From assembly GCA_016806145.1 (NCBI GenBank), contig CP063167.1, positions 616,501 to 680,500 on the forward strand: a stretch of DNA of 64,000 bases. Direction: 5' to 3'. Position numbers and translations under genes: made by a program. The notes beneath the pieces are model-generated. The model saw only the letters and a list, made by a program, of their open reading frames with translations. It was not told the origin of the DNA and made no database searches. The DNA is from Variovorax paradoxus (GTDB lineage: Bacteria; Pseudomonadota; Gammaproteobacteria; Burkholderiales; Burkholderiaceae_C). The stretch's first letter is position 1. Each line of letters begins with the position of its first letter. Shown in pieces: positions 1 to 64,000 of the stretch.

Positions 1-40
1 CCTGGAAAGCGATGAGGGACATCGATGCTCCGGCCGGCGC

Positions 41-1009
41 TCAGTCGATCACGCGGGTCGCGGACTTGAGCAGCGCGTCGGACAGCGCCAGCCCCTGCCG
101 CCGCGCCGCGGCCTGGTTCACGAGCAGCTCCAGCGTCGGGCTGACCTGCGATGCGATGCTGCCGGGTGCCTCGCCCTTGAGCACGCGCACCACCAGCTTG
201 CCCGACTGGCGGCCGAGGTCGTGGTAGTTGGTGCCGATGCCGAGCGCCGCGCCACGCGCCGCGAGCGAGGGGTCGGCCGCGATCAGCGGCACCCGGCCCT
301 GGTCCGCCACCTTGGCCAGGGCCTCGAAGGCCGAGGTCACGTTGTTGTCGGTCGGCGCGTAGATCGCATCGACCTTGCCGACCAGGCTCTGGGCCGCGCT
401 CGCCACGTCCACGGTGCGCGGCGCGGCACCCTCGATCACGCTCAGGCCGGCCGGCTGCGCGAGCTTCTTGAGCTGCGCGATCGCGGCGACGGAGTTGGCC
501 TCGCCGGGGTTGTAGACCACGCCGATGCGTTTGGCCGTCGGCAGCGCCTGGCGCAGCAGGGCCAGGTGCTTGTCCAGCAGCGGCAGGTCGGACACGCCCG
601 TGACGTTGCCGCCCGTGGCCTCCCACGACTTGACCAGCTTCGCGGCGACCGGATCGGTCACGGCGCTGAACACGATCGGGATCTCGCGCGTCGCCGCGAC
701 CACGGTCTGCGCCGAGGGCGTGGACATCGCGACGATCACGTCGGGCCGGTCGCCGACGAACTTGCGCGCGATCTGGGCCGCGGTCGCGGTGTTGCCCTGC
801 GCGCTCTGGTAGTCCAGCCGCAGGTTCTTGCCGACCACGTAGCCGGCCGCGGCGAGTTCCTCGACGATGCCCTGGCGTGCCGCATCGAGCGCGGGGTGGT
901 CGACGATGGCCGTGACACTGACGCGCGCATCGGCGGCGTGCGCCGGCAGCGCGGCGAAAGGAGCGAGGACGAGCGCGAGCAGCGCCACCCGGAAGGGGCG
1001 TTTCATCAT
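41..1009 (-). CDS. ABC transporter substrate-binding protein (ABC_sub_bind/TrpX-like)
   Basis: This is a 322-residue periplasmic binding protein. A signal peptide is visible at residues 1-25 (basic MMKRPFR, hydrophobic core, then AHA before the mature ADARV). The mature part has the features of the ABC_sub_bind family (TrpX-like, usually amino-acid or aromatic ligands), including the early QGIVEELAAAGY segment and the later PTDNNVTSAFEALAKVA segment. I chose the ATG-ATG at 1009 because GGAG lies 8 bases upstream; the frame is open far beyond it but is then out of register with the real genes. It is last in the visible minus-strand array, after the FAD oxidase, and its permease and ATPase genes would lie left of base 41, outside the window. 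The ligand is not readable from sequence; the homogentisate-type neighbours suggest an aromatic compound. Confidence 0.85.
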   Translation of the reverse strand: MMKRPFRVALLALVLAPFAALPAHAADARVSVTAIVDHPALDAARQGIVEELAAAGYVVGKNLRLDYQSAQGNTATAAQIARKFVGDRPDVIVAMSTPSAQTVVAATREIPIVFSAVTDPVAAKLVKSWEATGGNVTGVSDLPLLDKHLALLRQALPTAKRIGVVYNPGEANSVAAIAQLKKLAQPAGLSVIEGAAPRTVDVASAAQSLVGKVDAIYAPTDNNVTSAFEALAKVADQGRVPLIAADPSLAARGAALGIGTNYHDLGRQSGKLVVRVLKGEAPGSIASQVSPTLELLVNQAAARRQGLALSDALLKSATRVID

Positions 1010-1044
1010 GGGGAGATCTCCAGGGGTTGAGGGGGTCGAAGAAC

Positions 1045-2424
1045 TCAGAAGAACCCGGTGACCTTGCCGGGGTTCAGGATGCCGAGCGGATCGAGCGCGG
1101 CGCGCAGCGCCTGCATGACGCGAAAGCCACCGCCGGCCTCCTCGCGCAGGAACTCGACCTTGCCGTGGCCGATGCCGTGCTCGCCGGTGCAGGTGCCGCC
1201 GACCGCGAGCGCGCGCCGGATCATCCGCGCATAGGCGGCCTTCACGCGCGCGATCTCGGCGGCATCCGACGGGTCCACCATGAAGCACAGGTGGAAGTTG
1301 CCGTCGCCGACATGGCCGCAGATCGGCGCGATCAGCCCTTCGGCCCGCACGTCCTGCTGCGCGGCCTCGATCTGGTCGGCCAGCTCGGAGATCGGCACGC
1401 AGACGTCGGTGGGCAGGCCTTCGGCGCCGGGACGCAGGCCCTTGTTGGCCCACCAGATGTCGTGCCGCGCCTGCCACAGCCGGCTGCGGTCCTCGGGCCG
1501 GTGCGCCCACGCGAAGTCCTGGCCGCCGTGCGAGGCCGCGATCTCGCGCACCACCTTCACCTGGTGCGCGACCTCGGGCTCGCTGCCGTGGAATTCGAAG
1601 AACAGCGTGGGCGCGACCGCCATGCCGAGCCGCGAGTAGCGGTTCACGGCCTCCACCTGCAGCGCGTCGAGCAGTTCGACGCGGCCGAGCTGCACGCCGG
1701 CCTGCAGCGTCTCGATCACGGTGTCGACCGCGGCGCGCAAGGTGCCGAAGGCGCAGGTGGCGGCCGCCACGTGCTCGGGCAGCGCATGCAGGCGCACGGT
1801 CGCCGCCGTCACGATGCCGAGCGTGCCCTCGGCGCCGACGAACAGGCGCGTGAGGTCGTAGCCGGCCGCGGACTTGCGCGCGCGCGTGCCGGTGCGGATC
1901 AGTTCGCCGTCGGGCAGCACCACCTCGAGCGCCATCACGTTCTCGCGCATGGTGCCGTAGCGCATGGCGTTGGTGCCCGAGGCGCGCGTCGACACCATGC
2001 CGCCGATCGATGCGTCCGCGCCCGGATCGACCGGGAACTGCAGGCCGGTGCCGTGCAAGTGCGCGTTGAGGCTCTTGCGGGTCACGCCGGCCTCGACCGT
2101 CGCGTCCATGTCGGCCGTGCGAACGTCGCGGATGCGGTCGAGTCCGCGCGTGTCCAGGCTGATGCCGCCACGCAGCGCCGCGATGTGGCCCTCGCAGGAG
2201 GTGCCGGTGCCGAAGGCCACGAGCGGCACGCGCCGCACGGCGCAGGTGGCGACGATGCGCTGCACCTCGGCCACGTTCTGCGGGAACGCGACCGCGTCGG
2301 GCGGCATCACCGGATGGAAGGTGGTGTCGCGGCCGTGCTGGTCGCGCACGGCCGGCGCCGTGGACAGCCGCTCGCCGAGCCAGCCACGCAGGTCGTCGAT
2401 GCAGGCCAGGGTCGCATCGCTCAT
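1045..2424 (-). CDS. FAD-linked oxidase, D-2-hydroxyacid (D-lactate) dehydrogenase type
   Basis: The protein has 459 residues. The N-terminal half is a PCMH-type FAD-binding domain with FGTGTSCEG at 71-79 and PGADASIGGM at 134-143. The C-terminal half is the FAD-oxidase C domain ending in GTCTGEHGIGHGK near 409-421 and NPGKV at the end. Members of this family (Dld/GlcD-like) oxidise D-2-hydroxyacids and pass electrons to quinone or cytochrome. It overlaps the upstream hydrolase gene by four bases (ATGA), so the two are translated together. A close paralogue of nearly the same length lies at 12269-13678. With HPPD and HmgA in the same array, a 3-aryl-lactate such as 4-hydroxyphenyllactate is a reasonable but unproven substrate. 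Confidence 0.87.
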   Translation of the reverse strand: MSDATLACIDDLRGWLGERLSTAPAVRDQHGRDTTFHPVMPPDAVAFPQNVAEVQRIVATCAVRRVPLVAFGTGTSCEGHIAALRGGISLDTRGLDRIRDVRTADMDATVEAGVTRKSLNAHLHGTGLQFPVDPGADASIGGMVSTRASGTNAMRYGTMRENVMALEVVLPDGELIRTGTRARKSAAGYDLTRLFVGAEGTLGIVTAATVRLHALPEHVAAATCAFGTLRAAVDTVIETLQAGVQLGRVELLDALQVEAVNRYSRLGMAVAPTLFFEFHGSEPEVAHQVKVVREIAASHGGQDFAWAHRPEDRSRLWQARHDIWWANKGLRPGAEGLPTDVCVPISELADQIEAAQQDVRAEGLIAPICGHVGDGNFHLCFMVDPSDAAEIARVKAAYARMIRRALAVGGTCTGEHGIGHGKVEFLREEAGGGFRVMQALRAALDPLGILNPGKVTGFF

Positions 2425-3401
2425 GCGGCCACCGCCTTCTGCTCGATGCGGCCGAACAGCTCGCGGCCGTCGTCGGTGTGGAACGACAGGCCCACGGTGT
2501 CGCCCGGCACCAGGTACGGCGCCAGCGCATCGGGCCCCTGCCCCGCGAGCTGCTGCAGCGTGCGCTGCTCGACGATGCAGGCCACGCCGCGCGCCGCGTC
2601 GCGGTTGGAGACCGTGCCGGCGCCGACGATGCTGCCGGCGCCGAGTCCGCGCGTGCGGGTGGCATAGCGCAGGATGTCGACGAAGCTGAAGTCCTGGTCG
2701 TCGCCGGTGCGCAGCTCACCGCGCACCTGGCCGTTGACCTCGACGCGCAGCCGGCCGAAGGCGCGGCCCTCCCGCCAGTCGGCGCCCAGTTCGTCGGGCG
2801 TGACGGCGAAGGGGCCGAAGGCGCTCGCGGGCTTGCCGTGGAAGAAGCCGAAGCCCTTGGCCAGTTCGCCGGGGATCAGCGCGCGCAGCGAGACGTCGTT
2901 GACCAGCACCAGCAGCCGCACCTGGGCCAGCGCCTGCTCGGGCGTGGGCGCGGGGCCCAGGTCGCCGGTGATCACGGCGAGTTCGCCCTCGAGGTCGGTG
3001 CCCCAGGCCGGGTCGGCGGGGATGTCCTCGCACCAGGCGAGGTTGCGGTCCGACAGCCCCTGGTAGATGACGGGCTCGGTGCGCGCCGACGGCGGCATCT
3101 CGGCGCCGCGCGCGCGGCGCACGCGCTCCATGTGCGACAGGTAGCCGCTGGCATCGACCCACTGGTAGGCGCGCGGCAGCGGCGCCAGCAGCGCCGAGAG
3201 TTCGAGCGGCTGGCCCGCGGCGGGCTCTGCGTCGAGCCGGGCCGCGGCCGCGCGCAGCAGCGGCGCCGCTTGATCCCAGTCGTCGAGCGCGGCCTGCAAG
3301 GTGGGCGCGGCCTCGGGCACTGCGAGGCAGCGCCGCGCATCGGCCGACACCACCACAAGCTGGCCGTCGCGCCGGCCGTTGTTCAGCGTCGCGAGTCTCA
3401 T
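2421..3401 (-). CDS. fumarylacetoacetate hydrolase family protein
   Basis: This is a 326-residue protein of the FAH family, which cleaves a C-C bond in fumarylacetoacetate or related acylpyruvates with a divalent metal. The acidic metal-site region WGTDLEGELAVITG and the FVDILRYATR segment are seen. It is shorter than the ~420-residue classical FahA and belongs to the compact bacterial form with an FAA_hydrolase_N domain. The start at 3401 gives MRLATLNNGRRDG, overlaps the end of hmgA by four bases, and matches the usual N-terminus of this form. Directly after HmgA it probably hydrolyses the ring-cleavage product of homogentisate. A maleylacetoacetate isomerase gene is not in the window. Confidence 0.88.
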   Translation of the reverse strand: MRLATLNNGRRDGQLVVVSADARRCLAVPEAAPTLQAALDDWDQAAPLLRAAAARLDAEPAAGQPLELSALLAPLPRAYQWVDASGYLSHMERVRRARGAEMPPSARTEPVIYQGLSDRNLAWCEDIPADPAWGTDLEGELAVITGDLGPAPTPEQALAQVRLLVLVNDVSLRALIPGELAKGFGFFHGKPASAFGPFAVTPDELGADWREGRAFGRLRVEVNGQVRGELRTGDDQDFSFVDILRYATRTRGLGAGSIVGAGTVSNRDAARGVACIVEQRTLQQLAGQGPDALAPYLVPGDTVGLSFHTDDGRELFGRIEQKAVAA

Positions 3402-4576
3402 GCGGTCACCTGTTCGGTCTTGTCTTCGGGCGCATCGAGGTAGCCGCGCCAGGAGTCGGCATGCTCCGCGCGCTCGAAGGCCGCCATGCCCGGGCCGATG
3501 TCGAGCGGATCGCGCGCATCGATGTTGATGGCGACCTCGTGCAGCTCGGTGCGCGGCGCCGACAGGCTGTTGCGGTAGGCCGCGGGATGCGGCCCGTGCG
3601 GGAAGCCGGCGGGATGGAAGGTCATCGCGCCCGGCCCCATGCCGTCGCGGCTGAAGAAGCGGCCCGCGTGCAGGAACAGCAGCTCGTCGTAGTCGTCGTT
3701 CGAATGGAAGAACGGCACCTTGAGCGCGCCCGGGTCGGTCTCGGCCGGCCGCGGGCAGAAGGTGCAGACGGCCACGCGCTGCGTCAGGAAGGTGGTGTGG
3801 GCCGAGGGCGGCAGATGGTAGCGCGCGCTGAGCACGGGCCGGATGTCGCGCCAGTTGAGGCGCACCGGCGCGAGCGTGCCCTTCCAGCCCAGCGCGTCGA
3901 GCGGGTCGTGCGGATAGGTCAGCGTGGACACGCGGTGCCGCGCCTGGATGCGCACGGCCCACTCGCGCGGCGCGGCGTGCTGCTGCGCGACGAAGGCCTC
4001 GTCGAGCTGCGGCACGTCGAGCACGCCGGCATCGAACAGCGCATGCTCGCCGAGCAGCCCGCGCTCGGGCAGGCGGAAGCTGTCGCCCGTGGCTTCGAGC
4101 AGCAGCAGGAAGGACGGCGCCGCGGGCTCGTAGCGCCAGGCGGTGCCGCGCGGCAGCAGCAGGTAGTCGCCGTCGCGCAGGCGCAGATGGCCATAGTCGC
4201 AGTAGAGATCGCCGCCGCCCTCGTGGACGAACAGCAGCTCGTCGCCGTCGGCGTTGCGCGCCAGGTGGCGCATGGGCGCCGAGGGCTTCCAGCAGCGCAG
4301 CCGCATGTGGGCATTGCCCGCGACCAGCGGCGCGTCGAGCGGGCAGTCGAGGCCCTGCGCGGCGGCCGGCAGCTGGTTGAGGTCGTAGGCGCGCGGGCGG
4401 TGCGGACCGTCCCAGCGCAGCCAGGCCGTGGGCGCATGGCGGTGGTACATGTGCGTGGCCTGGCCGCCGAAGCCCTCGCGGCCGATCTCGCGCTCGTAGG
4501 TGCCGGGCGGGATGTCCGCGTGGGCCTGGCGCGAGGCGATGCCGGCGCGCATGGGAAGGACGATGGGTTTGTTCAT
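3398..4576 (-). CDS. hmgA: homogentisate 1,2-dioxygenase
   Basis: The protein has 392 residues. It opens the ring of homogentisate to maleylacetoacetate using a non-haem Fe(II). By position, the expected ligands are His291 and Glu298 (FHSNDDYDE) and His327 (HPAGFPHGPHP), which matches the H-E-H pattern of the family. The N-terminal cupin half is also present (DGDELLFVHEGGGDL near 110-123). It lies between the YciI-like gene and the hydrolase gene, with HPPD just upstream, so substrate production and cleavage are encoded side by side. It is shorter than the ~430-445-residue HmgA of animals and Pseudomonas but typical for the compact proteobacterial branch. Confidence 0.9.
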   Translation of the reverse strand: MNKPIVLPMRAGIASRQAHADIPPGTYEREIGREGFGGQATHMYHRHAPTAWLRWDGPHRPRAYDLNQLPAAAQGLDCPLDAPLVAGNAHMRLRCWKPSAPMRHLARNADGDELLFVHEGGGDLYCDYGHLRLRDGDYLLLPRGTAWRYEPAAPSFLLLLEATGDSFRLPERGLLGEHALFDAGVLDVPQLDEAFVAQQHAAPREWAVRIQARHRVSTLTYPHDPLDALGWKGTLAPVRLNWRDIRPVLSARYHLPPSAHTTFLTQRVAVCTFCPRPAETDPGALKVPFFHSNDDYDELLFLHAGRFFSRDGMGPGAMTFHPAGFPHGPHPAAYRNSLSAPRTELHEVAINIDARDPLDIGPGMAAFERAEHADSWRGYLDAPEDKTEQVTA

Positions 4577-4583
4577 GGACGGT

Positions 4584-4907
4584 TCACGGGCACTTGCGCA
4601 GTTCGGCCTGCAGGAATTCGGGCGTGTGGGGCGGGGTCATCTGGACCAGCGGCGTGAGCTCGACGGTGGCGAACAGGCCCGCGCGGTTGTAGGGCTCGGC
4701 GTCGATGAAGCGCCGTGCCTCGGCGCGCGAGGCGACCGACAGCGCGACCACCATGCCGGTCGGCTCGCGCACATCGGCGTCGAGCAGCGCCGCGCCGAAC
4801 ACGGTGCGGGGCAGCCAGGCCAGCATGTGGCGGATGTGGTCGGCGCGCAGCGGCAGGCGGTCCTGCGCGCCGCCGGGGCGATAGAGGCAACGGACGAGCC
4901 AGGCCAT
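4584..4907 (-). CDS. YciI-like (YCII-related domain) small protein
   Basis: This is a 107-residue protein with the YCII/muconolactone-isomerase-like ferredoxin fold. Visible family marks are CLYRPGGAQDRLPLRADH near the start and AEPYNRAGLFATVELT near residue 70-85. The start at 4907 is chosen because it lies five bases after the HPPD stop and gives MAWLVRCLY; a longer frame overlaps HPPD. YciI proteins are small dimeric enzymes or binding proteins, mostly of unknown reaction. A paralogue (7780-8118) shares the RPGGAxDRLPxRAxH block and sits beside another arylpyruvate enzyme, which suggests both serve the same chemistry. Function otherwise unknown. Confidence 0.8.
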   Translation of the reverse strand: MAWLVRCLYRPGGAQDRLPLRADHIRHMLAWLPRTVFGAALLDADVREPTGMVVALSVASRAEARRFIDAEPYNRAGLFATVELTPLVQMTPPHTPEFLQAELRKCP

Positions 4908-4911
4908 GGTC

Positions 4912-5976
4912 TCAGTGCGCGTCCGCGCCGGCCTGCTCGCGCTTGATGGCCTCGAACAGCGCCTTGGCATTGCCCTCGCCGAACGAGGTGTCGCCCTTGC
5001 GCTGGATGGCCTCGAAGAAGATCGGCCCGATCATCTTGCGCGTGAAGATCTGCAGCAGGAAGCGCGCCCGCGCGTCGGGGTTCTCGCCGGTGGCGGCGCC
5101 GTCGAGCAGCATGCCCAGCGACTTCATGCGCGCCACGTCCTCGCCATGGCCCGGCAGCCGGGTGTCGAGCGCGTCGTAGTAGGCCGCGGGCGTGGGCAGG
5201 AACTCCACGCCGGCACCGCGCAGCCGCTCGACGCTGGTGTAGAGGTCGTCGCTGAACAGCGCGATGTGCTGGATGCCCTCGCCGTTGTACTCGTCGATGA
5301 ACTCCTGGATCTGCGAGCTGCGGCCCATGGGCGACACCACGGTCACGCAGGCGGTGCTCGCGGGATCGCGCACCGCGATCGTGTCGAAGCCGTTGCTGGC
5401 GTCGCCGGCGACAAACTTGAACACCTCCTCGAAGCCGAAGATGTTCTTGTAGAAGTCCACCCACTGGGGCATGTTGCCCGGGTGCACGCAGTGCGTGACG
5501 TGGTCGACGCGCACGAAGGGGGCGAAGTCCGCGCCGGTGTCGGGCACGGCGGTCGGATCGAACTCGAACTGCGCGTGCAGCGCCGCGAGCGCCGCGTCGT
5601 CGACCAGGTAGAGCGCGCTGCCGCCGATGCCCTGCAGTGCGCAGTCCGGCAGCAGCGACGTCGCCGCCGCGTCGAGCGGCTGCGCGCCGCGCTCGCGGGC
5701 CAGCGTCATCGCACGCGCGCTGTCGGCCACGCGAAAGGCCATGCCGGCGCACGACGGTCCGTGGTGGGCAGCGAATCGCATCGCATGCCCATCCTGGCGC
5801 GTGCCGACGATGAACTCGACACCCGCCTGCCGCATCAGCAGCGCATGCCCCGCGCGGTGCCGCGCGACGGTGCGAAAGCCCATGCGCTCGAGCACGGCGG
5901 CCAGCGCCTGCGGGTCGGGACTTGCGAACTCCATGAACGCGGTGCCGAGCACCTCTGCACGTTCCTTCTGGGTCAT
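4912..5976 (-). CDS. hpd: 4-hydroxyphenylpyruvate dioxygenase
   Basis: The 354-residue protein converts 4-hydroxyphenylpyruvate to homogentisate with loss of CO2. It has two VOC (glyoxalase-like) domains. The Fe(II) facial triad is visible at His159 (VDHVTHCVHPGNM), His237 (GEGIQHIALFSDDLY) and Glu322 (IFFEAIQRKGD), nearly the same numbering as the Pseudomonas enzyme. The C-terminal helix with FGEGNAKALFEAI is also intact. It is separated by 15 bases from the Bug gene upstream and by 4 bases from the YciI gene downstream, so it is part of one operon ending at the hydroxyacid dehydrogenase or beyond. Confidence 0.94.
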   Translation of the reverse strand: MTQKERAEVLGTAFMEFASPDPQALAAVLERMGFRTVARHRAGHALLMRQAGVEFIVGTRQDGHAMRFAAHHGPSCAGMAFRVADSARAMTLARERGAQPLDAAATSLLPDCALQGIGGSALYLVDDAALAALHAQFEFDPTAVPDTGADFAPFVRVDHVTHCVHPGNMPQWVDFYKNIFGFEEVFKFVAGDASNGFDTIAVRDPASTACVTVVSPMGRSSQIQEFIDEYNGEGIQHIALFSDDLYTSVERLRGAGVEFLPTPAAYYDALDTRLPGHGEDVARMKSLGMLLDGAATGENPDARARFLLQIFTRKMIGPIFFEAIQRKGDTSFGEGNAKALFEAIKREQAGADAH

Positions 5977-5991
5977 TGAATTCTCCTGGCT

Positions 5992-6996
5992 TCAGCTGTC
6001 GATGGAAAAACCGGTGGACTGCACGATCGGCGCCCATTTGGCGAGATCGGCGCGCACCATGGCGTCGAGTTCGCGCGGCGTGACCGCGCTCGGCAGGAAG
6101 GCGCGCGCGGCATAGGCCTCCTGCAGCTCCTTCGTGGCCACGGCGTCGCGGATCTGCGCGGCCAGTGCGTTCGCGACGGCCGACGGGGTCTTGGCGGGCG
6201 CCCAGACGGCGAAGTACTCCTGAATGTCGAAGTCGCGAAAGCCGGCCTCGCGCATGGTGGGCGCCTCGGGCAGGTAGGGCGAGCGCGCGGAACCGGTGGT
6301 GGCCAGCACGCGGATGCGCCCTTCCTTCGCGAACGGCAGCGGCTCGCTCAGCACGTTGACCGAGGCCGCGATCTGGCCGCCCACCACGTCCTGGATGGCG
6401 GGCGCGCCGCCCTTGTAGGGCACGTGCGTGAGGTTCATGCCCGCGGCCTTGCCGATCACCACGCCCGCGAAGTGGGCCATCGTGCCTTCGCCCGGCGAGC
6501 CGAAGCTGGCCTTCGACGGATTGGCGTTGCACCACTGCGCGAACTGCTGCACGGTGCGCACCTCGGGCGGCACCGCGGGCCCCACGCTGAGGCCGAACTG
6601 GAAGGTGCACACGGTCGACACCGGCGCGAAGTCCTTGAGCGGGTCGTACGACAGCCGCTTGTAGACGTGCGGATAGATCACCATCACCGAGGCGGGCGCC
6701 AGCACCAGCGCGCTGCCGTCGGCCTCCGCCGCCTTCACGTGGTCCATCGCGAGGCGCCCGCCCGCGCCCACGCGGTTCTCGACGAGCACCACCGGCGCAT
6801 AGCTGCCCTTGATGCGTTCGGCCAGCAGCCGCGCGATCGAATCGCCCGAGCCGCCCGCGGGAAAGCCCATCACGATGCGCGCCGTCTTCGACAGCGTGGG
6901 CGGGGTTTCGGCGGCGGCCGCCAGGGGGAAGACCGGGATCAGCGCACCCGCTGCGGCGCAGGCCGAACCGGCAAGGATGTCGCGACGTCGAATCAT
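5992..6996 (-). CDS. Bug-family tripartite tricarboxylate transporter binding protein
   Basis: This is a 334-residue exported solute-binding protein of the Bug/TctC family. The N-terminus MIRRRDILAGSACAAAGALIP is Tat-like (RRRDI) with a hydrophobic stretch to about residue 28. The mature part carries the usual IVMGFPAGGSGD ligand loop and VENRVGAGGR. It is the first gene of the HPPD/HmgA operon; the MarR-type palindrome at 7044-7056 lies 48 bases upstream of its start. No TctA/TctB pair is adjacent; the only membrane pair in the window is at 41.3-43.3 kb. The ligand is probably an aromatic or keto acid, by context only. Confidence 0.88.
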   Translation of the reverse strand: MIRRRDILAGSACAAAGALIPVFPLAAAAETPPTLSKTARIVMGFPAGGSGDSIARLLAERIKGSYAPVVLVENRVGAGGRLAMDHVKAAEADGSALVLAPASVMVIYPHVYKRLSYDPLKDFAPVSTVCTFQFGLSVGPAVPPEVRTVQQFAQWCNANPSKASFGSPGEGTMAHFAGVVIGKAAGMNLTHVPYKGGAPAIQDVVGGQIAASVNVLSEPLPFAKEGRIRVLATTGSARSPYLPEAPTMREAGFRDFDIQEYFAVWAPAKTPSAVANALAAQIRDAVATKELQEAYAARAFLPSAVTPRELDAMVRADLAKWAPIVQSTGFSIDS

Positions 6997-7043
6997 GGCT
7001 TGTCTCCTTTTTTATGGGGTGCGCCGAATTCTAGGCCTATTCA

Positions 7044-7056
7044 TTTCATTATGAAA
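7044..7056. promoter_or_regulatory. MarR-type palindrome upstream of the Bug-hpd-hmgA operon
   Basis: TTTCAT-T-ATGAAA is a perfect 6-base inverted repeat in an AT-rich stretch that stands out in this GC-rich DNA. It lies between the MarR stop (7184) and the Bug gene start (6996). MarR proteins usually bind 13-20 base palindromes of this kind, so repression by the neighbouring MarR protein is likely but not shown. Confidence 0.5.
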
Positions 7057-7183
7057 CTGTTTCTTTTGGAAATTGATTTCTTGCTTCTGTCCGTGGGCTC
7101 GCCAGCAAGCGAACGCGCACATGCCTCCGCGCGGCGCGGATCGATCGCAAAGGGGGAAGGCGCGGCGCCGGCCGCGCGGGGAT

Positions 7184-7744
7184 TCAGACGGCCGCGGCCG
7201 CCGGCAGTGCGTCGACCGGCGCGAGCTCGCGCCAGTCGCGCGTGTCGTCCAGCGTGGCGTTGGCGCGCGCCACCAGCATCTGCATCGCCGCCTGCACGGT
7301 CTTGAGCTCCTGGGGCGTGAGCGCGCTGGTCAGCTCCTGCTCGATGGCACGCGCCAGCGGCATCACGCGTTCGTACGCGTCGGCGCCGGTCTTGGTCAGG
7401 CGCAGCACGACCTTGCGGCGGTCCTTCGCATCGACGCGGCGCGAGACCAGCTTCTTGGTCACGAGCAGGTTCAGCGCGCGCGTGATGCTGACCTTGTCCA
7501 TGGCCGTGCTCTCCGACAGCTCGGTCGCCGACATCGGCGAGAACGCGACCAGGTTGGCGAGCACGCGCCACTCGACCACGCCGATGCCGAGTTCCTCCGA
7601 GTACATGCGCGCCAGCATGCCGCTCACGCGGTTCGTGATGACCGAGCACTGGTAGGGCAGCCAGTCGTTCAGGCGCAGGATGCCGTCGGGTTGAACGCTG
7701 GCGGCATCGCGGGGCATGGGGGAGGCACTCTCTTTGGACGGCAT
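7184..7744 (-). CDS. MarR-family transcriptional regulator
   Basis: The 186-residue protein has a winged helix-turn-helix of the MarR type. SATELSESTAMDKVSITRALNLL (split here as two adjoining helices, about residues 72-95) is the recognition region, followed by a wing with DAKDRRKVVLRLT. The start is uncertain: ATG at 7744 and ATG at 7717 are both possible and neither has a clear ribosome site; the shorter one would give 177 residues. It follows the YciI gene by 35 bases and so may be the third gene of the oxidoreductase operon. It probably controls the aromatic genes downstream through the palindrome at 7044-7056; its effector is likely an aromatic acid. Confidence 0.87.
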   Translation of the reverse strand: MPSKESASPMPRDAASVQPDGILRLNDWLPYQCSVITNRVSGMLARMYSEELGIGVVEWRVLANLVAFSPMSATELSESTAMDKVSITRALNLLVTKKLVSRRVDAKDRRKVVLRLTKTGADAYERVMPLARAIEQELTSALTPQELKTVQAAMQMLVARANATLDDTRDWRELAPVDALPAAAAV

Positions 7745-7779
7745 GGCCGGGGACTTTAGCGCAGGCACGCCGCGCGGCC

Positions 7780-8118
7780 TCAGTCCGATGCCAAGACCCC
7801 GCGCGCCGCCTCGCGCCGCAGTTCGTGCAGGAAGCCTGCGCGCGGCTCGGGCAGGTAGCCCGTGAAGAGCGTGCGCCGCACCTCGGCGAACAGCCCGGCG
7901 CGCGCATAGGGCTCGCCGGCCAGGAAGTCGTCGGCCTGCGCGGGGTCGTCGGTGGCCAGCAGCAGGTACATGCCGACCAGCTCGCCGTCGGCCAGCAACG
8001 GGCCGCCGTGCAGCACGCGCGCCTGGTTCGCGATCATGTAGTCGAGGTGGACCGCGCGGATCGGCAGGCGGTCCCGCGCGCCGCCGGGGCGGTAGCGGCA
8101 ATCAAGGGCGATGGGCAT
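7780..8118 (-). CDS. YciI-like small protein (second copy)
   Basis: This 112-residue protein has a YCII-related fold. It shares CRYRPGGARDRLPIRAVH and GEPYARAGLFAEVRRT with the 4584-4907 protein but has a different C-terminus (GYLPEPRAGFLHELRREAARG). The gene begins 16 bases after the end of the large oxidoreductase gene and is followed by marR. Its reaction is unknown. Duplicate small YciI proteins beside two arylpyruvate-using enzymes suggest a role with an unstable keto or enol intermediate, but this is inference. Confidence 0.78.
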   Translation of the reverse strand: MPIALDCRYRPGGARDRLPIRAVHLDYMIANQARVLHGGPLLADGELVGMYLLLATDDPAQADDFLAGEPYARAGLFAEVRRTLFTGYLPEPRAGFLHELRREAARGVLASD

Positions 8119-8134
8119 GGCGGGTGCTGCTCGA

Positions 8135-11100
8135 TCAGGCGGTCTTCAGCGCGGGCGGCTGCATCGCGGGCGGCGGTGCATCGTGCGCCGCCAGCAGCAC
8201 GGGCAGGTTGCGACGGTACTCGGCGATGCCGCGCGCCTTCACGTGCCCGTAGCCACGGATCTTCTCGGGCAGCGCCGCGACCGCCACCGCGCTGCCGATG
8301 CGCTCGTTCGTCAGCCCGTCGAGCAGGCGCCCGACGAGCCCTTCGTACTCGACCACCAGCGCGCGCTCCTCGCGCCGCTCGGCCAGCCAGCCGAAGGGAT
8401 CGAGCGGCGTGCCGCGCAGGCCGCGCAGCGCCGCGAGCGTGCGGAACACCGGGAGCATCCAGGCGCCGAAGCTGCGCTTTAGCACCTTTCCATCCGCGCC
8501 GCGCTTCTCGAAGATCGGCGGCGCCAGGTGGAATTGCAGCTTGAAGTCGCCCTCGAACTGGCTGCGCAGGTTCTGCAGGAACTCGGGCCGCGCATGCAGC
8601 CGCGCGACCTCGTACTCGTCCTTGTAGGCCATCAGCTTGAACAGCGAACGCGCCACCGCCTCCGCCAGCCGCGGCCGCCGCGCACCGGGCGCGACCGCGC
8701 GCTCGGCGGCCTCCACGCGGCGCACGGTGTCGAGGTAGCGGCGCGCATAGCGCGCGTCCTGGTAGTCGGTGAGGAAGCGCACGCGCTCGTCGAGCAGCTT
8801 CTCGAAGGACTGCGGCAGGTTCAGCGTGACGACGCTGCCGCGGTCGCCCATCAGCGTCTGGCGCCATTGCGGATCGGCGGCCGTGAGCCGGCCGGCCGCG
8901 AAGGCGCGCTTGTTGGCGGCCACGGCCACGCCGTTGAGCTCGATCGCGCGCATCAGTGCCGCCAGGCTCACCGGCACGCCGCCCTGCTGCCAGGCATGGC
9001 CGAGCATCAGCATGTTGGCGCCGATGGCGTCGCCGAGCAGCGCCTTGGCGGTGGCGTTCGCATCGATGCGCTCGACCTGCGCGGCACCCGCGGCGGCCTC
9101 GATCTTGGCGAGCAGCGCGTCCTCGCGGTAGGGCAGATCGGGCTGGCGCGTGAACTCGGCCAGGGTCTGCAGGTGGGTGTTGACCACCACGCGCGTGCGG
9201 CCCTCGCCGATCACGCCCAGCACGTCGGGCAGCACGCCCACCACCAGGTCGGCGGCGATCAGGGTGCGCGCGGTGCCCGGCAGCAGGCGCACCGCGTGCA
9301 GGCGATCGGGCGTGTCGGCCAGACGCACGTGGCTCACGACCGAACCGCCCTTCTGCGCGAGCGCGGTGAAGTCGAGCACCGAGATGCCCTTGCCCTCGAG
9401 GTGCGCGGCCATCGCGATCAGCGCGCCGAGCGTGATGACGCCGGTGCCGCCGACGCCCGCGATCATCAGGTCGAAGGGCTGCGCGAGCGAAGGCAGCGCG
9501 GGCAGCGGCAGCGCGGCCGCGAGCGCCTCGGGGTCCTGCGCAGGCGCGGCCGCCGTGCCCTTGCGCAGGCTGCCGCCGAGCACGCTCACGAAGCTGGGGC
9601 AAAAGCCCTCGGCGCACGAGAAGTCCTTGTTGCAGCTCGACTGGTCGATCTGGCGCTTGCGGCCGAACGAGGTCTCGAGCGGCGCGACCGACAGGCAGTT
9701 CGACTGCGTGCCGCAGTCGCCGCAGCCTTCGCAGACCTCGGGGTTGATGAGCACGCGCCGCGCCGGATCGGGATAGCTCTTGCGCTTGCGGCGGCGGCGC
9801 TTCTCGGCCGCGCAGGTCTGGTCGTAGACCAGCACCGTGACGCCCGCGATCTCGCGCAGCTCGCGCTGCACCATGTCGAGCTCGCGCCGGTGCCGCACCT
9901 GCACGCCCGCGGCCAGCGTCACGCCGTGGTAGCGCTGCGGCTCGTCGGTCACCACCACCACCTTGCGCGCGCCCTCGCTCGCGACCTGGGTGCAGATCTG
10001 CGGCACGCTGGTCTGGCCGTCGACGGGCTGGCCGCCGGTCATCGCCACCGCGTCGTTGAACAGGATCTTGTAGGTGATGTTGGCGCCGCCCGCCACCGCC
10101 TGCCGGATCGCGAGGTAGCCCGAGTGGAAGTAGGTGCCCTCGCCCATGTTCTGGAACACGTGCGGCACGCGCGTGAAGGCGCCGCGCCCGAGCCAGTCGG
10201 TGCCCTCGCCGCCCATCTGCGTGAGGCCGCCGGTGCCGCGGTCCATCCAGCTCGCCATGTAGTGGCAGCCAACGCCGGCCTGCGCCTGGCTGCCCTCGGG
10301 CACCTTGGTCGAGCTGTTGTGCGGGCAGCCCGAGCAGAAGTACGGCAGCCGCCGCATGCCGTCGGCCTCGTTCGACAGCGCCGCGCGCTCGACGAAGCGC
10401 GCGCTGTCGATGCGCGCGGCCAATGGGTGGTCGACGGCGCGCAGCCACGTCAGCAGCGCGGCGGCGATGCTCGCGGGCGAGAGCTGGCCGGTCCAGGCCA
10501 GCAGCGGATGGCCCTCGAGGTCCTGCTTGCCGCAGACCGTGGGCCGGCGCGCGCGGTTGAACACCCGATCCTTGAGCTGCTGCTCGACCACCGAGGCCTT
10601 CTCCTCGATCACCAGCACATGCGACAGCCCTTCGCAGAAGCGGTCGGCGCCCTCAGCATCGAGCGGGAACACCAGGCCGGGCTTGTAGAGCCGCAGGCCG
10701 AGCGCCGGCAGGTCGTCGGCGCCAAGGCCGCAGCGCTGCAGCACCTCCATCAGGTCGTGGAAGGATTTGCCGACCGCCACGATGCCGGCCGTGGCCTCGG
10801 GCGCCGGCACCACCAGGCGATCGAGCGGATTGCCGCGCGCGAAGGCGCTGAAGGCCTCGAGCTTGGCGGCCAGCCGCAGCTCGACGGCCGGCGTGAGGAA
10901 GTCGCTGGTGCGGTATTCGAGCGCGGAGGTGTCGGGCAAGTCGGCCGGCGCGGGCCTTGCGAGCGCCGCGCCCGAGGAGGCCTCGACCGAACGCGCGCTC
11001 TCGACCGTCTCCGAGATCGCCTTGAACGCGACCCAGGTGCTAGCATGGCGCGAGGCGGCCCAGCCCCAGAGGCCGAAGGCCTCATACTCGTCGACCGAGG

Positions 11101-11644
11101 CCGGATGCACGATCGGTATGCCCCAGCCCATCAGCGACAGGTCGCTGGCATTGGGAATCGACGACGAGGTGGCCGCATGGTCGTCGCCCACCACCATCAG
11201 CACGCCGCCGCGGCGCGAGGTGCCGGCCGCGTTGCCGTGACGGATCGCATCGCCCGCGCGGTCCACGCCCGGGCCCTTGCCGTACCACATGGCGAACACG
11301 CCATCGACCTCGCGCTCGGGGTCCAGGCCGACCTGCTGCGTGCCCATCACCGCGGTGGCGGCCAGGTCCTCGTTGATCGCCGGCAGGAAGCGGATGCCGT
11401 GCTCGGCCAGGTCCGACTTCGCGCGCCACAGCTCGGTGTCGACGCCCGCGAGCGGCGAGCCGCGGTAGCCGCTCACGTAGCCGGCGGTGTTCCAGCCGCG
11501 GGCCTTGTCCTCCTGCTGCTGGCGAAACAGCAGGCGCACCAGCGCCTGGGTGCCCGTGAGGAACACGCGGCCGGTGCGCGCGGTGCGGTTGTCTTCGAGC
11601 CGGTAGCCTGTCTCCAGCGCGGGCGCTGCTTCTTCTGTCTGCAT
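8135..11644 (-). CDS. fused indolepyruvate (arylpyruvate):ferredoxin oxidoreductase
   Basis: The protein has 1169 residues and is the long single-chain form of IorA-IorB. Enzymes of this family decarboxylate arylpyruvates oxidatively to arylacetyl-CoA and reduce ferredoxin. The N-terminal pyrimidine-binding part is followed by the TPP-binding region (GVGCHYMASW near 456 and GGEGTDWLG). A cysteine-rich cluster follows near 636-670 (CEGCGDCGTQSNC, then CNKDFSCAEGFC). The gamma-type domain starts near 725 (AGVGGTGVITLGALIA). I chose the ATG at 11644 over an earlier in-frame one because the longer N-terminus would run through the promoter palindrome at 11682-11699. It is the first gene of a unit followed by YciI and MarR. 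It could make phenylacetyl-, hydroxyphenylacetyl- or indoleacetyl-CoA for the neighbouring CoA pathway. Confidence 0.9.
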   Translation of the reverse strand: MQTEEAAPALETGYRLEDNRTARTGRVFLTGTQALVRLLFRQQQEDKARGWNTAGYVSGYRGSPLAGVDTELWRAKSDLAEHGIRFLPAINEDLAATAVMGTQQVGLDPEREVDGVFAMWYGKGPGVDRAGDAIRHGNAAGTSRRGGVLMVVGDDHAATSSSIPNASDLSLMGWGIPIVHPASVDEYEAFGLWGWAASRHASTWVAFKAISETVESARSVEASSGAALARPAPADLPDTSALEYRTSDFLTPAVELRLAAKLEAFSAFARGNPLDRLVVPAPEATAGIVAVGKSFHDLMEVLQRCGLGADDLPALGLRLYKPGLVFPLDAEGADRFCEGLSHVLVIEEKASVVEQQLKDRVFNRARRPTVCGKQDLEGHPLLAWTGQLSPASIAAALLTWLRAVDHPLAARIDSARFVERAALSNEADGMRRLPYFCSGCPHNSSTKVPEGSQAQAGVGCHYMASWMDRGTGGLTQMGGEGTDWLGRGAFTRVPHVFQNMGEGTYFHSGYLAIRQAVAGGANITYKILFNDAVAMTGGQPVDGQTSVPQICTQVASEGARKVVVVTDEPQRYHGVTLAAGVQVRHRRELDMVQRELREIAGVTVLVYDQTCAAEKRRRRKRKSYPDPARRVLINPEVCEGCGDCGTQSNCLSVAPLETSFGRKRQIDQSSCNKDFSCAEGFCPSFVSVLGGSLRKGTAAAPAQDPEALAAALPLPALPSLAQPFDLMIAGVGGTGVITLGALIAMAAHLEGKGISVLDFTALAQKGGSVVSHVRLADTPDRLHAVRLLPGTARTLIAADLVVGVLPDVLGVIGEGRTRVVVNTHLQTLAEFTRQPDLPYREDALLAKIEAAAGAAQVERIDANATAKALLGDAIGANMLMLGHAWQQGGVPVSLAALMRAIELNGVAVAANKRAFAAGRLTAADPQWRQTLMGDRGSVVTLNLPQSFEKLLDERVRFLTDYQDARYARRYLDTVRRVEAAERAVAPGARRPRLAEAVARSLFKLMAYKDEYEVARLHARPEFLQNLRSQFEGDFKLQFHLAPPIFEKRGADGKVLKRSFGAWMLPVFRTLAALRGLRGTPLDPFGWLAERREERALVVEYEGLVGRLLDGLTNERIGSAVAVAALPEKIRGYGHVKARGIAEYRRNLPVLLAAHDAPPPAMQPPALKTA

Positions 11645-11681
11645 GGTGTGGATCCGTCCATCGGGGGGAAGATCAAATATT

Positions 11682-11699
11682 AATCCGTCTGGACAGCAT
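11682..11699. promoter_or_regulatory. operator site A (CCGTCCGGACGG-type palindrome)
   Basis: The sequence AATCCGTCT-GGACAGCAT is an imperfect inverted repeat flanked by ATATT and ATATATAATT. It lies 38 bases upstream of the oxidoreductase start and 65 bases before the divergent Lrp gene. It matches the three other sites at 20711, 27812 and 35966 and is probably bound by the same regulator. It may act on both divergent genes. Confidence 0.65.
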
Positions 11700-11763
11700 A
11701 TATAATTGCGATCCATGCGGTGTTGGTGACAACCCGGCATGTTTCATTCCGGAGATCGCCGCC

Positions 11764-12258
11764 ATGGGAAAGACCGATTCGACGCCGCTGTCCGACGCGC
11801 CCACGCGCCGCATCCTCGACCTGCTGCAGGCCGACGGCCGCATGACGGTGCAGGCGCTGGCCGACGAGGTGGGCCTGTCCTCGGCGCCCTGCTGGCGCCG
11901 GCTGCGCGAACTCGAGGACAGCGGCATCATCCGCCGCTTCGTCGCGCTGGTCGACCGCAACAAGGTCGGGCTGCACGGCTGCATGTTCACGCAGATCAGC
12001 CTCGAGCGGCATTCGGAAACGGTGGTGGCGGCCTTCGAGCGCGCGGTGCAGGCCACGCCCGAGATCCTCGAATGCTGGGTCACCACCGGCGACGGCGACT
12101 ACATCCTCAAGATCGTGGTGCCCGACGCGCTGGCCTTCGACCGCTTCCTGCACCGCTTCATGCTCAAGCTCGAGGGCATCCGGCAGATCAAGACCTCGGT
12201 GGCGCTGCGCGAGGTGAAGAACGACACCCGGCTCGATCTGACGCGGGTGCCGCTGTAG
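11764..12258 (+). CDS. Lrp/AsnC-family transcriptional regulator
   Basis: This is a 164-residue regulator. The N-terminal AsnC-type helix-turn-helix covers about residues 14-62 (RRILDLLQADGRMTVQALADEVG, here quoted in two functional pieces RRILDLLQADG and VQALADEVG, then APCWRRLRELEDSG). The C-terminal RAM/AsnC ligand domain follows, with WVTTGDGDYILKIVVPD. Lrp/AsnC proteins sense amino acids or related acids as octamers. It is read away from the oxidoreductase gene across a 119-base spacer that holds operator A, and it ends 10 bases from the end of the convergent FAD oxidase gene. A role in sensing an aromatic amino acid would fit the context. Confidence 0.9.
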   Translation: MGKTDSTPLSDAPTRRILDLLQADGRMTVQALADEVGLSSAPCWRRLRELEDSGIIRRFVALVDRNKVGLHGCMFTQISLERHSETVVAAFERAVQATPEILECWVTTGDGDYILKIVVPDALAFDRFLHRFMLKLEGIRQIKTSVALREVKNDTRLDLTRVPL

Positions 12259-12268
12259 CGGAAAAGAT

Positions 12269-13678
12269 TCAAACGCTGCGTTGCCGCAGCACCTTCCCCG
12301 GATTCATGACCCCGCGCGGATCGAGCGCCTGCTTGATCGCCGCCATCACGCGCATCGAGGCGCCGCGCTCGAGTTCGAGGAAGTCGAGCTTGCCGTAGCC
12401 GATGCCGTGCTCGCCGGTGCAGGTGCCGCCCATCGCGATGGCGCGGCGCATCAGCCGCGCGTTGAGCGTCTCGGCGCGCGCCATCTCGTCGGCATCGGCG
12501 GGATCGACCACCACGCACAGGTGGAAGTTGCCGTCGCCCACGTGGCCGCACATCGGCGCGGTGAGCCCGAGTTCCTCGACGTCGGCGCGCGCCGCCAGCA
12601 CCGCCTCGCTCAGGCGCGAGATCGGCACGCAGGCATCGGTGGGCATGCCCTGGCAGCCGGGGCGCAGCGCGAGCGCGGCCCACCACACGTCGTGGCGCGC
12701 CTGCCAGAGCCGGCTGCGCTGCTCGGGCGTGTCGGCCCAGGCGAAGCCCACGCCGCCGTGCTCGGCCGCGAGCTCCTCGGCCACGCGCACCTGCTGCGCC
12801 ACGCTCTCGGGCGCGCCGTGGAACTCGAGGAACAAGGTGGGCATGACCGGCAGCCCGAGCTTCGCGTAGCGGTTGCAGGCCTCGACCTGCTGTGCATCGA
12901 GGAACTCGATGCGGCCCACCGGCACGCCGGTCTGCATGATCGCGGTGACCGCCTCGATGGCCGCGCGCAGGTCGGGAAAGCCGCAGCGCGCGGCCACGAT
13001 CTGCTCGGGCAGCGGGTGCAGCCTGAGGCCCACCTCGGTGACGATGCCCAGCGTGCCCTCGGCACCGGTGAACAGGTGCGTGAGGTCGTAGCCCGCGGCC
13101 GACTTGCGCGCGCGCCCGCCGGTGCGCACCACCTCACCGTCGGGCAGCACCACCTCGAGCGACATCACGCTCTCGCGCATGGTGCCGTAGCGCACGGCGT
13201 TGGTGCCCGAGGCGCGCGTCGACACCATGCCGCCGATCGAGGCATCGGCGCCGGGATCGATCGGGAAATGCAGGCCGCTGCCGTGCAGCGCCGCGTTGAG
13301 CTGCTTGCGCGTCACGCCGGCCTGCACGCGGCAGTCGAAGTCGGCCTCGTGGATCTCGAGCACGGCATTCATGCGCGAGAGGTCGATGCAGATGCCGCCA
13401 TGCAGCGCGGCGACGCCGCCTTCGCACGAGGTGCCGGTGCCGAACGGGATCATCGGCACCGAGGCCGCGTGGCACAGCCGCGCGACCGCGGCCACCTCCT
13501 CGGTCGATTCGGCGAACACCACCGCGTCGGGCGCATGCAGCGGATGGAAGGACACGTCCTTGCCGTGCTGGTCGCGCACCGCCTGGCCGGTCGCGCAGCG
13601 CTCGCCGAAGCGTTCGCGCAGCTGGTGGATCACGGCGGCGACGGGGCGCTCGCGCAGCGCGAGGGATTCTTCGTTCAT
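12269..13678 (-). CDS. FAD-linked oxidase, D-2-hydroxyacid dehydrogenase type (paralogue)
   Basis: The 469-residue protein has the same layout as the 1045-2424 product. It carries the FAD-binding blocks FGTGTSCEGG and PGADASIGGMVSTRASG, and the C-terminal blocks HVGDGNFHLC and GGTCTGEHGIGYGK. The two sequences agree over most of their length by eye, so they arose by duplication or share a close ancestor. It is the last gene of the unit that begins with the diiron oxygenase, 15 bases after livF. Here the likely role is to oxidise an aryl-lactate or other D-hydroxyacid to the keto acid used by the arylpyruvate oxidoreductase; this is inference. Confidence 0.88.
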   Translation of the reverse strand: MNEESLALRERPVAAVIHQLRERFGERCATGQAVRDQHGKDVSFHPLHAPDAVVFAESTEEVAAVARLCHAASVPMIPFGTGTSCEGGVAALHGGICIDLSRMNAVLEIHEADFDCRVQAGVTRKQLNAALHGSGLHFPIDPGADASIGGMVSTRASGTNAVRYGTMRESVMSLEVVLPDGEVVRTGGRARKSAAGYDLTHLFTGAEGTLGIVTEVGLRLHPLPEQIVAARCGFPDLRAAIEAVTAIMQTGVPVGRIEFLDAQQVEACNRYAKLGLPVMPTLFLEFHGAPESVAQQVRVAEELAAEHGGVGFAWADTPEQRSRLWQARHDVWWAALALRPGCQGMPTDACVPISRLSEAVLAARADVEELGLTAPMCGHVGDGNFHLCVVVDPADADEMARAETLNARLMRRAIAMGGTCTGEHGIGYGKLDFLELERGASMRVMAAIKQALDPRGVMNPGKVLRQRSV

Positions 13679-13693
13679 CGGGGGTCTCCTTCT

Positions 13694-14458
13694 TCAGGCC
13701 GCCAGCCTCTCGGGCGGCATCGATTGGGTCGGGGCCGAGGGCGCCGCGGCCCGCCCCAGGTAGCTGTCGGCGACCCGCGCATCGCGCGCGACCTCGGCGG
13801 CCGGCCCCTGCAGGCTCACGCGGCCCATCTCGAGCACGTAGGCATGGTCGGCCACCTCGAAGGCGGCGCGCGCGTTCTGCTCGACCAGCAGGATCGCCAC
13901 GCCCTGCGCCTGCAGCCGCCGCACGGTGGCGAAGATGTCGCGCACCACCAGCGGCGCGAGCCCCAGGCTCGGCTCGTCGAGCAGCAGGATGCGCGGGCGC
14001 GCCATCAGCGCGCGACCCAGCGCGAGCATCTGTCGCTCGCCACCCGAGAGCGTGTGCGCCAGCTGCGCATGCCGCTCGCCCAGGCGCGGGAACAGCGCAT
14101 ACACGCGCTCCATCTCGGCGGCGATCGCGCGCCGGCCCGCGCGGCGCCAGCAGAAGGCGCCGAGCTCGAGGTTGTCGGCCACGCTCATGGTGCCGAACAG
14201 GTCGCGCTGCTCGGGCACCAGCGAAAGGCCCATGGCCACGCGGCGCTCGGGCGAAACGAAGCGCAGGTCGGTGCCGTCGAGCCGCACCTCGCCGCTCATC
14301 GGCAGCCGGCCCATGAGCGCGGCCAGCAGGGTGGACTTGCCGGCGCCGTTGGGGCCGACCACGGTGACGATGCCCGAGGGCGGCACCGACACGTCGACCT
14401 CGTGCAGCGCGGGGATGCGGCCATGGAACGCGCACAGCGCGCGGGCTTCCAGCGTCAT
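13694..14458 (-). CDS. livF: branched-chain amino acid-type ABC transporter ATPase (LivF)
   Basis: This 254-residue cytoplasmic ATPase has Walker A (GPNGAGKSTLLAALMG near 37-52), the signature LSGGERQMLALGRAL and Walker B (RILLLDEPSLGLAP). The PSLGLAP ending marks it as the LivF type. The start at 14458 overlaps the preceding gene by four bases. With LivH, the LivM-LivG fusion and the binding protein at 17299 it forms one complete HAAT-family importer. The substrate is not necessarily an amino acid; several family members import aromatic acids, and the flanking genes suggest that here. Confidence 0.9.
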   Translation of the reverse strand: MTLEARALCAFHGRIPALHEVDVSVPPSGIVTVVGPNGAGKSTLLAALMGRLPMSGEVRLDGTDLRFVSPERRVAMGLSLVPEQRDLFGTMSVADNLELGAFCWRRAGRRAIAAEMERVYALFPRLGERHAQLAHTLSGGERQMLALGRALMARPRILLLDEPSLGLAPLVVRDIFATVRRLQAQGVAILLVEQNARAAFEVADHAYVLEMGRVSLQGPAAEVARDARVADSYLGRAAAPSAPTQSMPPERLAA

Positions 14459-16242
14459 GCCGCGCTCCCCAGATAGGCCTGCTGCACGCGCGGGTCGTCG
14501 CGCACCGCCTGCGCCTCGCCCTCGGCGATCTTCTGGCCGAACTGCATCACGACCAGGCGGTCGGCGATGTCCATGATGAATTCCATGTCGTGATCCACGA
14601 TGAGCACGGTCACGCCCTCGCCGCGCAGCTGCTTGAGCAGCGCGGCCAGGGTCTTCTTCTCCTGGTGCCGCAGGCCGGCCGCGGGCTCGTCGAGCAGCAG
14701 CAGCTGCGGGCGGGCGCACAGGGCGCGCGCGATCTCCAGGATGCGCTGCTTGCCCAGCGGCAGGCTGGCGGCCGGCGCATCCGCGAGGTCCTCGAGGCCG
14801 CAGCGCCGCAACTGCGCCAGTGCCATGGCCTCGATCGCGGCTTCCTCGCGGCGATCGAGCCGCAGCATGGCGCGCAGCCAGCCGTCGCCGCCGAGCAGGT
14901 GGCAGCCGAGCGCCGCGTTGTCGCGCACGCTCATGTCGGCCACCAGCTTCACGTGCTGGAAGGTGCGCGCCACGCCGCGCGCGGCCACATGGCGCGCGCC
15001 GAGCGCGTCGATGCGCTGGCCGCGCAGGGTGATCGCGCCTGCGCTGGCGGGCAAGAGGCCGGTGATCAGGTTGAACAGCGTGCTCTTGCCCGCGCCGTTG
15101 GGCCCGAGCAGCGCGACGATCTCGCCGCCGCGCACCTCGAAGGAAACGCGGTTGACCGCGACCAGCCCGCCGAAGCGCTTCTCGGCCCCGTCGACGCGCA
15201 GCAGCACCTCGCCCGGCGCGGCGGCTGCGTGCTGCGCGGGCGCGCGCAGCTCCGCCGGCGCGCCGCGCAGCGCGGGCCGCCGCGGCACGGCAGCCGCGAA
15301 GCGCGTCCAGCGCGCGAGCAGCGGCCACAGCCCCGCGTTGGCGCGCGCCAGGATCAGCAGCATCAGCACGCCGAACACCGCCATCTCGAAGTTGCCCGAG
15401 CGGCCGAGCAGCGCCGGCAGCACGTCCTGCAGCACTTGCTTGAGCACCACCACCACGCCGGCGCCCGCGAGCGCGCCCCACAGCGCGCCCACGCCGCCCA
15501 TCACCGCCATGAACAGGTACTCGATGCTCATCTGCAGCCCGAAGGGCGTGGGATTGAGGAAGCGCTGCATGTAGACGTAGAGCCAGCCCGCCATGCCGGC
15601 CAGGCCCGCGGCAGTGCAGAACACCGCGACCTTGAGCCGGAACGCATGCGCGCCGAAGGCTTCGGGCAGGTCGGCGCCAGCGCGCAGCGCGCGCACCGCG
15701 CGGCCGAGCCGCGAATCGAGCAGGTTGCGCACCAGCCAGAAGGCCAGCGCGAAGCCCAGCGCGATCAGGCAGAACATCGAGCGCTCGGACGCGAAGTCGA
15801 AGCCGAACAGGTTCAGCGCAGGAATGCCCGCGAGGCCGTTGAAGCCACCCAGCGGCTCGATGATGCCCAGCCCGTAGTACACGACCACGCCCCAGGCCAG
15901 CGTGGCCAGCGACAGGTAATGACCGCCCATCGAGAGCGTGAGCGCGCCGATGCCAGCGGCCGACAGCGTGGCGAGCGCGACGCCGGCCAGCAGCGTGGCC
16001 CAGCCCGGCACGCCGTGCGCCACCGCGAGGTAGCCGGCCGCGTAGGCGCCGATGCCGACGAAGGCCGCCTGGCCGAAGGAGATCAGGCCCGCGAAGCCGG
16101 TCATCAGCGTGAGCCCGAGCGCCACCGTGGCGTAGAGCAGCACGAAGCTCGCGACCGTAACGTAGTAGCTCGACGCGAACATCGCCACGCCGGCGGCGGC
16201 CGCCACGGCGACGGCCGCGAGCACCCAGGAACGAAAGGTCAT
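14455..16242 (-). CDS. fused LivM permease-LivG ATPase of a HAAT ABC importer
   Basis: The 595-residue protein joins two parts in one chain. Residues 1 to about 310 are a LivM-type permease with several hydrophobic helices and the GFAGLISFGQAAFVGIGAY motif. After a linker rich in Ala, Pro and Arg, a LivG ATPase begins near 345, with GPNGAGKSTLFNLITG, LPLGKQRILEIARAL and LLLDEPAAGL. Such fusions are frequent in Comamonadaceae. I chose the ATG at 16242 since it overlaps livH by four bases and starts the first helix. It completes the importer together with LivH and LivF. Confidence 0.9.
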   Translation of the reverse strand: MTFRSWVLAAVAVAAAAGVAMFASSYYVTVASFVLLYATVALGLTLMTGFAGLISFGQAAFVGIGAYAAGYLAVAHGVPGWATLLAGVALATLSAAGIGALTLSMGGHYLSLATLAWGVVVYYGLGIIEPLGGFNGLAGIPALNLFGFDFASERSMFCLIALGFALAFWLVRNLLDSRLGRAVRALRAGADLPEAFGAHAFRLKVAVFCTAAGLAGMAGWLYVYMQRFLNPTPFGLQMSIEYLFMAVMGGVGALWGALAGAGVVVVLKQVLQDVLPALLGRSGNFEMAVFGVLMLLILARANAGLWPLLARWTRFAAAVPRRPALRGAPAELRAPAQHAAAAPGEVLLRVDGAEKRFGGLVAVNRVSFEVRGGEIVALLGPNGAGKSTLFNLITGLLPASAGAITLRGQRIDALGARHVAARGVARTFQHVKLVADMSVRDNAALGCHLLGGDGWLRAMLRLDRREEAAIEAMALAQLRRCGLEDLADAPAASLPLGKQRILEIARALCARPQLLLLDEPAAGLRHQEKKTLAALLKQLRGEGVTVLIVDHDMEFIMDIADRLVVMQFGQKIAEGEAQAVRDDPRVQQAYLGSAA

Positions 16243-17276
16243 GAGGCCTCCTGCGAATGCGGGTCGGCCAGCGAACGCCACAAGAGCAGCGGCACGATCA
16301 ATGCGAACACGATGATCTCCTTGGCGGCGCTCGCGCCGTAGGACGAGAAGGCCTCGAGCAGGCCCACCACGAGCGAGCCCGCGGCGGCGAGGACGTAGCC
16401 CGAGAGCCCGCCGACGATCGCGCCGACGAAGCCCTTGAGCGCGAGCAGGAAGCCCGAGTCGTAGTAGATGGTGGTGAACGGGCCGATCAGCACGCCCGAG
16501 ACCGCGCCGATGAAGGCGGCGATGGTCAGCGCCAGTTCGCCCGAGTGGTCGGGCGAGATGCCGACCAGCCGCGCGCCGTCGCGGCACACGGCGGTGGCGC
16601 GCAGCGCCTTGCCGCTCAACGTGTGGCCGAAGAAGGCGAAGAACACGGCCACCAGCACGGCGCTCGCCGCCACCACCGCCAGCGTCTGCGGCGCCATCGG
16701 CAGTCCCGCGAGCAGGCCGGCCGGCAGTTCGAAGCCCGGCAGCCGCGAGCCTTCGGGCCCGAACACGTACAGGCCCAGCGCCACCAGCACGAAGTGCAGT
16801 GCGATCGCCGCCACCAGCAGCACCAGCGGCGAGGCACTGCCCATCGGCCGGAACACGGTGCGGTAGATCAGCGGCCCCATCGCCGTGACCAGCGCCACGG
16901 CCGCGGCCGTCTGCATCCAGGCCGGCGAGCGCGCATCGACGCCGAACCAGGCGAAGGCGCAGGCCGCCAGCGGCAGCGCGCCGAGCAGCGCGAGCCGGCC
17001 GCCCAGCCCCGCGAGGTTGCGCTGCCGCAGGCGCTCGGCGGCTTCCATGCCGCAGGCCAGCAGGGCCACCGCCGCCACCGGCACCGCCAGCCCGGGCGCC
17101 TGGCCCTGCTGGAAGGCCGCGATGGTCAGCACGCTGGCACTGACGAATTCGCCCTGCGGGACGAACACGATGCGCGTGACGGTGAAGACCATCACGAGCG
17201 CCAGCGCCAGCAGCACGTAGACCGCGCCGCTCGCGAGGCCGTCCTGCACCAGCAGGCCGAAGATCTGCATGTCCAT
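16239..17276 (-). CDS. livH: branched-chain amino acid-type ABC permease (LivH)
   Basis: This is a 345-residue inner-membrane permease. The N-terminus FGLLVQDGLASGAVYVLLA and the VTRIVFVPQGEFVSASVLT segment are typical of LivH. The later LVGISPDHSGELALTIAAF part and the final hydrophobic helices are present. It is longer than most LivH proteins (about 290-310) because of extra hydrophobic sequence near residues 70-150. It lies 22 bases after the binding-protein gene and overlaps the fusion gene by four bases. Confidence 0.87.
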   Translation of the reverse strand: MDMQIFGLLVQDGLASGAVYVLLALALVMVFTVTRIVFVPQGEFVSASVLTIAAFQQGQAPGLAVPVAAVALLACGMEAAERLRQRNLAGLGGRLALLGALPLAACAFAWFGVDARSPAWMQTAAAVALVTAMGPLIYRTVFRPMGSASPLVLLVAAIALHFVLVALGLYVFGPEGSRLPGFELPAGLLAGLPMAPQTLAVVAASAVLVAVFFAFFGHTLSGKALRATAVCRDGARLVGISPDHSGELALTIAAFIGAVSGVLIGPFTTIYYDSGFLLALKGFVGAIVGGLSGYVLAAAGSLVVGLLEAFSSYGASAAKEIIVFALIVPLLLWRSLADPHSQEAS

Positions 17277-17298
17277 GATCTGTAGGGTCCGTCGCGCG

Positions 17299-18465
17299 TC
17301 AGGGGATGTACTTCCAGCCGCCCTTCTCGATGCGCACCATCACCCGGCTGCGCTGGTCCAGGCCGATGTGGTCCTTGGGCCCGAGGCTGTAGACGCCGTT
17401 GGTGGCATGCAGGTCCTGCGTGGACTCGATCGCGTCGCGCAGCGCCTTGCGGAATTCGGGCGTGCCGGGCTTGGCGCCCTTGAGCGCGCGCGGTGCCGCG
17501 TCCTGCAGGATCAGCGCCGCATCCCAGAGGTAGGCGGCGAAGGTGGAGCGCTGGCCCGCGTTGGGCAGCGCCTCGTACTTGCGGATGAATTCGAGCGAGG
17601 GCTTCTTCGCCGGATGGCTGTCGGGCAGTTGCTCGGCCACCAGCACCGGGCCGGCCGGCACGAAGGTGCCCTCGAGCTTGGCGCCGCCCACGCGCAGGAA
17701 GTCGTTGTTCGCCACGCCATGGGTCTGGTAGACCTTGCCGCGGTAGCCGCGGTCGAACAGCGTGGCCTGCGGCAGCACCGCGGGCGTGCCCGAGGCCGCG
17801 ATGAACACCGCGTCGGGCTGCGAGGCCAGCAGCTTGAGCACCTGACCGGTGACCGAGGCGTCGGTGCGCGTGTAGCGCTCGTTGGCCACCACCTCGATCT
17901 TGCGCAGCTCGGCGAACTTGCCGAACTCGCGCCACCAGCCTTCGCCGTAGGCGTCGTTGAAGCCGATGAAGGCCACGCGCTTCACGCCGTTGTCGGCCAT
18001 GTGCTTGATGATCGCGGTCGCCATGTGGGTGTCGCTCTGCGGCGTCTTGAAGGCCCAGCGCTTGCGGTCGTCCACCGGCTCGACGATGGCGCCCGAGCCC
18101 GCGAGGCTGATCATCGGCGTGCCGCTTTCCACCAGCACGTCGAGCACGGCCAGCGAGTTGGGCGTGAGGCTCGGCCCGATCAGCAGGTCGATCGCCGACT
18201 CGGAGATCAGCTTGCGCACGTTCTTGACCGTGGTCGAGGTGTCGGACGCGTCGTCGAGCAGGATGTAGTTGATCTTCTCGCCGCCCGCGGTGGCGGGCAG
18301 CACCGACACCGTGCGCTGCTGGGTCACGCCCACCGAGGCCGCGGGCCCGGTGGCCGAGACCACCACGCCCACGTTGATGTCGGCCCGCGCGCCCGAAAGC
18401 GCCGCGAAGCACAGTGCCGCGCCGAAGGCGGCGGCCCGGAAGCGGGCCTTTGCAATCTCGATCAT
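17299..18465 (-). CDS. Liv-type ABC transporter substrate-binding protein
   Basis: The 388-residue periplasmic protein belongs to the Peripla_BP_6 (LivK-like) family. A signal peptide ends after ALSGARA near residue 29. The mature protein starts DINVGVVVSATGPAASVG and has the usual GPSLTPNSLAVLDVLVESGTPMI region. It is the first gene of the importer and follows the reductase gene by 49 bases in the same operon. Sequence alone does not give the ligand; by context it could bind an aromatic acid or the amino acid feeding the pathway. Confidence 0.89.
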   Translation of the reverse strand: MIEIAKARFRAAAFGAALCFAALSGARADINVGVVVSATGPAASVGVTQQRTVSVLPATAGGEKINYILLDDASDTSTTVKNVRKLISESAIDLLIGPSLTPNSLAVLDVLVESGTPMISLAGSGAIVEPVDDRKRWAFKTPQSDTHMATAIIKHMADNGVKRVAFIGFNDAYGEGWWREFGKFAELRKIEVVANERYTRTDASVTGQVLKLLASQPDAVFIAASGTPAVLPQATLFDRGYRGKVYQTHGVANNDFLRVGGAKLEGTFVPAGPVLVAEQLPDSHPAKKPSLEFIRKYEALPNAGQRSTFAAYLWDAALILQDAAPRALKGAKPGTPEFRKALRDAIESTQDLHATNGVYSLGPKDHIGLDQRSRVMVRIEKGGWKYIP

Positions 18466-18514
18466 CGTTGTCTCCTTTTATGTGTCTGTCGTACCGAAAA
18501 AAATCGAAGGTTCG

Positions 18515-19543
18515 CTAGGTCTGCGCCACCGGCGTGAAGCTGTCGGCCGAGATCGCCGTGCTCTCCATGCCCAGCGCGATGCAGGTGTCGGAACAGGCCG
18601 CGACGAAGCCCGGCGAGCCGCCGATCACCGCGCGGGCGCCGGCCAGCGAGCCATGGTTCTCGCGCAGCCACGAGGGCGCGTACTGCTGCTTCATGCAGAA
18701 GCGGCTGCGCGCCTCGGTCACCAGCAGTGCATAGCGGAAGTTCGGATGCGCGCGGGCCAGCCCCGCGAGGCGGTCCATCAGCATCAGCTCGGCGTCGTCG
18801 CGCACCGAGAACAGCAGCGTCATCGGGCTGATGTCGCCATGCGCGAGCGCGTCCTCCATGATCGAGAGCACGGGCGCCAGGCCGGTGCCGCCCGCGAGGC
18901 CGAGAACGGTGCCCTCGCCTTCGGGCAGCCGGCAGGTGCCGTAGGGCCCGGTCACGCCGACGCTGTCGCCGGGCTGCAGCAGGTCGTGGATGTGGCCGCT
19001 GGCCGCGCCGCCCGGATGGCGCGCCACCAGCAGCTCGATCAGGCCCGTGCTCGAAGGCACGGTCGCGAGGCTGTAGCGCCGGTGCGGCGACAGGCCCGGC
19101 AGCGCGAGCTCGACGTAGGCGCCGGCCTGCGCCTCGAAGCGCAGCGGCTCGCTCGCCTGCAGCACCAGCCGCCGCACGCGCGGCGTGAGCGGGGTGTTGC
19201 ACAGCACGCGCGCCTCGAAGCTCTGCACGGCCGAGCCCTCGCCGCCCGGGATCGGCTGCACGGTGCGCAGATGCACCTCGGCGCTCAGCGGCCGCGCCTG
19301 GCACATCAGGCAGAAGCCCTCGGCGATCTCCTGGTCGGAGATCGCGAGGCCCAGCGACCAGCCGTTGTCGACCGTGCCCTGCGTGACGCGTGCCTTGCAC
19401 ATGCCGCAGGAGGCGCCGCGGCACTGGTGCGGCAGCACCACGCCTTGCGACAGCGCGGCGTCCAGGATGATGTCTCCCTCGGGGACGCCGAAGCGGATCG
19501 CCTCGTTGACGAGGATCGTTCGGCTCATGTTCATCGATGTCAT
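18515..19543 (-). CDS. [2Fe-2S]/FAD oxidoreductase, electron donor for the diiron oxygenase
   Basis: The 342-residue protein has an N-terminal plant-type ferredoxin with the ligands Cys41, Cys46, Cys49 and Cys81 (C-x4-C-x2-C-x31-C). The ferredoxin:NADP reductase part follows: RRYSLATVPS for FAD and LAGGTGLAPVLSIMEDAL for the nucleotide. This order (ferredoxin first) is that of the MmoC/BenC-type reductases and differs from PaaE, where the ferredoxin is at the C-terminus. It starts four bases after the diiron gene, so both are surely co-translated, and it should pass electrons from NAD(P)H to that protein. Confidence 0.88.
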   Translation of the reverse strand: MTSMNMSRTILVNEAIRFGVPEGDIILDAALSQGVVLPHQCRGASCGMCKARVTQGTVDNGWSLGLAISDQEIAEGFCLMCQARPLSAEVHLRTVQPIPGGEGSAVQSFEARVLCNTPLTPRVRRLVLQASEPLRFEAQAGAYVELALPGLSPHRRYSLATVPSSTGLIELLVARHPGGAASGHIHDLLQPGDSVGVTGPYGTCRLPEGEGTVLGLAGGTGLAPVLSIMEDALAHGDISPMTLLFSVRDDAELMLMDRLAGLARAHPNFRYALLVTEARSRFCMKQQYAPSWLRENHGSLAGARAVIGGSPGFVAACSDTCIALGMESTAISADSFTPVAQT

Positions 19544-19547
19544 GCGC

Positions 19548-20657
19548 CTAGAAGATCGGGATCACCTTCTCGGGATCGAACACCACCTCCTTGCCCTCGA
19601 TGCCGACTTCGGGCAGCGCGGGGAATTCGATGCCGTAGGGATCGAGGTTGGCCTTCATGCGCAGCACGGCCGTCTTCCAGTTGGCCTTGCGTTCGTCGAG
19701 CGTGAGGATGCCCAGGCCGGCGCTGCGCGCGACCTCGTCGATCTGGCGCTGCGCGGGAATGAAGGTGGGCGGCAGCTTCCAGAACTGCTCGGGCGGCTCG
19801 TGCAGGATCCCTGAGAGGAACACGAAGCCCGCGCGCAGCTGGATGCTGATCATCTGCTTGTCTTCCTCGGTGAGCACCGGCAGCAGCTTCTGCAGCACCG
19901 CCAGGCAGATGCCCAGGTGGCGGCCCTCGTCCTGGCCGATGCGCTTGAAGGCTTCCTTGAACACCGGGATGGTGGTGCGCTGGTACATGCCGTGGAACAG
20001 CGTGCTCGAGGCCACCTCGCCGAACAGGAAGGAGGTGAACAGGATCGCGAGCGGGTACTTGTCGACGCCGTTCTTGAAGCCGGTCCAGTAGCGCGAGCCG
20101 TTGTAGTAGAGCCACTCGATGTTGTTGCGTGCGAGATGCCCGAGCGGCGTCTCGGGCACGTAGCCGAGCGGGCCGCCGGGCGTGAGGCGCTTGATGGCGC
20201 GGCCGCAGACTTCCTCGTGGTTCATCTCGTCGCGCACGACCGAGAAGAAGCACTTGCGCACCGGGTCCTCTTCCTTGCTCTCGTAGGTGTGGATCATGGC
20301 GCGCGCGAAGACCGACGGCCCCGAGCCGTCGAACACCGCGAGCAGCGAGAACCAGTAGGCCATGGCGTAGCGCTGGTCGAGGCTGTAGTCCTCCACGCGC
20401 AACGTGTCCCAGGCCAGCGTGTGCGGCGACCAGCCCGGATCGCGCGCGGCGTCGTAGATGTCGTAGAGCTTGGGCGTCTCCACAGGCCACTCGAGCGGAA
20501 AGATGTTGGGCCCGTCGATGCCGGGCGCGGCCTTGATCTCGGCGAGCAGGGTCTGTGGGTCGGGCATGGCGAGCACCTGCTCGGGCGGCGAGGTCAGCGC
20601 GCGCGCGAGCGCGGCGGTGTCCTGGGCGTTGTCCAGGTGGGTGGGGGACGGGTTCAT
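19548..20657 (-). CDS. ferritin-like diiron oxygenase, single subunit, unknown substrate
   Basis: This is a 369-residue soluble protein with the metal pattern of carboxylate-bridged diiron enzymes. E144-x2-H147 (VRDEMNHEEV), E214 (LFGEVASS) and E244-x2-H247 (GQDEGRHLGI) are in order and at spacings like those of R2, MMO and AurF; I could not fix the first-helix ligand (Asp110 is a candidate). It is much shorter than BoxB (~470) and not clearly PaaA. The reductase gene follows after four bases, and the operon also carries an importer. Neighbouring CoA ligase, PaaG-like and PaaN-like genes make epoxidation or hydroxylation of an aryl-CoA the best guess. An AurF-like N-oxygenase or another diiron activity cannot be excluded. 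Confidence 0.8.
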   Translation of the reverse strand: MNPSPTHLDNAQDTAALARALTSPPEQVLAMPDPQTLLAEIKAAPGIDGPNIFPLEWPVETPKLYDIYDAARDPGWSPHTLAWDTLRVEDYSLDQRYAMAYWFSLLAVFDGSGPSVFARAMIHTYESKEEDPVRKCFFSVVRDEMNHEEVCGRAIKRLTPGGPLGYVPETPLGHLARNNIEWLYYNGSRYWTGFKNGVDKYPLAILFTSFLFGEVASSTLFHGMYQRTTIPVFKEAFKRIGQDEGRHLGICLAVLQKLLPVLTEEDKQMISIQLRAGFVFLSGILHEPPEQFWKLPPTFIPAQRQIDEVARSAGLGILTLDERKANWKTAVLRMKANLDPYGIEFPALPEVGIEGKEVVFDPEKVIPIF

Positions 20658-20710
20658 CGGGAATCTCTCCTTGTCATGTGTTCGGATGGGAGGGGTGGTG
20701 GATAATTGAT

Positions 20711-20728
20711 TAGCCTTCCAGACGGCAT
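20711..20728. promoter_or_regulatory. operator site B (CCGTCCGGACGG-type palindrome)
   Basis: TAGCCTTCC-AGACGGCAT is flanked by AATTGAT on one side and ATCAATTG on the other. It sits directly after the stop of the CoA transferase gene (20730) and 54 bases upstream of the diiron oxygenase start (20657). It is therefore placed to control the oxygenase-reductase-importer unit separately from the seven-gene operon upstream. Confidence 0.68.
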
Positions 20729-20729
20729 A

Positions 20730-21950
20730 TCAATTGGCAAAGGAAGAACGCGCATGCGGAATCGCGCCCGCGCGGGTGGCTTCGGCGAGCTCGGCTTCGC
20801 CAAGGCCGGCGGCGCGCAGCACCTCGAGGCTGTGCGCGCCGAAGGCCGGCGCCGCGGTGCGGTAGCTGGCCGGCGTGCGCGACAGCGACACGGCCGAGGC
20901 CACGCCCATCTGGCCGCCGGCCTCGACGAAGCGTTCGCGGTGCAGCGCATGCGGATGGGTGCGCACGCCGCCGACGTCGAGCACCGGGCCGCAAGGCACG
21001 CCCGCGCGCATCAGTTCCCGTGCGATGGCCTCGCCGTCGCGCGTGGCCAGCAGCGCCTCGAGCTCGGCCTTGAGCGCCGCCGCGTTCGCGAGCCGCTCGC
21101 TGTTGTGCGCGAAGCGCGGATCGTCGGCCAGTTCGGCGCGGCCCAGCAGCGCAACCAGGCGGCGGAACTGGCCGTCGTTGCCTACGGCGATGAACACATT
21201 GCAGCTGCGCGTGGCGAAGGCATCGTAGGGACAGATGTTGGGATGCGCGTTGCCGCTACGCCCCGCGACGCGGCCCGACAGGAAGTGGTTGGGCAGGTGC
21301 GGGTGCATCAGCGAGACGCCGGTGTCGAACAGCGTGGCCTCGACCGACTGGCCCCGGCCCGACAGCTCGCGCTCGCGCAGCGCCATCAGGATGCCGATGA
21401 CCGCGTGCAGCCCGGTCGCGATGTCGATCACCGGGATGCCCATGCGCAGCGGCGCGCCGCCGCGTTCGCCGTTGACCGACATCAGCCCGGTCATGGCCTG
21501 CGCGACCGCGTCGTAGCCCGGCAGGCCGCCCAGCGGGCCGTCGGCGCCGAAGCCGCTGACGCGGCAGTGCACCAGGCGCGGGAAGCGTTCGCGCAGGAAG
21601 TCCTCGTAGCCGATGCCCCAGCGCTCGAGCGTGCCGGGCTTGAAGTTCTCGACCAGCACGTCGGCGTCCGCCAGCAGGCGCAGCAGCAACGCGCGGCCCT
21701 CGGGCAGCGAGAGGTCGAGCGCGACGCCCTGCTTGTTGCGGTTGACGCCGAGGAAGTACGACGCCGCACCGTCGAGGAAGGGCGGGCCCCAGTCGCGCGT
21801 CTCGTCGCCCTGCGGCGGCTCGACCTTGATCACCTGCGCGCCATGGTCGGCCAGCATCTGGGTGCAGAAGGGACCGCCGAGTACGCGCGACAGGTCGATG
21901 ACGCGCAGTCCGGCCAGCGCGCCCGGCGTGGTTTGCGTGGTGTGCGTCAT
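20730..21950 (-). CDS. CaiB/BaiF-family CoA transferase
   Basis: The 406-residue protein is a class III CoA transferase. DLSRVLGGPFCTQMLADHGAQVIKVEPP begins near residue 18 (family opening, quoted in part as DLSRVLGGPF and ADHGAQVIKVE). NRNKQGVALDL follows, and GYDAVAQAMTGLMSVNG carries the expected catalytic Asp. Such enzymes move CoA between carboxylic acids, often with succinyl-CoA as donor. The start at 21950 overlaps the ligase gene by four bases. It is the last gene of the seven-gene operon; it may activate the substrate in place of, or beside, the ligase. Confidence 0.9.
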   Translation of the reverse strand: MTHTTQTTPGALAGLRVIDLSRVLGGPFCTQMLADHGAQVIKVEPPQGDETRDWGPPFLDGAASYFLGVNRNKQGVALDLSLPEGRALLLRLLADADVLVENFKPGTLERWGIGYEDFLRERFPRLVHCRVSGFGADGPLGGLPGYDAVAQAMTGLMSVNGERGGAPLRMGIPVIDIATGLHAVIGILMALRERELSGRGQSVEATLFDTGVSLMHPHLPNHFLSGRVAGRSGNAHPNICPYDAFATRSCNVFIAVGNDGQFRRLVALLGRAELADDPRFAHNSERLANAAALKAELEALLATRDGEAIARELMRAGVPCGPVLDVGGVRTHPHALHRERFVEAGGQMGVASAVSLSRTPASYRTAAPAFGAHSLEVLRAAGLGEAELAEATRAGAIPHARSSFAN

Positions 21951-23308
21951 GCCGGGCTGGCCTCCGAGGCGGTGAGCCGCAGCACGCGCGTGGCCTTGGC
22001 CTCGTAGCGCGGCAGCGCGCCCTCGTCGTGGCAGCGCACCTCGCACGTGAGGCCCAGCCGGGCGTTGAGCCGCGCGCGCACCTCGCGCGCGAGGTCGTCG
22101 CCCGTGCAGGCCGTGCCGGGCACGCGCTCCACGGCCACCTCCATGTGGTCGAGCACGCTGCGCTCGCTGTCGATATAGATCTGCCAGGCATCCTTGGCCA
22201 GGCCCTCGACGCCAGCGATCACGTCCTCGATCTGCGAGGGATAGACCAGCACGCCGCGCACCTTGAGCATGTCGTCCGAGCGGCCGATGATGCGGCCGAT
22301 GCGCGCATAGGCATGGCGGCCGCAGGAGCAGCGGTAGGGCTGGGCCGAGCGGCGCACCAGGTCGCGCGTGCGCCAGCGCAGCACCGGCGAGGCCTCCTTG
22401 TCGAGCGTGGTGAAGACGATCTCGCCGACCTCGCCCGGCGCCACCGGGCGCAGGGTCTGCGGGTCGAGGATCTCGCTGAGCACGCTGTCGTCGTTGACCA
22501 GGTGCATCTCGTCGTCGCCGTGCGAATGCGGGCAGGAAACGCCGAGCACCGGCCCGCCGGCCTCGGTGGTGCCGTAGATGTTGTGCGCCAGGAAGCCCTC
22601 GGGCATCAGCGCCTCCATCTCGCTGCGGAAGGTGGTCGACACCGACTGGCCGCCGAACAGCCCCACGCGCAGCGCCCAGTCGCGGCGCGGGTCGATGCCG
22701 GCCTTGCGCGCCTGCTGGATCAGCGTCATCAGCCACAGCGGCGACATGGTCGTGACCGTGTGGCGGTGGTCGCGCAGCCACTGCACCATCAGCTCGCCGC
22801 GGCCCGGTCCCACCGGGAAGTTGACCGCGCCATAGGCCTTGAGCGCCTCGTCCATCGAGCTGCCGCCGATCCACAGGCCATAGCCGTAACCCTGGTAGAC
22901 GCGGTCGCCCGCGCGCACGCCCACCGTGCGGTAGATGCGCGCGAGCTGGCGCACCAGCGTGTCTTCCCAGTCCTTCTGCGTGAAACCGAACAGCACCGGC
23001 AGGCCGGTGGTGCCCGAGGTCGCGCAGAAGCGCACCACCTGCTCGAGCGGCACCGTGAGCAGCGGGTACGGATAGAGCGCGCGCAGGTGGCTCTTCTCGA
23101 GCAGCGGCAGCGCCTGCAGCGCGGCACGGTCCTTCAGGTCGAACGGGGAGGCGCCAGCCGCCGTGAAATGCGCCCGCCACTGCGGCGACTCCGCGAGCCT
23201 GCGGCCGAGCGCGGCGAGCTTGGCGTCCTGGCGCGCCTGCAGCTCGTCGAGCGAGAGGAAATCGTCGGCGGCGTCGGCCGCGGCCTGCGCATTGCGGGAT
23301 TCGGTCAT
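21947..23308 (-). CDS. phenylacetate-CoA ligase-like AMP-forming ligase
   Basis: The 453-residue protein is of the PaaK type. It has the AMP-binding motif CATSGTTGLPVLFGFT, the middle YGTTEAGGPVLG region, and the C-terminal AMP-binding_C_2 part with RIIGRSDDMLKVRGVLVYPSQIEDV (marked here by GRSDDMLKVRGV). These enzymes join CoA to phenylacetate or related aryl acids with ATP. The start at 23308 gives MTESRNAQAAAD and follows GGAGACGCC. It lies 37 bases after the PaaN-like gene. The exact acid is unknown; it may be a substituted phenylacetate or another aromatic acid. Confidence 0.9.
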   Translation of the reverse strand: MTESRNAQAAADAADDFLSLDELQARQDAKLAALGRRLAESPQWRAHFTAAGASPFDLKDRAALQALPLLEKSHLRALYPYPLLTVPLEQVVRFCATSGTTGLPVLFGFTQKDWEDTLVRQLARIYRTVGVRAGDRVYQGYGYGLWIGGSSMDEALKAYGAVNFPVGPGRGELMVQWLRDHRHTVTTMSPLWLMTLIQQARKAGIDPRRDWALRVGLFGGQSVSTTFRSEMEALMPEGFLAHNIYGTTEAGGPVLGVSCPHSHGDDEMHLVNDDSVLSEILDPQTLRPVAPGEVGEIVFTTLDKEASPVLRWRTRDLVRRSAQPYRCSCGRHAYARIGRIIGRSDDMLKVRGVLVYPSQIEDVIAGVEGLAKDAWQIYIDSERSVLDHMEVAVERVPGTACTGDDLAREVRARLNARLGLTCEVRCHDEGALPRYEAKATRVLRLTASEASPA

Positions 23309-23345
23309 GGGGCGTCTCCTTTGTTCTTTGGCGGGCGGTCGCGCT

Positions 23346-24998
23346 TCAGGCGGCGAGGTAGCGGCGCGTCTGCAGCACGCGAAAGCGCGGCAGCACGAAG
23401 GCGGTGTCGCACAGCGCCGCATTGCCGGCCGCGTTGTGGCCGCTCACGTGCAGGTCGCTGAAGGCTGCCGACTGGTTCACCAGCACCGGGCCGGTCATGT
23501 CGAGCGTGAGGTGCACGCCGGCATCGGCGGCCGCGTTCTTCGCGCGGCGCACGAAGGCCTCGTCGCGCGAGTACACCGACCAGGTGATCGCACCGCGCGA
23601 GCGCGTGACCTCGTGCGCATGCCGCAGCGCCGCGTCGGCGTCCTCGGTCACGATCAGCAGGCTGATCGGGCCGAAGTGCTCGCGCGCGATGGTGTCCAGG
23701 GCTTCGGGCGGCACGGCGTAGAGGGCCGGGGTGCGCAGCACTGCGTCGGGCAGCTCGGGATGCGCGAGCCGGCGCGAGGCGAACACCGGCTCGCCGAGCG
23801 ATGCCGCCTCGACGGCGCGTGCCTCGGTGGCATCGCTCTGGATCGCGCCGAGCAATTCGATGGCGCGCACCGGATCGGCGACCAGCTTCGCCACCGCCGC
23901 GGCGAGGTCGGCCTTGAAATCCTCGACCGTCTTCGCCGCGCCGTCCTGCAGCCGGATGCCCGCGCGCGGCAGGTAGATGCTCTGCGGCGTGGTGCACATC
24001 TGGGCGCTGTAGAGGCTCAGCGTGAGCGCGAGGTTGCGCACCAGGCCGGCGTAGTCTCCGGTGCTCTCGATCAGCACCGCGTTGACGCCGGCCTTCTCGG
24101 TGAAGACATGGGCCTGGCGCGCATGGCTCTCGAGCCAGTCGCCGAACTCGGGGCCGCCCGTGAAGTCGATCAGCTTCACGCGCGCATCGAGCGCGAGTGC
24201 CTTGGTCTTGGGTGCGGCGCGCGTGTCGACCAGCAGCTGCACCACGTCGGCGTCGAGCCCCAGGCCCGCGAGCACCGTGCGCGCCGTGTCGACGCACAGC
24301 GCGAGCGGCAGCACGGCCGTGGGATGCGGCTTCACGACCACCGGGTTGCCCGTGACCAGGCTCGCGAACAGGCCCGGGTAGGAGTTCCAGGTCGGGAAGG
24401 TGGCGCAGCCGATCACGGCCGCGATGCCGCGCGGCAGGATCTCGAAAGTCTTCTCCACGCGCAGCGGCCGGCGCGCATCGGGCTTCTCCCACAGCACGCG
24501 CGCCGGATAGGCGCCCATCTCGCGCACGGCGATGGCCACGGCCTCGAGCGCGCGGTCCAGCGCATGCGCGGTGCCGGCCTGGAAGGCCATTGCGAACGGC
24601 TGGCCGCAGGCATGCATGCAGGCGAAGGCCATCTCGAAGGCACGCTGCTGCAGCGCCTCGAGGATCTCGAGCGCCACCGCGGCGCGCTCGGCCGCATCGA
24701 GCGCGGCCCAGGCCGGCGCCGCGGCTTCGGCGCGCGCGAGCACGGCATCGACCGGTTCGTCGGCATAGGCGGTGTCGAAGGGCACGCCGAAGGCGCTGCG
24801 CTCATCGCCGCGGATCGCGCCGTCGCGCCGCGTCCAGGCCGCGCGCACGGCGGCCTCGCCGGCTGCGCGCGAGCCGTCGGCGTAGACGGGATGCGTCGGA
24901 TCCTCGGGATAGGCGCTGTGGTAGCCGCGGCGGGCCACGGCGGCGATCGCATCGGCCAGGCGGCCGGCGTGTTTCAGTTGCAGGTCTTGAAGGGTCAT
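23346..24998 (-). CDS. paaN: PaaN-like aldehyde dehydrogenase (phenylacetate degradation protein PaaN family)
   Basis: This 550-residue protein belongs to the long aldehyde dehydrogenases annotated as PaaN. Its opening MTLQDLQLKHAGRLADAIAA, the GNPVVVKPHPTAVLPLAL segment, FTGGPEFGDWLES and a candidate catalytic Cys near residue 335 (SAQMCTTPQSIY) support this. In the classical pathway the ALDH half of PaaZ oxidises the semialdehyde formed on ring opening. Here the ALDH stands alone, and a separate MaoC hydratase is encoded at the start of the operon. It follows the thiolase-like gene by 6 bases. Action on a ring-cleavage semialdehyde-CoA is likely by context. Confidence 0.85.
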   Translation of the reverse strand: MTLQDLQLKHAGRLADAIAAVARRGYHSAYPEDPTHPVYADGSRAAGEAAVRAAWTRRDGAIRGDERSAFGVPFDTAYADEPVDAVLARAEAAAPAWAALDAAERAAVALEILEALQQRAFEMAFACMHACGQPFAMAFQAGTAHALDRALEAVAIAVREMGAYPARVLWEKPDARRPLRVEKTFEILPRGIAAVIGCATFPTWNSYPGLFASLVTGNPVVVKPHPTAVLPLALCVDTARTVLAGLGLDADVVQLLVDTRAAPKTKALALDARVKLIDFTGGPEFGDWLESHARQAHVFTEKAGVNAVLIESTGDYAGLVRNLALTLSLYSAQMCTTPQSIYLPRAGIRLQDGAAKTVEDFKADLAAAVAKLVADPVRAIELLGAIQSDATEARAVEAASLGEPVFASRRLAHPELPDAVLRTPALYAVPPEALDTIAREHFGPISLLIVTEDADAALRHAHEVTRSRGAITWSVYSRDEAFVRRAKNAAADAGVHLTLDMTGPVLVNQSAAFSDLHVSGHNAAGNAALCDTAFVLPRFRVLQTRRYLAA

Positions 24999-25004
24999 GG
25001 TGGG

Positions 25005-26162
25005 TCAGAGCGTGGCGGCGGTGCCGAAGATCGCGGTGCATTGGCTCGACATGTAGCCGCCCGGCGCATGGGCCAGCGCGAGCTCGGCGCCAGCCACCTG
25101 GCGCGCGCCGGCATCGCCGCGCAGTTGCACCACCGACTCGATCGCGGTGTAGATGCCGAACATGCCGGGGTGGCCGAGCGAGAGCCCGCCGCCGCTGGTG
25201 TTCATCGGGAAGTCGCCGCCCGGCGAGGCGCGGCCGCCATCGAGGAAGGCACCGCCCTCGCCCTTGGCGCAGAAGCCCGTGTCCTCGGCGAAGACGATCG
25301 GCATGATCGTGAAGGCGTCGTAGAACTGGACCACGTCGATGTCCTTCGGGCCCACGCCGGCCTGCGCATAGGCGGTGGCCGACGACACGCTGGCCGCGGT
25401 GCGCACCAGGTCCGGCATCTGCGCGATGCTGCGGTGCGTGGCTGCTTCGCCCACGCCGAGCAGGTAGACCGGCTTGCGCCGCAGTTGCGCGGCGCGCTCG
25501 GCCGAGACCACGACCAGCGCGCCGCCGCCATCGGTCACGAGGCAGCAGTCGCGCACGGTGAAGGGATGCGCCACCGGCCGCGCCGCGATCACGTCCTCGA
25601 TGCTCAGCGGCCCGGGATCGGGCGCATCGGTGTCGAGCCGCGCCCAGTCGCGCGCGCTCACCGCCACCTGCGCGAGCTGTTCGCGCGTGGTGCCGAACTC
25701 GTGCATGTGGCGCTGCGCGACCATCGCATAGGCCGCGAGCGGGCCCGGGTAGCCATAGGGCACTTCATAGGGGTTGGGTTCGGAATGGGTCGCGAACTGC
25801 CCGCCCGCGGATTTCTGCGTGCTGCCATAGGCGATCAGCGCCACCGAGCACAGGCCGGCCGCGATCGCGGCGCGCGCATGGTTGAGGTGCGCGAGGAAGG
25901 CGCCGCCGCCGACCTGGGTCGAATCGGTGTAGCGCGGGCGCAGGCCCAGGTATTCGCACAGGCTCAACGTCGGCATGAACAGCTGCAGCCCGGCCGCGAA
26001 CACGCCGTCGACATCGGCCAGCGAGAGGCCCGCGTCGTCGAGCGCGCGCACCGAGGCCAGCGCCATCGCGTCGAGCGGCGAGGACAGGGCCGGCATCGTC
26101 GCGAAGCCGGTGCTGCCGATGCCGGCGATCGCGGCCGCGCCGCGCAGATTTGCGGCCATCAT
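25005..26162 (-). CDS. thiolase-fold protein lacking the nucleophilic cysteine (SCP-x/Ltp2-like)
   Basis: The 385-residue protein has the thiolase fold of the lipid-transfer-protein branch. Where true thiolases have the reactive CAS motif, it has VGGGAF (84-89), so the acyl-accepting Cys is absent. Other parts remain: YDAF at 281-284, LSLGHPGMFG at 328-336 and Cys375 near the end. It overlaps the DUF35 gene by four bases (ATGA). Pairs of Cys-less thiolase plus DUF35 protein are known from actinobacterial steroid side-chain cleavage (Ltp2 with ChsH2), where they act as retro-aldolases. A similar aldol-lyase role is possible here, as is an inactive or accessory role. Confidence 0.82.
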   Translation of the reverse strand: MMAANLRGAAAIAGIGSTGFATMPALSSPLDAMALASVRALDDAGLSLADVDGVFAAGLQLFMPTLSLCEYLGLRPRYTDSTQVGGGAFLAHLNHARAAIAAGLCSVALIAYGSTQKSAGGQFATHSEPNPYEVPYGYPGPLAAYAMVAQRHMHEFGTTREQLAQVAVSARDWARLDTDAPDPGPLSIEDVIAARPVAHPFTVRDCCLVTDGGGALVVVSAERAAQLRRKPVYLLGVGEAATHRSIAQMPDLVRTAASVSSATAYAQAGVGPKDIDVVQFYDAFTIMPIVFAEDTGFCAKGEGGAFLDGGRASPGGDFPMNTSGGGLSLGHPGMFGIYTAIESVVQLRGDAGARQVAGAELALAHAPGGYMSSQCTAIFGTAATL

Positions 26163-26542
26163 GCGAGCGCTCCGAACACCACGCGGTGCGCGTCGTTCCA
26201 GGGCTCGATGCGCGCGGCCACGCGCAGGCCGATGCGCAGCGCGCCGGGCGCCGCATCGACCACCGTGGCCATCATGCGGAAGCCCTCGTCGAGATCGACC
26301 AGCGCGATGTTGAAGGCACCGTCGCGCCGCTGCACCTCGGTGCAGGCGTGGACTGTGCCCTCGCCGCGGCTGGTGCGCCATTCGAGTTCACTCGGCCGAC
26401 CGCCCGGTCCCACGGCCTGGGGCGGAAAGACTGCGCGGCCCGCGCCGTGGTCGAACTGGTAGACCAGCCGGCCTTCGGCGAGCGCGGCGAGGAACTGAGC
26501 GCGCGGCGAACGCGCGGCGTCGGGAGTGGAGGTCATGCCCAT
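26159..26542 (-). CDS. DUF35 OB-fold protein without the zinc-ribbon cysteines
   Basis: This is a 127-residue protein of the DUF35 family. The OB-fold part (EGTVHACTEVQRRDGAFNIALVDLDEG) is recognisable after residue 60. The N-terminal rubredoxin-like ribbon normally has four cysteines; here the same region reads YQFDHGAGRAVFPPQAVGPG and has none. DUF35 proteins pair with thiolase-fold partners. The gene ends inside the start of the Cys-less thiolase gene and starts 3 bases after the crotonase stop, so it is almost certainly a subunit of that protein. Confidence 0.82.
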   Translation of the reverse strand: MGMTSTPDAARSPRAQFLAALAEGRLVYQFDHGAGRAVFPPQAVGPGGRPSELEWRTSRGEGTVHACTEVQRRDGAFNIALVDLDEGFRMMATVVDAAPGALRIGLRVAARIEPWNDAHRVVFGALA

Positions 26543-26545
26543 CGC

Positions 26546-27328
26546 CTAGCGTCCGATGAAGCGCGGCTTGCGCTTCTGCTGGAAGGCGCCGATGCCTTCG
26601 ATGCCGTCGGGCCCGGCGAGCGCCTCGGCCTGCGCGATCGCCTCAAGCTCGAGCGTCTCCTCGAAGGAACGCGCGCACGACAGGATGCGCTTCGATGCGG
26701 CGAAAGCGGCGGTCGGGCCGCTCGCGATCTCGCGCGCCATCTGCAGCGCGATCTCGTCGAGCGCCTCGGCCGCCACGCTGCGGTTCACGAGCCCCATGGC
26801 CGCGGCTTCGCGTCCCGAGAACAGGCGGCCCAGGAAGATCAGCTCGGCCGCGCGGTGCGGCCCGACTCTTTCGCGCAGGTGATGGTGGCCGCCCGAATCG
26901 AGCACCGCGCCGATGTTGCGGAACGGGCTGCCGAGCAGCGCATCGTCGGCGACCAGCGCGATGTCGCAGGCCAGCGCGAGCCCGAAGCCGAAGCCCAGCG
27001 CGGGGCCCTGCACCGCGGCGATCGTCGGCACCGGGCAGTCGCGCACGGCGGCCAGCACCGGGTTGATCCGCTCGCGCAGGATCGCGAGCGTGTCGTCGGT
27101 GCCGGGATGCGTGTCCTTGAGGTCGCGGCCGGCGCAGAAGGCATGGCGCGTGCCGCGCACCAGCACGGCGCGCGCACCGGCCGACACGGCCTCGCCGAGC
27201 GCATCGGCGATCGCCGTCATCTCGTCGAGGCGCAGGCTGTTCTTCGCGGCGGGCCGGTCGATCGCGATCACAGCGAGCGACGACTCCAAGGTCAGGCGCA
27301 CTGCATCGGTGGAGGTGGCGCCGCTCAT
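26546..27328 (-). CDS. PaaG-like enoyl-CoA hydratase/isomerase
   Basis: The 260-residue crotonase-family protein has the oxyanion segments FCAGRDLKD (64-72) and ALGFGFGLALACD (110-122). The two acidic residues of true enoyl-CoA hydratases are absent: Gly116 occupies the first site, and the second region reads VLDSGGHHHL with Asp144. This matches PaaG, which uses an Asp in an IPD-GG context to isomerise ring-epoxide or enoyl-CoA compounds. An isomerase role in ring opening therefore fits better than simple hydration. The start at 27328 overlaps the MaoC gene by four bases. Confidence 0.85.
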   Translation of the reverse strand: MSGATSTDAVRLTLESSLAVIAIDRPAAKNSLRLDEMTAIADALGEAVSAGARAVLVRGTRHAFCAGRDLKDTHPGTDDTLAILRERINPVLAAVRDCPVPTIAAVQGPALGFGFGLALACDIALVADDALLGSPFRNIGAVLDSGGHHHLRERVGPHRAAELIFLGRLFSGREAAAMGLVNRSVAAEALDEIALQMAREIASGPTAAFAASKRILSCARSFEETLELEAIAQAEALAGPDGIEGIGAFQQKRKPRFIGR

Positions 27329-27801
27329 CGCGCAGCCCCCTCGAAGGCCATCAGGATGCGCAGCTCGCTGGCCATCAGAAGCAACCCGTTCTGGTTGTGG
27401 ACGTTCCACTGCAGCCGCAGCACGCCATCGATGCCGGGGCGCTTCACGGTCTTCTCGAGCACCGCGGCTTCCAGATGGATGGTGTCGCCGATGAAGGCCG
27501 GCGCGGTGAAGCGCAGCGCGTCGCTGCCGTAGTTCGCCACGATCGCCGGCGCCGCAGGCGGAATGCCGAGCCCGGCCGCATAGGCCAGCAGCATCAGGCC
27601 GGGCGCGATGCGCTGGCCGAAGCGCGTTCGCGCCGCATGGTGCGCGTCGGTGTGCAGCACGTACCAGTCGCCGGTCAGTGCGCACCACTGAACGATGTCC
27701 GCCTCGGTGAGGGTACGGCCGCGCGAGCGGAAGCGCGCGCCCTCCTCGATCCGGTCGAAGTGCTGCTCGAGAAATCCGCAGGTGCTGGTGATGTCGGTCA
27801 T
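27325..27801 (-). CDS. MaoC-type (R)-specific hydratase
   Basis: This 158-residue hotdog-fold protein has the catalytic pair Asp45 and His50 (TGDWYVLH), followed by RFGQRIAPGLMLL, as in R-specific enoyl-CoA hydratases. The same domain forms the C-terminal half of PaaZ, which hydrolyses oxepin-CoA. It is the first gene of the seven-gene operon; operator C lies 11 bases upstream of the start. Whether it acts as a ring hydrolase, or hydrates an enoyl-CoA for the thiolase-like protein, is open. Confidence 0.87.
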   Translation of the reverse strand: MTDITSTCGFLEQHFDRIEEGARFRSRGRTLTEADIVQWCALTGDWYVLHTDAHHAARTRFGQRIAPGLMLLAYAAGLGIPPAAPAIVANYGSDALRFTAPAFIGDTIHLEAAVLEKTVKRPGIDGVLRLQWNVHNQNGLLLMASELRILMAFEGAAR

Positions 27802-27811
27802 CGTCTTTATT

Positions 27812-27829
27812 TAACCTTCCGGACGGAAT
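27812..27829. promoter_or_regulatory. operator site C (CCGTCCGGACGG-type palindrome)
   Basis: TAACCTTCC-GGACGGAAT lies with TTTATT before it and ATAAATG after it. Eleven of the twelve core bases agree with the perfect palindrome CCGTCCGGACGG of site D. It overlaps the only plausible promoter region of the MaoC-to-CoA-transferase operon, so a bound repressor would block it. Confidence 0.7.
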
Positions 27830-27857
27830 ATAAATGAAGACGAAGACCCGGCGGCAG

Positions 27858-28151
27858 CTAGGGCTTACCCGAAGAGGCAGAGAAAGGGGGTGGCGGTGAC
27901 GAGGCTGCGCCGGTGCTTTGCGGTGGGGCAGGCATGGCGCCTTCACCCGGCGTGCGCGCGAACCATCGGAAGACCATGCGGTTCGTCGCCCGCTGCCAGC
28001 GCAGGAAAAGGAACCCCACCGTCACCTCGCCCCTGTCGTCGACCGGCACGCCGGCGGCGCGCAGCGCCGCGACCTCTTCCTGCGTGCTCATGCCTCCCGG
28101 CAGCACGAGCGTGACCGTCGCGCCGTGGTGAATCTTCTGTCTGGACTGCAT
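27858..28151 (-). CDS. small hypothetical protein, Pro/Ser-rich tail
   Basis: This predicted 97-residue protein is not recognised. The start at 28151 is supported by GAGGA 8 bases upstream; a longer frame to 28244 has no ribosome site. Residues 1-70 look folded (VTLVLPGGMSTQEEVAALRAAG and VGFLFLRWQRATNRMVFRWF, the latter aromatic and basic). The last ~25 residues are low-complexity Pro, Ser, Gly and Ala. There is no signal peptide or membrane helix. It stands alone between the aromatic operon and the autotransporter. Confidence 0.55.
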   Translation of the reverse strand: MQSRQKIHHGATVTLVLPGGMSTQEEVAALRAAGVPVDDRGEVTVGFLFLRWQRATNRMVFRWFARTPGEGAMPAPPQSTGAASSPPPPFSASSGKP

Positions 28152-28274
28152 CGTTCGTTCCTCTGAAGGTGGACGACGCCGCACCCCGCATGCCGCGAGG
28201 TGCGATGACAGCCCACCGGAGGCGGACGGCGCCGTTGCAGCCAAACTAGGGCGGCACCCGGCCCCGCACCGTAG

Positions 28275-28293
28275 GACGGGGCCAGGCCCCGTC
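28275..28293. terminator. GC-rich hairpin after the autotransporter gene
   Basis: GACGGGGC-CAG-GCCCCGTC is a perfect 8-base stem with a 3-base loop, 54 bases past the autotransporter stop. No run of T follows on either strand, so it could be a weak or Rho-assisted terminator or an RNA-stabilising hairpin. Confidence 0.4.
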
Positions 28294-28346
28294 GAGGCGG
28301 AGGCTCAGAACGGAACAAATGCACGGCGGCGCGCGGCGCCGTCGAC

Positions 28347-31300
28347 TCACCAGGCCACGCGCACGCCCACGGAAGCACCGATCGAGCTGCGCACCCTCGC
28401 GTCGCCGCCGGAGGACCAGAGCTTGCCCAGCTCGCCGTGCAGGCTGGTCGACTCGTTCAGCGCGAGCGTGAAGCCGGCCGCGAGCTCGGTGCTGGTGCCG
28501 CCGATCGGTGCCGTGATGTCGGTCACCGCGGCCGCATTCACGAAGCGCGCGGTGTCGCTGCCATTGGCGCGTTTGTAGACGTTGAGTCGTGCATAGGGCT
28601 GCAGCGCGCCGGCCGCCGTATCGACCCGGCCCTTGAGCCGCACGCCGGCGCGCGCGGTCCAGCCGTTGTCCGCGTGGCTCTGCACCTGGGCACCCGCGAT
28701 CGCGGTGCTGTCCAGGTCCAGGCGCTGATGGATCAGTTGCAGCTGCGGCTCGACGGACCAGCCGTTGCCCAGCGCGAGGCTCTGGCCGATTTCCAGCGAG
28801 GCCAGCAGGCTGCGCCCGCGGGTCTGCGCGCCGGGGTCGAGCGAGGACGCCGCATCGGCGCGATGGCGCGCGCCCTGCAGCACCACGTCGGCATAGAAGC
28901 CGCCGTCGCCGGCGTAGGTGCCGTAGGCGCCGAGGTACTGGCTGCGCAGGTCGTTGCGCCCGGCGCGCAGGTTGCGCACGCCGCTGGCGAAGCCGTCGAC
29001 GCTCACGTCGCCCTCGAGCTGGCCGACGTAGAGGCCCGCGCGCCAGTTGCCCATGGCGAGAAGGTCGGTGCCGGCCTGCAGGCCGGTGACCCGCCCCTTG
29101 CTGCCCGGCGAGACGGTGCCACCCTGGCGGATGTCGATGTCGGCGCTGATCAGCCGGCCCCAGGCGCGCCGCGCGGAAGTGCCCTCGGGCGCGGCGGAGA
29201 CGGCGGTCTCGTCGCCCCGGCGCAGATGCAGGTTGCCGAGCATCGCGAGGTTGCCCTGGCGCAGTTGCGACGGCAGCGCGGCGTACAGCGAGGCCTGCGG
29301 CCGGTAGGCGACCACGGGCGCCCCGATGGGCGCACCGGGCGTGGCCGGGGTACCCGGTGTCGCGACATTCGGCGCATCCGCGCGCAGGTACCAGTTCTCG
29401 CCCGCGCCGCTCGCATCGGCCGCGTAGAGCCGGTACTCGTACGCCCCCGCGTCGACGTGGCCGCCGGCAAGCACGAAGGCATCGCGCGTGGTCTGCGCGG
29501 TCGTGGTGGCGCCGGCCTGCGCGCTCACCACCTCGATGCCGTTGCCGACGGTGCGCGCGCCCAGCCCGCCGAGGTTGGCGATCTGCACGCGGGTGACGCC
29601 GCTGGCGGTGCCGCCGTTGATCACCAGCCGGTCCGAGATGCCGGGGCTGTCGAGCACGGCGCCCAGGCGCAGCACGCCGTTGTTGCCCGTGTAGTTGCCG
29701 TTGACGGTCAGCGTCGTGCCGGGCACCGCGCCGACCAGCGACACCGTGCCGCCGTTGGCGAGCGACGCCACGGTCTGGCTGAAGCCCGCGAGGTCGAGCG
29801 TCGCGCCCGCGGCCACGGTGTGCGACGAGCCCGCGCTCAGCGCGTTCGTGGCCGTGGTCCTGAGCACGCCCTGCCGCACGTCGGTGCCGCCGGCGTAGGT
29901 GTTGGCACCGCTCACCGACAGGGTGCCCGCGCCCGTCTTGATGAAGTCCCCGCGGCCCGTGATCGGGCCCGACCAGGCGAGGTCGTGGCCGTTGGTGTCG
30001 ATGGTGCCGGTGCCGCCGAGATCGACCGCGGCATTGAGGCTGAGCCTGTCGGCGCCGGCGATGACGGTGGCGCTGGCACCGCTGTCGATCGCGATGGCGC
30101 CCGTCAGCGAGACGCCCGTGTCCAGGCGCAGGCTGTTGCTGCCGCCGGTGAAGCGGACCGAGGGCGCGCGGCCAGTGCCGTCGCCGCCGAGCCCGCCGAC
30201 GATGGCCCCGCTGCTCGTGAGCGCGAGGTTGGCGCCCACCACGCCCGCGCCGCCAGCGCCGTTGGCGCCCCGTGGACCGCCGTTGCTGCTGGCACCGCCC
30301 GCGCCACCGGCACCGCCGGTGATGGTCGCGCTGTTGACGATGCTGGCCTGCGCGGCGGACGACCGCAGACCCGCGCCGCCATCGCCGCCCTGCCCGGGCG
30401 CGCCCGTCCCGCCCACCCCGCCGCCGGCGTTGCCGCCGGCACCACCCGCGCCACCGACGATCGCGCCGGCGTTGCTCACGCTCGAGGCAGCACCGGCGAG
30501 CATCAAGCCGCTGCCGCCCTCGCCACCGCCGCCGCCCGAGGCATTGGCGCGCGCCGGCAGCAATTCCGGACCGCCGGCACCACCGGCGCCGCCCGCGAGC
30601 GTGCCGAGGTTGCTCAGTGCGAAGCCCGGCGTGGACGTGCTCACGAAGAAGCCGCTGCCACCGCCGCCGCCCCCACCGCCCTGCGAATACGCCGCGCCAC
30701 CCTGGCCACCGGCTCCGCCGCGCGAGATGCCGGTGCCGAGCGCGGTGAAATTCGCCGTGGGTGCGAGCAGCGTCGAACCATGGGCACCGGCCCCGCCGCC
30801 GCCCGCGGCCCAGTAGCCGTTGCCGCCCGCGCCGCCATCGCCGCCGATGTTGCTGCCGGCCGCGACAGCGGCATTCGGCGCCAGGGCGTTGCCGCGGTAG
30901 CCACCACCGCCGCCGCCGCCGTAACCGTTGCCGTTGTTCGCATCGCCGGTGCGCGAGTCACCCGCGCCGCCGTTGGCGCCGCGCGAGACGCCGGGACTCA
31001 CGATGGCGCTGGAACCGCCCGCCGCGCCGCCCGTGCCCGCGGTGGCACCGGCGAAGGTGCCGATATCGGCCGTCGATCCGGCGCTCGCGCCGGTGCCGGG
31101 CGCCGACGCACCGCCATCGCCCGCGCTCGAGCCGAGCGCGCTGTCGTTCAATGCGCCCCGGCCACCACCGACCGAGCCGTTGCCATCGGTCGCGCCGCCG
31201 GCGCCGCCATGCAGGATCAGGTTGTCGGTGGGCTGCCCGCCGGCGCCACCGGCCGCCCAGACGGGCGCGGCGCAGGCAAGCGCCGAAGCCATCGCCACCC

Positions 31301-31418
31301 GCAGCAGCGCGGTGCCGGGGACCGTGCCGTGTCGCTTGCCGTGGCGCCGCGCGGCCCCGGGTGCGGCTGCCCCACCTTGCGGTGTTCCGGTCCAGATCGT
31401 CTCGAATGTCGTGTTCAT
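28347..31418 (-). CDS. glycine-rich autotransporter (type Va secretion)
   Basis: This is a 1023-residue outer-membrane autotransporter. The N-terminus MNTTFETIWTGTPQG resembles an extended signal peptide (ESPR), followed by the hydrophobic part up to VWA near residue 55. Residues ~57-410 are an extreme Gly/Ala-rich passenger with many GGAGG units. A passenger-associated beta-repeat lies near 495 (GAGTLSVSGANTYAGGTDV), and the pertactin-like junction follows. The last ~300 residues form the beta-barrel, ending VGVRVAW with a terminal aromatic residue. I chose 31418 because GGGAG lies 6 bases upstream and it starts the ESPR. Such proteins usually serve adhesion or aggregation; no protease motif was seen. 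Confidence 0.88.
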   Translation of the reverse strand: MNTTFETIWTGTPQGGAAAPGAARRHGKRHGTVPGTALLRVAMASALACAAPVWAAGGAGGQPTDNLILHGGAGGATDGNGSVGGGRGALNDSALGSSAGDGGASAPGTGASAGSTADIGTFAGATAGTGGAAGGSSAIVSPGVSRGANGGAGDSRTGDANNGNGYGGGGGGGYRGNALAPNAAVAAGSNIGGDGGAGGNGYWAAGGGGAGAHGSTLLAPTANFTALGTGISRGGAGGQGGAAYSQGGGGGGGGSGFFVSTSTPGFALSNLGTLAGGAGGAGGPELLPARANASGGGGGEGGSGLMLAGAASSVSNAGAIVGGAGGAGGNAGGGVGGTGAPGQGGDGGAGLRSSAAQASIVNSATITGGAGGAGGASSNGGPRGANGAGGAGVVGANLALTSSGAIVGGLGGDGTGRAPSVRFTGGSNSLRLDTGVSLTGAIAIDSGASATVIAGADRLSLNAAVDLGGTGTIDTNGHDLAWSGPITGRGDFIKTGAGTLSVSGANTYAGGTDVRQGVLRTTATNALSAGSSHTVAAGATLDLAGFSQTVASLANGGTVSLVGAVPGTTLTVNGNYTGNNGVLRLGAVLDSPGISDRLVINGGTASGVTRVQIANLGGLGARTVGNGIEVVSAQAGATTTAQTTRDAFVLAGGHVDAGAYEYRLYAADASGAGENWYLRADAPNVATPGTPATPGAPIGAPVVAYRPQASLYAALPSQLRQGNLAMLGNLHLRRGDETAVSAAPEGTSARRAWGRLISADIDIRQGGTVSPGSKGRVTGLQAGTDLLAMGNWRAGLYVGQLEGDVSVDGFASGVRNLRAGRNDLRSQYLGAYGTYAGDGGFYADVVLQGARHRADAASSLDPGAQTRGRSLLASLEIGQSLALGNGWSVEPQLQLIHQRLDLDSTAIAGAQVQSHADNGWTARAGVRLKGRVDTAAGALQPYARLNVYKRANGSDTARFVNAAAVTDITAPIGGTSTELAAGFTLALNESTSLHGELGKLWSSGGDARVRSSIGASVGVRVAW

Positions 31419-31807
31419 CGTGTGCTCCCATTGCGGGTCCAGAAACCATGCCGGTTTCTCCAGCCACGCGATTCGCCCGGATGCACGCAGTGGGCTTGGG
31501 ATGAGACGTCGGCAGGAGCCGGCCGGCGAAATGTAAATAGACGTACCCCCGCGTGAAATCACCAGGGGGTACCCCATGCCAGGGCAGTTTCTTTTCGTGT
31601 CGGGCGCGCGGGCTCGCCGCGGCGCCTGCGAATGAGGAAGAGGTGCGCCGCTCGCAGAAAGCCCCGCGCCGGGAGCCCGTGCAAGGCTTGCAAAAGGTGG
31701 GTAGAGCGGGGGTGCTCCAGGAAGTAACTTGCGCGTGTCGAAAGACACAAGTGCCGCGGCGAAGGGCGCGGGAGCCGGCGCGGCCGCGCCGCGCCGCACG
31801 CCAGAGG
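31419..31807. other. 389-base intergenic region with an 8-base inverted repeat
   Basis: No convincing gene lies here. It holds the leader of the autotransporter gene. GTACCCCC (31543-31550) and GGGGGTAC (31565-31572) form a perfect inverted repeat with a 14-base spacer about 125-155 bases upstream of the autotransporter start, so it may be an operator. The part from 31600 to 31807 is GC-rich and lies downstream of the TetR gene; short frames there have no support. Confidence 0.4.
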
Positions 31808-32374
31808 CTAGACGGCCACCAGCGCCTTCAGGCTCGCCAGCGATGCATCGACGATCTCGCTGTAGCTGCGTCGCTCGGAGGCCTGGACCCATTGCGCGAA
31901 CGCGATGCGGAACACCGCGATGCCCGCCTCGGCCGCGAGGCTTGCATCGGACTTCTCCACGCCCCTGGCGCGCAAGGCGGCCGCGAGGGCCTCGGACAGC
32001 CTAGCCAGCTTGATCAGCTCGCGTTCGTGCAACTCGCTCGTGGCGGCGATCACGGTGGCGCGCTGGTGGGCGTAGCGGCGGCGCTCCTCGTCGAAGAAAT
32101 CCGCGGCGCCCCTCAGCGCGATGGCCACCGCCTCCATGGCCGAGGCCTGCGCAGGCGCGGCCGCGAGCGCGGCCGTCATCGATTGCTGCAGCAGCTCCGA
32201 GCCGTTGAACAGCACTTCGCGCTTGTCCGCGAAGTGGCGAAAGAAAGTGCGCGGCGTGAGACCGGCGCGCTGCGCGATGGCCGCCACCGTGGTCTGCTCA
32301 TAGCCGATCTCCGCGAACAGCTCCATGGCGGCCACGCGAAAGCGTCCTGCCGCATCGGGCTCCCAACGACCCAT
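31808..32374 (-). CDS. TetR-family transcriptional regulator
   Basis: The 188-residue protein has a TetR N-terminal helix-turn-helix: FAEIGYEQTTVAAIAQRAG followed by TPRTFFRHFADKREVLF. The start is set at 32374 because GGGAGG sits four bases upstream; a TTG four codons earlier would bury it. The C-terminal ligand domain is ordinary in size. It is read divergently from the SDR-type gene, and the operator at 32420-32440 lies between them, so it probably represses that gene and itself. Confidence 0.88.
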   Translation of the reverse strand: MGRWEPDAAGRFRVAAMELFAEIGYEQTTVAAIAQRAGLTPRTFFRHFADKREVLFNGSELLQQSMTAALAAAPAQASAMEAVAIALRGAADFFDEERRRYAHQRATVIAATSELHERELIKLARLSEALAAALRARGVEKSDASLAAEAGIAVFRIAFAQWVQASERRSYSEIVDASLASLKALVAV

Positions 32375-32389
32375 CGGACCTCCCAAGTG

Positions 32390-32440
32390 TTGACACAGTG
32401 TGACATCATAGGTTTATACTGATGTCACTTAATGACATCA
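32390..32440 (+). promoter_or_regulatory. divergent promoter with TetR-type operator
   Basis: A -35 like TTGACA (32390-32395) and a -10 like TATACT (32415-32420) precede the SDR gene; the 19-base spacing is long. TGATGTCA (32420-32427) and TGACATCA (32433-32440) form a perfect 8-base inverted repeat with a CTTAA spacer. A further TGACATCA copy lies at 32401-32408. The repeat covers the start-site region, a position suited to repression by the adjacent TetR protein. Confidence 0.6.
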
Positions 32441-32452
32441 CTGGAGCATTCG

Positions 32453-33346
32453 ATGAAGATTCTTGTCACTGGCGCGTCGGGCTGGATCGGCTCGGCCAGC
32501 GTCGCCGAACTCCTCGCGGCCGGGCACGAGGTGCTGGGCCTCGCCCGCAACGACGAAGCCGCCGCCCGGATCGAGCAGCTGGGCGCCGAGGTCGTGCGCG
32601 GCTCGCTGGACGATGTCGCGAGCCTGCGCGCCGCGGCGGCGCGCGCGGAAGGCGTGGTGCACCTCGGCTACAACCACGACTTCTCCCAGATGGCCGCGGC
32701 GGCCCGCACCGACCGCGCCGCCATCGACGCCTTCGCCGACGTCCTGCAGGGAACCGGCGGCCCGCTGCTGATCGCCTCGGGCACGCTGGGCCTGGCGCCC
32801 GGGCGCGTGGGCACCGAGGCCGACATGCCCGCGGCCGCGACCCATCCACGCATCGCGAACGCGGCGTACACGCTCGGCCTGGCGCAGCGCGGCATCCGCT
32901 CGCTGGTCGTGCGGTTCGCGCCGACGGTGCATGGCGCCGGCGGCGACCACGGCTTCGTCGCAACGCTGGCCCGGATCGCGCGAACCAAGGGCGTCTCCGC
33001 GTACCTGGGCGAAGGCCTCAACCGCTGGCCGGCCGTCCATCGGCTCGATGCCGGCAAGCTCGTGCAGCTCGCGATCGACAAGGCGCCACCGGCCACCGTC
33101 CTGCATGCGGTCGCCGAGGAAGGCATCGCCACCAAGGACATCGCGACGGCGCTGGGCCGGTTCCTCGACGTGCCGGCGGAGTCGATCCCCGCCGACCGCG
33201 CGGCTTCGCACTTCGACTGGATCGGCATGTTCTTCGGCGCCGATGCGCCCGCCGCCAATGCCAGGACGCGCGAAGTGCTCGGCTGGGAGCCGACGCGCGC
33301 GACGCTGCTGCAGGACATTGCCGCGGGGCACTATCCCGGGCACTGA
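32453..33346 (+). CDS. NAD(P)-dependent SDR/epimerase-type oxidoreductase
   Basis: The 297-residue protein has an extended-SDR Rossmann fold with the nucleotide motif TGASGWIGSASVAELL at the N-terminus and the atypical active region SEPxxY not clearly present; the expected Tyr could be that in NAAYTLG. GGAG 7 bases before ATG 32453 supports this start over an ATG at 32432. Relatives act on sugars or small carbonyl compounds and respond to stress. It faces the TetR gene and is probably its only target here. The reaction cannot be read from the sequence. Confidence 0.82.
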   Translation: MKILVTGASGWIGSASVAELLAAGHEVLGLARNDEAAARIEQLGAEVVRGSLDDVASLRAAAARAEGVVHLGYNHDFSQMAAAARTDRAAIDAFADVLQGTGGPLLIASGTLGLAPGRVGTEADMPAAATHPRIANAAYTLGLAQRGIRSLVVRFAPTVHGAGGDHGFVATLARIARTKGVSAYLGEGLNRWPAVHRLDAGKLVQLAIDKAPPATVLHAVAEEGIATKDIATALGRFLDVPAESIPADRAASHFDWIGMFFGADAPAANARTREVLGWEPTRATLLQDIAAGHYPGH

Positions 33347-33354
33347 TCGCAGCT

Positions 33355-34254
33355 TCATCGCCACGATCGCCGCACCGAGGTCCCGATCGCGATCCCCGCC
33401 ACGATCAGCCCCGTCGCCAGCAGCAGCGCGCCATCGGGCCTTTCTCCGAGCGCGAGGTCGGCCGCCAGCAAGCCCACCACCGGCACGCCGAGCAGGCCCA
33501 TCGAGGTCACGGACGCCGGCAGGTCGCGGTTCACTGTGTTCATTGCCCAGCAGGCGAGCACGGTGCCGATGAGGTTGCTGTAGCCCAGCAGCGCGACGAG
33601 TTCCATCGACCAGGCGATGCGCGGCACGCCCTCGATGGCGAGCGCCAGCACCAGTTGCGCGCTGCTCGCCAGCAGCATCTGCCAGGGCAGCAGCTGGAAC
33701 GGCGGCGTGGTCCACCGATGGGCACGCCCGTAGACGATGCAGGCGGCCCAGCAGGCCGCGGCCAGCAGGATCAGGCCGTGGCCGCGCACCACGCCGGCAT
33801 CACGCCAGTCGACGGCCGCGGGCTGCAGCAGCACCAGCAGCCCCGCCACGCCGAGCCCCAGGCCCGCGGCGCGGCGCGCGGTGAAGGCCTCGCCGAGGAA
33901 GAAGCGGGCCGCGGGCAGCACCCACAGCGGCGTGGTGTAGGCCAGCACCACCGAGCGGCCCGCGCTCAGGTACTGCAGGCCCAGCGCGGCCAGCACCGAG
34001 AAGGCCACCATGTGCAGCAGGCCGACGCTCAGGATCACCGGCAGGTCGTGCCGCGTCGGCATGGCCAGCCGGCCCGAGACCGGCAGCACCACCCACAGCA
34101 CGATGCACGCCGGCACCATGCGCAGCGTGGTGGCCCAGATCGGCGTGACGTGTTCCAGCACCACCTTGCCGACGCTCCAGTTCACGCCCCAGGCGGCGAT
34201 GACGATTGCAAGCAGAAGGACGGCGGTGCCGCGCGGCGAGGCATTCGAGGACAT
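33355..34254 (-). CDS. EamA/DMT-family transporter
   Basis: This 299-residue membrane protein has about ten hydrophobic helices in two EamA repeats, for example LLLAIVIAAWGVNWSVGKVVL at the start and MGLLGVPVVGLLAADLALGE near the end. DMT proteins mainly export amino acids, nucleosides or other metabolites. ATG 34254 is preferred; a TTG start at 34293 gives a non-hydrophobic, Pro-rich extension. It is divergent from the LysR gene and probably regulated by it. Confidence 0.87.
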   Translation of the reverse strand: MSSNASPRGTAVLLLAIVIAAWGVNWSVGKVVLEHVTPIWATTLRMVPACIVLWVVLPVSGRLAMPTRHDLPVILSVGLLHMVAFSVLAALGLQYLSAGRSVVLAYTTPLWVLPAARFFLGEAFTARRAAGLGLGVAGLLVLLQPAAVDWRDAGVVRGHGLILLAAACWAACIVYGRAHRWTTPPFQLLPWQMLLASSAQLVLALAIEGVPRIAWSMELVALLGYSNLIGTVLACWAMNTVNRDLPASVTSMGLLGVPVVGLLAADLALGERPDGALLLATGLIVAGIAIGTSVRRSWR

Positions 34255-34342
34255 GGCTGACGGTGGGCAGGGGATGGACCGGAAGCCGCTCAAGATAAGC
34301 CGGTGCGGCCTTTCGCACCAGCGATCCTTCTCTACACTGGCC

Positions 34343-34357
34343 GTGAAATCAATTCAC
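34343..34357. promoter_or_regulatory. small palindrome just upstream of the LysR gene
   Basis: GTGAA-ATCAA-TTCAC is a perfect 5-base inverted repeat ending three bases before the LysR start codon. It may be an autoregulation site in the 106-base divergent region shared with the DMT gene. Confidence 0.35.
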
Positions 34358-34360
34358 ACC

Positions 34361-35254
34361 ATGGACCTCCAGCAACTCCCCCCGTTGACTGCCCTGCGCG
34401 CCTTCGCCGCTGCCGCCCAGGCCGGCAGCGTGGTCGGCGCCGCCGACCGGCTCAAGGTCACGCACAGCGCGGTGAGCCACCAGTTGCGTCTCATCGAAGC
34501 GTGGCTGGGCTGCAAGCTGTTCGAGCGCCATGCGGCGGGCGTGACGCTCACCGACGCCGGCCGGCGGCTGTTCGCGTGCACGGCCCGGGCGCTCGACGAC
34601 ATCGGCACCGTCTGCGCCGAGATCCGCGGCCAGCGGCCCGCCACCGCGCTGACCCTGGCCTGTCCCGGCAGCTTCATGCTGCAGTGGCTGATCCCGCGGC
34701 TCGACGACTTCGAGGCGCGGCATCCGCAGGTGGTGCTCAACCTGCAGACCGGCAGCGACCTGGGCCGGTTGCGCGCCGGGCACGTCGATGCGCTGGTCTA
34801 CTGCGGGCGTGGAACGCATCCGCGCGAGGTGAGCGAGATCCTGCTGGCCGACAACGACATCGGACCGATCTGCACGCCCGCGCAGGCGAAGGCGCTGGCC
34901 CGGCCGCGGGACGTGCTGTCGCATGCGCTGCTCGGCACCGAGTCCTATCCGGCCAGCTGGACGATCTGGGCACAGGCCCACGGGCTGGACGCCGCGCGGC
35001 TGCGGCCGCGGCGTTCCTTCGGCCAATGGATCTACATGATCCAGGCCACCATCGCCGGTCTCGGCGTGGGCATCGCGCCCTCGGTGCTGGTGCGCGAGGA
35101 GCTTGCGCAGGCGCGCATCGCGGCCCCGCTCGGCTTCGTACCCAGCGGCGACCGCATCTCGCTGTGCGTGCTCAGGCGCCGCGCGCAGGAGCCGGCCATC
35201 GCCGCGCTCGCCGACTGGCTCGGCACGCTGCACGGCCAGCCGGCAGCCGGTTGA
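34361..35254 (+). CDS. LysR-family regulator (GcvA-like)
   Basis: The 297-residue regulator has the LysR helix-turn-helix in residues 8-67 (PPLTALRAFAAAAQAGSV, then AADRLKVTHSAVSHQLRLIE and LFERHAAGVTLTDAG). The periplasmic-binding-like sensor domain has the GcvA-type features DLGRLRAGHVDALVYCGRG and PASWTIWAQAHG. The start at 34361 gives MDLQQLPPLTAL. It stands opposite the DMT exporter gene, which is its likely target. Its effector is not known. Confidence 0.9.
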   Translation: MDLQQLPPLTALRAFAAAAQAGSVVGAADRLKVTHSAVSHQLRLIEAWLGCKLFERHAAGVTLTDAGRRLFACTARALDDIGTVCAEIRGQRPATALTLACPGSFMLQWLIPRLDDFEARHPQVVLNLQTGSDLGRLRAGHVDALVYCGRGTHPREVSEILLADNDIGPICTPAQAKALARPRDVLSHALLGTESYPASWTIWAQAHGLDAARLRPRRSFGQWIYMIQATIAGLGVGIAPSVLVREELAQARIAAPLGFVPSGDRISLCVLRRRAQEPAIAALADWLGTLHGQPAAG

Positions 35255-35273
35255 CCCCGCGGCCGCTCGGGCG

Positions 35274-35861
35274 CTACACGATGCCGTGCAGGCACATGTC
35301 GCTCGCCTGGTCGGCCAGCGTCTCGAGGCTCAGGCGCCCGGTGGGCTGGTACCAGGTGTAGGTCCAGTTCAGCATGCCGTACATCAGCATCGCGTGCGTG
35401 GTTGCGGCCTGGCGGTCCTTGAACTTCTGCGCGTTGATCTCGCGCAGCAGCGCGCACAGGAAGCCGACCAGCTTCTGTTCGTTGGCGTTCACCTGCGCGC
35501 GCACCTCGTCGGGCAGGTGGTAGACGTCCTCGATCAGCACGGTGTGGCGGTCGCGCTGCTCGTAGTAGTACTTGAGGTGCGCGAGGAAGTAGTTGCGCAG
35601 CCGCGCGCGCGGATCGATGGGCGCCGACACCAGGTCCGAGGCGATCGCCACCAGCGCGCTCACGTGCTCGCCGAGCATCTCCGCGAGCATCGCTTCCTTC
35701 GACGGGAAGTAGTGATACATGCGCGACTTCGACGCGTTGCAGGCCGCGCCGATGTCGATGATGTTGGTGTTGCGAAAGCCGTTCTTGGCGAAGAGGGACG
35801 CGGCCACGTCGAGGATCGTGGCCCGGATGTCGTCGAAGTTCTCGGATTTGGTTCTGGCCAT
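35274..35861 (-). CDS. TetR-family regulator, proposed controller of the aryl-CoA regulon
   Basis: The 195-residue protein begins MARTKSENFDDIRATIL and has the TetR helix-turn-helix FAKNGFRNTNIIDIGAACNA followed by SKSRMYHYFPSKEAML. The ligand half is Trp/Tyr-rich (MLNWTYTWYQPTG), which suits a large ligand such as an acyl- or aryl-CoA. A perfect CCGTCCGGACGG palindrome lies 105 bases upstream, and three similar sites lie before the oxygenase, hydratase and oxidoreductase operons 8-24 kb away. TetR-type PaaR repressors of Thermus and Corynebacterium respond to phenylacetyl-CoA, so an arylacetyl-CoA effector is a fair guess. Confidence 0.87.
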   Translation of the reverse strand: MARTKSENFDDIRATILDVAASLFAKNGFRNTNIIDIGAACNASKSRMYHYFPSKEAMLAEMLGEHVSALVAIASDLVSAPIDPRARLRNYFLAHLKYYYEQRDRHTVLIEDVYHLPDEVRAQVNANEQKLVGFLCALLREINAQKFKDRQAATTHAMLMYGMLNWTYTWYQPTGRLSLETLADQASDMCLHGIV

Positions 35862-35965
35862 GTCGGCATCGCCCGCAAAAGAAAAATGGTTCGTTCGAAA
35901 CACCCGCGCCGCGCGCATGTTTCGTCCGCCCGCCCTGTACGCACCCGGGCGAAACAGCGAAATTT

Positions 35966-35983
35966 ATTCCGTCCGGACGGCCT
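35966..35983. promoter_or_regulatory. operator site D (perfect CCGTCCGGACGG palindrome)
   Basis: ATTCCGTCC-GGACGGCCT has a perfect 12-base core (35969-35980) with an AAATTT stretch on the left. It lies in the 200-base region between the TetR gene (start 35861) and the binding-protein gene (start 36062). It is the strongest of the four related sites, as expected for an autoregulated repressor. Confidence 0.72.
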
Positions 35984-36061
35984 ACTCTAACCGAGGCCTC
36001 GCGAGCTCGCGGCGGGGCCACTTCCTGGTCCTTTCGATCCACCCGCCCCACGGAGCCGCGC

Positions 36062-37183
36062 ATGAATCCCTCGCCACGCCACGTCCTCGCCTCGCTCGTC
36101 GTCGCCATCGCCACCACCGCGCAGGCGCAGGATGCGCCCGTGCGCATCGGCATCGCCGCGCCGCTGACGGGCGGCATCGCCCATCTCGGCAAGGACATGG
36201 AGAACGGCGCGCGGCTCGCCATCGAGGACCTCAATGCGCAGGGCCTCGCGATCGGTGGCCGCCGGCTGCGCTTCGAGGCGGTGGTCGAGGACGACCGGGC
36301 CGATCCCGCCAGCGCCACCACCGTGGCGCAGAAGCTCGCCGACCTGCAGGTCAACGGCATCGTCGGCCACCTCAACTCGGGCACCACCATTCCCGCGGCG
36401 CGCGTCTACAACGACGCCGGCATCCCGCAGGTTGCACCGGCCGCGACCAACCCGCAGTACACGCGCGCCGGCTACAAATTCGCCGCGCGCCTCATGGCCA
36501 CCGACGTGCAGCAGGCCGATGGCATCGCGGGCTACGTCGCGCGCACGCTGAAGGCGAAGACCGCCGCCGTGATCGACGACCGCACCGCCTACGGCCAGGG
36601 CCTCGCCGACCAAGTCGTGGCCGACCTCGGCAAGGCGCAGGTGAAGGTGCTCAAGCGCGAGTTTGGCACCGACCGCGCGACCGACTTCTCGGCCATCCTC
36701 ACCACCCTGCGCGGCCTCAAGCCCGACGTGATCGTCTACGCGGGCGCCGACGCGCAGGCCGCGCTGGTCAACCGGCAGATGAAGCAGCTCGGCCTGAGCG
36801 CGACCTTCATCGCGGGCGACGGCGTGTGCACCGGCGAATGGAGCAAGCTCGCGGCCGGCGCCAACGAGGGCGCCTACTGCTCGCAGGCCGGCGCGCCGCG
36901 CGAGGCCATGGCCGCCTTCGCGGCCTTCAACCAGCGCTACAAGGCGCGCTTCGGCACCGACGTGATCGTGTTCGCGCCCTATGCCTACGACGCGGTGATG
37001 GTGCTGGTGGAGGCGATGAAGAAGGCCGGCTCCACCGATCCCTCCGTGTACGGACCGAAGCTCGCGGGCGTGACGCTCACCGGGCTGATCGGGCCGATCG
37101 CGTTCGATGCGCGCGGGGACAACCTGCGGGGGACGGTGACGATCTATCAGGTGCGTGGGGGGAAGCTGGTGGTGGCGCCGTAG
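36062..37183 (+). CDS. Liv-type ABC substrate-binding protein, no permease beside it
   Basis: The 373-residue Peripla_BP_6 protein has a signal peptide ending after TTAQA near residue 22, then RIGIAAPLTGGIAHLGKDMENGA. The body carries VVEDDRADPASATTVAQKLAD and NGIVGHLNSGTTIPAA, as in LivJ/LivK proteins that bind branched-chain amino acids. No Liv permease or ATPase is adjacent. Operator D in its promoter links it to the TetR gene, and the Liv importer at 13.7-17.3 kb appears to be under the same operator type. It may therefore be a second binding protein for that importer. Confidence 0.87.
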   Translation: MNPSPRHVLASLVVAIATTAQAQDAPVRIGIAAPLTGGIAHLGKDMENGARLAIEDLNAQGLAIGGRRLRFEAVVEDDRADPASATTVAQKLADLQVNGIVGHLNSGTTIPAARVYNDAGIPQVAPAATNPQYTRAGYKFAARLMATDVQQADGIAGYVARTLKAKTAAVIDDRTAYGQGLADQVVADLGKAQVKVLKREFGTDRATDFSAILTTLRGLKPDVIVYAGADAQAALVNRQMKQLGLSATFIAGDGVCTGEWSKLAAGANEGAYCSQAGAPREAMAAFAAFNQRYKARFGTDVIVFAPYAYDAVMVLVEAMKKAGSTDPSVYGPKLAGVTLTGLIGPIAFDARGDNLRGTVTIYQVRGGKLVVAP

Positions 37184-37208
37184 CGTTGCGCCCTGCGCGA
37201 CCCCGGTC

Positions 37209-38039
37209 CTACTTCGTGAACCCCTCGCGCTTGCGGATCTCGTCGAGATAGTTGTAGATCGAGAAGCGCGACATGTCGAGCGCCGCCGCCGCGCGGCCCA
37301 CGCTGCCCTTCACGATGAACAGGCCGCGCCGCAGCATCTCCTCGACGGCGTGCACCTTTTCCTCCTTGTTCATGAGCTGCACCGGCTTGCCGAAGGTGCG
37401 GATCGCCGAACGGATGATCTCGCCCATCAACAGGTCCATGTCGGGCGATTCCTCGCGCGACTCGGGCGCCGCCGCGGGCGCGGGCGCGCCCTGGATCGCA
37501 TGCTCGAGCCAGGCATGCGCGAGCTTGAACACCGTGAGGTCGGCATTCATGCAAAGCGCCGCGAAGGGCGTGCCGTCGGCATCGCGGTAGATCACGGTGG
37601 CCGACTTCAGCGGCGTGCCGGTGCCGGTCAGCGTGGGATAGACGTTGACGACCGAGTGGCCGCTGCCCGAAAGGTCGGTGGCGGCCGACCAGGCGGCGCC
37701 GAAGGCGCGGTCGTCCTTCGGGCCGCTGAGGATGGTGCTGCCGACCTTGCGGCCCGACACATGGCCGTTGGCGATCGCGACCACCGAGGCATCGGGCTGC
37801 GTCAGGTCGTGCAGCACCAGTTCGGTGTTCGGCCCGAGCATGCGCCCCATCATCTCCACCACGGGCTTGAGCACCTCGACGATGCGCCGGCGCTCCTCGG
37901 CGATGGCCGGCGACACCGTCGCGGCCTTCGAGGGCTTGGCCGCGCGCTGGCGTGCGCGCGGCGCCGGCGGCTTCGGCGGCGGCTGCTGCGCGGTCGAAAG
38001 GGAGCTGGAGGTCTCGGCAGTCTTGCGGGTGGCTGGCAT
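37209..38039 (-). CDS. YheO/DauR-type regulator (PAS plus HTH)
   Basis: The 276-residue protein has a basic, Pro-rich N-terminal extension of about 45 residues. A YheO-like PAS domain follows at ~50-170 (MMGRMLGPNTELVLHDLTQPDAS). The C-terminal HTH_22 covers ~225-276 (GRAAAALDMSRFSIYNYLDEIRK). DauR, the repressor of D-arginine use in Pseudomonas, has this layout. It is divergent from the exported PLP enzyme and RidA genes, and TTCAAC-type palindromes lie between them, so it probably controls them. Confidence 0.88.
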   Translation of the reverse strand: MPATRKTAETSSSLSTAQQPPPKPPAPRARQRAAKPSKAATVSPAIAEERRRIVEVLKPVVEMMGRMLGPNTELVLHDLTQPDASVVAIANGHVSGRKVGSTILSGPKDDRAFGAAWSAATDLSGSGHSVVNVYPTLTGTGTPLKSATVIYRDADGTPFAALCMNADLTVFKLAHAWLEHAIQGAPAPAAAPESREESPDMDLLMGEIIRSAIRTFGKPVQLMNKEEKVHAVEEMLRRGLFIVKGSVGRAAAALDMSRFSIYNYLDEIRKREGFTK

Positions 38040-38092
38040 GGACGCGAAAGTCGAAGGAAGGTCGAAGGGGAGTGAAGGCCCTGATCCTCGAT

Positions 38093-38109
38093 TTCAACAA
38101 ACTGTTGAA
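38093..38109. promoter_or_regulatory. palindrome in the YheO-regulator promoter
   Basis: TTCAACA-AAC-TGTTGAA is a perfect 7-base inverted repeat. It lies 54 bases upstream of the regulator start. A related sequence occurs at 38213-38229 before the divergent gene, so both are probable binding sites for the regulator. Confidence 0.58.
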
Positions 38110-38212
38110 TACTTGATCTGGCGTTGATTCTGGCACATGTCGTGCAGGTCCGGCCGGCCCTGGGGTCCGCCCGAAACGACGCGGCAACTGTAGGGCAAGG
38201 TGCGCCCAGAAA

Positions 38213-38229
38213 TTCAACATTTCGTTGAT
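38213..38229. promoter_or_regulatory. second TTCAAC-type repeat, before the PLP-enzyme gene
   Basis: TTCAAC-ATTTC-GTTGAT is an imperfect repeat like the site at 38093. An extra TCAACA half lies at 38233-38238, overlapping the AAGGAG ribosome site (38238-38243) of the next gene. Binding here could block both transcription and translation start. Confidence 0.48.
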
Positions 38230-38251
38230 AAATCAACAAGGAGTTCATATC

Positions 38252-39610
38252 ATGCCGAGTTCGAACCATCCCGCCGCCACCGCGGCGCCCCTGCCGACGG
38301 ACATACCCACGCCGCCGGCCACCTCCCGCCGCCATTGGCTCAAGTCCCTCGGCGGCGCCTCCGTCGCGGGCGTGCTCGGCAGCCAGCTCGTCGCCTGCGG
38401 CGGCGGCTCGGGTTCGTCGGGCGGTTTCCTGCCCTTCGCCTCGGCCGCGCCGCCGCCGGCCCCGCCCAGCGGCACGCCGACCTTGCCGGCCAAGGCGCTG
38501 TTCCCCGGCGTGGCCGACCGCGTGTACCTCAACGGCGCCGCCGACCACCCGTGGAACCAGTACGCCACCGACGCGCTGAGTTCCTACGCGCAATCCAAGC
38601 TCTCGCTCGCGAGCGGCAGTGCGACCGCCACCGCGAAGTTCGCGGCGCTGATCAATGCCGATGCCGACGAGATCGCCTACGTGCCCAGCACCTCGATGGG
38701 CGAGTACCTCGTGACGCGCGCGCTCGGCCTGCCCGAATCGGGCGGCCGCGTGGTCACCGACGCGCTGCACTTCGTCGGCTCGTTCTACATGTACGAGCAA
38801 TACCGGCTGCGCGGCCTCGACGTGCTCACCGTGCCGATGGACGCCAACCACCGCATCGCGCTGGCCGACCTCGACAAGGCCATCTCGCCCGGCACCAAGC
38901 TGGTGGCGATCTCGCACGTGTCGCTCTACAACGGCTTCACGCACGACCTCAAGGCCGTGTGCGACCTCGCGCATTCGCGCGGCGCGCTGGTCTACGTCGA
39001 CCTGATCCAGTCGGCCGGCGCGATACCGGTGGACGTGAAGGCGGCCGGCGTCGACTTCGCGGGCTGCGGCACCTACAAATGGTTGATGGGCGACTTCGGC
39101 TTCGCCTTCCTCTACGTGCGCAAGAGCCTGCTGCCCAAGCTGCAACGGCCTTGGTACGGCTACCGCCAGACGCGCAACTTCGCGGCGCCGATCCTGCACG
39201 TCTATCCGCTCGACCCGCCCGGCAGCGTGCCCTACGAGAGCGTGCAGATCGATTCGGTGTCGGGTTACTTCAGCGGCTCGTTCCCGGCCTCCTCGATCGA
39301 AGCGGCCTGCGCGGCATCCATCGACTGGATCCAGAGCGTGGGCGTCGACAGGATCCAGGCCTGGCGCAAGCCGATGACCGATGCGCTGCAGGCCGGCCTG
39401 CGCGCCAAGGGCTTCCAGGTGGTGACGCCGCCCGACAGCAGCTCGCCGATCGTGACCTTCGCCTATGCCAATGCCGCCCAGCTCGCGAGCCGGCTCGCGC
39501 CCGACAAGATCGAGATCACCCTGCGCGCCAACCATGCGCGCATCTCGCCGTCCGTCTACAACGACATGAACGACATCGCCAGATTCCTCGCCGCGATCGG
39601 AACGCCATGA
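38252..39610 (+). CDS. exported class V aminotransferase-fold (isopenicillin N epimerase-like) PLP enzyme
   Basis: This is a 452-residue PLP enzyme. The Tat-like motif SRRHWLK (25-31) is followed by a hydrophobic stretch and LVAC (46-49), a good lipobox, so it is predicted as a Tat-exported lipoprotein. The catalytic domain has Asp250 for the PLP nitrogen (YVDLIQSAG) and the PLP lysine Lys276 in GTYKWLMG. The relatives are isopenicillin N epimerase and cysteine desulfurase-like enzymes. AAGGAG lies 8 bases before ATG 38252. It overlaps the RidA gene by four bases. Use of a periplasmic amino acid (perhaps epimerisation or lyase chemistry) is inferred from the regulator type and RidA partner. 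Confidence 0.83.
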   Translation: MPSSNHPAATAAPLPTDIPTPPATSRRHWLKSLGGASVAGVLGSQLVACGGGSGSSGGFLPFASAAPPPAPPSGTPTLPAKALFPGVADRVYLNGAADHPWNQYATDALSSYAQSKLSLASGSATATAKFAALINADADEIAYVPSTSMGEYLVTRALGLPESGGRVVTDALHFVGSFYMYEQYRLRGLDVLTVPMDANHRIALADLDKAISPGTKLVAISHVSLYNGFTHDLKAVCDLAHSRGALVYVDLIQSAGAIPVDVKAAGVDFAGCGTYKWLMGDFGFAFLYVRKSLLPKLQRPWYGYRQTRNFAAPILHVYPLDPPGSVPYESVQIDSVSGYFSGSFPASSIEAACAASIDWIQSVGVDRIQAWRKPMTDALQAGLRAKGFQVVTPPDSSSPIVTFAYANAAQLASRLAPDKIEITLRANHARISPSVYNDMNDIARFLAAIGTP

Positions 39611-40059
39611 AACGCCACACCCTCATCGGCGGCGCCGCGCTCGCCTGCCTCGTCCTCGCGACCAGCGCCTGCGGCGTCGCGCCGCGGCATCTCAACTCGG
39701 GCAAGGTGCTGCCCACCACCCTGCCCTTCTCCGAGGCCGTGCAGGTCGGCCGCACGCTCTACCTGTCGGGCCAGATCGGCAACCTGCCCGGCAGCCTCAA
39801 GCTGCCGCCGGGCGGCATCGGCCCCGAGTCGAAGCAGGTGATGGAGAACATCAAGACCACGCTCGAGGCGCATGGCCACACCATGGCCGACGTGGTGAAG
39901 TGCACCGCCATGCTGGCCGACATGAGCGAGTGGGGAGCCTTCAACGAGGTCTACAAGGGCTACTTCGCCGAAGGCCGGTATCCGGCGCGCAGTGCCTTCG
40001 GTGCGACCGCGCTGGCCTTCAATGCGCGGATCGAGGTGGAGTGCATCGCGGCGAAGTAG
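39607..40059 (+). CDS. exported RidA-family (YjgF/YER057c) protein
   Basis: This 150-residue protein has an export signal, MKRHTLIGGAALACLVLATSA, with Cys22 at a lipoprotein-like position. The RidA domain follows: RTLYLSGQIG, and the family signature around YPARSAFG with the conserved Arg, then IEVECIA. Cytoplasmic RidA hydrolyses enamine/imine by-products of PLP enzymes. Export is unusual, but the gene overlaps that of an exported PLP enzyme by ATGA, so the pair seems to work together outside the cytoplasm. Confidence 0.83.
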   Translation: MKRHTLIGGAALACLVLATSACGVAPRHLNSGKVLPTTLPFSEAVQVGRTLYLSGQIGNLPGSLKLPPGGIGPESKQVMENIKTTLEAHGHTMADVVKCTAMLADMSEWGAFNEVYKGYFAEGRYPARSAFGATALAFNARIEVECIAAK

Positions 40060-40114
40060 CGCCGCTCCGCTTCAGCGCCAGGTTCGGCCGAAATTCCGTC
40101 CAATGAGAGAGAAA

Positions 40115-40138
40115 TGTGCATTTGTTCTAAAATGCACA
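40115..40138. promoter_or_regulatory. toxin-antitoxin operator
   Basis: TGTGCATTT (40115-40123) and AAATGCACA (40130-40138) form a perfect 9-base inverted repeat with a 6-base spacer, 22 bases before the antitoxin start. It overlaps a -10-like TCTAAAAT. Antitoxins of the Phd family often repress through such sites. Confidence 0.68.
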
Positions 40139-40159
40139 CTTCCACTACAGGACCCTCCC

Positions 40160-40534
40160 ATGCAAGTCGTGACCGCCACCGACGTCAAGAGCCAGCTTGG
40201 CGAGCTTTTCGATGCTGTCGAGAAGGACGAGGGCGCCAGCGTCCTGATCGAGCGAAATCGCCGCCCCGCGGCGATGCTCCTGAACGCTCATGTGGCCGAG
40301 AAGGCCATCTTGGGGGCCTACGCCCACGGCGTGCTGCCGCGTGCCATCGCCATGCAGCAGCTCGGCCTGGACTGGTATGGCGATCTGCTGCAGCGAATGA
40401 ATCTCCATGGCATCGAGCATCCATCGGCCTCGGCCGAGGACGCGCGTGTCATGAAGAAAGCGGCGGACGATGCGCTGCGATCGCTGGACGCAACCGGTGC
40501 GCCTACCGCTCGCTCGAGGAAGGCGAAAGGGTAA
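40160..40534 (+). CDS. Phd/YefM-like antitoxin
   Basis: The 124-residue protein has a Phd/YefM N-terminal domain: VVTATDVKSQLGELFDAVEK and IERNRRPAAMLLN. The C-terminal half (residues ~60-124) would hold the toxin-binding part. It overlaps the toxin gene by one base (TAATG). The perfect palindrome at 40115-40138 is the likely autoregulation site. Codon use is less GC-biased than that of the neighbours, which hints at acquisition. Confidence 0.78.
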   Translation: MQVVTATDVKSQLGELFDAVEKDEGASVLIERNRRPAAMLLNAHVAEKAILGAYAHGVLPRAIAMQQLGLDWYGDLLQRMNLHGIEHPSASAEDARVMKKAADDALRSLDATGAPTARSRKAKG

Positions 40535-41259
40535 TGGCCGAGAAGATCCGCATCGTCCTCCCGGACACGGGCCCGCTGATCACGCTAGCCCATGCCAATG
40601 CGCTCGAAGTGCTGCTGGCCTTCGATGCGCAACAGGTCCAGCTCGTCGTCACCGACATGGTGGAGTTCGAGGCCACGAGGCATCGCAGCACCCGCGAGGA
40701 TGCCCAGAGAATCTCCGACTTCCTCGAGAAACACGCCGGGCGGATCGTCATCGAGAAGACCGTCTTCGGCCAGATGGCGATCTCGGCGGCGCGCATCTAC
40801 GAGCGGTACACGGAAAGCCAGCAGTTGCGAGACTTCTACGCGACCAGCAACATGCCCGCTCCGTCACCGTTGGCGCCCAACAGCGGAGAGCTCTCCATCA
40901 ACAGCTACGTGTCCGAACTCATCGGGCAACCGCCCGGACCACCTTGCCTGGTCATCGCAGAAGACGACTTCTTCTTGCGTTCCACGCCCGGTGCTCTTCC
41001 CGGCAATGCGCACATCATCTCGACGGCCACATTGCTGGCGAAGCTGGAGGAACTGGACCCCCGATTCAAGGTACGCGACGTGCTGGACGCCGCAAGGCAC
41101 TACAAGGGCCGCGAGCCCAACCGCGCCACGGTCGACTCGCCGGCGCCCAAGGTCAAGGGCGGCAGCACCTGGGACGCTACCGTCGCCGCCGCCCAGCTGA
41201 CGACCAAACTCACGAAGAAAGGGAATCCTCGGATGAAGGGCTCTGGCAGCGGATCGTAA
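40534..41259 (+). CDS. PIN-domain-like toxin, enlarged
   Basis: This is a 241-residue protein whose start (VLPDTGPLITLAHA, Asp11) resembles PIN-domain nucleases. Further acidic residues occur in TDMVEFEATRH (near 47-57) and IAEDDFF. PIN toxins (VapC) are RNases of about 130 residues; this one is nearly twice as long, with a Lys/Ser/Gly-rich C-terminal tail. Its overlap with the Phd-like gene supports a toxin role. Direct evidence for RNase activity is absent, and it might be a different nuclease fold. Confidence 0.68.
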   Translation: MAEKIRIVLPDTGPLITLAHANALEVLLAFDAQQVQLVVTDMVEFEATRHRSTREDAQRISDFLEKHAGRIVIEKTVFGQMAISAARIYERYTESQQLRDFYATSNMPAPSPLAPNSGELSINSYVSELIGQPPGPPCLVIAEDDFFLRSTPGALPGNAHIISTATLLAKLEELDPRFKVRDVLDAARHYKGREPNRATVDSPAPKVKGGSTWDATVAAAQLTTKLTKKGNPRMKGSGSGS

Positions 41260-41302
41260 GCACCCGCCTTTGCCCCGCAAGCCCCCGAGGATGGCATCCC
41301 CT

Positions 41303-42814
41303 TCAATCCTCGACGAACGCCTCTTCACGCTTCGCCTTCACCGAAGGCAGCAGCACCACCACCAGCAGCAGCAGCGCCGCCGCGAGCAGCCCGGCCGACA
41401 GCGGCCGCGTGACGAACACGCTCCAGTCGCCGCGCGACAGCAGCAGCGCGCGGCGCAGGTTCTCTTCCATCATCGGCCCGAGGATGAAGCCCAGTAGGAG
41501 CGGCGCGGGCTCGCACCGGAGCTTGAGGAACAGGTAGCCCACGATGCCGAAGATCGCGACCATCCAAACGTCGAAGGTGTTGTTGTTCTCCGAGTACACG
41601 CCCACCGCGCAGAACAGCACGATCGAGGGGAACAGCCACTTGTAGGGAATGGTCAGCAGCTTGATCCAGATGCCGATCATCGGCAGGTTCAGCACGATCA
41701 GCATCAGGTTGCCGATCCACATCGAGGCGATCAGGCCCCAGAACAGCTCGGGGTTGCTGGTCATCACCTGCGGGCCCGGCTGGATGTTGTGGATCGTCAT
41801 CGCGCCCACCATCAGCGCCATCACGGCGTTGGGCGGGATGCCCAGCGTCAAGAGTGGAATGAAGGAGGTCTGCGCGCCGGCGTTGTTGGCCGACTCGGGG
41901 CCCGCCACGCCGCGGATGTTGCCCTTGCCGAACGGCACTTCGCCGTTCTTGAGCTTGATCTTCTTCTCGATGGTGTAGGCCGCGAAGGCCGACAGCAGCG
42001 CGCCGCCGCCGGGCAGGATGCCCAGGGCCGAACCGAGGGCCGTGCCGCGCAGCACCGCGGGCGTCATGCGGCGGAAGTCTTCCTTGGTGGGCCACAGGCC
42101 CTTGACCTTGGCGGTGAAGACCTCGCGCTCGTGCTCGGGCACCGCGAGGTTGGCGATGATCTCGCCGTAGCCGAACACGCCCATCGCGATGGCGATGAAG
42201 CCGATGCCGTCGGTGAGCTCGGGAATGTCGAAGCTGTAGCGCGCCACGCCCGAGTTCACGTCGGTGCCCACCAGCCCCAGCGCGAGGCCGAGCAGGATCA
42301 TGGTGATGGCCTTGAGCAGCGAGCCCGAGGCCAGCACCACGGCGCCGATCAGGCCCAGGATCATCAGCGAGAAGTATTCGGCCGGGCCGAACTTGAAGGC
42401 CAGCTCGGTCAGCGGCGGCGCGAAGGCGGCCAGGATCAGCGTGCCCACGCAGCCCGCGAAGAACGAGCCCAGGCCCGCCGCGGCAAGGGCCGGCCCGGCC
42501 CGCCCCTTGCGCGCCATCTGGTAGCCGTCGATCACCGTCACCACCGAGGATGACTCGCCTGGCAGGTTGACCAGGATGGCGGTGGTCGATCCACCGTACT
42601 GCGCGCCGTAGTAGATGCCGGCCAGCATGATGAGCGCCGACACCGGGGGCAGTGCGTAGGTCGCGGGCAGCAGCATCGCGATGGTCGCGACCGGGCCGAT
42701 GCCCGGCAGCACGCCGATCAGGGTGCCCAGCAGGCAGCCGACGAAGGCGTAGACCAGGTTCTGCGCCGTGAAGGCGACGCCGAAGCCGATCGAGAGATTG
42801 GTGATCAGGTCCAT
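41303..42814 (-). CDS. tctA: tripartite tricarboxylate transporter permease TctA
   Basis: The 503-residue inner-membrane protein is the large subunit of TTT carriers, driven by the ion gradient. GCLLGTLIGVLPGIGPVATIAML at the N-terminus and GLALGLVGTDVNSG are signature stretches; many hydrophobic helices follow. It lies 40 bases after tctB. No tctC is adjacent, so one or more of the Bug proteins elsewhere (5992, 49909, 56485) may serve it. Confidence 0.93.
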   Translation of the reverse strand: MDLITNLSIGFGVAFTAQNLVYAFVGCLLGTLIGVLPGIGPVATIAMLLPATYALPPVSALIMLAGIYYGAQYGGSTTAILVNLPGESSSVVTVIDGYQMARKGRAGPALAAAGLGSFFAGCVGTLILAAFAPPLTELAFKFGPAEYFSLMILGLIGAVVLASGSLLKAITMILLGLALGLVGTDVNSGVARYSFDIPELTDGIGFIAIAMGVFGYGEIIANLAVPEHEREVFTAKVKGLWPTKEDFRRMTPAVLRGTALGSALGILPGGGALLSAFAAYTIEKKIKLKNGEVPFGKGNIRGVAGPESANNAGAQTSFIPLLTLGIPPNAVMALMVGAMTIHNIQPGPQVMTSNPELFWGLIASMWIGNLMLIVLNLPMIGIWIKLLTIPYKWLFPSIVLFCAVGVYSENNNTFDVWMVAIFGIVGYLFLKLRCEPAPLLLGFILGPMMEENLRRALLLSRGDWSVFVTRPLSAGLLAAALLLLVVVLLPSVKAKREEAFVED

Positions 42815-42854
42815 GGTTCTCTTGTCTTGTCTTTTCGTTCTTCTTGTAGCGAGA

Positions 42855-43343
42855 TCAGCCGGCGATGAAGGTCGGCCAGACCTGGAACTGCAGCTTGAGC
42901 GCGACCACGAAGGCCAGGTAGCTGCCGAGCGCGAGCACGGTGGCGAGCACCGTCACGCCCTTCCAGCCGAAGTTGTCGCCCGCGAGGCTGGCGATGAAGG
43001 TCAGCGCATAGATCGCGACGATCAGCCCCATCGACGGCAGGCCGATGCTCGGCAAGCCGCCGAGCAGCACGCCGAAGGTGAGATTCGCGCCGATGATGAA
43101 CACCAGCGGCTTCCACGCGATGCGCCCCACGGGCTCGCCATCGTCGGTCTCGACCGACAGCGCCTTGAGCGTGATCAGCACGCCCATGAGCGCGATGAGG
43201 ATGCCCACGATCAGGGGAAAGTAGCCCGGGCCCATGCGGGCGCCGGTACCGACGTTGTAGGTCGTGGCGCCCCATGCGAAGGCCACGCCGAAGGCGCTGA
43301 AGAGCACGCCCGAGCAGAAGTCTCTCTGACTCTTGATTCTCAC
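42855..43343 (-). CDS. tctB: tripartite tricarboxylate transporter small subunit TctB
   Basis: This 162-residue protein has four hydrophobic helices, with the family features GVLFSAFGVAFAWGA, GPGYFPLIVGILIALMG and the C-terminal LKLQFQVWP. The GTG at 43343 is chosen because AGGAG lies 9 bases upstream; the longer frame adds non-conserved residues. With TctA it forms the membrane part of a TTT importer. The two-component genes upstream probably control it. Confidence 0.87.
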   Translation of the reverse strand: MRIKSQRDFCSGVLFSAFGVAFAWGATTYNVGTGARMGPGYFPLIVGILIALMGVLITLKALSVETDDGEPVGRIAWKPLVFIIGANLTFGVLLGGLPSIGLPSMGLIVAIYALTFIASLAGDNFGWKGVTVLATVLALGSYLAFVVALKLQFQVWPTFIAG

Positions 43344-43456
43344 CGTTGATGTCTCCTGGGAATTGCCTGGGACCGCGGCGCGGCCCATGCGGCTGGCACG
43401 TGAAAGTGCGAGCCGCCGATCCTAGGAATTCGCGCGCGTGCTGTGCGTGAACACAA

Positions 43457-43474
43457 CATTGCCGTTCGGCAATG
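43457..43474. promoter_or_regulatory. CATTGCCG inverted repeat between the kinase and tctB genes
   Basis: CATTGCCG-TT-CGGCAATG is a perfect 8-base stem. It lies 10 bases past the kinase stop and 114 bases before tctB. It may be a terminator stem or a regulator-binding site of the tct promoter; no T-run follows. Confidence 0.4.
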
Positions 43475-43483
43475 CGGCGCGCC

Positions 43484-44851
43484 TCAGTCCTCGCCGGGCA
43501 GGTCGATGCGCGCGCGCAGCCCGGGCGCGGCGTCCTCAAACGCGAGCTGCCCGCCGTGCAGCGCGATCACCGCGCGCACGCTGGCCAGGCCCAGGCCATG
43601 GCCCGGCGTGCTGCGGTCGAGCCGGTGGAAGCGCACGCCGATGCGTTCGCGCTCGGCGGCCGGTATGCCCGGGCCGTCGTCCTGCACGAAGAGCTGCGCG
43701 CGGCCGTTCACGGTGCGCGTGCCGATGCGCACCACCGCGCCGGCGCCGCAGTACTTGAGCGCGTTGTCGACCAGGTTGGCGACCGCGCCCGCGAGCAGGT
43801 CGCGGTCGCCGAGCGCCGTGGCCGCCTCGCACGGTTCGCGCCGCAGCGCGATGCCCTGCACCTCGGCCACGGCCTCGTAGAGTTCGGCCACGTCATTCGC
43901 GATCACGTCGAGCGCCACCGGCGCGAACTGCTGGCGCCGCGCGCCCGCCTCCACCTCGGCGATCTGCAGCAGCTTCTCGAACACCACCGCGAGTTCCTCG
44001 AGCTCGCGGATCGCGGCCGCCACGGCGCCGCGCTGCGCATCGTCGGCCGGCAGGCCCAGTTCCACCGCGCGCAGCCGCACCAACACGCGCGTGAGCGGCG
44101 TGCGCAGGTTGTGGGCGATGGTGTTGGAGACATGGCGCACGCCGTCCATCAGCGACTCGATGCGGTCGAGCATGGCGTTGATGTCGTGCTCGAGCAGCGC
44201 GAACTCGTCCTCCTCGCCCGAGGGCGCGACGCGCTCCTGCAGCTCGCCGGCCGCGATGCGCGCGGCCGTGCGCCGCACCGCGCCCACGCTGCGCTCGAGC
44301 TCCTGCCGGAACACGAAGGTGCCGCCGATCAGCAGCAGCACCGCGACGATGCCGGCCGCCGCGCTCGCGCTCGCCACCAGCGACTCGATCGACTCCTGGT
44401 CGCGCAGGTCGTGCCCCACCACCAGCGTGGCGCCGTCGGGCAGCGGCCGCATCACGAGGTAGGCGATGGCGCCCTGGCCGCCGCGCAGCACGCGCCGGTG
44501 CACGCCGTCGCCCGCGTCGGGCGAACTCGAGGGCATCTGGTCGAGGTTGCCCGCGAGCTTGCGGCCCTCGCGGTCCACCAGCAGGTAGACCTCGTTGTCG
44601 GAATGGCGGTCGTCGGCCAGCAGGTGGGTGATCTCGCCCGCCACGCCCTCGGCGCCGCGCGCCTCGTGGCGCACCACCAGCTGCTGCACGTTGGCTGCCA
44701 CCTGGCGCACCATGCGCTGCTGCAGCACGCCCACGGTCTGCATGTAGACGATCGCCAGCGAAGCCAGCATGGTGATCGCCACCAGCAGCCCGTAGTAGAA
44801 GGCCAGCCGGAAGCCGACCGAGCGCCAGAGCTGGCGCAGCGCCGGGATCAT
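43484..44851 (-). CDS. sensor histidine kinase (TctE-like)
   Basis: The 455-residue kinase has a first membrane helix at ~12-35 (FRLAFYYGLLVAITMLASLAIV), a periplasmic sensor of ~130 residues, a second helix near 175-195 and a HAMP region. The phosphoacceptor box is IAHNLRTPLTR (Asn in place of the more common Asp/Glu after His). The ATP-binding boxes VDNALKYC, DDGPGIP and HGLGLA are complete. It overlaps the regulator gene by four bases. TctD/TctE pairs elsewhere control tricarboxylate uptake, and tctBA lies just downstream. Confidence 0.9.
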   Translation of the reverse strand: MIPALRQLWRSVGFRLAFYYGLLVAITMLASLAIVYMQTVGVLQQRMVRQVAANVQQLVVRHEARGAEGVAGEITHLLADDRHSDNEVYLLVDREGRKLAGNLDQMPSSSPDAGDGVHRRVLRGGQGAIAYLVMRPLPDGATLVVGHDLRDQESIESLVASASAAAGIVAVLLLIGGTFVFRQELERSVGAVRRTAARIAAGELQERVAPSGEEDEFALLEHDINAMLDRIESLMDGVRHVSNTIAHNLRTPLTRVLVRLRAVELGLPADDAQRGAVAAAIRELEELAVVFEKLLQIAEVEAGARRQQFAPVALDVIANDVAELYEAVAEVQGIALRREPCEAATALGDRDLLAGAVANLVDNALKYCGAGAVVRIGTRTVNGRAQLFVQDDGPGIPAAERERIGVRFHRLDRSTPGHGLGLASVRAVIALHGGQLAFEDAAPGLRARIDLPGED

Positions 44852-45591
44852 CGGCGCGCGGGCGCGGCGGCCGGCGCGGCTTCGGGGTCGGGCTCGGGCG
44901 GCGCCAGCCGGTAGCCCGCGCCGCGCACCGTCTGGATCAAGGTCGGCGCGCCGCCCGCGTCGAGCTTGCCGCGCAGCCGGCTCACCTGCACGTCGATGAC
45001 GTTGGTCTGCGGATCGAACTGGTAGTCCCACACGGCCTCGAGCAGCATGGTGCGCGTGACCACCTGGCCCGGATGCATCATCAGGTAGGCCAGCAGGCGG
45101 AACTCGCGCGGCTGCAGCGCGATGGGGCGGCCCGCGCGCCTCACCTGCCTGCTCGCGAGGTCGATCGACAGGTCGGCGACTTCGAGCGTGCGGATCTCGG
45201 GCCCGGTGCGCGAGCGCCGCACCAGCGCCTCGGCGCGCGCGGCCAGCTCCGAGAACGCGAAGGGCTTGGCCAGGTAGTCGTCGCCGCCGGCCTTGAGGCC
45301 GCGCACGCGCTCGTCAAGCGCGCTCAACGCGCTGAGCACCAGCACCGGCGTCTTCTTGCCGAGCGCGCGCAGGGTCGCGAGGATCGACAGGCCGTCGACC
45401 TCGTTCGGCAGCATGCGGTCGAGGATCACGAGGTCCCAGGCTTCGCTGGTGGCGCGCGCCAGCGCATCGGTGCCGTCGCGGCTGATCACCGCCACGTGGC
45501 CGAGCGCGCGAAAGCCTTCGGCGATGTAGCGGGCGTTGTCGGCGTCGTCCTCGACGATGAGGCAACGCCACAGGGGAGTGGGATGGATCAC
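44848..45591 (-). CDS. OmpR-type response regulator (TctD-like)
   Basis: The 247-residue regulator has a receiver domain (IVEDDADNARY; phospho-Asp in DLVILDRMLP; KPF lysine) and a C-terminal OmpR/PhoB winged helix (LQPREFRLLAYLM, IDVQVSRLRGKLDAGG). The start is a GTG at 45591 (VIHPTPLWRCLIVEDD), since no ATG fits; it is therefore less certain. It forms a two-component system with the kinase and probably regulates tctBA. Confidence 0.9.
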   Translation of the reverse strand: MIHPTPLWRCLIVEDDADNARYIAEGFRALGHVAVISRDGTDALARATSEAWDLVILDRMLPNEVDGLSILATLRALGKKTPVLVLSALSALDERVRGLKAGGDDYLAKPFAFSELAARAEALVRRSRTGPEIRTLEVADLSIDLASRQVRRAGRPIALQPREFRLLAYLMMHPGQVVTRTMLLEAVWDYQFDPQTNVIDVQVSRLRGKLDAGGAPTLIQTVRGAGYRLAPPEPDPEAAPAAAPARR

Positions 45592-45629
45592 GCCTGCGAT
45601 TGTGCCGCCCGCTGCCGCCCGCGCCGGCG

Positions 45630-46829
45630 CTACAGGCCCGCGTCGGCGCGCGCAACGCGCACCACGCGGCCCTGCACCCCGTCCACCAGCAGGTACAGCC
45701 CGCCATCGGGCCCCTGGCGGATGTCGCGGATGCGCTCGCCGAGCTCGGCGAACAGCGACTCGCGCCGCACCACGCGCGGCGCGGCGTCCTCGCCCGCGAG
45801 CTCGATGCGCCACACGGCCTTGCCGGCCAGTGCGCCCACGAGCACGCTGCCCTTCCACTCGGGAAACTGGTCGCCGGTGTAGAGGATCAGGTTGCTCGGC
45901 GCGATCGCCGGCAGGCCCCAATGCACCAGCGGCGGCGCGAGGCCGGCCCTGGCGGTGCCCTCGCCGATAGTCGCGCAGGTGTTGTATTCGCAGCCGAATG
46001 TGACGAGGGGCCAGCCGTAGTTGCGACCCTTGCGCACCACGTTGATCTCGTCGCCGCCCTGCGGCCCGTGCTCCGCCACACACAGCTGGCCCGTGCGCGG
46101 ATGCACGAAGGCGCCCTGCGGATTGCGATGGCCGAGGCTCCAGATCTCGGGCCGCGCGCCCGCGCGCTGCGCGAAGGGGTTGTCGGCCGGAATGCCGCCA
46201 TCGGTGCGGATGCGCACCGTCTTGCCCTGGTAGTAGCCCAGCGACTGCGCGCGCATGCGGTCCTCGGGCGCATAGCGGTCGCCGAGCGTGAGGAACAGGT
46301 GGCCGTCCCCCGAGACCGCGAGCCGCCCGCCGAGGTTCTCGCCGACCGCGATCTTCGGCGTCTGGCGGAACAGCACCTTGAGCTGCTCGACGCGCGCGCC
46401 GTCGTCGCTGAGCCGTGCCCGCGCGACCGCGATGCCGTTGCGCCCGGCACGGCTGCGGCGGCGATCGGCCTCGGTGTAGCTCAGGTAGATGAAGCGGTTG
46501 GCCTCGAAGCCCGGATCGATCGTGACGTCGAGCAGCCCGCCATGGCTGCGCCGGTCGACGGCCGGCAGCCCGCGCACCGGCGCCGAGACCTTGTCGCCCT
46601 GCGCATCCACGATGCGCAGGCGGCCCGCGCGCTCGGTCACCAGCAGGCGGCCGTCGGGCATGAACTCCATGCCCCAGGGCAGTTCGAGCCCGGCCGCATA
46701 GGTGCGGGTCTGGAAGGCGGTGGGCGCGGGCCCGCGCGCCGCATCGGCGGCATGCCCGAGCAACAGGCCCGCGCACAGCAGACCGGCCCGCAAGCAGGTC
46801 GACAGGGAGGGGCGGGGTGCGGTGTTCAT
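45630..46829 (-). CDS. PQQ-dependent soluble aldose sugar dehydrogenase
   Basis: The 399-residue periplasmic protein has a signal peptide ending HAADA near residue 30. The six-bladed beta-propeller of the Asd/YliI (GSDH) type is indicated by AAGLELPWGMEFMPDG, RRSHGGLLDVTIDPGF (with the catalytic-type His), GHRNPQGAFVHPRTGQL and LVTFGCEYNTC. Such enzymes oxidise aldoses to lactones with PQQ and Ca2+ and feed electrons to the respiratory chain. It lies 38 bases before the response regulator gene and may be co-transcribed. PQQ synthesis genes are not in the window. Confidence 0.88.
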   Translation of the reverse strand: MNTAPRPSLSTCLRAGLLCAGLLLGHAADAARGPAPTAFQTRTYAAGLELPWGMEFMPDGRLLVTERAGRLRIVDAQGDKVSAPVRGLPAVDRRSHGGLLDVTIDPGFEANRFIYLSYTEADRRRSRAGRNGIAVARARLSDDGARVEQLKVLFRQTPKIAVGENLGGRLAVSGDGHLFLTLGDRYAPEDRMRAQSLGYYQGKTVRIRTDGGIPADNPFAQRAGARPEIWSLGHRNPQGAFVHPRTGQLCVAEHGPQGGDEINVVRKGRNYGWPLVTFGCEYNTCATIGEGTARAGLAPPLVHWGLPAIAPSNLILYTGDQFPEWKGSVLVGALAGKAVWRIELAGEDAAPRVVRRESLFAELGERIRDIRQGPDGGLYLLVDGVQGRVVRVARADAGL

Positions 46830-46941
46830 GTCGAGCGGAACGGCGGCCCCATGACAGGGCCGCCATCGTTTCGAATCATAGAAACGAACGGGCGCGCGCG
46901 AACGCCGCGAACATTACCGTTTGTCCATGTTCGGCCGCTCG

Positions 46942-47829
46942 CTACTCGGTCGCGATCAATTTGTTGCACATCTCCACGAGCCGCGCTGCCGCTGGCGAGA
47001 GCGAATGGCCGCGGATCGTCACGATGGCGATGGTGCGGCTGAGCGCCGGCCCGATGATGCGCACCACCTTGAGCGGCGTGCGCCGCGGCAGCGCCACGCG
47101 CGGCAGCAACGCGATGCCCAGTCCCGCCTCGGCCATCGCGACCAGCGTCGTGACCTGCATGAACTCGTAGTTGCTCTCGTGCGAAAGGCCGTTGGCCTTG
47201 AGCGCGTTGTCGACATGGTCGCGAAAGGCGGTCGAGCTCGACAGCTTGAGCAGCGGCAGCTTCGACAGTTCGCGCAGCGAGATGCTCGCGCGGCCGTTGT
47301 CCTGGTAGCCGCGCGGCAGCATCGCGCAGTAGTCGTCGACGAAGATCGGCGCGAACTCGAGCTCGCCCTTCTTCTCGGGCACCGGCCCGATCGCGAAGTC
47401 GACCTCGCGCCGGCGCACCGCCTCCAGCAGGTCCTGGTTGGCGAGCTCGCGCACGTGCACGCTGATGCCCGGGTACTTCTTCGCAAAGGCCGTGAGGATC
47501 GCCGGCAGCCGCGTGCTCGCGATGGTCGGCACGCAGGCGAAGGACAGGTGGCCCTGCTGCACGTCGGCCGCGTGCTGGATGTGCGAGAGCCCGACCTCGA
47601 GCTCGGCCAGTGCCTTGCGCGCGCTGATCAGCAGCTGCTCGCCCTCTTGCGTCAGCGTCACCTTGCGCGTGGTGCGCTGGAACAGCGCCACGCCGAGCTG
47701 CTCCTCGAGCTGCTTGACCTGCATGCTGACCGCGGGCAGCGAACGGTTGGTCTCCTCGGCCGCCTTGCGGAAGCTCTCGTTCTGCGCCACCGAGAGGAAG
47801 GTGCCGATCAGCTTGAAGTTGATGTTCAT
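46942..47829 (-). CDS. LysR-family transcriptional regulator
   Basis: The 295-residue protein starts MNINFKLIGTFLSVAQ, the LysR helix-turn-helix (SFRKAAEETNRSLPAVSMQVKQ, in two adjoining helices), followed by LFQRTTRKVTLTQEG and the sensor domain. ATG 47829 has AGGA 9 bases upstream; an in-frame ATG at 47847 is less likely. It is divergent from the monooxygenase operon with a 130-base AT-richer spacer, so it is the likely activator of that operon. The inducer is unknown. Confidence 0.9.
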   Translation of the reverse strand: MNINFKLIGTFLSVAQNESFRKAAEETNRSLPAVSMQVKQLEEQLGVALFQRTTRKVTLTQEGEQLLISARKALAELEVGLSHIQHAADVQQGHLSFACVPTIASTRLPAILTAFAKKYPGISVHVRELANQDLLEAVRRREVDFAIGPVPEKKGELEFAPIFVDDYCAMLPRGYQDNGRASISLRELSKLPLLKLSSSTAFRDHVDNALKANGLSHESNYEFMQVTTLVAMAEAGLGIALLPRVALPRRTPLKVVRIIGPALSRTIAIVTIRGHSLSPAAARLVEMCNKLIATE

Positions 47830-47959
47830 GGGGCGATCCTGCGTCATTCCAAAAGTCTGAACAATGCCTAAGATTATTTGAGTTGTTGCCACGCGAGGTC
47901 AAACCTAGCATTCGAGCCATCCCAATGACTCCGACGAGTCGCGAGAGAGGCAAGATCCG

Positions 47960-49324
47960 ATGACCGCACCCCAGATGACGCTCGTGGCCTTCCTGCAGGC
48001 GCAGAACTGCTCGAACCTGGTCGCCTCGTGGCGCCACCCCGACACCGAACTCGGCTATGGCACGCCGGCCTATTACCAGAACATCGCCCGCACGCTGGAG
48101 CGCGGCAAGTTCCAGATGGCCTTCTTCGACGACCGGCTCGCGATGCCCGACCGCTATGGCGACGACCACCGCGACACGGTCGAGCACGGCGTGCGCGCGG
48201 TCAAGCTCGACCCGATCTCGGTGGTCACGGTCATGGGCCTGGCCACCGAGCGCCTGGGCCTGGGCGCCACCTACTCCACCACCTACTACGAGCCCTTCCA
48301 CGTGGCGCGCGTGTTCGCCACGCTCGACCTGCTGACGCAGGGCCGCGTGGCCTGGAACGTGGTGACCTCGCTCAACAACTCGGAGGCCGCGAACTTCGGC
48401 GCGCAGGAGCACCTCGCGCACGACCTGCGCTACGAACGCGCCGACGAGTTCCTGGAAGTGGTGCTCGGCCATTGGAACACCTGGCAGGAAGGCGCCGTGC
48501 TGCACGACAAGGCGAACGGCCGCTTCGCCGACGCATCCAGGGTGCGCCGCCTCGACCACAGCGGCAAGTGGTTCAAGTCGCGCGGCCCCTTCACCGTGCC
48601 GCGCTCGGCGCAGGGCCATCCGGTGCTGATCCAGGCCGGCCAGAGCGGGCGCGGCAGCGAGTTCGCGGCGCGCTGGGGCGAGCTGGTGTTCGTGATCTAT
48701 CCCAACATCGACGTGGCGCGCAGGTCGTATGCCGACTTCAAGCGCAAGGTCGCGGCGCACGGCCGCGATCCGGCGCAGGTCAAGGTGGCGCCCGCGGTCT
48801 ACGTGGTCGCGGCCGAGAGCCGCGCCGAGGCCGAGGACAAGAAGGCCGCGATCGATGCGCTCGTGAAACCGGTCGACGGCCTCGCGCTGCTGTCCGAAGT
48901 GCTGAACTTCGACTTCGCGACCAAGCGGCCCGACGAGCCCTTCACCGACGAGGAGCTGGGCTCGATCACCGGGCTGCGCGCGATCCTCGACCGCGTGATC
49001 GCGCAGAGCGGCCTGGCACGGCCGACGCTCGCGGACTTCCTGCGCTTCAGCGGCCGCGGCACCACCGACGAGCTCGCCACCTTCGTCGGCAGCAAGACCG
49101 ACGTCGCCGACCAGATGGAGCAGTGGTTCCGCACCGGCGCCTGCGATGGCTTCGTGCTCGCGGCCACCAGCATGCCCGGCAGCTACGAGGACTTCGTGCG
49201 GCTGGTGGTGCCCGAACTGCAGCGCCGCGGCGTCTTCCATCACGACTACGAGGGCCCGACCCTGCGCGACAACCTCGGCCTGGCGCGCCCGGCTGCGGGC
49301 GACTGGAAACATCTCTACCGCTGA
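47960..49324 (+). CDS. LLM-class FMNH2-dependent monooxygenase (NtaA/SnaA/DszA family)
   Basis: This 454-residue TIM-barrel protein uses reduced flavin and O2. RGKFQMAFFDDRLAMPDRYG, ATYSTTYYEPFHVARVFATLD and GRVAWNVVTSLNNSEAANFG (each shown in part: FFDDRLAMPD, STTYYEPFHVAR, VAWNVVTSLN) are typical of the NtaA/SoxA/DszA group. Members oxidise nitrilotriacetate, EDTA, sulfones or similar compounds. The flavin reductase gene follows 15 bases downstream and can supply FMNH2. The substrate is not clear; the downstream CoA transferase and lyases suggest a branched organic acid after the oxygenation. Confidence 0.9.
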   Translation: MTAPQMTLVAFLQAQNCSNLVASWRHPDTELGYGTPAYYQNIARTLERGKFQMAFFDDRLAMPDRYGDDHRDTVEHGVRAVKLDPISVVTVMGLATERLGLGATYSTTYYEPFHVARVFATLDLLTQGRVAWNVVTSLNNSEAANFGAQEHLAHDLRYERADEFLEVVLGHWNTWQEGAVLHDKANGRFADASRVRRLDHSGKWFKSRGPFTVPRSAQGHPVLIQAGQSGRGSEFAARWGELVFVIYPNIDVARRSYADFKRKVAAHGRDPAQVKVAPAVYVVAAESRAEAEDKKAAIDALVKPVDGLALLSEVLNFDFATKRPDEPFTDEELGSITGLRAILDRVIAQSGLARPTLADFLRFSGRGTTDELATFVGSKTDVADQMEQWFRTGACDGFVLAATSMPGSYEDFVRLVVPELQRRGVFHHDYEGPTLRDNLGLARPAAGDWKHLYR

Positions 49325-49339
49325 CACGAGGAGCACCCC

Positions 49340-49846
49340 ATGGAAGCCAGCGCCTACAAGCAACTCATGAAGCATCACGCGGGTGCGCCGGTGGTCATCG
49401 CCACCGGCCGGCCCGGCGAGCGCACCGGGCTCACCGCCACGGCCTTCTGCTCGCTGTCGGATTCGCCGCCCACCGTGCTGATCTGCGTCAACCGCGGCGC
49501 GAGCGCGCACCCGGTGATCGAACGCACGCGCGCCTTCTCGGTGAACCTGCTGCGCGACGGCCAGGCCGACATCGCCGCGCGCTTCGCGGGCATGACCGGC
49601 CTGAAGGGCGAGCAGCGCTTCGAGGGCGGCGACTGGACCGTGCAGCAGACCGGCGCGCCGGTGATGGCCGATGCGCTCGCGAGCCTCGACTGCGAGCTGC
49701 TGCAGGCGCACGACCACGGCACGCACTCGGTCTTCATCGGCCTGGTGCGCGAGGTGCACAGCGATGGCGGCGCCGATCCGCTGATCTATTTCCGCGGCAG
49801 CTTCAGCGCGCTGCGCGAGCGCGCGCCGGCGGCCTGCGCGGCCTGA
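49340..49846 (+). CDS. flavin reductase
   Basis: The 168-residue protein is a flavin reductase-like (FMN-binding split barrel) enzyme. VVIATGRPGERTGLTATAFCSLSDSPPTVLICVN is the family opening (seen here as the ERTGLTATAFCSLS and PTVLICVNRG blocks), with AFSVNLLRDGQ and FIGLVREVH behind it. It reduces FMN with NAD(P)H for the LLM monooxygenase just upstream. Its last codons are Ala-rich and unremarkable. Confidence 0.9.
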   Translation: MEASAYKQLMKHHAGAPVVIATGRPGERTGLTATAFCSLSDSPPTVLICVNRGASAHPVIERTRAFSVNLLRDGQADIAARFAGMTGLKGEQRFEGGDWTVQQTGAPVMADALASLDCELLQAHDHGTHSVFIGLVREVHSDGGADPLIYFRGSFSALRERAPAACAA

Positions 49847-49908
49847 ATGCGCCCGGCAACCCGCCGGGAATCCGACGACGAGCGACGACAAAAAAACAGG
49901 AGACAGCC

Positions 49909-50895
49909 ATGAAGAGAAGAACCCTGCTGCAGGCAGGCGCCGCGGCCGCCTGGCCGCTGATGCACGCGGGCGCCGCGCGCGCCGAGGCCGGCTACCCGAG
50001 CAAGCCGGTGCGCATCCTCGTGCCCTACACCACTGGCCAGTCGGCCGACCTGTTCGGCCGCATGGTGGCGATCGAACTCGGCAAGCTGTGGCCGCAGCAG
50101 GTGTTCATCGACAACAAGGGCGGCGGCGCCAGCATCCCCGGCATGCTCGCGGGCCGCAATGCCGCGCCCGACGGCTACACGCTGACGGTCGGCGGCAGCG
50201 GGCCGATGGCGATCAACCCCGGGCTCTACGGCAAGAAGCTGCCCTACGACCCGCTGGCCGATTTCATCCCGGTGCACGGCCTGTTCCTGTCGCCGCTGGT
50301 GGTGCTCGCCCATCCCGCGGCCGGCATCGATTCGTTCAGGCAGCTGGTCGAGTTCGCGAAGCGCAAGCCCGGCGCCGAGAAATGGGGCGTGGCCGGCCTG
50401 GGCACCTCGCCGCACCTCGCGGGCGAACTGATCAAGGCCAAGGCACAGATCGACGTGGTGGCCGTGCCCTACCGCGGCAGCGGCGTGATGCTCAGCGACC
50501 TGCTGGGCGGACAGGTCACGCTGGGCGTGGACACGGTCTCGGCCGCCATCTCCTACGTGCGCAGCGGGCAGCTCAAGGCGCTCGCCGTCACCTCGGCCAG
50601 GCGCGTGCCGCAGCTGCCCGACGTGCCGACCGTGGCCGAGAGCGGCTTCCCGGGCGTCGAGGCCGTGGGCTGGGCCGGCTTCCTGCTGCCGCTGCACACG
50701 CCGCCGGCCGTGGTCGCGGCCGCCGAGCAGGGCATCCACCGCGTGATGTCCGACCCCGCGATCCAGGAGGCGATGACGCAACGCGGCGCGCTGCCCGACC
50801 TGCGCGGCGGCGGTGCCTTCGGCGCCTTCGTCAAGGCCGAGGTCCCGAAGTGGACCGAGCTGATCGTCGCCAACGGCATCAAGGTCGACCAGTAG
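49909..50895 (+). CDS. Bug-family tripartite tricarboxylate transporter binding protein
   Basis: The 328-residue exported protein has MKRRTLLQAGAAAAWPLMHA as a (possibly Tat-type) signal, cleaved near AARA (residue 24). The mature part begins YPSKPVRILVPYTTGQSAD, as in Bug proteins. ATG 49909 follows an AGGAG sequence 8 bases upstream. It probably brings in the substrate of the LLM operon, using TctA/TctB subunits encoded elsewhere. The ligand is unknown. Confidence 0.9.
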   Translation: MKRRTLLQAGAAAAWPLMHAGAARAEAGYPSKPVRILVPYTTGQSADLFGRMVAIELGKLWPQQVFIDNKGGGASIPGMLAGRNAAPDGYTLTVGGSGPMAINPGLYGKKLPYDPLADFIPVHGLFLSPLVVLAHPAAGIDSFRQLVEFAKRKPGAEKWGVAGLGTSPHLAGELIKAKAQIDVVAVPYRGSGVMLSDLLGGQVTLGVDTVSAAISYVRSGQLKALAVTSARRVPQLPDVPTVAESGFPGVEAVGWAGFLLPLHTPPAVVAAAEQGIHRVMSDPAIQEAMTQRGALPDLRGGGAFGAFVKAEVPKWTELIVANGIKVDQ

Positions 50896-50941
50896 GCCGG
50901 CTGCATCCCCACACACCCCTTCATCCGCCACAGGAGCCTTC

Positions 50942-51940
50942 GTGTCCGCCACCCTCACCCCGCCGCGCCGCCAGCGCCTCCAACGTTCCGAACTCGCGGT
51001 GCCCGCCACCTCGGAGCGCTTCTTCGCCAAGGCCTGCGCGAGCGATGCCGACGTCGTCTTCCTCGACCTCGAGGACGCGGTGGCCGACGCCTTCAAGGAC
51101 CAGGCCCGGCGCCAGGCCGTCGAAGCCCTCAACGCGCTCGACTGGGGCCGCAAGAGCATGGCCGTGCGCATCAACGGCCTCGACACGCCCTGGGCCCTGC
51201 GCGACCTGGTCGAGATCGCGAGCGAGTGCCCGCGGCTGGACATGGTGCTGCTGCCCAAGGCCGGCACCGCCTTCGACGTGCAGTTCGTGGCGCAGGTGCT
51301 GACGGCCATCGAGCGCGAGAAGGGACGCGACAAGCGCGTGGGCATCGAGGTGCTGATCGAGACCTCGCAGGGCGTCGCGCATGCCGAGGAGATCGCCGCC
51401 TCGTCCGACCGGCTGGAGGCGATGATCTTCGGCGTCGGCGACTACACGGTCGACATGCGCACCAACGATTTCGTGTTCGGCACGCCGAGCGAGCGCTATG
51501 CGGTGCTCACCGCCCCCGACGCGCAGGGCCTGCGCCACCGGCACTGGAACGACCAGTGGCATTTCGCGCTCGCGCGCATCGCCAATGCCTGCCGCGCCTA
51601 CGGCGTGCGCGCCATCGACGGCCCCTTCACCGACTTCAGCGATCCCGAGGGCTACCGCGCCTCGGCCACGCGCTCGGCGGCGCTGGGCTTCGAGGGCAAG
51701 TGGGCCATCCATCCCTCGCAGGTGGCGATCGCCAACGAGGTCTACTCGCCCTCGGCCGGGCAACTGGCCTGGGCCGACAAGGTGCTCGGCACGCTCGAAG
51801 CGGCCGCCGCGCAGGGCAACGGGGCCATCGGCGAGAAGGGCGTGCTGATCGACCTGGCCCATGCCAAGCTCGCGCGCTCGCTGCAGCAGCGCCAGGCCAC
51901 GATCGACCGGCACACGGGCGGCAACGCCGATCGGCGCTGA
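50942..51940 (+). CDS. HpcH/HpaI aldolase/CitE-like lyase
   Basis: The 332-residue protein is a CitE-like TIM-barrel lyase. VFLDLEDAVADAFKDQAR carries the Mg2+-binding acidic residues, KRVGIEVLIETSQGV follows with the Glu, and KWAIHPSQVAIANEV is the third signature. GTG is the start codon, with AGGAG 6 bases upstream. Family members cleave malyl-CoA, citramalyl-CoA or similar hydroxyacyl-CoA esters. A second CitE-like gene lies after the CoA transferase (53182), and both proteins have 332 residues. Confidence 0.88.
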   Translation: MSATLTPPRRQRLQRSELAVPATSERFFAKACASDADVVFLDLEDAVADAFKDQARRQAVEALNALDWGRKSMAVRINGLDTPWALRDLVEIASECPRLDMVLLPKAGTAFDVQFVAQVLTAIEREKGRDKRVGIEVLIETSQGVAHAEEIAASSDRLEAMIFGVGDYTVDMRTNDFVFGTPSERYAVLTAPDAQGLRHRHWNDQWHFALARIANACRAYGVRAIDGPFTDFSDPEGYRASATRSAALGFEGKWAIHPSQVAIANEVYSPSAGQLAWADKVLGTLEAAAAQGNGAIGEKGVLIDLAHAKLARSLQQRQATIDRHTGGNADRR

Positions 51941-51941
51941 G

Positions 51942-53150
51942 ATGGCAGAGACTCCATCCGCCCCCCTGGCCGGCGTGCGCGTGCTCGACATCGCGACCTT
52001 CGTGGCCGCGCCCTTCAGCGGCACCATCCTCGCGGACTTCGGCGCCGACGTGATCAAGATCGAGCAGCCCGAGGGCGGCGATCCGCTGCGCAAGTTCGGC
52101 ACGCCCACGGAATGCGGCGACACCCTGGTGTGGCTCAGCGAGGCACGCAACAAGCGCTTCGTGACGCTCGACCTGCGCGTGCCCGAGGGCCGCGAACTGT
52201 TCCTCCAACTGGTGGCGCAGTCCGATGCGGTGCTCGAGAACTTCCGCCCCGGCACCATGGAGCGCTGGGGCCTGGACTTCGAGACCTTGCGCCAAGCCAA
52301 TCCGCGCATCGTGCTGCTGCGCGTGAGCGCCTACGGCCAGACCGGCCCCTACCGCGAGAAGCCCGGCTTCGCGCGCGTGGCGCACGGCTTCGGCGGGCTC
52401 TCGCACCTCGCGGGCATGAGCGACGGGCCGCCCGTGGTGCCGGGCTCGACCTCGCTAGCCGACTACATCTCGGGCCTGTGGGGTGCGCTCGGCGTGCTGC
52501 TGGCGCTGCGCGTCGCCGAACGGACCGGCGAGGGCCAGGTCATCGACGTTTCGCTCTACGAATCGATCTTCCGGCTGCTCGACGAACTGGTGCCGGCCTA
52601 CGGCAAGTTCGGCGAGGTGCGGCAGCGGCTCGGCGCCGACGTGCCGCACGTGGTGCCGCATGGCCACTGGCAGACGGCCGAGGGCAAGTGGGTGGCGCTG
52701 GCCTGCTCGAGCGACAAGATCTTCGAGCGCCTGGCCCACCTGATGGAGCGGCCCGACCTGGTCGCGCCCGACCGCTTCGCGACCAATGCGCAGCGGCTCG
52801 AGGGCCGCGCCGAGATCAATGCCGCCATCGCCGGCTGGATCGGCCGGCTCGAACTGGCCGAGGCGGTGACGCGCTGCGACGCGGCCGGCGTGCCCTGCGG
52901 GCCGATCATGGCGATCGACGACATCTTCGCCGACCCGCAGTACGCGGCACGCGGCAACCTGCAGCGGGTACAGGACCCGCGCGTGGGCGAGCTCGTGGTG
53001 CCGGCCGCCGTGCCGCGGATGTCGAAGACGCCGCCGCTGCTGCGCCACCTGGGCGGCGCGCTCGGCGCGCACACGCAGGAAGTGCTGGGCGAACTGCTGG
53101 GCCTCGATGCCGAGGCGCTGGCGCGGCTGCGTGCCGCCCATGCGCTGTGA
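51942..53150 (+). CDS. CaiB/BaiF-family CoA transferase (Asp site altered)
   Basis: This is a 402-residue class III CoA transferase. DIATFVAAPFSGTILADFGADVIKIEQPEGGDPLR (quoted as TFVAAPFSG and DFGADVIKIEQPEG) and ENFRPGTMERWGLDFE are normal. At the site of the catalytic Asp (GF-D-xxxQAxxG in the family) it reads GFARVAHGFGG, so the expected Asp is not in place. Some branches of the family also lack this residue and may use another. The start at 51942 lies one base after the lyase stop. It probably activates a dicarboxylic acid for the lyases on either side. Confidence 0.87.
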   Translation: MAETPSAPLAGVRVLDIATFVAAPFSGTILADFGADVIKIEQPEGGDPLRKFGTPTECGDTLVWLSEARNKRFVTLDLRVPEGRELFLQLVAQSDAVLENFRPGTMERWGLDFETLRQANPRIVLLRVSAYGQTGPYREKPGFARVAHGFGGLSHLAGMSDGPPVVPGSTSLADYISGLWGALGVLLALRVAERTGEGQVIDVSLYESIFRLLDELVPAYGKFGEVRQRLGADVPHVVPHGHWQTAEGKWVALACSSDKIFERLAHLMERPDLVAPDRFATNAQRLEGRAEINAAIAGWIGRLELAEAVTRCDAAGVPCGPIMAIDDIFADPQYAARGNLQRVQDPRVGELVVPAAVPRMSKTPPLLRHLGGALGAHTQEVLGELLGLDAEALARLRAAHAL

Positions 53151-53181
53151 CCCGATCTCCTTTCATTCACGACAAGCGCTC

Positions 53182-54180
53182 ATGCATTCCACGCCCGTTC
53201 ATCCCTCGGCCGCACTGTTCTCCGGCGAGACGCTCGTTCCCGCGCTCGCGCCCTGCGAGCACTATGCGGGCAGCGAGAAGCTGATCCACAAGGCGCTGCA
53301 GCTGCAGGCCGAACTCGGCCCGGTCTTCGACCTGACCTGCGACTGCGAGGACGGCGCCGCGGCGGGCGAGGAGAAGGCGCACGCCGAGATGGCCGCGCGC
53401 GCCATCGCCTCGGACGCCAATCGTCACGGCCGGGTCGGCGCGCGCGTGCACGATGCCTCGTCGGCCTTCTGGCGCGCCGACGTCGACACGCTCATCGGCG
53501 AGGCCGGCGACCGCCTGGCCTACCTCACGCTGCCCAAGGCACAGCGCACCGCCGACGTCATCGCCATGCTCGAACACATCGAGCGGCGCCGCGTTGCGGC
53601 CGGCCTCGCGCGCGCCATCCCGGTCCATGTGCTGATCGAGACCCACGGCGCGCTGCGCGACGTGTTCGAGATCGCGGCGCTGCCGGGCCTGGAGGTGCTC
53701 GACTTCGGGCTGATGGATTTCGTCAGCGACCACCAGGGCGCGATCGGCTTCGAGGCCATGCGCAGCCCGGGCCAGTTCGAGCATCCGCTGCTGGTGCGCG
53801 CCAAGACGCGCATCGTGGCTGCGGCGCTCGCCAACGGCCTCGTGCCGGCGCACAACGTATCGCTGACGCTGCGCGATCCGCTCGCCACGCGCAACGACGC
53901 CTACCGCGCGCGCCACGAGTTCGGCTTCCTGCGCATGTGGAGCGTGCATCCCGATCAGATCCGGCCGATCGTCGAGGCCATGGCACCCGATGCGAGCCAG
54001 GCCGAGCGCGCCGGCGCGATCCTGCTGGCGGCGAGCGAGGCGCAGTGGGGGCCGATACGGCACGAGGGCGAGCTGCACGACCGCGCGAGCTATCGCTACT
54101 TCTGGAGCGTGCTGCGCGCGGCCGAGGCCGCGGGTGTCGCGCTGCCCGCGCAGGTGCGCGAGCGCTTCTTCGCGGGCTGA
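53182..54180 (+). CDS. HpcH/HpaI aldolase/citrate lyase beta-like protein
   Basis: The 332-residue CitE-like lyase has FDLTCDCEDGAAAGEEKAHAEM (metal site DCEDGA), VLIETHGALRDVFEIAALPG and MWSVHPDQIRPIVEAM. It differs clearly from the first lyase in the operon; the core is CEDG instead of LEDA. Family members cleave (S)-citramalyl-CoA or L-malyl-CoA. The start at 53182 is chosen by similarity of length and the first conserved residues. A hairpin at 54189-54215 lies past its end. Confidence 0.88.
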   Translation: MHSTPVHPSAALFSGETLVPALAPCEHYAGSEKLIHKALQLQAELGPVFDLTCDCEDGAAAGEEKAHAEMAARAIASDANRHGRVGARVHDASSAFWRADVDTLIGEAGDRLAYLTLPKAQRTADVIAMLEHIERRRVAAGLARAIPVHVLIETHGALRDVFEIAALPGLEVLDFGLMDFVSDHQGAIGFEAMRSPGQFEHPLLVRAKTRIVAAALANGLVPAHNVSLTLRDPLATRNDAYRARHEFGFLRMWSVHPDQIRPIVEAMAPDASQAERAGAILLAASEAQWGPIRHEGELHDRASYRYFWSVLRAAEAAGVALPAQVRERFFAG

Positions 54181-54188
54181 CGCGGCAC

Positions 54189-54215
54189 GCGGCGAATAAT
54201 CCGCGTCTTCGCCGC
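54189..54215. terminator. hairpin between the second lyase and IclR genes
   Basis: GCGGCGAA (54189-54196) and TTCGCCGC (54208-54215) form a perfect 8-base stem with an 11-base loop, 9 bases past the lyase stop. There is no T-tract. It may end the first operon or serve the IclR promoter. Confidence 0.4.
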
Positions 54216-54267
54216 GATCGATGTCCAGCCCGGAACGCCGCGCAGGCGCATCGAAGGAACACGAGCG

Positions 54268-55107
54268 GTGAGAAGTTCGCGCAGCCCCCAGCCCTCCGTC
54301 TCCCACGGCACGCAAAGCATCGAGCGTGCGCTGCGCATCCTGCGCGAACTGGCCGCGCGCGGCGAATTCGGCTGGCGGCTGTCGGACCTCGCGGCGCGCT
54401 GCGAGGTCGACAAGGGCACGGTGCACCGCGTGCTCTCGTGCCTGGTGCGCGAGCGCTTCGTGCAGCAGCGCAGCTCCGACAAGCACTACTTCCCCGGCCC
54501 GATGCTCTACGAGCTCGGCCTCTCGCTGCCCGGCTACGCGGCCTTCCAGCAGGCCTGCGAGCGCCGCATGGCGAAGCTGGCGGCGCAGACCGAGGCCATC
54601 GCCTGGCTGATCCTGCGCAGCGGCAACGAGTACGTCTGCGCGGTGCGCCAGGGCTCGCTCGAGCTGCGCGGCCTGATGGTGCACGCGGGCACGCGGCGGC
54701 CGCTGTTCACCTCGGTCGGCGGCGTCGCGATCCTGCAGACCCTGCCCTCGCTCGAGACCGAGAACATCCTCGCCGACAACATGCAGCAGGAGATCGCGCA
54801 GCGCGGCAGCGGCCGCCTCGACGCGCTCGAGAAGATGCGCGACCGCTCGCGGCGCCATGGCTTCGGCGTCAACCTCGGCGACGTGGTGACCGGCGTGCAT
54901 GCCTTCGCGGTGCCGGTGTGCGCCGACAACGGGCGCGCGATGGCCGCGGTGTGCCTCACCGGGCTGGCCGAGCAGTTCGGCGAGCCGAAGCTGGCCGAAG
55001 TCCGCGCGGCGCTCGACGAAGTGGCTGCGGCGGTGGAGCAGGATGCGCGCGAATTGCTCGGCGGCGTCATGCACATGGATCACATGAGCGCGAACGCCGA
55101 GCCTTGA
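54268..55107 (+). CDS. IclR-family transcriptional regulator
   Basis: The 279-residue regulator has the IclR winged helix at ~17-75 (SIERALRILRELAARG, then LAARCEVDKGTVHRVLSCL) and the C-terminal sensor domain with GTRRPLFTSVGGVAILQTL and the GFGVNLGDVVTGVHAFAVPV block. The start is GTG at 54268. It lies between two catabolic operons on the same strand and may control either; the second operon begins 115 bases downstream. Confidence 0.9.
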   Translation: MRSSRSPQPSVSHGTQSIERALRILRELAARGEFGWRLSDLAARCEVDKGTVHRVLSCLVRERFVQQRSSDKHYFPGPMLYELGLSLPGYAAFQQACERRMAKLAAQTEAIAWLILRSGNEYVCAVRQGSLELRGLMVHAGTRRPLFTSVGGVAILQTLPSLETENILADNMQQEIAQRGSGRLDALEKMRDRSRRHGFGVNLGDVVTGVHAFAVPVCADNGRAMAAVCLTGLAEQFGEPKLAEVRAALDEVAAAVEQDARELLGGVMHMDHMSANAEP

Positions 55108-55148
55108 GCACCGACGCGCGGCGCTACAAGTTCAAACTGTGAAACTCC

Positions 55149-55170
55149 GCTGCCCGGCCCTATGGGCAGC
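55149..55170. terminator. hairpin after the IclR gene
   Basis: GCTGCCC (55149-55155) and GGGCAGC (55164-55170) form a perfect 7-base stem with an 8-base loop, 41 bases past the IclR stop and 52 bases before the next start. It may end the IclR transcript or be a leader hairpin. GTTCAAACTGTGAAAC just before it (55131-55146) has a weak dyad that could be an IclR site. Confidence 0.38.
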
Positions 55171-55222
55171 GAAAAGACCGCTCGATATTCTCGATCGCAG
55201 AGACAACTCACGACGAGAAACG

Positions 55223-56473
55223 ATGAACGTGGACACTGCGGTCAACCTCGAGGACCTGCGCTCGATGGCACGGCGCAAGCTGCCGCGGATCGCCTTCGAT
55301 TTCATCGACGGCGGCGTGGACGACGAGGACTGCATGCGGCGCAACCGCGAGGCCTTTCGCCGCTTCCAGCTGGTGCCGCGCTACCTCGTCGACGTGTCGC
55401 GGCGCGACCAGTCCACCGAACTGCTGGGCCGGCGCCATGCGAGCCCCTTCGGCATCTCGCCCACGGGCCTGGCCGGGCTGTTCCATCCGGGTGCCGACGA
55501 ACTGCTCGCGCAGGCGGCCAAAGCGGCCGACGTGCCCTTCCTGCTGTCGAGCGCGAGCAATGCCTCGGTCGAGACGGTCGCGAAGCTTGCGCCCGAGCAT
55601 GTCTGGTTCCAGATCTACGGCACGCGCGAAGAGCGCATCAACCTCGATCTCGTCGAGCGCGCACGCGACGCCGGCGTGCGCACGCTGGTGGTGTCGGTCG
55701 ACGTGCCGGTGAACTCCAACCGCGAACGCAACCGGCGCAACGGCTTCTCGCGCCCCTTCCGGATGACGCCCGGCGTGGTGCTCGAAGCGCTCGGCCATCC
55801 GGCCTGGGTGCTGCGCTATCTGCGCAGCGGCGGCATCCCGATGATGAGCAACTGGGCGCCCTATGGCCGCGCCGGCGCCTCGGCGGCCGAGGTCGCCGAC
55901 CTCTACGGCACGCTGACACCGGCGCCCATGATCACCTGGCGCACGCTCGAGCGCATCCGCGCGGACTGGCGCGGCCCGCTCGCCGTAAAGGGCCTGCTGC
56001 ATCCCGACGATGCGCGCCAGGCCGCGGCGCTCGGCGTCGATGCGATCGTGGTCTCGAACCATGGCGGGCGCCAGCTCGACGTGGCGCCCACGCCACTCGA
56101 GATGCTGCCCGCGATCCGCGCGGCGGTCGGCGAGCGCGTGGAGCTGCTGCTCGACAGCGGCGTGCGTCGCGGCTCCGACATCGTGATCGCACGGTGCCTC
56201 GGCGCGCGCTTCGCACTGTTCGGCCGGCCCACGCTGTTCGGCGCGGCCGCAGGCGGAGCGCGCGGCATCGCGCGTGCGCTGCAGATCGTGCGCAACGAGA
56301 TCGACATGGTGCTCGCGCAGATCGGCTGCGCCTCTTTCGACGCGCTCGACGCTCGCCATCTGCGCAGTGCGGGCGCCGAGGCCTTCGCGAACCCATCCCC
56401 TCCCCTGCACGCCATGCCGGCGGCCAACGGCACCGCCTTCGATCCACCCAGGGCGGCGACCTCACAACCATGA
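55223..56473 (+). CDS. FMN-dependent alpha-hydroxyacid dehydrogenase/oxidase
   Basis: The 416-residue protein belongs to the LldD/glycolate oxidase family. FDFIDGGVDDEDCMRRN at the start, FGISPTGLAGLFHPGAD, and the active-site block VVSNHGGRQLDVAPT (catalytic His, FMN-binding) and LLDSGVRRGSDI are clear. It oxidises L-2-hydroxyacids to 2-keto acids. ATG 55223 is preferred since the longer frame runs through the leader hairpin. It is the first gene of a four-gene unit and overlaps the Bug leader by 4 bases. Confidence 0.92.
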   Translation: MNVDTAVNLEDLRSMARRKLPRIAFDFIDGGVDDEDCMRRNREAFRRFQLVPRYLVDVSRRDQSTELLGRRHASPFGISPTGLAGLFHPGADELLAQAAKAADVPFLLSSASNASVETVAKLAPEHVWFQIYGTREERINLDLVERARDAGVRTLVVSVDVPVNSNRERNRRNGFSRPFRMTPGVVLEALGHPAWVLRYLRSGGIPMMSNWAPYGRAGASAAEVADLYGTLTPAPMITWRTLERIRADWRGPLAVKGLLHPDDARQAAALGVDAIVVSNHGGRQLDVAPTPLEMLPAIRAAVGERVELLLDSGVRRGSDIVIARCLGARFALFGRPTLFGAAAGGARGIARALQIVRNEIDMVLAQIGCASFDALDARHLRSAGAEAFANPSPPLHAMPAANGTAFDPPRAATSQP

Positions 56474-56484
56474 AGGAGACAGCG

Positions 56485-57453
56485 ATGACCTCACTCTTGC
56501 GCCTCGCGCGGCGGCTCGCCGCACTGCCGCTGGCCTTCGCGCTGACCGCCGGCGCGCTGGCCCAGGGCTATCCGAACCGGCCGATCAAGATCGTGGTCGC
56601 CTACCCGCCCGGGCAGAGCACCGACATCGCCACCCGCTACTTCGCGGCCAAGCTCTCGGCCGCGCTGCACGAGGGCGTGGTGGTGGAGAACCGGCCCGGC
56701 GCCTTCGGCAACATCGGCACCGCCTATGCGGCGCGCGCCACGCCCGACGGCTACACGCTGATCATGGGCGCCTCGGGCACGCATGCGATGAACCCGGCGC
56801 TCTACGACAACATCGGCTTCGACGCCGAGAAGGACTTCGACCCCATCGTCGCGACCGCTTTCATCCCGATGGTGATCTCGGTGCATCCCTCGCTCGGCGT
56901 GCAGACGCTGCCCGAACTCATCAAGCTCGCGCGCAGCCGGCCCGACAAGGTCGACGTGGCGCTGCCCAGCGTCACGGCGCAGCTGGTGCTCGAGATGATC
57001 CGGCGCCAGAACGTGCCGCTGTTCTCGATCAAGTACAAGGGTTCGGGCGAGGCGATGACCGCGCTGCTGGGCAACCAGGTGCCGGTGCTGATCGACACGG
57101 TGGCGGCCTCGCGCGCGCAGTTCGGCAGGATCAAGCCGCTGGCCGTGACCTCGGCCAAGGCCATGACCGCGCTGCCCGAGATCCGGCCGGTGGCCGAGCA
57201 GGGCCTCGAGGGCTTCAGCGTGGTGGCCTGGAACGCGCTGATGGCGCCGCGCGGCACGCCGGTGGAGGTGCGCGAGCGGCTGGCCGCCGAGATGCGCAAG
57301 ATCCTCGCGCTGCCCGAGACCGCCAAGGCCCTGCACGAGCTCGGCTTCGAGCCCGCGCCGCCGATGGACCACGCCCAGCTCGTCGCCTGGCTGCGCTCGG
57401 AGCGCCTGACCGACGCCGAGATCATCCGCAGCGCCGGCATGAAGGCCGACTGA
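56485..57453 (+). CDS. Bug-family tripartite tricarboxylate transporter binding protein
   Basis: This 322-residue exported protein has a signal peptide ending AGALA near residue 27, then QGYPNRPIKIVVAYPPGQSTDIA. ATG 56485 has GGAG 8 bases upstream; an in-frame ATG at 56470 overlaps the end of the hydroxyacid oxidase gene and lies before that ribosome site. The Bug fold marks (VVENRPGAFGNIGT and the late DHAQLVAWLRSE) are present. It probably captures the acid used by the flanking enzymes. No membrane subunits are adjacent. Confidence 0.9.
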   Translation: MTSLLRLARRLAALPLAFALTAGALAQGYPNRPIKIVVAYPPGQSTDIATRYFAAKLSAALHEGVVVENRPGAFGNIGTAYAARATPDGYTLIMGASGTHAMNPALYDNIGFDAEKDFDPIVATAFIPMVISVHPSLGVQTLPELIKLARSRPDKVDVALPSVTAQLVLEMIRRQNVPLFSIKYKGSGEAMTALLGNQVPVLIDTVAASRAQFGRIKPLAVTSAKAMTALPEIRPVAEQGLEGFSVVAWNALMAPRGTPVEVRERLAAEMRKILALPETAKALHELGFEPAPPMDHAQLVAWLRSERLTDAEIIRSAGMKAD

Positions 57454-57508
57454 CGCGGCGCCCCTCTTTCCCCTTTTTCTTCTTTCATACACACCCAGGA
57501 GACATCCC

Positions 57509-58402
57509 ATGACAGTGCTCGCGCAAGAACTCAAGGTCCGCCCGCTGCATTCCGATTTCGTGATCGAGATCGACGAGCGCATCGAGGACATCCTCGCCAA
57601 TCCCGACGCCATCGAGCAGGTGCGCCGCCTGTGGCAGGACGCGCCGGTGATCGTGTTCCCGCGCCAGTCGCTCGAGGAGGCCGACCAGGTGCGCTTCACC
57701 GAGCAGTTCGGCCACTGCGAGAGCGCCAACCGCAAGGACATCCAGTCGCCCTACCACGACGAGATCATCTACTTCAGCACCCTGCGCTATGCCGACGGCC
57801 GCTTCGTCGGCGGCTTCGCGGGCGGCGACGACGTGGACTGGCATTCGGACCAGACCTTCCGCGTCAAGCCCGCCACCGGCGCCATGCTCTACGGCCTCGA
57901 GGTGCCCAAGGGCGGCGGCGACATCTACTGGGCCGACCAGTACGGCGCCTGGGAGCGGCTGCCCGCCGACGTGCGCGCGCTGATCGACGGCCGCACCGGC
58001 ACCTACCGCTATGCCAAGCGCATGGCGATCATGAACACGCTCGAGCTCAAGGACAAGGAAAGCGCCCAGGCCAGGGAGATGGCGAAGCTGCCCGATGCCT
58101 TCCACCCGGTGGTGCTCACGCATCCGCTGACCGGCCGCAAGGCGCTCTATGCCGACCCGACCACGCTGGTGGCGATCGAGGGCCTGAGCGAGGCCGAGAA
58201 CGCGCGCGTGCTGCCGCTGCTGTTCGAGGCCGGCGGCAGCGCCGAACTCGTGTACCGCCACAAGGTGCGCAACGGCGACCTGATGATGTGGGACAACGGC
58301 TGCACCATGCACCGCCGCGACGAGATGCAGCTCAACCAGCCGCGGCTGATGAAGCGCACCACCTTCCGTCTCGCGGCCGACGCCTACTGCGTGCCGCACT
58401 GA
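57509..58402 (+). CDS. TauD/TfdA-family 2-oxoglutarate dioxygenase
   Basis: The 297-residue protein is a Fe(II)/2-oxoglutarate-dependent hydroxylase. The iron facial triad is His112 and Asp114 (DWHSDQTF) and His268 (DNGCTMHRRD). An Arg in RLMKRTTFRLAAD serves 2-oxoglutarate. Relatives (TauD, TfdA, AtsK) cleave C-S or C-O bonds, for example in taurine, alkylsulfates or phenoxyacetates; the sequence does not fix which. It lies between the Bug gene and the RraA-type gene. Confidence 0.9.
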   Translation: MTVLAQELKVRPLHSDFVIEIDERIEDILANPDAIEQVRRLWQDAPVIVFPRQSLEEADQVRFTEQFGHCESANRKDIQSPYHDEIIYFSTLRYADGRFVGGFAGGDDVDWHSDQTFRVKPATGAMLYGLEVPKGGGDIYWADQYGAWERLPADVRALIDGRTGTYRYAKRMAIMNTLELKDKESAQAREMAKLPDAFHPVVLTHPLTGRKALYADPTTLVAIEGLSEAENARVLPLLFEAGGSAELVYRHKVRNGDLMMWDNGCTMHRRDEMQLNQPRLMKRTTFRLAADAYCVPH

Positions 58403-58415
58403 ACCGGGAGCGACC

Positions 58416-59126
58416 GTGAACAGCTCCAGAGTGTTCCTGCGCGTCAATCGCGTGGAAGCCGCCCTGTGCGCGAAGGCGCGCGAGGCCACCGTGTCCGACC
58501 TGCACGAGGCGGCCGCGCCACGCGGCATCGGCGGCCTGATGTCCAGCCGCATGCGGCCGATCCAGAAGGGCGCGCGCATCGCGGGACCGGCCGTCACGGC
58601 CTTCTGCGCGCCCGGCGACAACCTGATGATGCACCGCGCGCTCTACCTCGCGCAGCCCGGCGACGTGCTGGTGGTGGTCTGCGACGCCGAGACCTCGGGC
58701 GCCCAATGGGGCGACATGGCGGCACGCTATGCGCTGCGCAAGGGCCTCGCGGGCGTGGTGGTGCAGGGCTGCGTGCGCGACACCGACACGGTGGAGGCGC
58801 TGGGCCTGCCGGTCTGGTCCACCCACGTCCTCTCGATCCATCCCGACAAGTGCGGCCATGGCTTCGTCAACACGCCGGTGGTCTGCGACGGCGTGCTGGT
58901 GCAGCCGGGCGACCTGGTGATGGCCGATGGCGACGGCGTGGTCTGCGTGCCGCGCCGCGACGCCGGCGAGGTCGTCGAGGCCGCGCTCGCGCGCATGCGC
59001 AAGGAAGAAGAGATGGCGCGCGCGGTCGAGCGCGGCGAGGCCGTGTGGGACCTGGGCGGCTCGGCGGCGAGCTATGCGGCGATGAGCGTCGAGGAGATTG
59101 ATGCGGCGTTCGATGACGTGCGCTGA
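58416..59126 (+). CDS. RraA-family aldolase/decarboxylase
   Basis: This 236-residue protein has the RraA/HMG-aldolase fold. GARIAGPAVTAFCAPGDNLM, GDMAARYALRKGLAGVVVQGCVRDTD (with the substrate-binding Arg-Asp) and the acidic PGDLVMADGDGVVCVP metal region are present. Family enzymes cleave 4-hydroxy-4-methyl-2-oxoglutarate or 4-carboxy-4-hydroxy-2-oxoadipate, or decarboxylate oxaloacetate; others bind RNase E, but the residues here fit an enzyme. The start is GTG at 58416. It is the last gene of the unit and would give pyruvate-type products. Confidence 0.88.
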   Translation: MNSSRVFLRVNRVEAALCAKAREATVSDLHEAAAPRGIGGLMSSRMRPIQKGARIAGPAVTAFCAPGDNLMMHRALYLAQPGDVLVVVCDAETSGAQWGDMAARYALRKGLAGVVVQGCVRDTDTVEALGLPVWSTHVLSIHPDKCGHGFVNTPVVCDGVLVQPGDLVMADGDGVVCVPRRDAGEVVEAALARMRKEEEMARAVERGEAVWDLGGSAASYAAMSVEEIDAAFDDVR

Positions 59127-59411
59127 GTGAAGGCGTCGCCGGTGCTCGCGACCAGGCGTTCAGGTCTTAGCCATGACTCAAGCTGCGCGAGCAGTCCATG
59201 TGACAGATTGCCAAGGATGGCGAAAACCACCGCAGCATGACTTGTGCAGCAAAAAAGTGACGCACCGCAAAAGCGACATCGCGGCGCGCCCCGGCAAGCT
59301 CACGCGCGCGCTGCGCGACATAGTTATCCAAAGACTCGTTCAGTAAGTACATGACCGAACTCGGACGCTGGCGCCGCCGCGGGGTGGAAGCTGACCGGCA
59401 CGTGCCCCTGC
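59127..59411. other. 285-base region before the AbiE pair, weak coding signal
   Basis: No reliable gene is seen. A minus-strand frame from 59352 to 59167 (61 residues, starting MYLLNESLDNYVAQ) has less GC-rich codons than its neighbours, but I recognise nothing in it and it lacks a ribosome site. It may be a decayed fragment that came with the toxin-antitoxin pair. Confidence 0.3.
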
Positions 59412-60278
59412 TCAAGGAGCGTGAAGCGATCCAGCTTTTCGCATGTCCGGCCCGAGCCGGCCGCGCAGCAGCACGACCACGTCGACCAAGGGGCGCGATG
59501 GCATGTCGTTTTTCTTGAGGAACGCGTGCCATAGCGCCTGTCGGGATGGATCATTTGCGTACTCATCGCTCAAGCCCACCGGCAACGACCTTGGCACCGC
59601 CATGCCGCGCCGCATGAACGTCGCGGCAATGGCATTGGCCAACATGTCGTCATCCAGGTCCTCGCGCTCCAGCAAGACCATCAGGTCCAGGTAGTCCTTG
59701 AGACGACTGTTGGTCATGCCCAGCACGACGATCGCATGAAGCTTCTCGGAAACAACGGTATAGGCCGGATAAGTGCGAAGGCGAGGCGCCGGCAGATCGG
59801 CGATGAGGACGGGATAGATCGCATCGGCGGGTCCTGGCGTGATGGCGTCGCCAAAGCCGACGTCGATCTGCGTCTTGCAGCGAGCGCGCGCCACGTCGGC
59901 ATCGATCAAGACCCGCGCCCCGGCATAGCCGGCATCTTTGCGAATCTCCGAGACCCTGATCGAAGCCGGATCGAAGCTGATGCCATCGTCCACCCGCACG
60001 CTCGCGATATCACGGAAGGCCTGGGCCATGGACGCCAGATCGCTGGCACCGAAACCGAGCAGATCGGCATCGCGCGTCGCGCGGTGCGGCATGTCGTACC
60101 AAAGCGTGAACAGCAGCGCGCCCTTGAGCACGAAGCGATCGGCATGCACCGACTCGCCAAGGCGGTAGAGCATGCGTTCCAGGGCGAAGCGCACCAGCAC
60201 CTGGTTGAAGTCGACGCCCTGGGCCTTGGCGATGTTGAGCAGGCGCGCTCGCACGGAGGCCGACAAGTCCTTGCTCAC
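59412..60278 (-). CDS. abiEii: AbiEii-type nucleotidyltransferase toxin
   Basis: The 288-residue protein has the AbiEii nucleotidyltransferase features: FVLKGALLFTLW, HRATRDADLLGFG, the central ADVARARCKTQIDVGFGD and the later VVSEKLHAIVVLGMTNSRLKDYLDLMVL (seen as SEKLHAIV and RLKDYLDLM). AbiE systems are two-gene phage-defence toxin-antitoxin modules in which AbiEii modifies RNA when AbiEi fails to hold it back. The start is a GTG at 60278, within the AbiEi stop (GTGA overlap). The last ~20 residues are of uncertain origin. Confidence 0.85.
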   Translation of the reverse strand: MSKDLSASVRARLLNIAKAQGVDFNQVLVRFALERMLYRLGESVHADRFVLKGALLFTLWYDMPHRATRDADLLGFGASDLASMAQAFRDIASVRVDDGISFDPASIRVSEIRKDAGYAGARVLIDADVARARCKTQIDVGFGDAITPGPADAIYPVLIADLPAPRLRTYPAYTVVSEKLHAIVVLGMTNSRLKDYLDLMVLLEREDLDDDMLANAIAATFMRRGMAVPRSLPVGLSDEYANDPSRQALWHAFLKKNDMPSRPLVDVVVLLRGRLGPDMRKAGSLHAP

Positions 60279-60880
60279 TCGATGGCCTCCAGGTAGGGAC
60301 GCATCACATTGGCGACGCGGCAGATCCTCGCGTAGTGCCAAAGCTCGTCCGCCGACGCCTTGCGCTGGGCCCGCGCATCTCGAAGGGCTTCGAGCGCCAC
60401 ATCCAGGCCGATCTTGTTGCGGTGCTTGAAGCAATCCACCACGGTCTTGGCCACGCCGTAGACACGCAGTGGCACCTGGTCTCGCTCGACTACCTCGATG
60501 CCCGCCGAATAGGCTTCGCCGGAAACCTGGACCATCTTGAGCGGCGGGTAGGCGATCCTCGGGACATGGCTGCCGCGCGGCATTGCGATCCAGACCTGGC
60601 GCGGCAGCTGCGTGGTGAGCTCATGGAACTGCAGGGCGGTGAGCAGGCAGAACACGGCCTGGGGAACCTTGGTGGCGATCGCCGCAAGGCTCTCATGTTC
60701 GGAGCCTCCCGGTTCGGGCAGGCGGTAGAGACCGCGTCCCACCTTCTCCAGCAGGCCTGCATCCGTCATGCGCGTCAGCGCCACACGGGGCGTATTGGTG
60801 GCGTCCAGATCGCTGGCGCGGAGCATCCCCTTGCGCCGGAGCAGATCGAGAATTCGTTGAGCGTGGGTGTCCTGGCGCAC
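60275..60880 (-). CDS. abiEi: AbiEi-type antitoxin/repressor
   Basis: This 201-residue protein has an N-terminal winged helix (AQRILDLLRRKGMLRASDL, then TRMTDAGLLEKVGRGLYRLP) and the C-terminal AbiEi domain with GVAKTVVDCFKHRNKIGLDVALEAL. AbiEi proteins repress their own promoter by binding inverted repeats. The large palindrome at 60893-60942 lies just upstream. It overlaps the toxin gene by four bases. Confidence 0.85.
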   Translation of the reverse strand: MRQDTHAQRILDLLRRKGMLRASDLDATNTPRVALTRMTDAGLLEKVGRGLYRLPEPGGSEHESLAAIATKVPQAVFCLLTALQFHELTTQLPRQVWIAMPRGSHVPRIAYPPLKMVQVSGEAYSAGIEVVERDQVPLRVYGVAKTVVDCFKHRNKIGLDVALEALRDARAQRKASADELWHYARICRVANVMRPYLEAIE

Positions 60881-60892
60881 GGTGTCCGCAGT

Positions 60893-60942
60893 ATGTTCCT
60901 TTTTTTCGTTATTTTCTACTATTTGACGAAATTAAGGAACAT
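60893..60942. promoter_or_regulatory. nested palindrome upstream of abiEi
   Basis: The outer arms ATGTTCCTT (60893-60901) and AAGGAACAT (60934-60942) are a perfect 9-base inverted repeat. The inner arms TTTCGT (60904-60909) and ACGAAA (60926-60931) form a second perfect repeat. The whole block is AT-rich. It starts 13 bases before abiEi and should contain the promoter and the AbiEi operator. Confidence 0.65.
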
Positions 60943-61014
60943 CCACAAAGCTTGCCGATCCGTGCGGGACGACCGTGCCCGAGGCCTGAACAAGCGCGCT
61001 GTCCAGCCCCCCGG

Positions 61015-61137
61015 ACCACGCGCGAAGTGCGCCTGAACGACGCCGGGCAGTTGCTGCTGCGGCGCAGCGCGGCGCTCGTGAATCTCGCCTGCCGCATCCA
61101 GTCGGAGTTCGAGGCGCTCGCGCCGCCACGGTGCTGA
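61015..61137 (+). pseudogene. LysR regulator remnant
   Basis: Reading the plus strand gives RTTREVRLNDAGQLLLRRS and AALVNLACRIQSEFEALAP before a stop. This is the end of a LysR helix-turn-helix domain (usual form RTTRxVRLTDAGQxLL) and the start of the linker helix. The first ~50 residues and the whole sensor domain are missing. The piece begins at the edge of the AbiE region, so the parent gene may have been broken when that region came in. Confidence 0.6.
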
Positions 61138-61163
61138 GCGCTGTGCCCGACCGGTGTCGCCCC

Positions 61164-62627
61164 TCAGGGCGCCGCGACACACCTCCAAGCAATCAAATCC
61201 CGCGCCGTCGGAATCTCCCCCGAAGCATTGCGCGCCAGCGAAGGCGCGCCACCCCGCGCCTGGTCGTCGTGCACCCAGCGGTCGAGATCGGCCAGCGCGT
61301 TCCAGTTCAGCTGCAGGGGCGTGAGGCCGAGCCGCTTGAGCACGGCATTCGTGTTGTAGAAGCCGTGGCTGTAGTCCTCGACGAAATAGGCGCGCACGGT
61401 GTTGCGGATGTCGCCGGCCGCGACCTGTCCGCCCGCGGGCAGGCCGTTCAGCTGCCTGACGAATTCGCCGGCCTGCGTGCAGGGCACGAGGAAGTCGGAG
61501 GTGCCCTGGTAGATCACGATCTTTTTGCCCTTGCCGCCGTCCCGCTTCTGCCGCGCCGACATCCGCAGGAAGGGCACGAGCTCGTCGGGCCGCACGTTCC
61601 ACACCGGGGCCAGCTGGTCGAGCAGCCGGTGGTAGCCGTCGTAGTCGGCGCCCGATTCGATCGCGACGTCGGCCAGGTAGCGTGAGGTCGCGCCCAGGCC
61701 GTCGCTCAGGGTCTGGGGCGACACGTCCTGGCCGAACAGGCTGGTGAGCATGGCCGAGGCGCTGGCCCAGTTGGTCGTCCAGTCGTTGACGGTGTCGGGC
61801 ACCTGCAGGGTCTTCAGCAGGTTGGTCTCGTCGACCGGCGGCGCACCCGCCACGATGCCGTCGTAGGCGTCGGGCCAGTTGGCGATGGCCTTGAGCGCCT
61901 GGCGGCCGCCGGTGGAGATGCCGACGAAGTAGGTGTCGGTGGGCGCCGCGCCGGTGAGCTTCTTCAGCAGGTACAGGCCGACGTCGAGCGATTTCTTGAT
62001 CGAGTCCTGCCCGAAGTTCTTCACCATCTCCTGCTTCGCGACATCGGAGAGCTTGCGGCCCGGGCGCACGAAGTCGGGATCGAAGGCGCCGTTCGAGCCG
62101 TCGGCACCCGCGTCGCTGAGCACCACGGCATAGTTGGCCAGCGCCATGCCCTGCAGCGGCAGCGCGAACTGCTGGCTGGTCTGCGTGCCCGCGGCGACCA
62201 CGTCGGACTTCCAGGCGAAGCCGCCGCCGCCGAGCTGCACGAACTTCCCGTTCCACTGCGCCGGGATGTAGATCTGGTAGTTGATGTCACGCACACGGTA
62301 GCTCGGGTCCTTCACGGCCGGGTCGACGCCGCCGGGCGAGGTGGGCTGGATCGTGCCCTTGACCAGGCAGTAGGCCGGCAGCGCGAGCCAGACCTGCTGG
62401 ACGGACGTGACCTTGAAGCCGCCGGTCTTCGGCGAGGGAAAGCGGCTGCCGCGAAAGCCGTCGAGCACGGCGTCGCCGTACTGCGAACCATCGAGCTGGT
62501 TCGAGCAGGTGCGCACGAGGGTGTTGGAAATGTCGTTGGCCGCCTGGGCCCACGAGGCGAGTGCGCCGCAGGCCAGCGCCACGAGCAGCGAGCGGATGCA
62601 CCGCGCGAGGTTCTCTGTCTTGGTCAA
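61164..62627 (-). CDS. tannase/feruloyl esterase-family protein, cysteine-less catalytic site
   Basis: This 487-residue exported esterase has a signal peptide ending ASWAQA near residue 29. The catalytic triad can be placed at Ser238 (GISTGGRQ), Asp378 (QGTSDFLVP) and His421 (DYSHGFY). In the family, a Cys before the Ser and a Cys after the His form a disulfide; here they are Ile237 and Gly422. The start is taken as TTG at 62627 because GGAG lies 8 bases upstream and no ATG gives a signal peptide; an ATG at 62744 is possible but adds a non-signal sequence. It would hydrolyse aromatic or hydroxyalkanoate esters in the periplasm; substrate unknown. Confidence 0.83.
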   Translation of the reverse strand: MTKTENLARCIRSLLVALACGALASWAQAANDISNTLVRTCSNQLDGSQYGDAVLDGFRGSRFPSPKTGGFKVTSVQQVWLALPAYCLVKGTIQPTSPGGVDPAVKDPSYRVRDINYQIYIPAQWNGKFVQLGGGGFAWKSDVVAAGTQTSQQFALPLQGMALANYAVVLSDAGADGSNGAFDPDFVRPGRKLSDVAKQEMVKNFGQDSIKKSLDVGLYLLKKLTGAAPTDTYFVGISTGGRQALKAIANWPDAYDGIVAGAPPVDETNLLKTLQVPDTVNDWTTNWASASAMLTSLFGQDVSPQTLSDGLGATSRYLADVAIESGADYDGYHRLLDQLAPVWNVRPDELVPFLRMSARQKRDGGKGKKIVIYQGTSDFLVPCTQAGEFVRQLNGLPAGGQVAAGDIRNTVRAYFVEDYSHGFYNTNAVLKRLGLTPLQLNWNALADLDRWVHDDQARGGAPSLARNASGEIPTARDLIAWRCVAAP

Positions 62628-62796
62628 GATGTGTCTCCAACGTGATCGGTTCGAATTCACAAGACCCCACGCCTGAGCCGGAGCGGGGACCACGCCTTCT
62701 TCCAGAGGCGGTGAAATTCTTGATCGCGCTGGAATGGACCGCACTATCCCTGCGGCGCCAATCGAATGACTTCGGGCGCCCGTGGCCCGCGACGCC

Positions 62797-64000
62797 TCAA
62801 GCCTCGCGCCGGATCTGCGGCGCGGGCAATCCCTCGATCATCACGTTGAGGCAGGCGGGCTTGCCGCTGGCGAGCGCGCGCCGTGCCGCGTCGGGCAGTG
62901 CATCGGCCTCGGTGACGAGTTCGCCGTGCGCGCCGAAGGCCTGCGCCACCGCGTCGTAGCGCGTGGGCTGCAGCTCGCAGCCGATCAGCCGCTCGGGCCC
63001 GTAGTCGCGCAGCTGGATCTGGTATTCGGCGTTCCAGCGCGCATCGTTGCCCACCACGGCCACGAAGGGCAGGCGGTGCCGGATGGCGGTGTCGAACTCG
63101 GCGATGTGGAAGCCCACGGTGCCGTCGCCCATGACGGCGATCACCGGCGCCTCGGGCTGCGCGCAGCGCGCGCCGAGCGCATAGGCGAGTCCCGCGCCAA
63201 TCGCGCCCGCCACCCCGTTGTTGACGCGGTGCGGCGCGCTCAGGCAGGCCATTGCCCACTGGCCGATCTCGCCGCCATCGCAGACCAGCACCGACTCGGG
63301 ATGGCTGTCGAGCAGCGCTTGCAGCGGCCGCAGCATCTGCACCGGATGCAGGCGCTGCGGCAGCGAGGCGCGCGCGTCGTCCCAGGCGGCGGGGCGGTAG
63401 GCCAGCCATGCATGCGCTTCCCGCAGCCACGACGGATCCCTGGCGCCAGCCGCGGCCGCTGTCAGCGCCCGCATCGCCGGCCAGGCATCGGCCTGCGCTT
63501 CGGTGCGCAGGCGCTCGCCGAGGGCACGGCGGCTGCGCGCGAGTTCATCGGCATCGGGATCGATCTGGTGGACCCGTGCATCGGCAGCCAACGCGGCGCC
63601 GAACTTCAGCGTGAAGTCCAGCCGCTTGCCCAGCAGCAGCACGCAGTCCGCGCGCGCCAGCAGCTGCGCGAAGGCGCCGAGGCTCGCATCGCCGATGCCG
63701 CGCGGGCTCTCCATGCCGGCGACCGGCACGCCCGTGGCCTGCTCCAGCGCGGCGATCAGCGCGCGCCCATCGCGCGTGAGGCAGGAGGGGCCCGCGAGGA
63801 TCAGCGGACGCTCGGCCTCGGCGAGCTGCCGGGCCAGCTCGGTCGCGAGCGCCGGGTCGAGCAGCCGCGGCTCGGGCGCGAAGGCTTCCGGGCCGAAAGC
63901 GGGCACGGTGGCCGCGCCCTCGAGCACGTCGCTCGGCAGGCTCAGGTGCACCGGGCCGGGCCGCCCCGACTTCGCGATACGGATGGCCTTGGCGACATCG
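62797..64000 (-). CDS. thiamine-diphosphate-dependent enzyme (acetolactate synthase-like), 5' end outside window
   Basis: About 401 residues of the C-terminal part are present. The frame stays open to base 64000 and there reads GRPGPVHLSLPSDV, which normally ends the pyrimidine domain, so the N-terminal ~170 residues lie beyond the window. The central domain (LAEAERPLILAGPSC) and the TPP-binding domain follow, with GDGTVGFHIAEFDTAI and NDARWNAEY as the GDG-Asn motif. Family members include acetolactate synthase, benzoylformate decarboxylase and oxalyl-CoA decarboxylase-like enzymes. The exact reaction is not decided by this part. Confidence 0.82.
   Translation of the reverse strand, partial: DVAKAIRIAKSGRPGPVHLSLPSDVLEGAATVPAFGPEAFAPEPRLLDPALATELARQLAEAERPLILAGPSCLTRDGRALIAALEQATGVPVAGMESPRGIGDASLGAFAQLLARADCVLLLGKRLDFTLKFGAALAADARVHQIDPDADELARSRRALGERLRTEAQADAWPAMRALTAAAAGARDPSWLREAHAWLAYRPAAWDDARASLPQRLHPVQMLRPLQALLDSHPESVLVCDGGEIGQWAMACLSAPHRVNNGVAGAIGAGLAYALGARCAQPEAPVIAVMGDGTVGFHIAEFDTAIRHRLPFVAVVGNDARWNAEYQIQLRDYGPERLIGCELQPTRYDAVAQAFGAHGELVTEADALPDAARRALASGKPACLNVMIEGLPAPQIRREA

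Follow-up and report, generated by a model that had tools for sequence, protein, structure and literature searches.

Gene content of the locus

The window analysed here, a stretch of 64,000 nucleotides from a Variovorax paradoxus genome, encodes a ferritin-like diiron protein (DiFe) and a reductase among genes resembling those of the phenylacetate (paa) pathway. The features are:

8135..11644, minus strand: indolepyruvate ferredoxin oxidoreductase family protein (NF009589, 1662.3 bits; cut-off 816)
11681..11704, plus strand: operator before the ferredoxin oxidoreductase gene (24-base motif search)
12269..13678, minus strand: GlcD-like FAD dehydrogenase, proposed D-2-hydroxyacid dehydrogenase (PF02913, PF01565)
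13694..17276, minus strand: liv-type importer, with livH, a livM-livG fusion and livF (open reading frames read by eye)
17299..18465, minus strand: importer substrate-binding protein (63% identical to the binding protein of the canonical paa cluster)
18515..19543, minus strand: ferredoxin-domain reductase, BenC/MmoC-like, proposed electron donor (PF00111, PF00970, PF00175)
19548..20657, minus strand: DiFe, ferritin-like diiron protein, proposed arylacetyl-CoA epoxidase (invariant residues; R2lox/R2 fold)
20710..20733, plus strand: operator before DiFe (24-base motif search)
20730..21950, minus strand: class III CoA transferase (PF02515, 424.8 bits)
21947..23311, minus strand: PaaK-like aryl-CoA ligase, divergent (TIGR02155, 283.7 bits; below the cut-off of 646.3)
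23346..24998, minus strand: PaaN_2 aldehyde dehydrogenase (TIGR02288, 624.7 bits; above the cut-off of 578.75)
25005..26171, minus strand: thiolase-like protein, possibly a retro-aldolase (NF004811, 539.7 bits; cut-off 421)
26159..26542, minus strand: OB-fold protein of ChsH2-C/DUF35 type, partner of the thiolase-like protein (PF01796, 51.3 bits)
26546..27328, minus strand: PaaG-like crotonase (PF00378, 157.7 bits; TIGR02280, 149.2 bits, below the cut-off of 345.15)
27325..27801, minus strand: MaoC hydratase, like the hydratase half of PaaZ (PF01575, 80.0 bits)
27811..27834, plus strand: operator before MaoC (24-base motif search)
35274..35861, minus strand: PaaR-like TetR repressor (PF00440, PF17932)
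35961..35984, minus strand: operator between the TetR gene and a binding-protein gene, with 3 mismatches (24-base motif search)
36062..37183, plus strand: second importer substrate-binding protein, divergent from the TetR gene (open reading frame; 53% match in locus L013, 88% in the sister species G005)

The reductase, diiron protein, CoA transferase, ligase, PaaN_2 aldehyde dehydrogenase and MaoC genes lie on the minus strand where a preliminary description of this DNA had placed them. The gene set is larger than first described, and includes the repressor, the ferredoxin oxidoreductase and the 2-hydroxyacid dehydrogenase. Absent from the text of that description are the ferredoxin oxidoreductase, the PaaR-like TetR and the thiolase-like/OB-fold pair (25005-26542), as are the paralogous paa and box systems of the same genome.

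The reductase has Fer2, FAD and NAD domains and scored 155.1 bits as BenC, below the cut-off; the GlcD-like dehydrogenase scored 319.7 bits with TIGR00387, also below the cut-off, and its gene start adjoins the livF end. The closest solved structures to the thiolase-like protein are 4u4e, 9myr, 6ok1 and 7pxp. No PaaB, PaaC or PaaD partner genes are found among the genes read at 12269-27801.

The crotonase falls well below the cut-off of the PaaG isomerase family, and the PaaG of the canonical paa cluster in this genome also scores slightly below it (337 bits). Its PaaG-type aspartate is residue 151 of the longest open reading frame, which is the Asp144 of the preliminary description when counted from the MSGAT start, and by our reading of the sequence and the alignment other residues stand at both hydratase glutamate positions, which are those known from the rat enzyme. 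The residue pattern is that of a PaaG isomerase, with the aspartate kept and the glutamate pair lost.

The MaoC protein scored 87.7 bits with TIGR02278 (profile 523-653 of 664), and its closest solved structure is PaaZ (6jql), in the hydratase half. The two halves of PaaZ are thus present as separate MaoC and PaaN-like genes, as had been proposed, but the separate-gene arrangement is not new: passages of PMC9007349 already describe a separate aldehyde dehydrogenase (PacL-type) and a separate hydrolase in place of fused PaaZ. The systems differ in that the hydrolase candidate in the window is MaoC-like, whereas the one in those passages (section 11) belongs to the other hydratase family (3S, crotonase-type).

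A shared operator and a PaaR-like repressor

A 24-base operator motif, written from three of its five sites, occurs five times in the 9.44 Mb genome, with all five sites within 38 kb, and a search with the reversed pattern as control gave 0. Four sites are inside the window and the fifth is 1.8 kb to its left; two of them (20710 and 27811) are within the region for which a shared operator had been claimed, and the other three are nearby. DiFe and the reductase therefore sit in a regulon united by a specific operator. The 12-base core of the operator, allowing 2 mismatches, was set aside as stand-alone evidence (6 found and 10.6 expected, not significant).

The TetR protein is 33% identical to the TetR at the PaaR position in the paa cluster of the same genome; it has counterparts of 96% identity in G005 and of 55-64% in four Burkholderiaceae clusters. 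It did not match the NCBIfam PaaR model, its best family being SACE_7040 (86.9 bits, below the cut-off). Judged by sequence, the TetR and the palindrome have the two features of a putative PaaR-type regulator, namely homology to PaaR and a PaaR-type operator.

DiFe, a predicted diiron protein without profile similarity to PaaA and BoxB

The residues E144-xx-H147, E244-xx-H247, E214, D110 and E126 of DiFe are invariant in 47 aligned sequences (numbered one lower in the alignment, which leaves off the initial Met), which bears out the two ExxH motifs and Glu214 noticed earlier. Two ExxH motifs, further carboxylates and a predicted four-helix core point to a ferritin-like diiron protein. The predicted model is helical with structural matches to R2lox/R2, and BoxB, PaaA and AurF structures are absent among its best 50 structural matches (VIA-align), although a structural relationship to them may still exist. 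Sequence identity to R2-like ligand-binding oxidase and ribonucleotide reductase R2 is about 10%, and the ribonucleotide reductase Pfam family was matched by 20 of the 47 aligned members at E<=1, the window protein not among them. PDB searches gave weak, chance-like matches only, both with the sequence and with the DiFe profile (best match a designed helix bundle, E 0.0005).

No NCBIfam family matched DiFe at E<=1e-3, hence neither TIGR02156 (PaaA, 280 bits) nor TIGR03225 (BoxB, 499.1 bits). Homology to PaaA, PaaC or BoxB was rejected on hhalign probabilities of 0.30, 0.94 and 0.45 percent, respectively (two-sequence templates each). DiFe thus differs from PaaABC(D)E in lacking profile similarity to PaaA and PaaC, and in having no PaaB/C/D-like partner at the locus. 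The BoxAB benzoyl-CoA 2,3-epoxidase would, if our reading is right, resemble it in pairing a reductase with a single hydroxylase polypeptide for an aryl-CoA substrate; it differs in that DiFe has no BoxB profile similarity, and that the BenC/MmoC-like reductase gives only 20.2 bits to BoxA.

By sequence, the nearest Pfam family to DiFe is that of the AurF/CmlI N-oxygenases (PF11583): many homologues carry a precomputed AurF domain, AurF is, rubrerythrin apart, the only Pfam family common to all 47 aligned members, and the DiFe profile matches an AurF-like paralogue with a probability of 98.6. DiFe could accordingly be an N-oxygenase of AurF type, or some other diiron oxidase acting on a free amine or non-CoA compound, with the paa-like setting explained by a substrate that requires aryl-CoA steps as well, e.g., an aminobenzoate or a nitroaromatic. 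We regard this as improbable, since the window protein scores below the AurF gathering threshold (23.0 vs 29.6 bits), its genomic setting is aryl-CoA catabolism, and both the exclusion of PaaA-family genes and the PaaK, PaaI, PaaN, PaaG-like and PaaR-like neighbours in several phyla (see below) favour an aryl-CoA route.

A second system in V. paradoxus

The preliminary description held that the set stands in place of PaaABCDE or BoxAB, and proposed a search of the genome for separate paa genes. That search found PaaA (TIGR02156, 533.1 bits, the only such place in the genome), PaaC, PaaE and fused PaaZ elsewhere, and BoxB is also encoded separately (884.6 bits). Replacement of paa or box is therefore rejected for V. 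paradoxus, and the DiFe set is here a second system.

Because the window ligase scores far below true PaaK (283.7 bits; cut-off 646.3), it may act on something other than an arylacetate. Instead of arylacetyl-CoA, the cluster could use thioesters of benzoyl-CoA type or with longer chains, such as those derived from mandelate (by way of benzoylformate) or from arylpropanoates. The FMN dehydrogenase family takes in mandelate dehydrogenases, and this, the distance of the ligase from PaaK, and the side-chain-cleaving type of the thiolase-like/OB pair would all fit such substrates. Against them are the importer binding protein related to that of the paa cluster, the PaaR-like regulator and operator, the oxidoreductase of the indolepyruvate family, and the BoxB already present in the same genome; on balance we find these substrates rather doubtful.

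Orthologous clusters show which parts are constant. The sister-species cluster (G005) lacks both the PaaN gene and the CoA transferase gene, and four Burkholderiaceae clusters lack PaaN; PaaN was thus dropped as an essential part, and neither gene is core, although both, with the ligase, are present in the window as first described. A reductase like that of the window was found in only 6 of 43 loci; it adjoins DiFe in four Burkholderiaceae, and lies 2.2 kb away in L021 and 7.7 kb away in L022. In L013 the reductase is followed by a 59% identical copy of the ferredoxin oxidoreductase. The ligase beside DiFe in L040 passed the PaaK cut-off (TIGR02155, 652.4 bits; cut-off 646.3). A separate scoring of the loci gave 25 of 41, leaving out L042 and L053, which are cut at a contig start; the expected values include both.

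DiFe and PaaA-type genes exclude each other in Obscuribacterales

By record labels, DiFe is found in at least five phyla (Pseudomonadota, Melainabacteria/Cyanobacteriota, Vulcanimicrobiota, Myxococcota and Tectimicrobiota), with MAGs of unstated completeness making up many of the non-betaproteobacterial genomes. Its neighbours in several phyla include PaaK, PaaI, PaaN, a PaaG-like crotonase or a PaaR-like gene, and BoxB is encoded as well in 14 of 34 genomes with DiFe.

The strongest support for the function of DiFe is comparative, and comes from its mutual exclusion with the PaaA family in Obscuribacterales. Among 53 genomes of this order, 28 have DiFe and 19 a PaaA-family gene, which mostly heads a paaK-paaG operon, and only one has both (Fisher test, P=1.7e-7). 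The PaaA-like gene of G097 is split over two contig ends; it counts as PaaA-positive in the tree and is left out of this test (P=4.0e-8 if counted). Four of the 19 matches (G093, G094, G095 and G103) run over a stop codon. At least six switches between DiFe and the PaaA type are needed on the ligase tree, from which the PaaK fragment of G105 was left out; L095 has a PaaA-like gene by both profile match and tree. Neither gene is present in six of the genomes with PaaK, or in five once the split G097 gene is included. These co-occurrence and exclusion patterns are direct observations, as are the genes, families, motifs and operator described above. The function of the displaced gene is assumed, since it is divergent (117-135 bits; cut-off 280) and the loci read show no PaaC-like gene next to it.

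Of the 28 Obscuribacterales genomes with DiFe, 17 encode, apart from paaK, a weaker class of PaaA/PaaC-family proteins (60-82 bits) that could be an oxygenase; PF05138 was confirmed for both proteins of one pair. Such a pair might carry out the epoxidation, with DiFe auxiliary or protective. This seems very unlikely to us: 10 of the 28 genomes with DiFe lack the weak matches, which are present in the PaaA-bearing G110, G112, G114 and G115, and the genes are not near paaK and have no counterpart in the window cluster.

We also considered DiFe and paaK as one regulon in Obscuribacterales. The operator was found upstream of 1 of 26 paaK operons (at most 1 mismatch; 0.49 expected), and of 1 of 13 in the PaaA-positive group (0.17 expected), so that a common regulon is not established there.

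PaaG-type crotonases accompany DiFe in the window, the orthologous clusters and L048, and are found in the paaK operons of DiFe-bearing Obscuribacterales. This company makes sense if the product is an epoxide, and argues against DiFe hydroxylating the ring or side chain of an aryl-CoA with later steps unlike paa. We consider simple hydroxylation unlikely, though the DiFe fold group spans many oxidations, and the window ligase and thiolase-like/OB pair are unlike their paa counterparts.

Proposed pathway

DiFe and its reductase are likely to form a diiron oxygenase whose hydroxylase is one polypeptide, and which epoxidises the ring of arylacetyl-CoA in the role of PaaABC(D)E. Several findings tell against this reading: the operator is missing before most Obscuribacterales paaK operons, the displaced PaaA-family gene is divergent, the weaker PaaA/PaaC-family class is present in many genomes with DiFe, some PaaK genomes have neither gene, many of the genomes are MAGs, BoxB often accompanies DiFe, few loci have a reductase like that of the window, and the window ligase scores far below PaaK. 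We infer the epoxidase function from replacement and gene neighbours, and the reactions, the substrate and the repressor ligand are likewise proposals. An aryl-lactate would be oxidised to the arylpyruvate by an FMN dehydrogenase or the GlcD-like FAD dehydrogenase, and the ferredoxin oxidoreductase would convert this to arylacetyl-CoA; free arylacetate could enter through the liv transporter and be converted to its CoA ester by the CoA transferase or the PaaK-like ligase. The ring epoxide would be formed by DiFe with the reductase and O2, the PaaG-like crotonase would isomerise it to the oxepin, MaoC would hydrolyse the oxepin, an aldehyde dehydrogenase (PaaN in the window) would oxidise the semialdehyde, and the thiolase-like/OB pair would cleave the chain. 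The PaaR-like TetR would bind the shared palindrome and be released by arylacetyl-CoA.

The likeness to paa thus extends over the ligase, the PaaG-like crotonase, the PaaZ-like MaoC, the PaaN aldehyde dehydrogenase, the PaaR-like repressor and the related importer binding protein; the window differs in that its ligase does not reach the PaaK cut-off, nor its crotonase that of PaaG. An aryl-CoA ring-opening system, as suggested earlier, is strengthened by this paa-like set, the unusual single diiron protein with its reductase, the one operator and the exclusion of PaaA; its chemistry is as conjectural as before.

In other phyla DiFe appears to serve the ordinary phenylacetyl-CoA pathway, and in the lineage of the window it was probably recruited to a second, paralogous pathway, with arylacetyl-CoA derived from aryl-lactate or arylpyruvate. 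More tentatively, and as something close to an even bet, we propose an apparently undescribed family of single-polypeptide diiron aryl-CoA epoxidases with an R2/R2lox/AurF-type fold, separate from the families of PaaA and BoxB, found in at least five phyla and swapped several times with the PaaA-type oxygenase within one order, which in Burkholderiaceae and the window genus was recruited to a PaaR-like-controlled route from aryl-lactate or arylpyruvate via arylacetyl-CoA to ring opening.

Among the papers listed for these topics, none is recognisable as describing an alternative or single-subunit phenylacetyl-CoA oxygenase, those on aryl-lactate or arylpyruvate feeding contain nothing on this cluster, and PMC9007349 includes no passage on the ferredoxin oxidoreductase. 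According to a 2026 survey (PMC13186573), PaaA and PaaC, present in all 825 ligase-bearing proteomes kept, are proposed as robust markers of the phenylacetate pathway. If DiFe carries out the ring-oxidation step, entire lineages escape this marker, and an unrelated diiron scaffold gave rise, one more time, to an enzyme that epoxidises the ring of CoA thioesters. With only one subunit, such an enzyme would also lend itself better to study and engineering than PaaABCE with its several parts.

Gene cluster and shared operator

ORF calling and profile searches identified nine minus-strand genes between 18515 and 27801, among them the genes for the ferritin-like diiron protein (DiFe) and its reductase. 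The operators listed with them were located with a 24-base motif, derived from three sites in the window and scanned over the whole 9.44 Mb genome (3 contigs) at up to 3 mismatches. Judging by its closest relatives, the genome is probably that of a betaproteobacterium.

Features of the DiFe regulon and its surroundings
2421-5976, minus strand: genes belonging to another aromatic pathway, namely 4-hydroxyphenylpyruvate dioxygenase (TIGR01263, 296.7 bits, over the cut-off of 277), a homogentisate dioxygenase-like protein (65.4 bits, far under the cut-off of 510.75) and a fumarylacetoacetase-like gene (by eye)
8135-11644, minus strand: indolepyruvate ferredoxin oxidoreductase family gene (NF009589, 1662.3 bits, cut-off 816)
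11681: operator, upstream of the ferredoxin oxidoreductase gene
12269-13678, minus strand: GlcD-like FAD dehydrogenase, downstream of the nine-gene set
Downstream of the reductase gene, minus strand: liv-type importer
18515-27801, minus strand: MaoC, crotonase, OB-fold protein, thiolase-like protein, PaaN ALDH, PaaK-like ligase, class III CoA transferase, DiFe, ferredoxin reductase
20710: operator, upstream of DiFe
27811: operator, upstream of MaoC
35961: operator, in the interval separating the TetR gene (35274-35861) from the gene for an importer binding protein (36062-37183)
1.8 kb left of the window: fifth operator, 16 bases upstream of an FMN-dependent dehydrogenase gene (PF01070, 414.4 bits)

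The five matches all fall inside C2:614699-652484, and the reversed pattern, used as a control, has none genome-wide; the shared operator proposed in the preliminary description is therefore borne out. The whole-genome search placed no operator at 2421-5976. Three further features were read by eye: livM and livG apparently form one fused frame (14455-16245, minus strand); a long Gly/Ala-rich ORF (28347-31892, minus strand), whose C-terminal stretch resembles an autotransporter barrel, lies between the operon and the regulator gene; and to the left of the window (L081:12688-16683) genes for a RidA-like protein, a transporter and a peptidase-like protein come after the FMN dehydrogenase gene, all in the same orientation.

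The TetR regulator shares 33% identity with the TetR at the PaaR position of the same genome's paa cluster, 96% with its copy in the sister species, and 55-64% with the TetR heading four Burkholderiaceae clusters. In one of these, from Burkholderia sp. S171, sites with the core CCGTCCGGACGG lie upstream of the TetR, MaoC and DiFe genes, the last being a perfect 20-base palindrome. The palindrome ACCGNNCGNNCGGT, which probably corresponds to the central part of the PaaR motif from Corynebacterium glutamicum, is present with up to one mismatch in the 300 bases preceding DiFe at 25 of the 41 loci that could be scored (exactly in 8), where other stretches of the same loci lead one to expect about 1.1 and 0.03; the four sites in the window differ from it at 2-4 positions. 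According to a review (PMC9493321), phenylacetyl-CoA releases PaaR in Burkholderia and Thermus.

Canonical paa and box genes, and the cluster in close relatives

The preliminary description had DiFe and the reductase standing in place of PaaABCDE or BoxAB. That does not hold for this genome, which encodes a canonical paa cluster elsewhere, with PaaA (533.1 bits), PaaC, PaaE, PaaK, PaaI and a fused PaaZ (992.1 bits) over their NCBIfam cut-offs and PaaG (337 bits, cut-off 345.15) and PaaY (312.6, cut-off 319.6) just under, as well as BoxB (C1:110018, 884.6 bits). The window cluster is thus an addition. Of a separate paaABCDE set, the search covered PaaA, PaaC and PaaE, and all three are present.

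DiFe orthologues are rare in the genus, being found in one of 36 same-genus genomes searched (the sister species, 94%). Its cluster retains TetR, MaoC, crotonase, OB-fold protein, thiolase-like protein, ligase, DiFe and reductase, together with the importer, FAD dehydrogenase and ferredoxin oxidoreductase; some 60 bases separate the end of the ligase gene from the DiFe match, and neither PaaN nor CoA transferase lies between them. The four Burkholderiaceae clusters have, in order, TetR, MaoC, crotonase, OB-fold protein, thiolase-like protein, ligase, CoA transferase, DiFe and reductase, and none has a PaaN gene. PaaN and the CoA transferase, both counted in the pathway set at first, are present in the window, PaaN being absent from all five related clusters and the CoA transferase from the sister species. 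In Burkholderia sp. S171 the reductase is followed by a ferredoxin oxidoreductase (59%) and a binding protein (53%). A distant AurF-like paralogue of DiFe lies elsewhere in the window's genome (L061:5657-6622; G000:C1:4007722-4008600), and similar weak matches occur in six more genomes of 60 relatives, besides the sister species.

DiFe neighbourhoods in other phyla

A close-relative search of genome contigs gave 43 DiFe loci. A PaaR-like TetR gene adjoins DiFe in 25 and heads the cluster in 4 more (Burkholderiaceae). PaaN-like ALDH genes are nearby in nine (two divergent, L031 and L038; seven in Eremiobacterota/WPS-2) and PaaI-like genes in four (L040, L046, L050, L053). Gene orders include PaaI-PaaK-DiFe (L040, whose ligase, at 652.4 bits, exceeds the NCBI phenylacetate-CoA ligase cut-off of 646.3), DiFe-PaaK (L054) and PaaR-DiFe-crotonase (L048); among the 43, L023 and L037 are examples with no paa-type neighbour.

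Probable displacement between DiFe and PaaA-family genes

Among 34 DiFe genomes, PaaA is over cut-off in 6, all betaproteobacteria, and 16 of the other 28 have just weak PaaA matches (36-90 bits). Of the 34, 29 encode a PaaK-family ligase at E<=1e-80, which in 8 exceeds the cut-off; PaaN_2 passes its cut-off in 19 and BoxB in 14.

The Candidatus Obscuribacter order (53 genomes) has DiFe in 28, the PaaK family in 45 and PaaA-like genes of at least 115 bits in 19, neither of the latter two ever over cut-off. Only one genome, G099, has both DiFe and a PaaA-like gene (Fisher P=1.7e-7, genomes taken as independent); because its DiFe gene lies where a contig begins (C11:714-1757), the contig may have been mis-binned. 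In 15 paaK loci (7 with DiFe, 7 with PaaA, and G099), the stretch behind paaK carries, where the contig extends far enough, an EthD-like gene, one crotonase gene or two, and a PaaG-like gene, some small genes being uncalled in some loci; in the PaaA genomes the PaaA-family gene lies ahead of paaK. Across the 45 ligase loci, paaK has a PaaA-family gene nearby in 12 of 13 with PaaA alone, in 0 of 26 with DiFe alone and in 0 of 5 with neither.

The Fisher value alone would be open to explanation by shared ancestry. The ligase tree counters this: it requires at least six changes between DiFe and PaaA states, pairing G112 (PaaA) with G078 (DiFe) and grouping G127 (PaaA) with G128 and G068 (DiFe), both with support 100/100, although gene transfer can bend ligase trees. 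Exclusion, paaK linkage and ligase-tree switches together are the pattern predicted by functional displacement. Against a simple story of this kind, the operator is missing upstream of the paaK operons of DiFe genomes (a match in 1 of 26), and in five or six of the genomes with PaaK both DiFe and a PaaA-like gene are lacking.

The PaaA-family gene heading paaK operons in DiFe-less Obscuribacterales (L092:8084-8830 and 11 more loci) is single and divergent, and none of the loci examined showed a PaaC-like neighbour. Tandem PaaA/PaaC-family (PF05138) proteins also occur in this order (L062:3771-5530, L063:3336-4917), unlinked to paaK.

We consider it probable that DiFe, served by the reductase, is a single-polypeptide arylacetyl-CoA ring epoxidase. 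More tentatively, DiFe may represent a new multi-phylum epoxidase family, recruited in Burkholderiaceae and the window's genus to an aryl-lactate/arylpyruvate pathway. Confidence in both is slightly lowered because the CoA transferase is non-core and reductase linkage is limited to few loci. We rate the pathway type (aerobic aryl-CoA epoxide) as known and the oxygenase family as new to it; no single-subunit PaaABC replacement was recognised in the largely open-access literature searched. In one survey (PMC13186573), every one of the 825 ligase-encoding proteomes kept has both PaaA and PaaC, whose presence was partly a criterion for choosing the set, and nine Cupriavidus proteomes have ligase copies without a complete epoxidation module.

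Other pathway steps and substrate

Sequence and alignment agree with the preliminary description that the crotonase retains the PaaG Asp and has lost both hydratase Glu residues. Among solved structures it is closest to 6slb and 3hrx (labelled enoyl-CoA hydratase, presumably Thermus PaaG), with 4fzw_C, a 1,2-epoxyphenylacetyl-CoA isomerase chain, lower. MaoC best matches PaaZ (6jql). The counterparts of the two PaaZ halves are indeed separate genes, but the arrangement is not new, a separate ALDH instead of PaaZ being already known (PMC9007349 section 11).

The closest solved match of the thiolase-like protein is 4u4e, followed by 9myr, the lipid-transfer protein 6ok1, probably Ltp2, and 7pxp, a subunit of benzoylsuccinyl-CoA thiolase. 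Since no Cys was seen by eye at the usual nucleophile position, it may work with its OB-fold partner as an Ltp2/ChsH2-type retro-aldolase.

A phenylacetate-like acid is the expected import substrate, since the binding protein encoded at 17299-18465 shares 63% identity with that of the canonical paa cluster. The FMN dehydrogenase belongs to the regulon and the GlcD-like dehydrogenase to the DiFe transcription unit; alongside an arylpyruvate-type ferredoxin oxidoreductase, these gene assignments suggest L- and D-aryl-lactate as the feedstock of the pathway.
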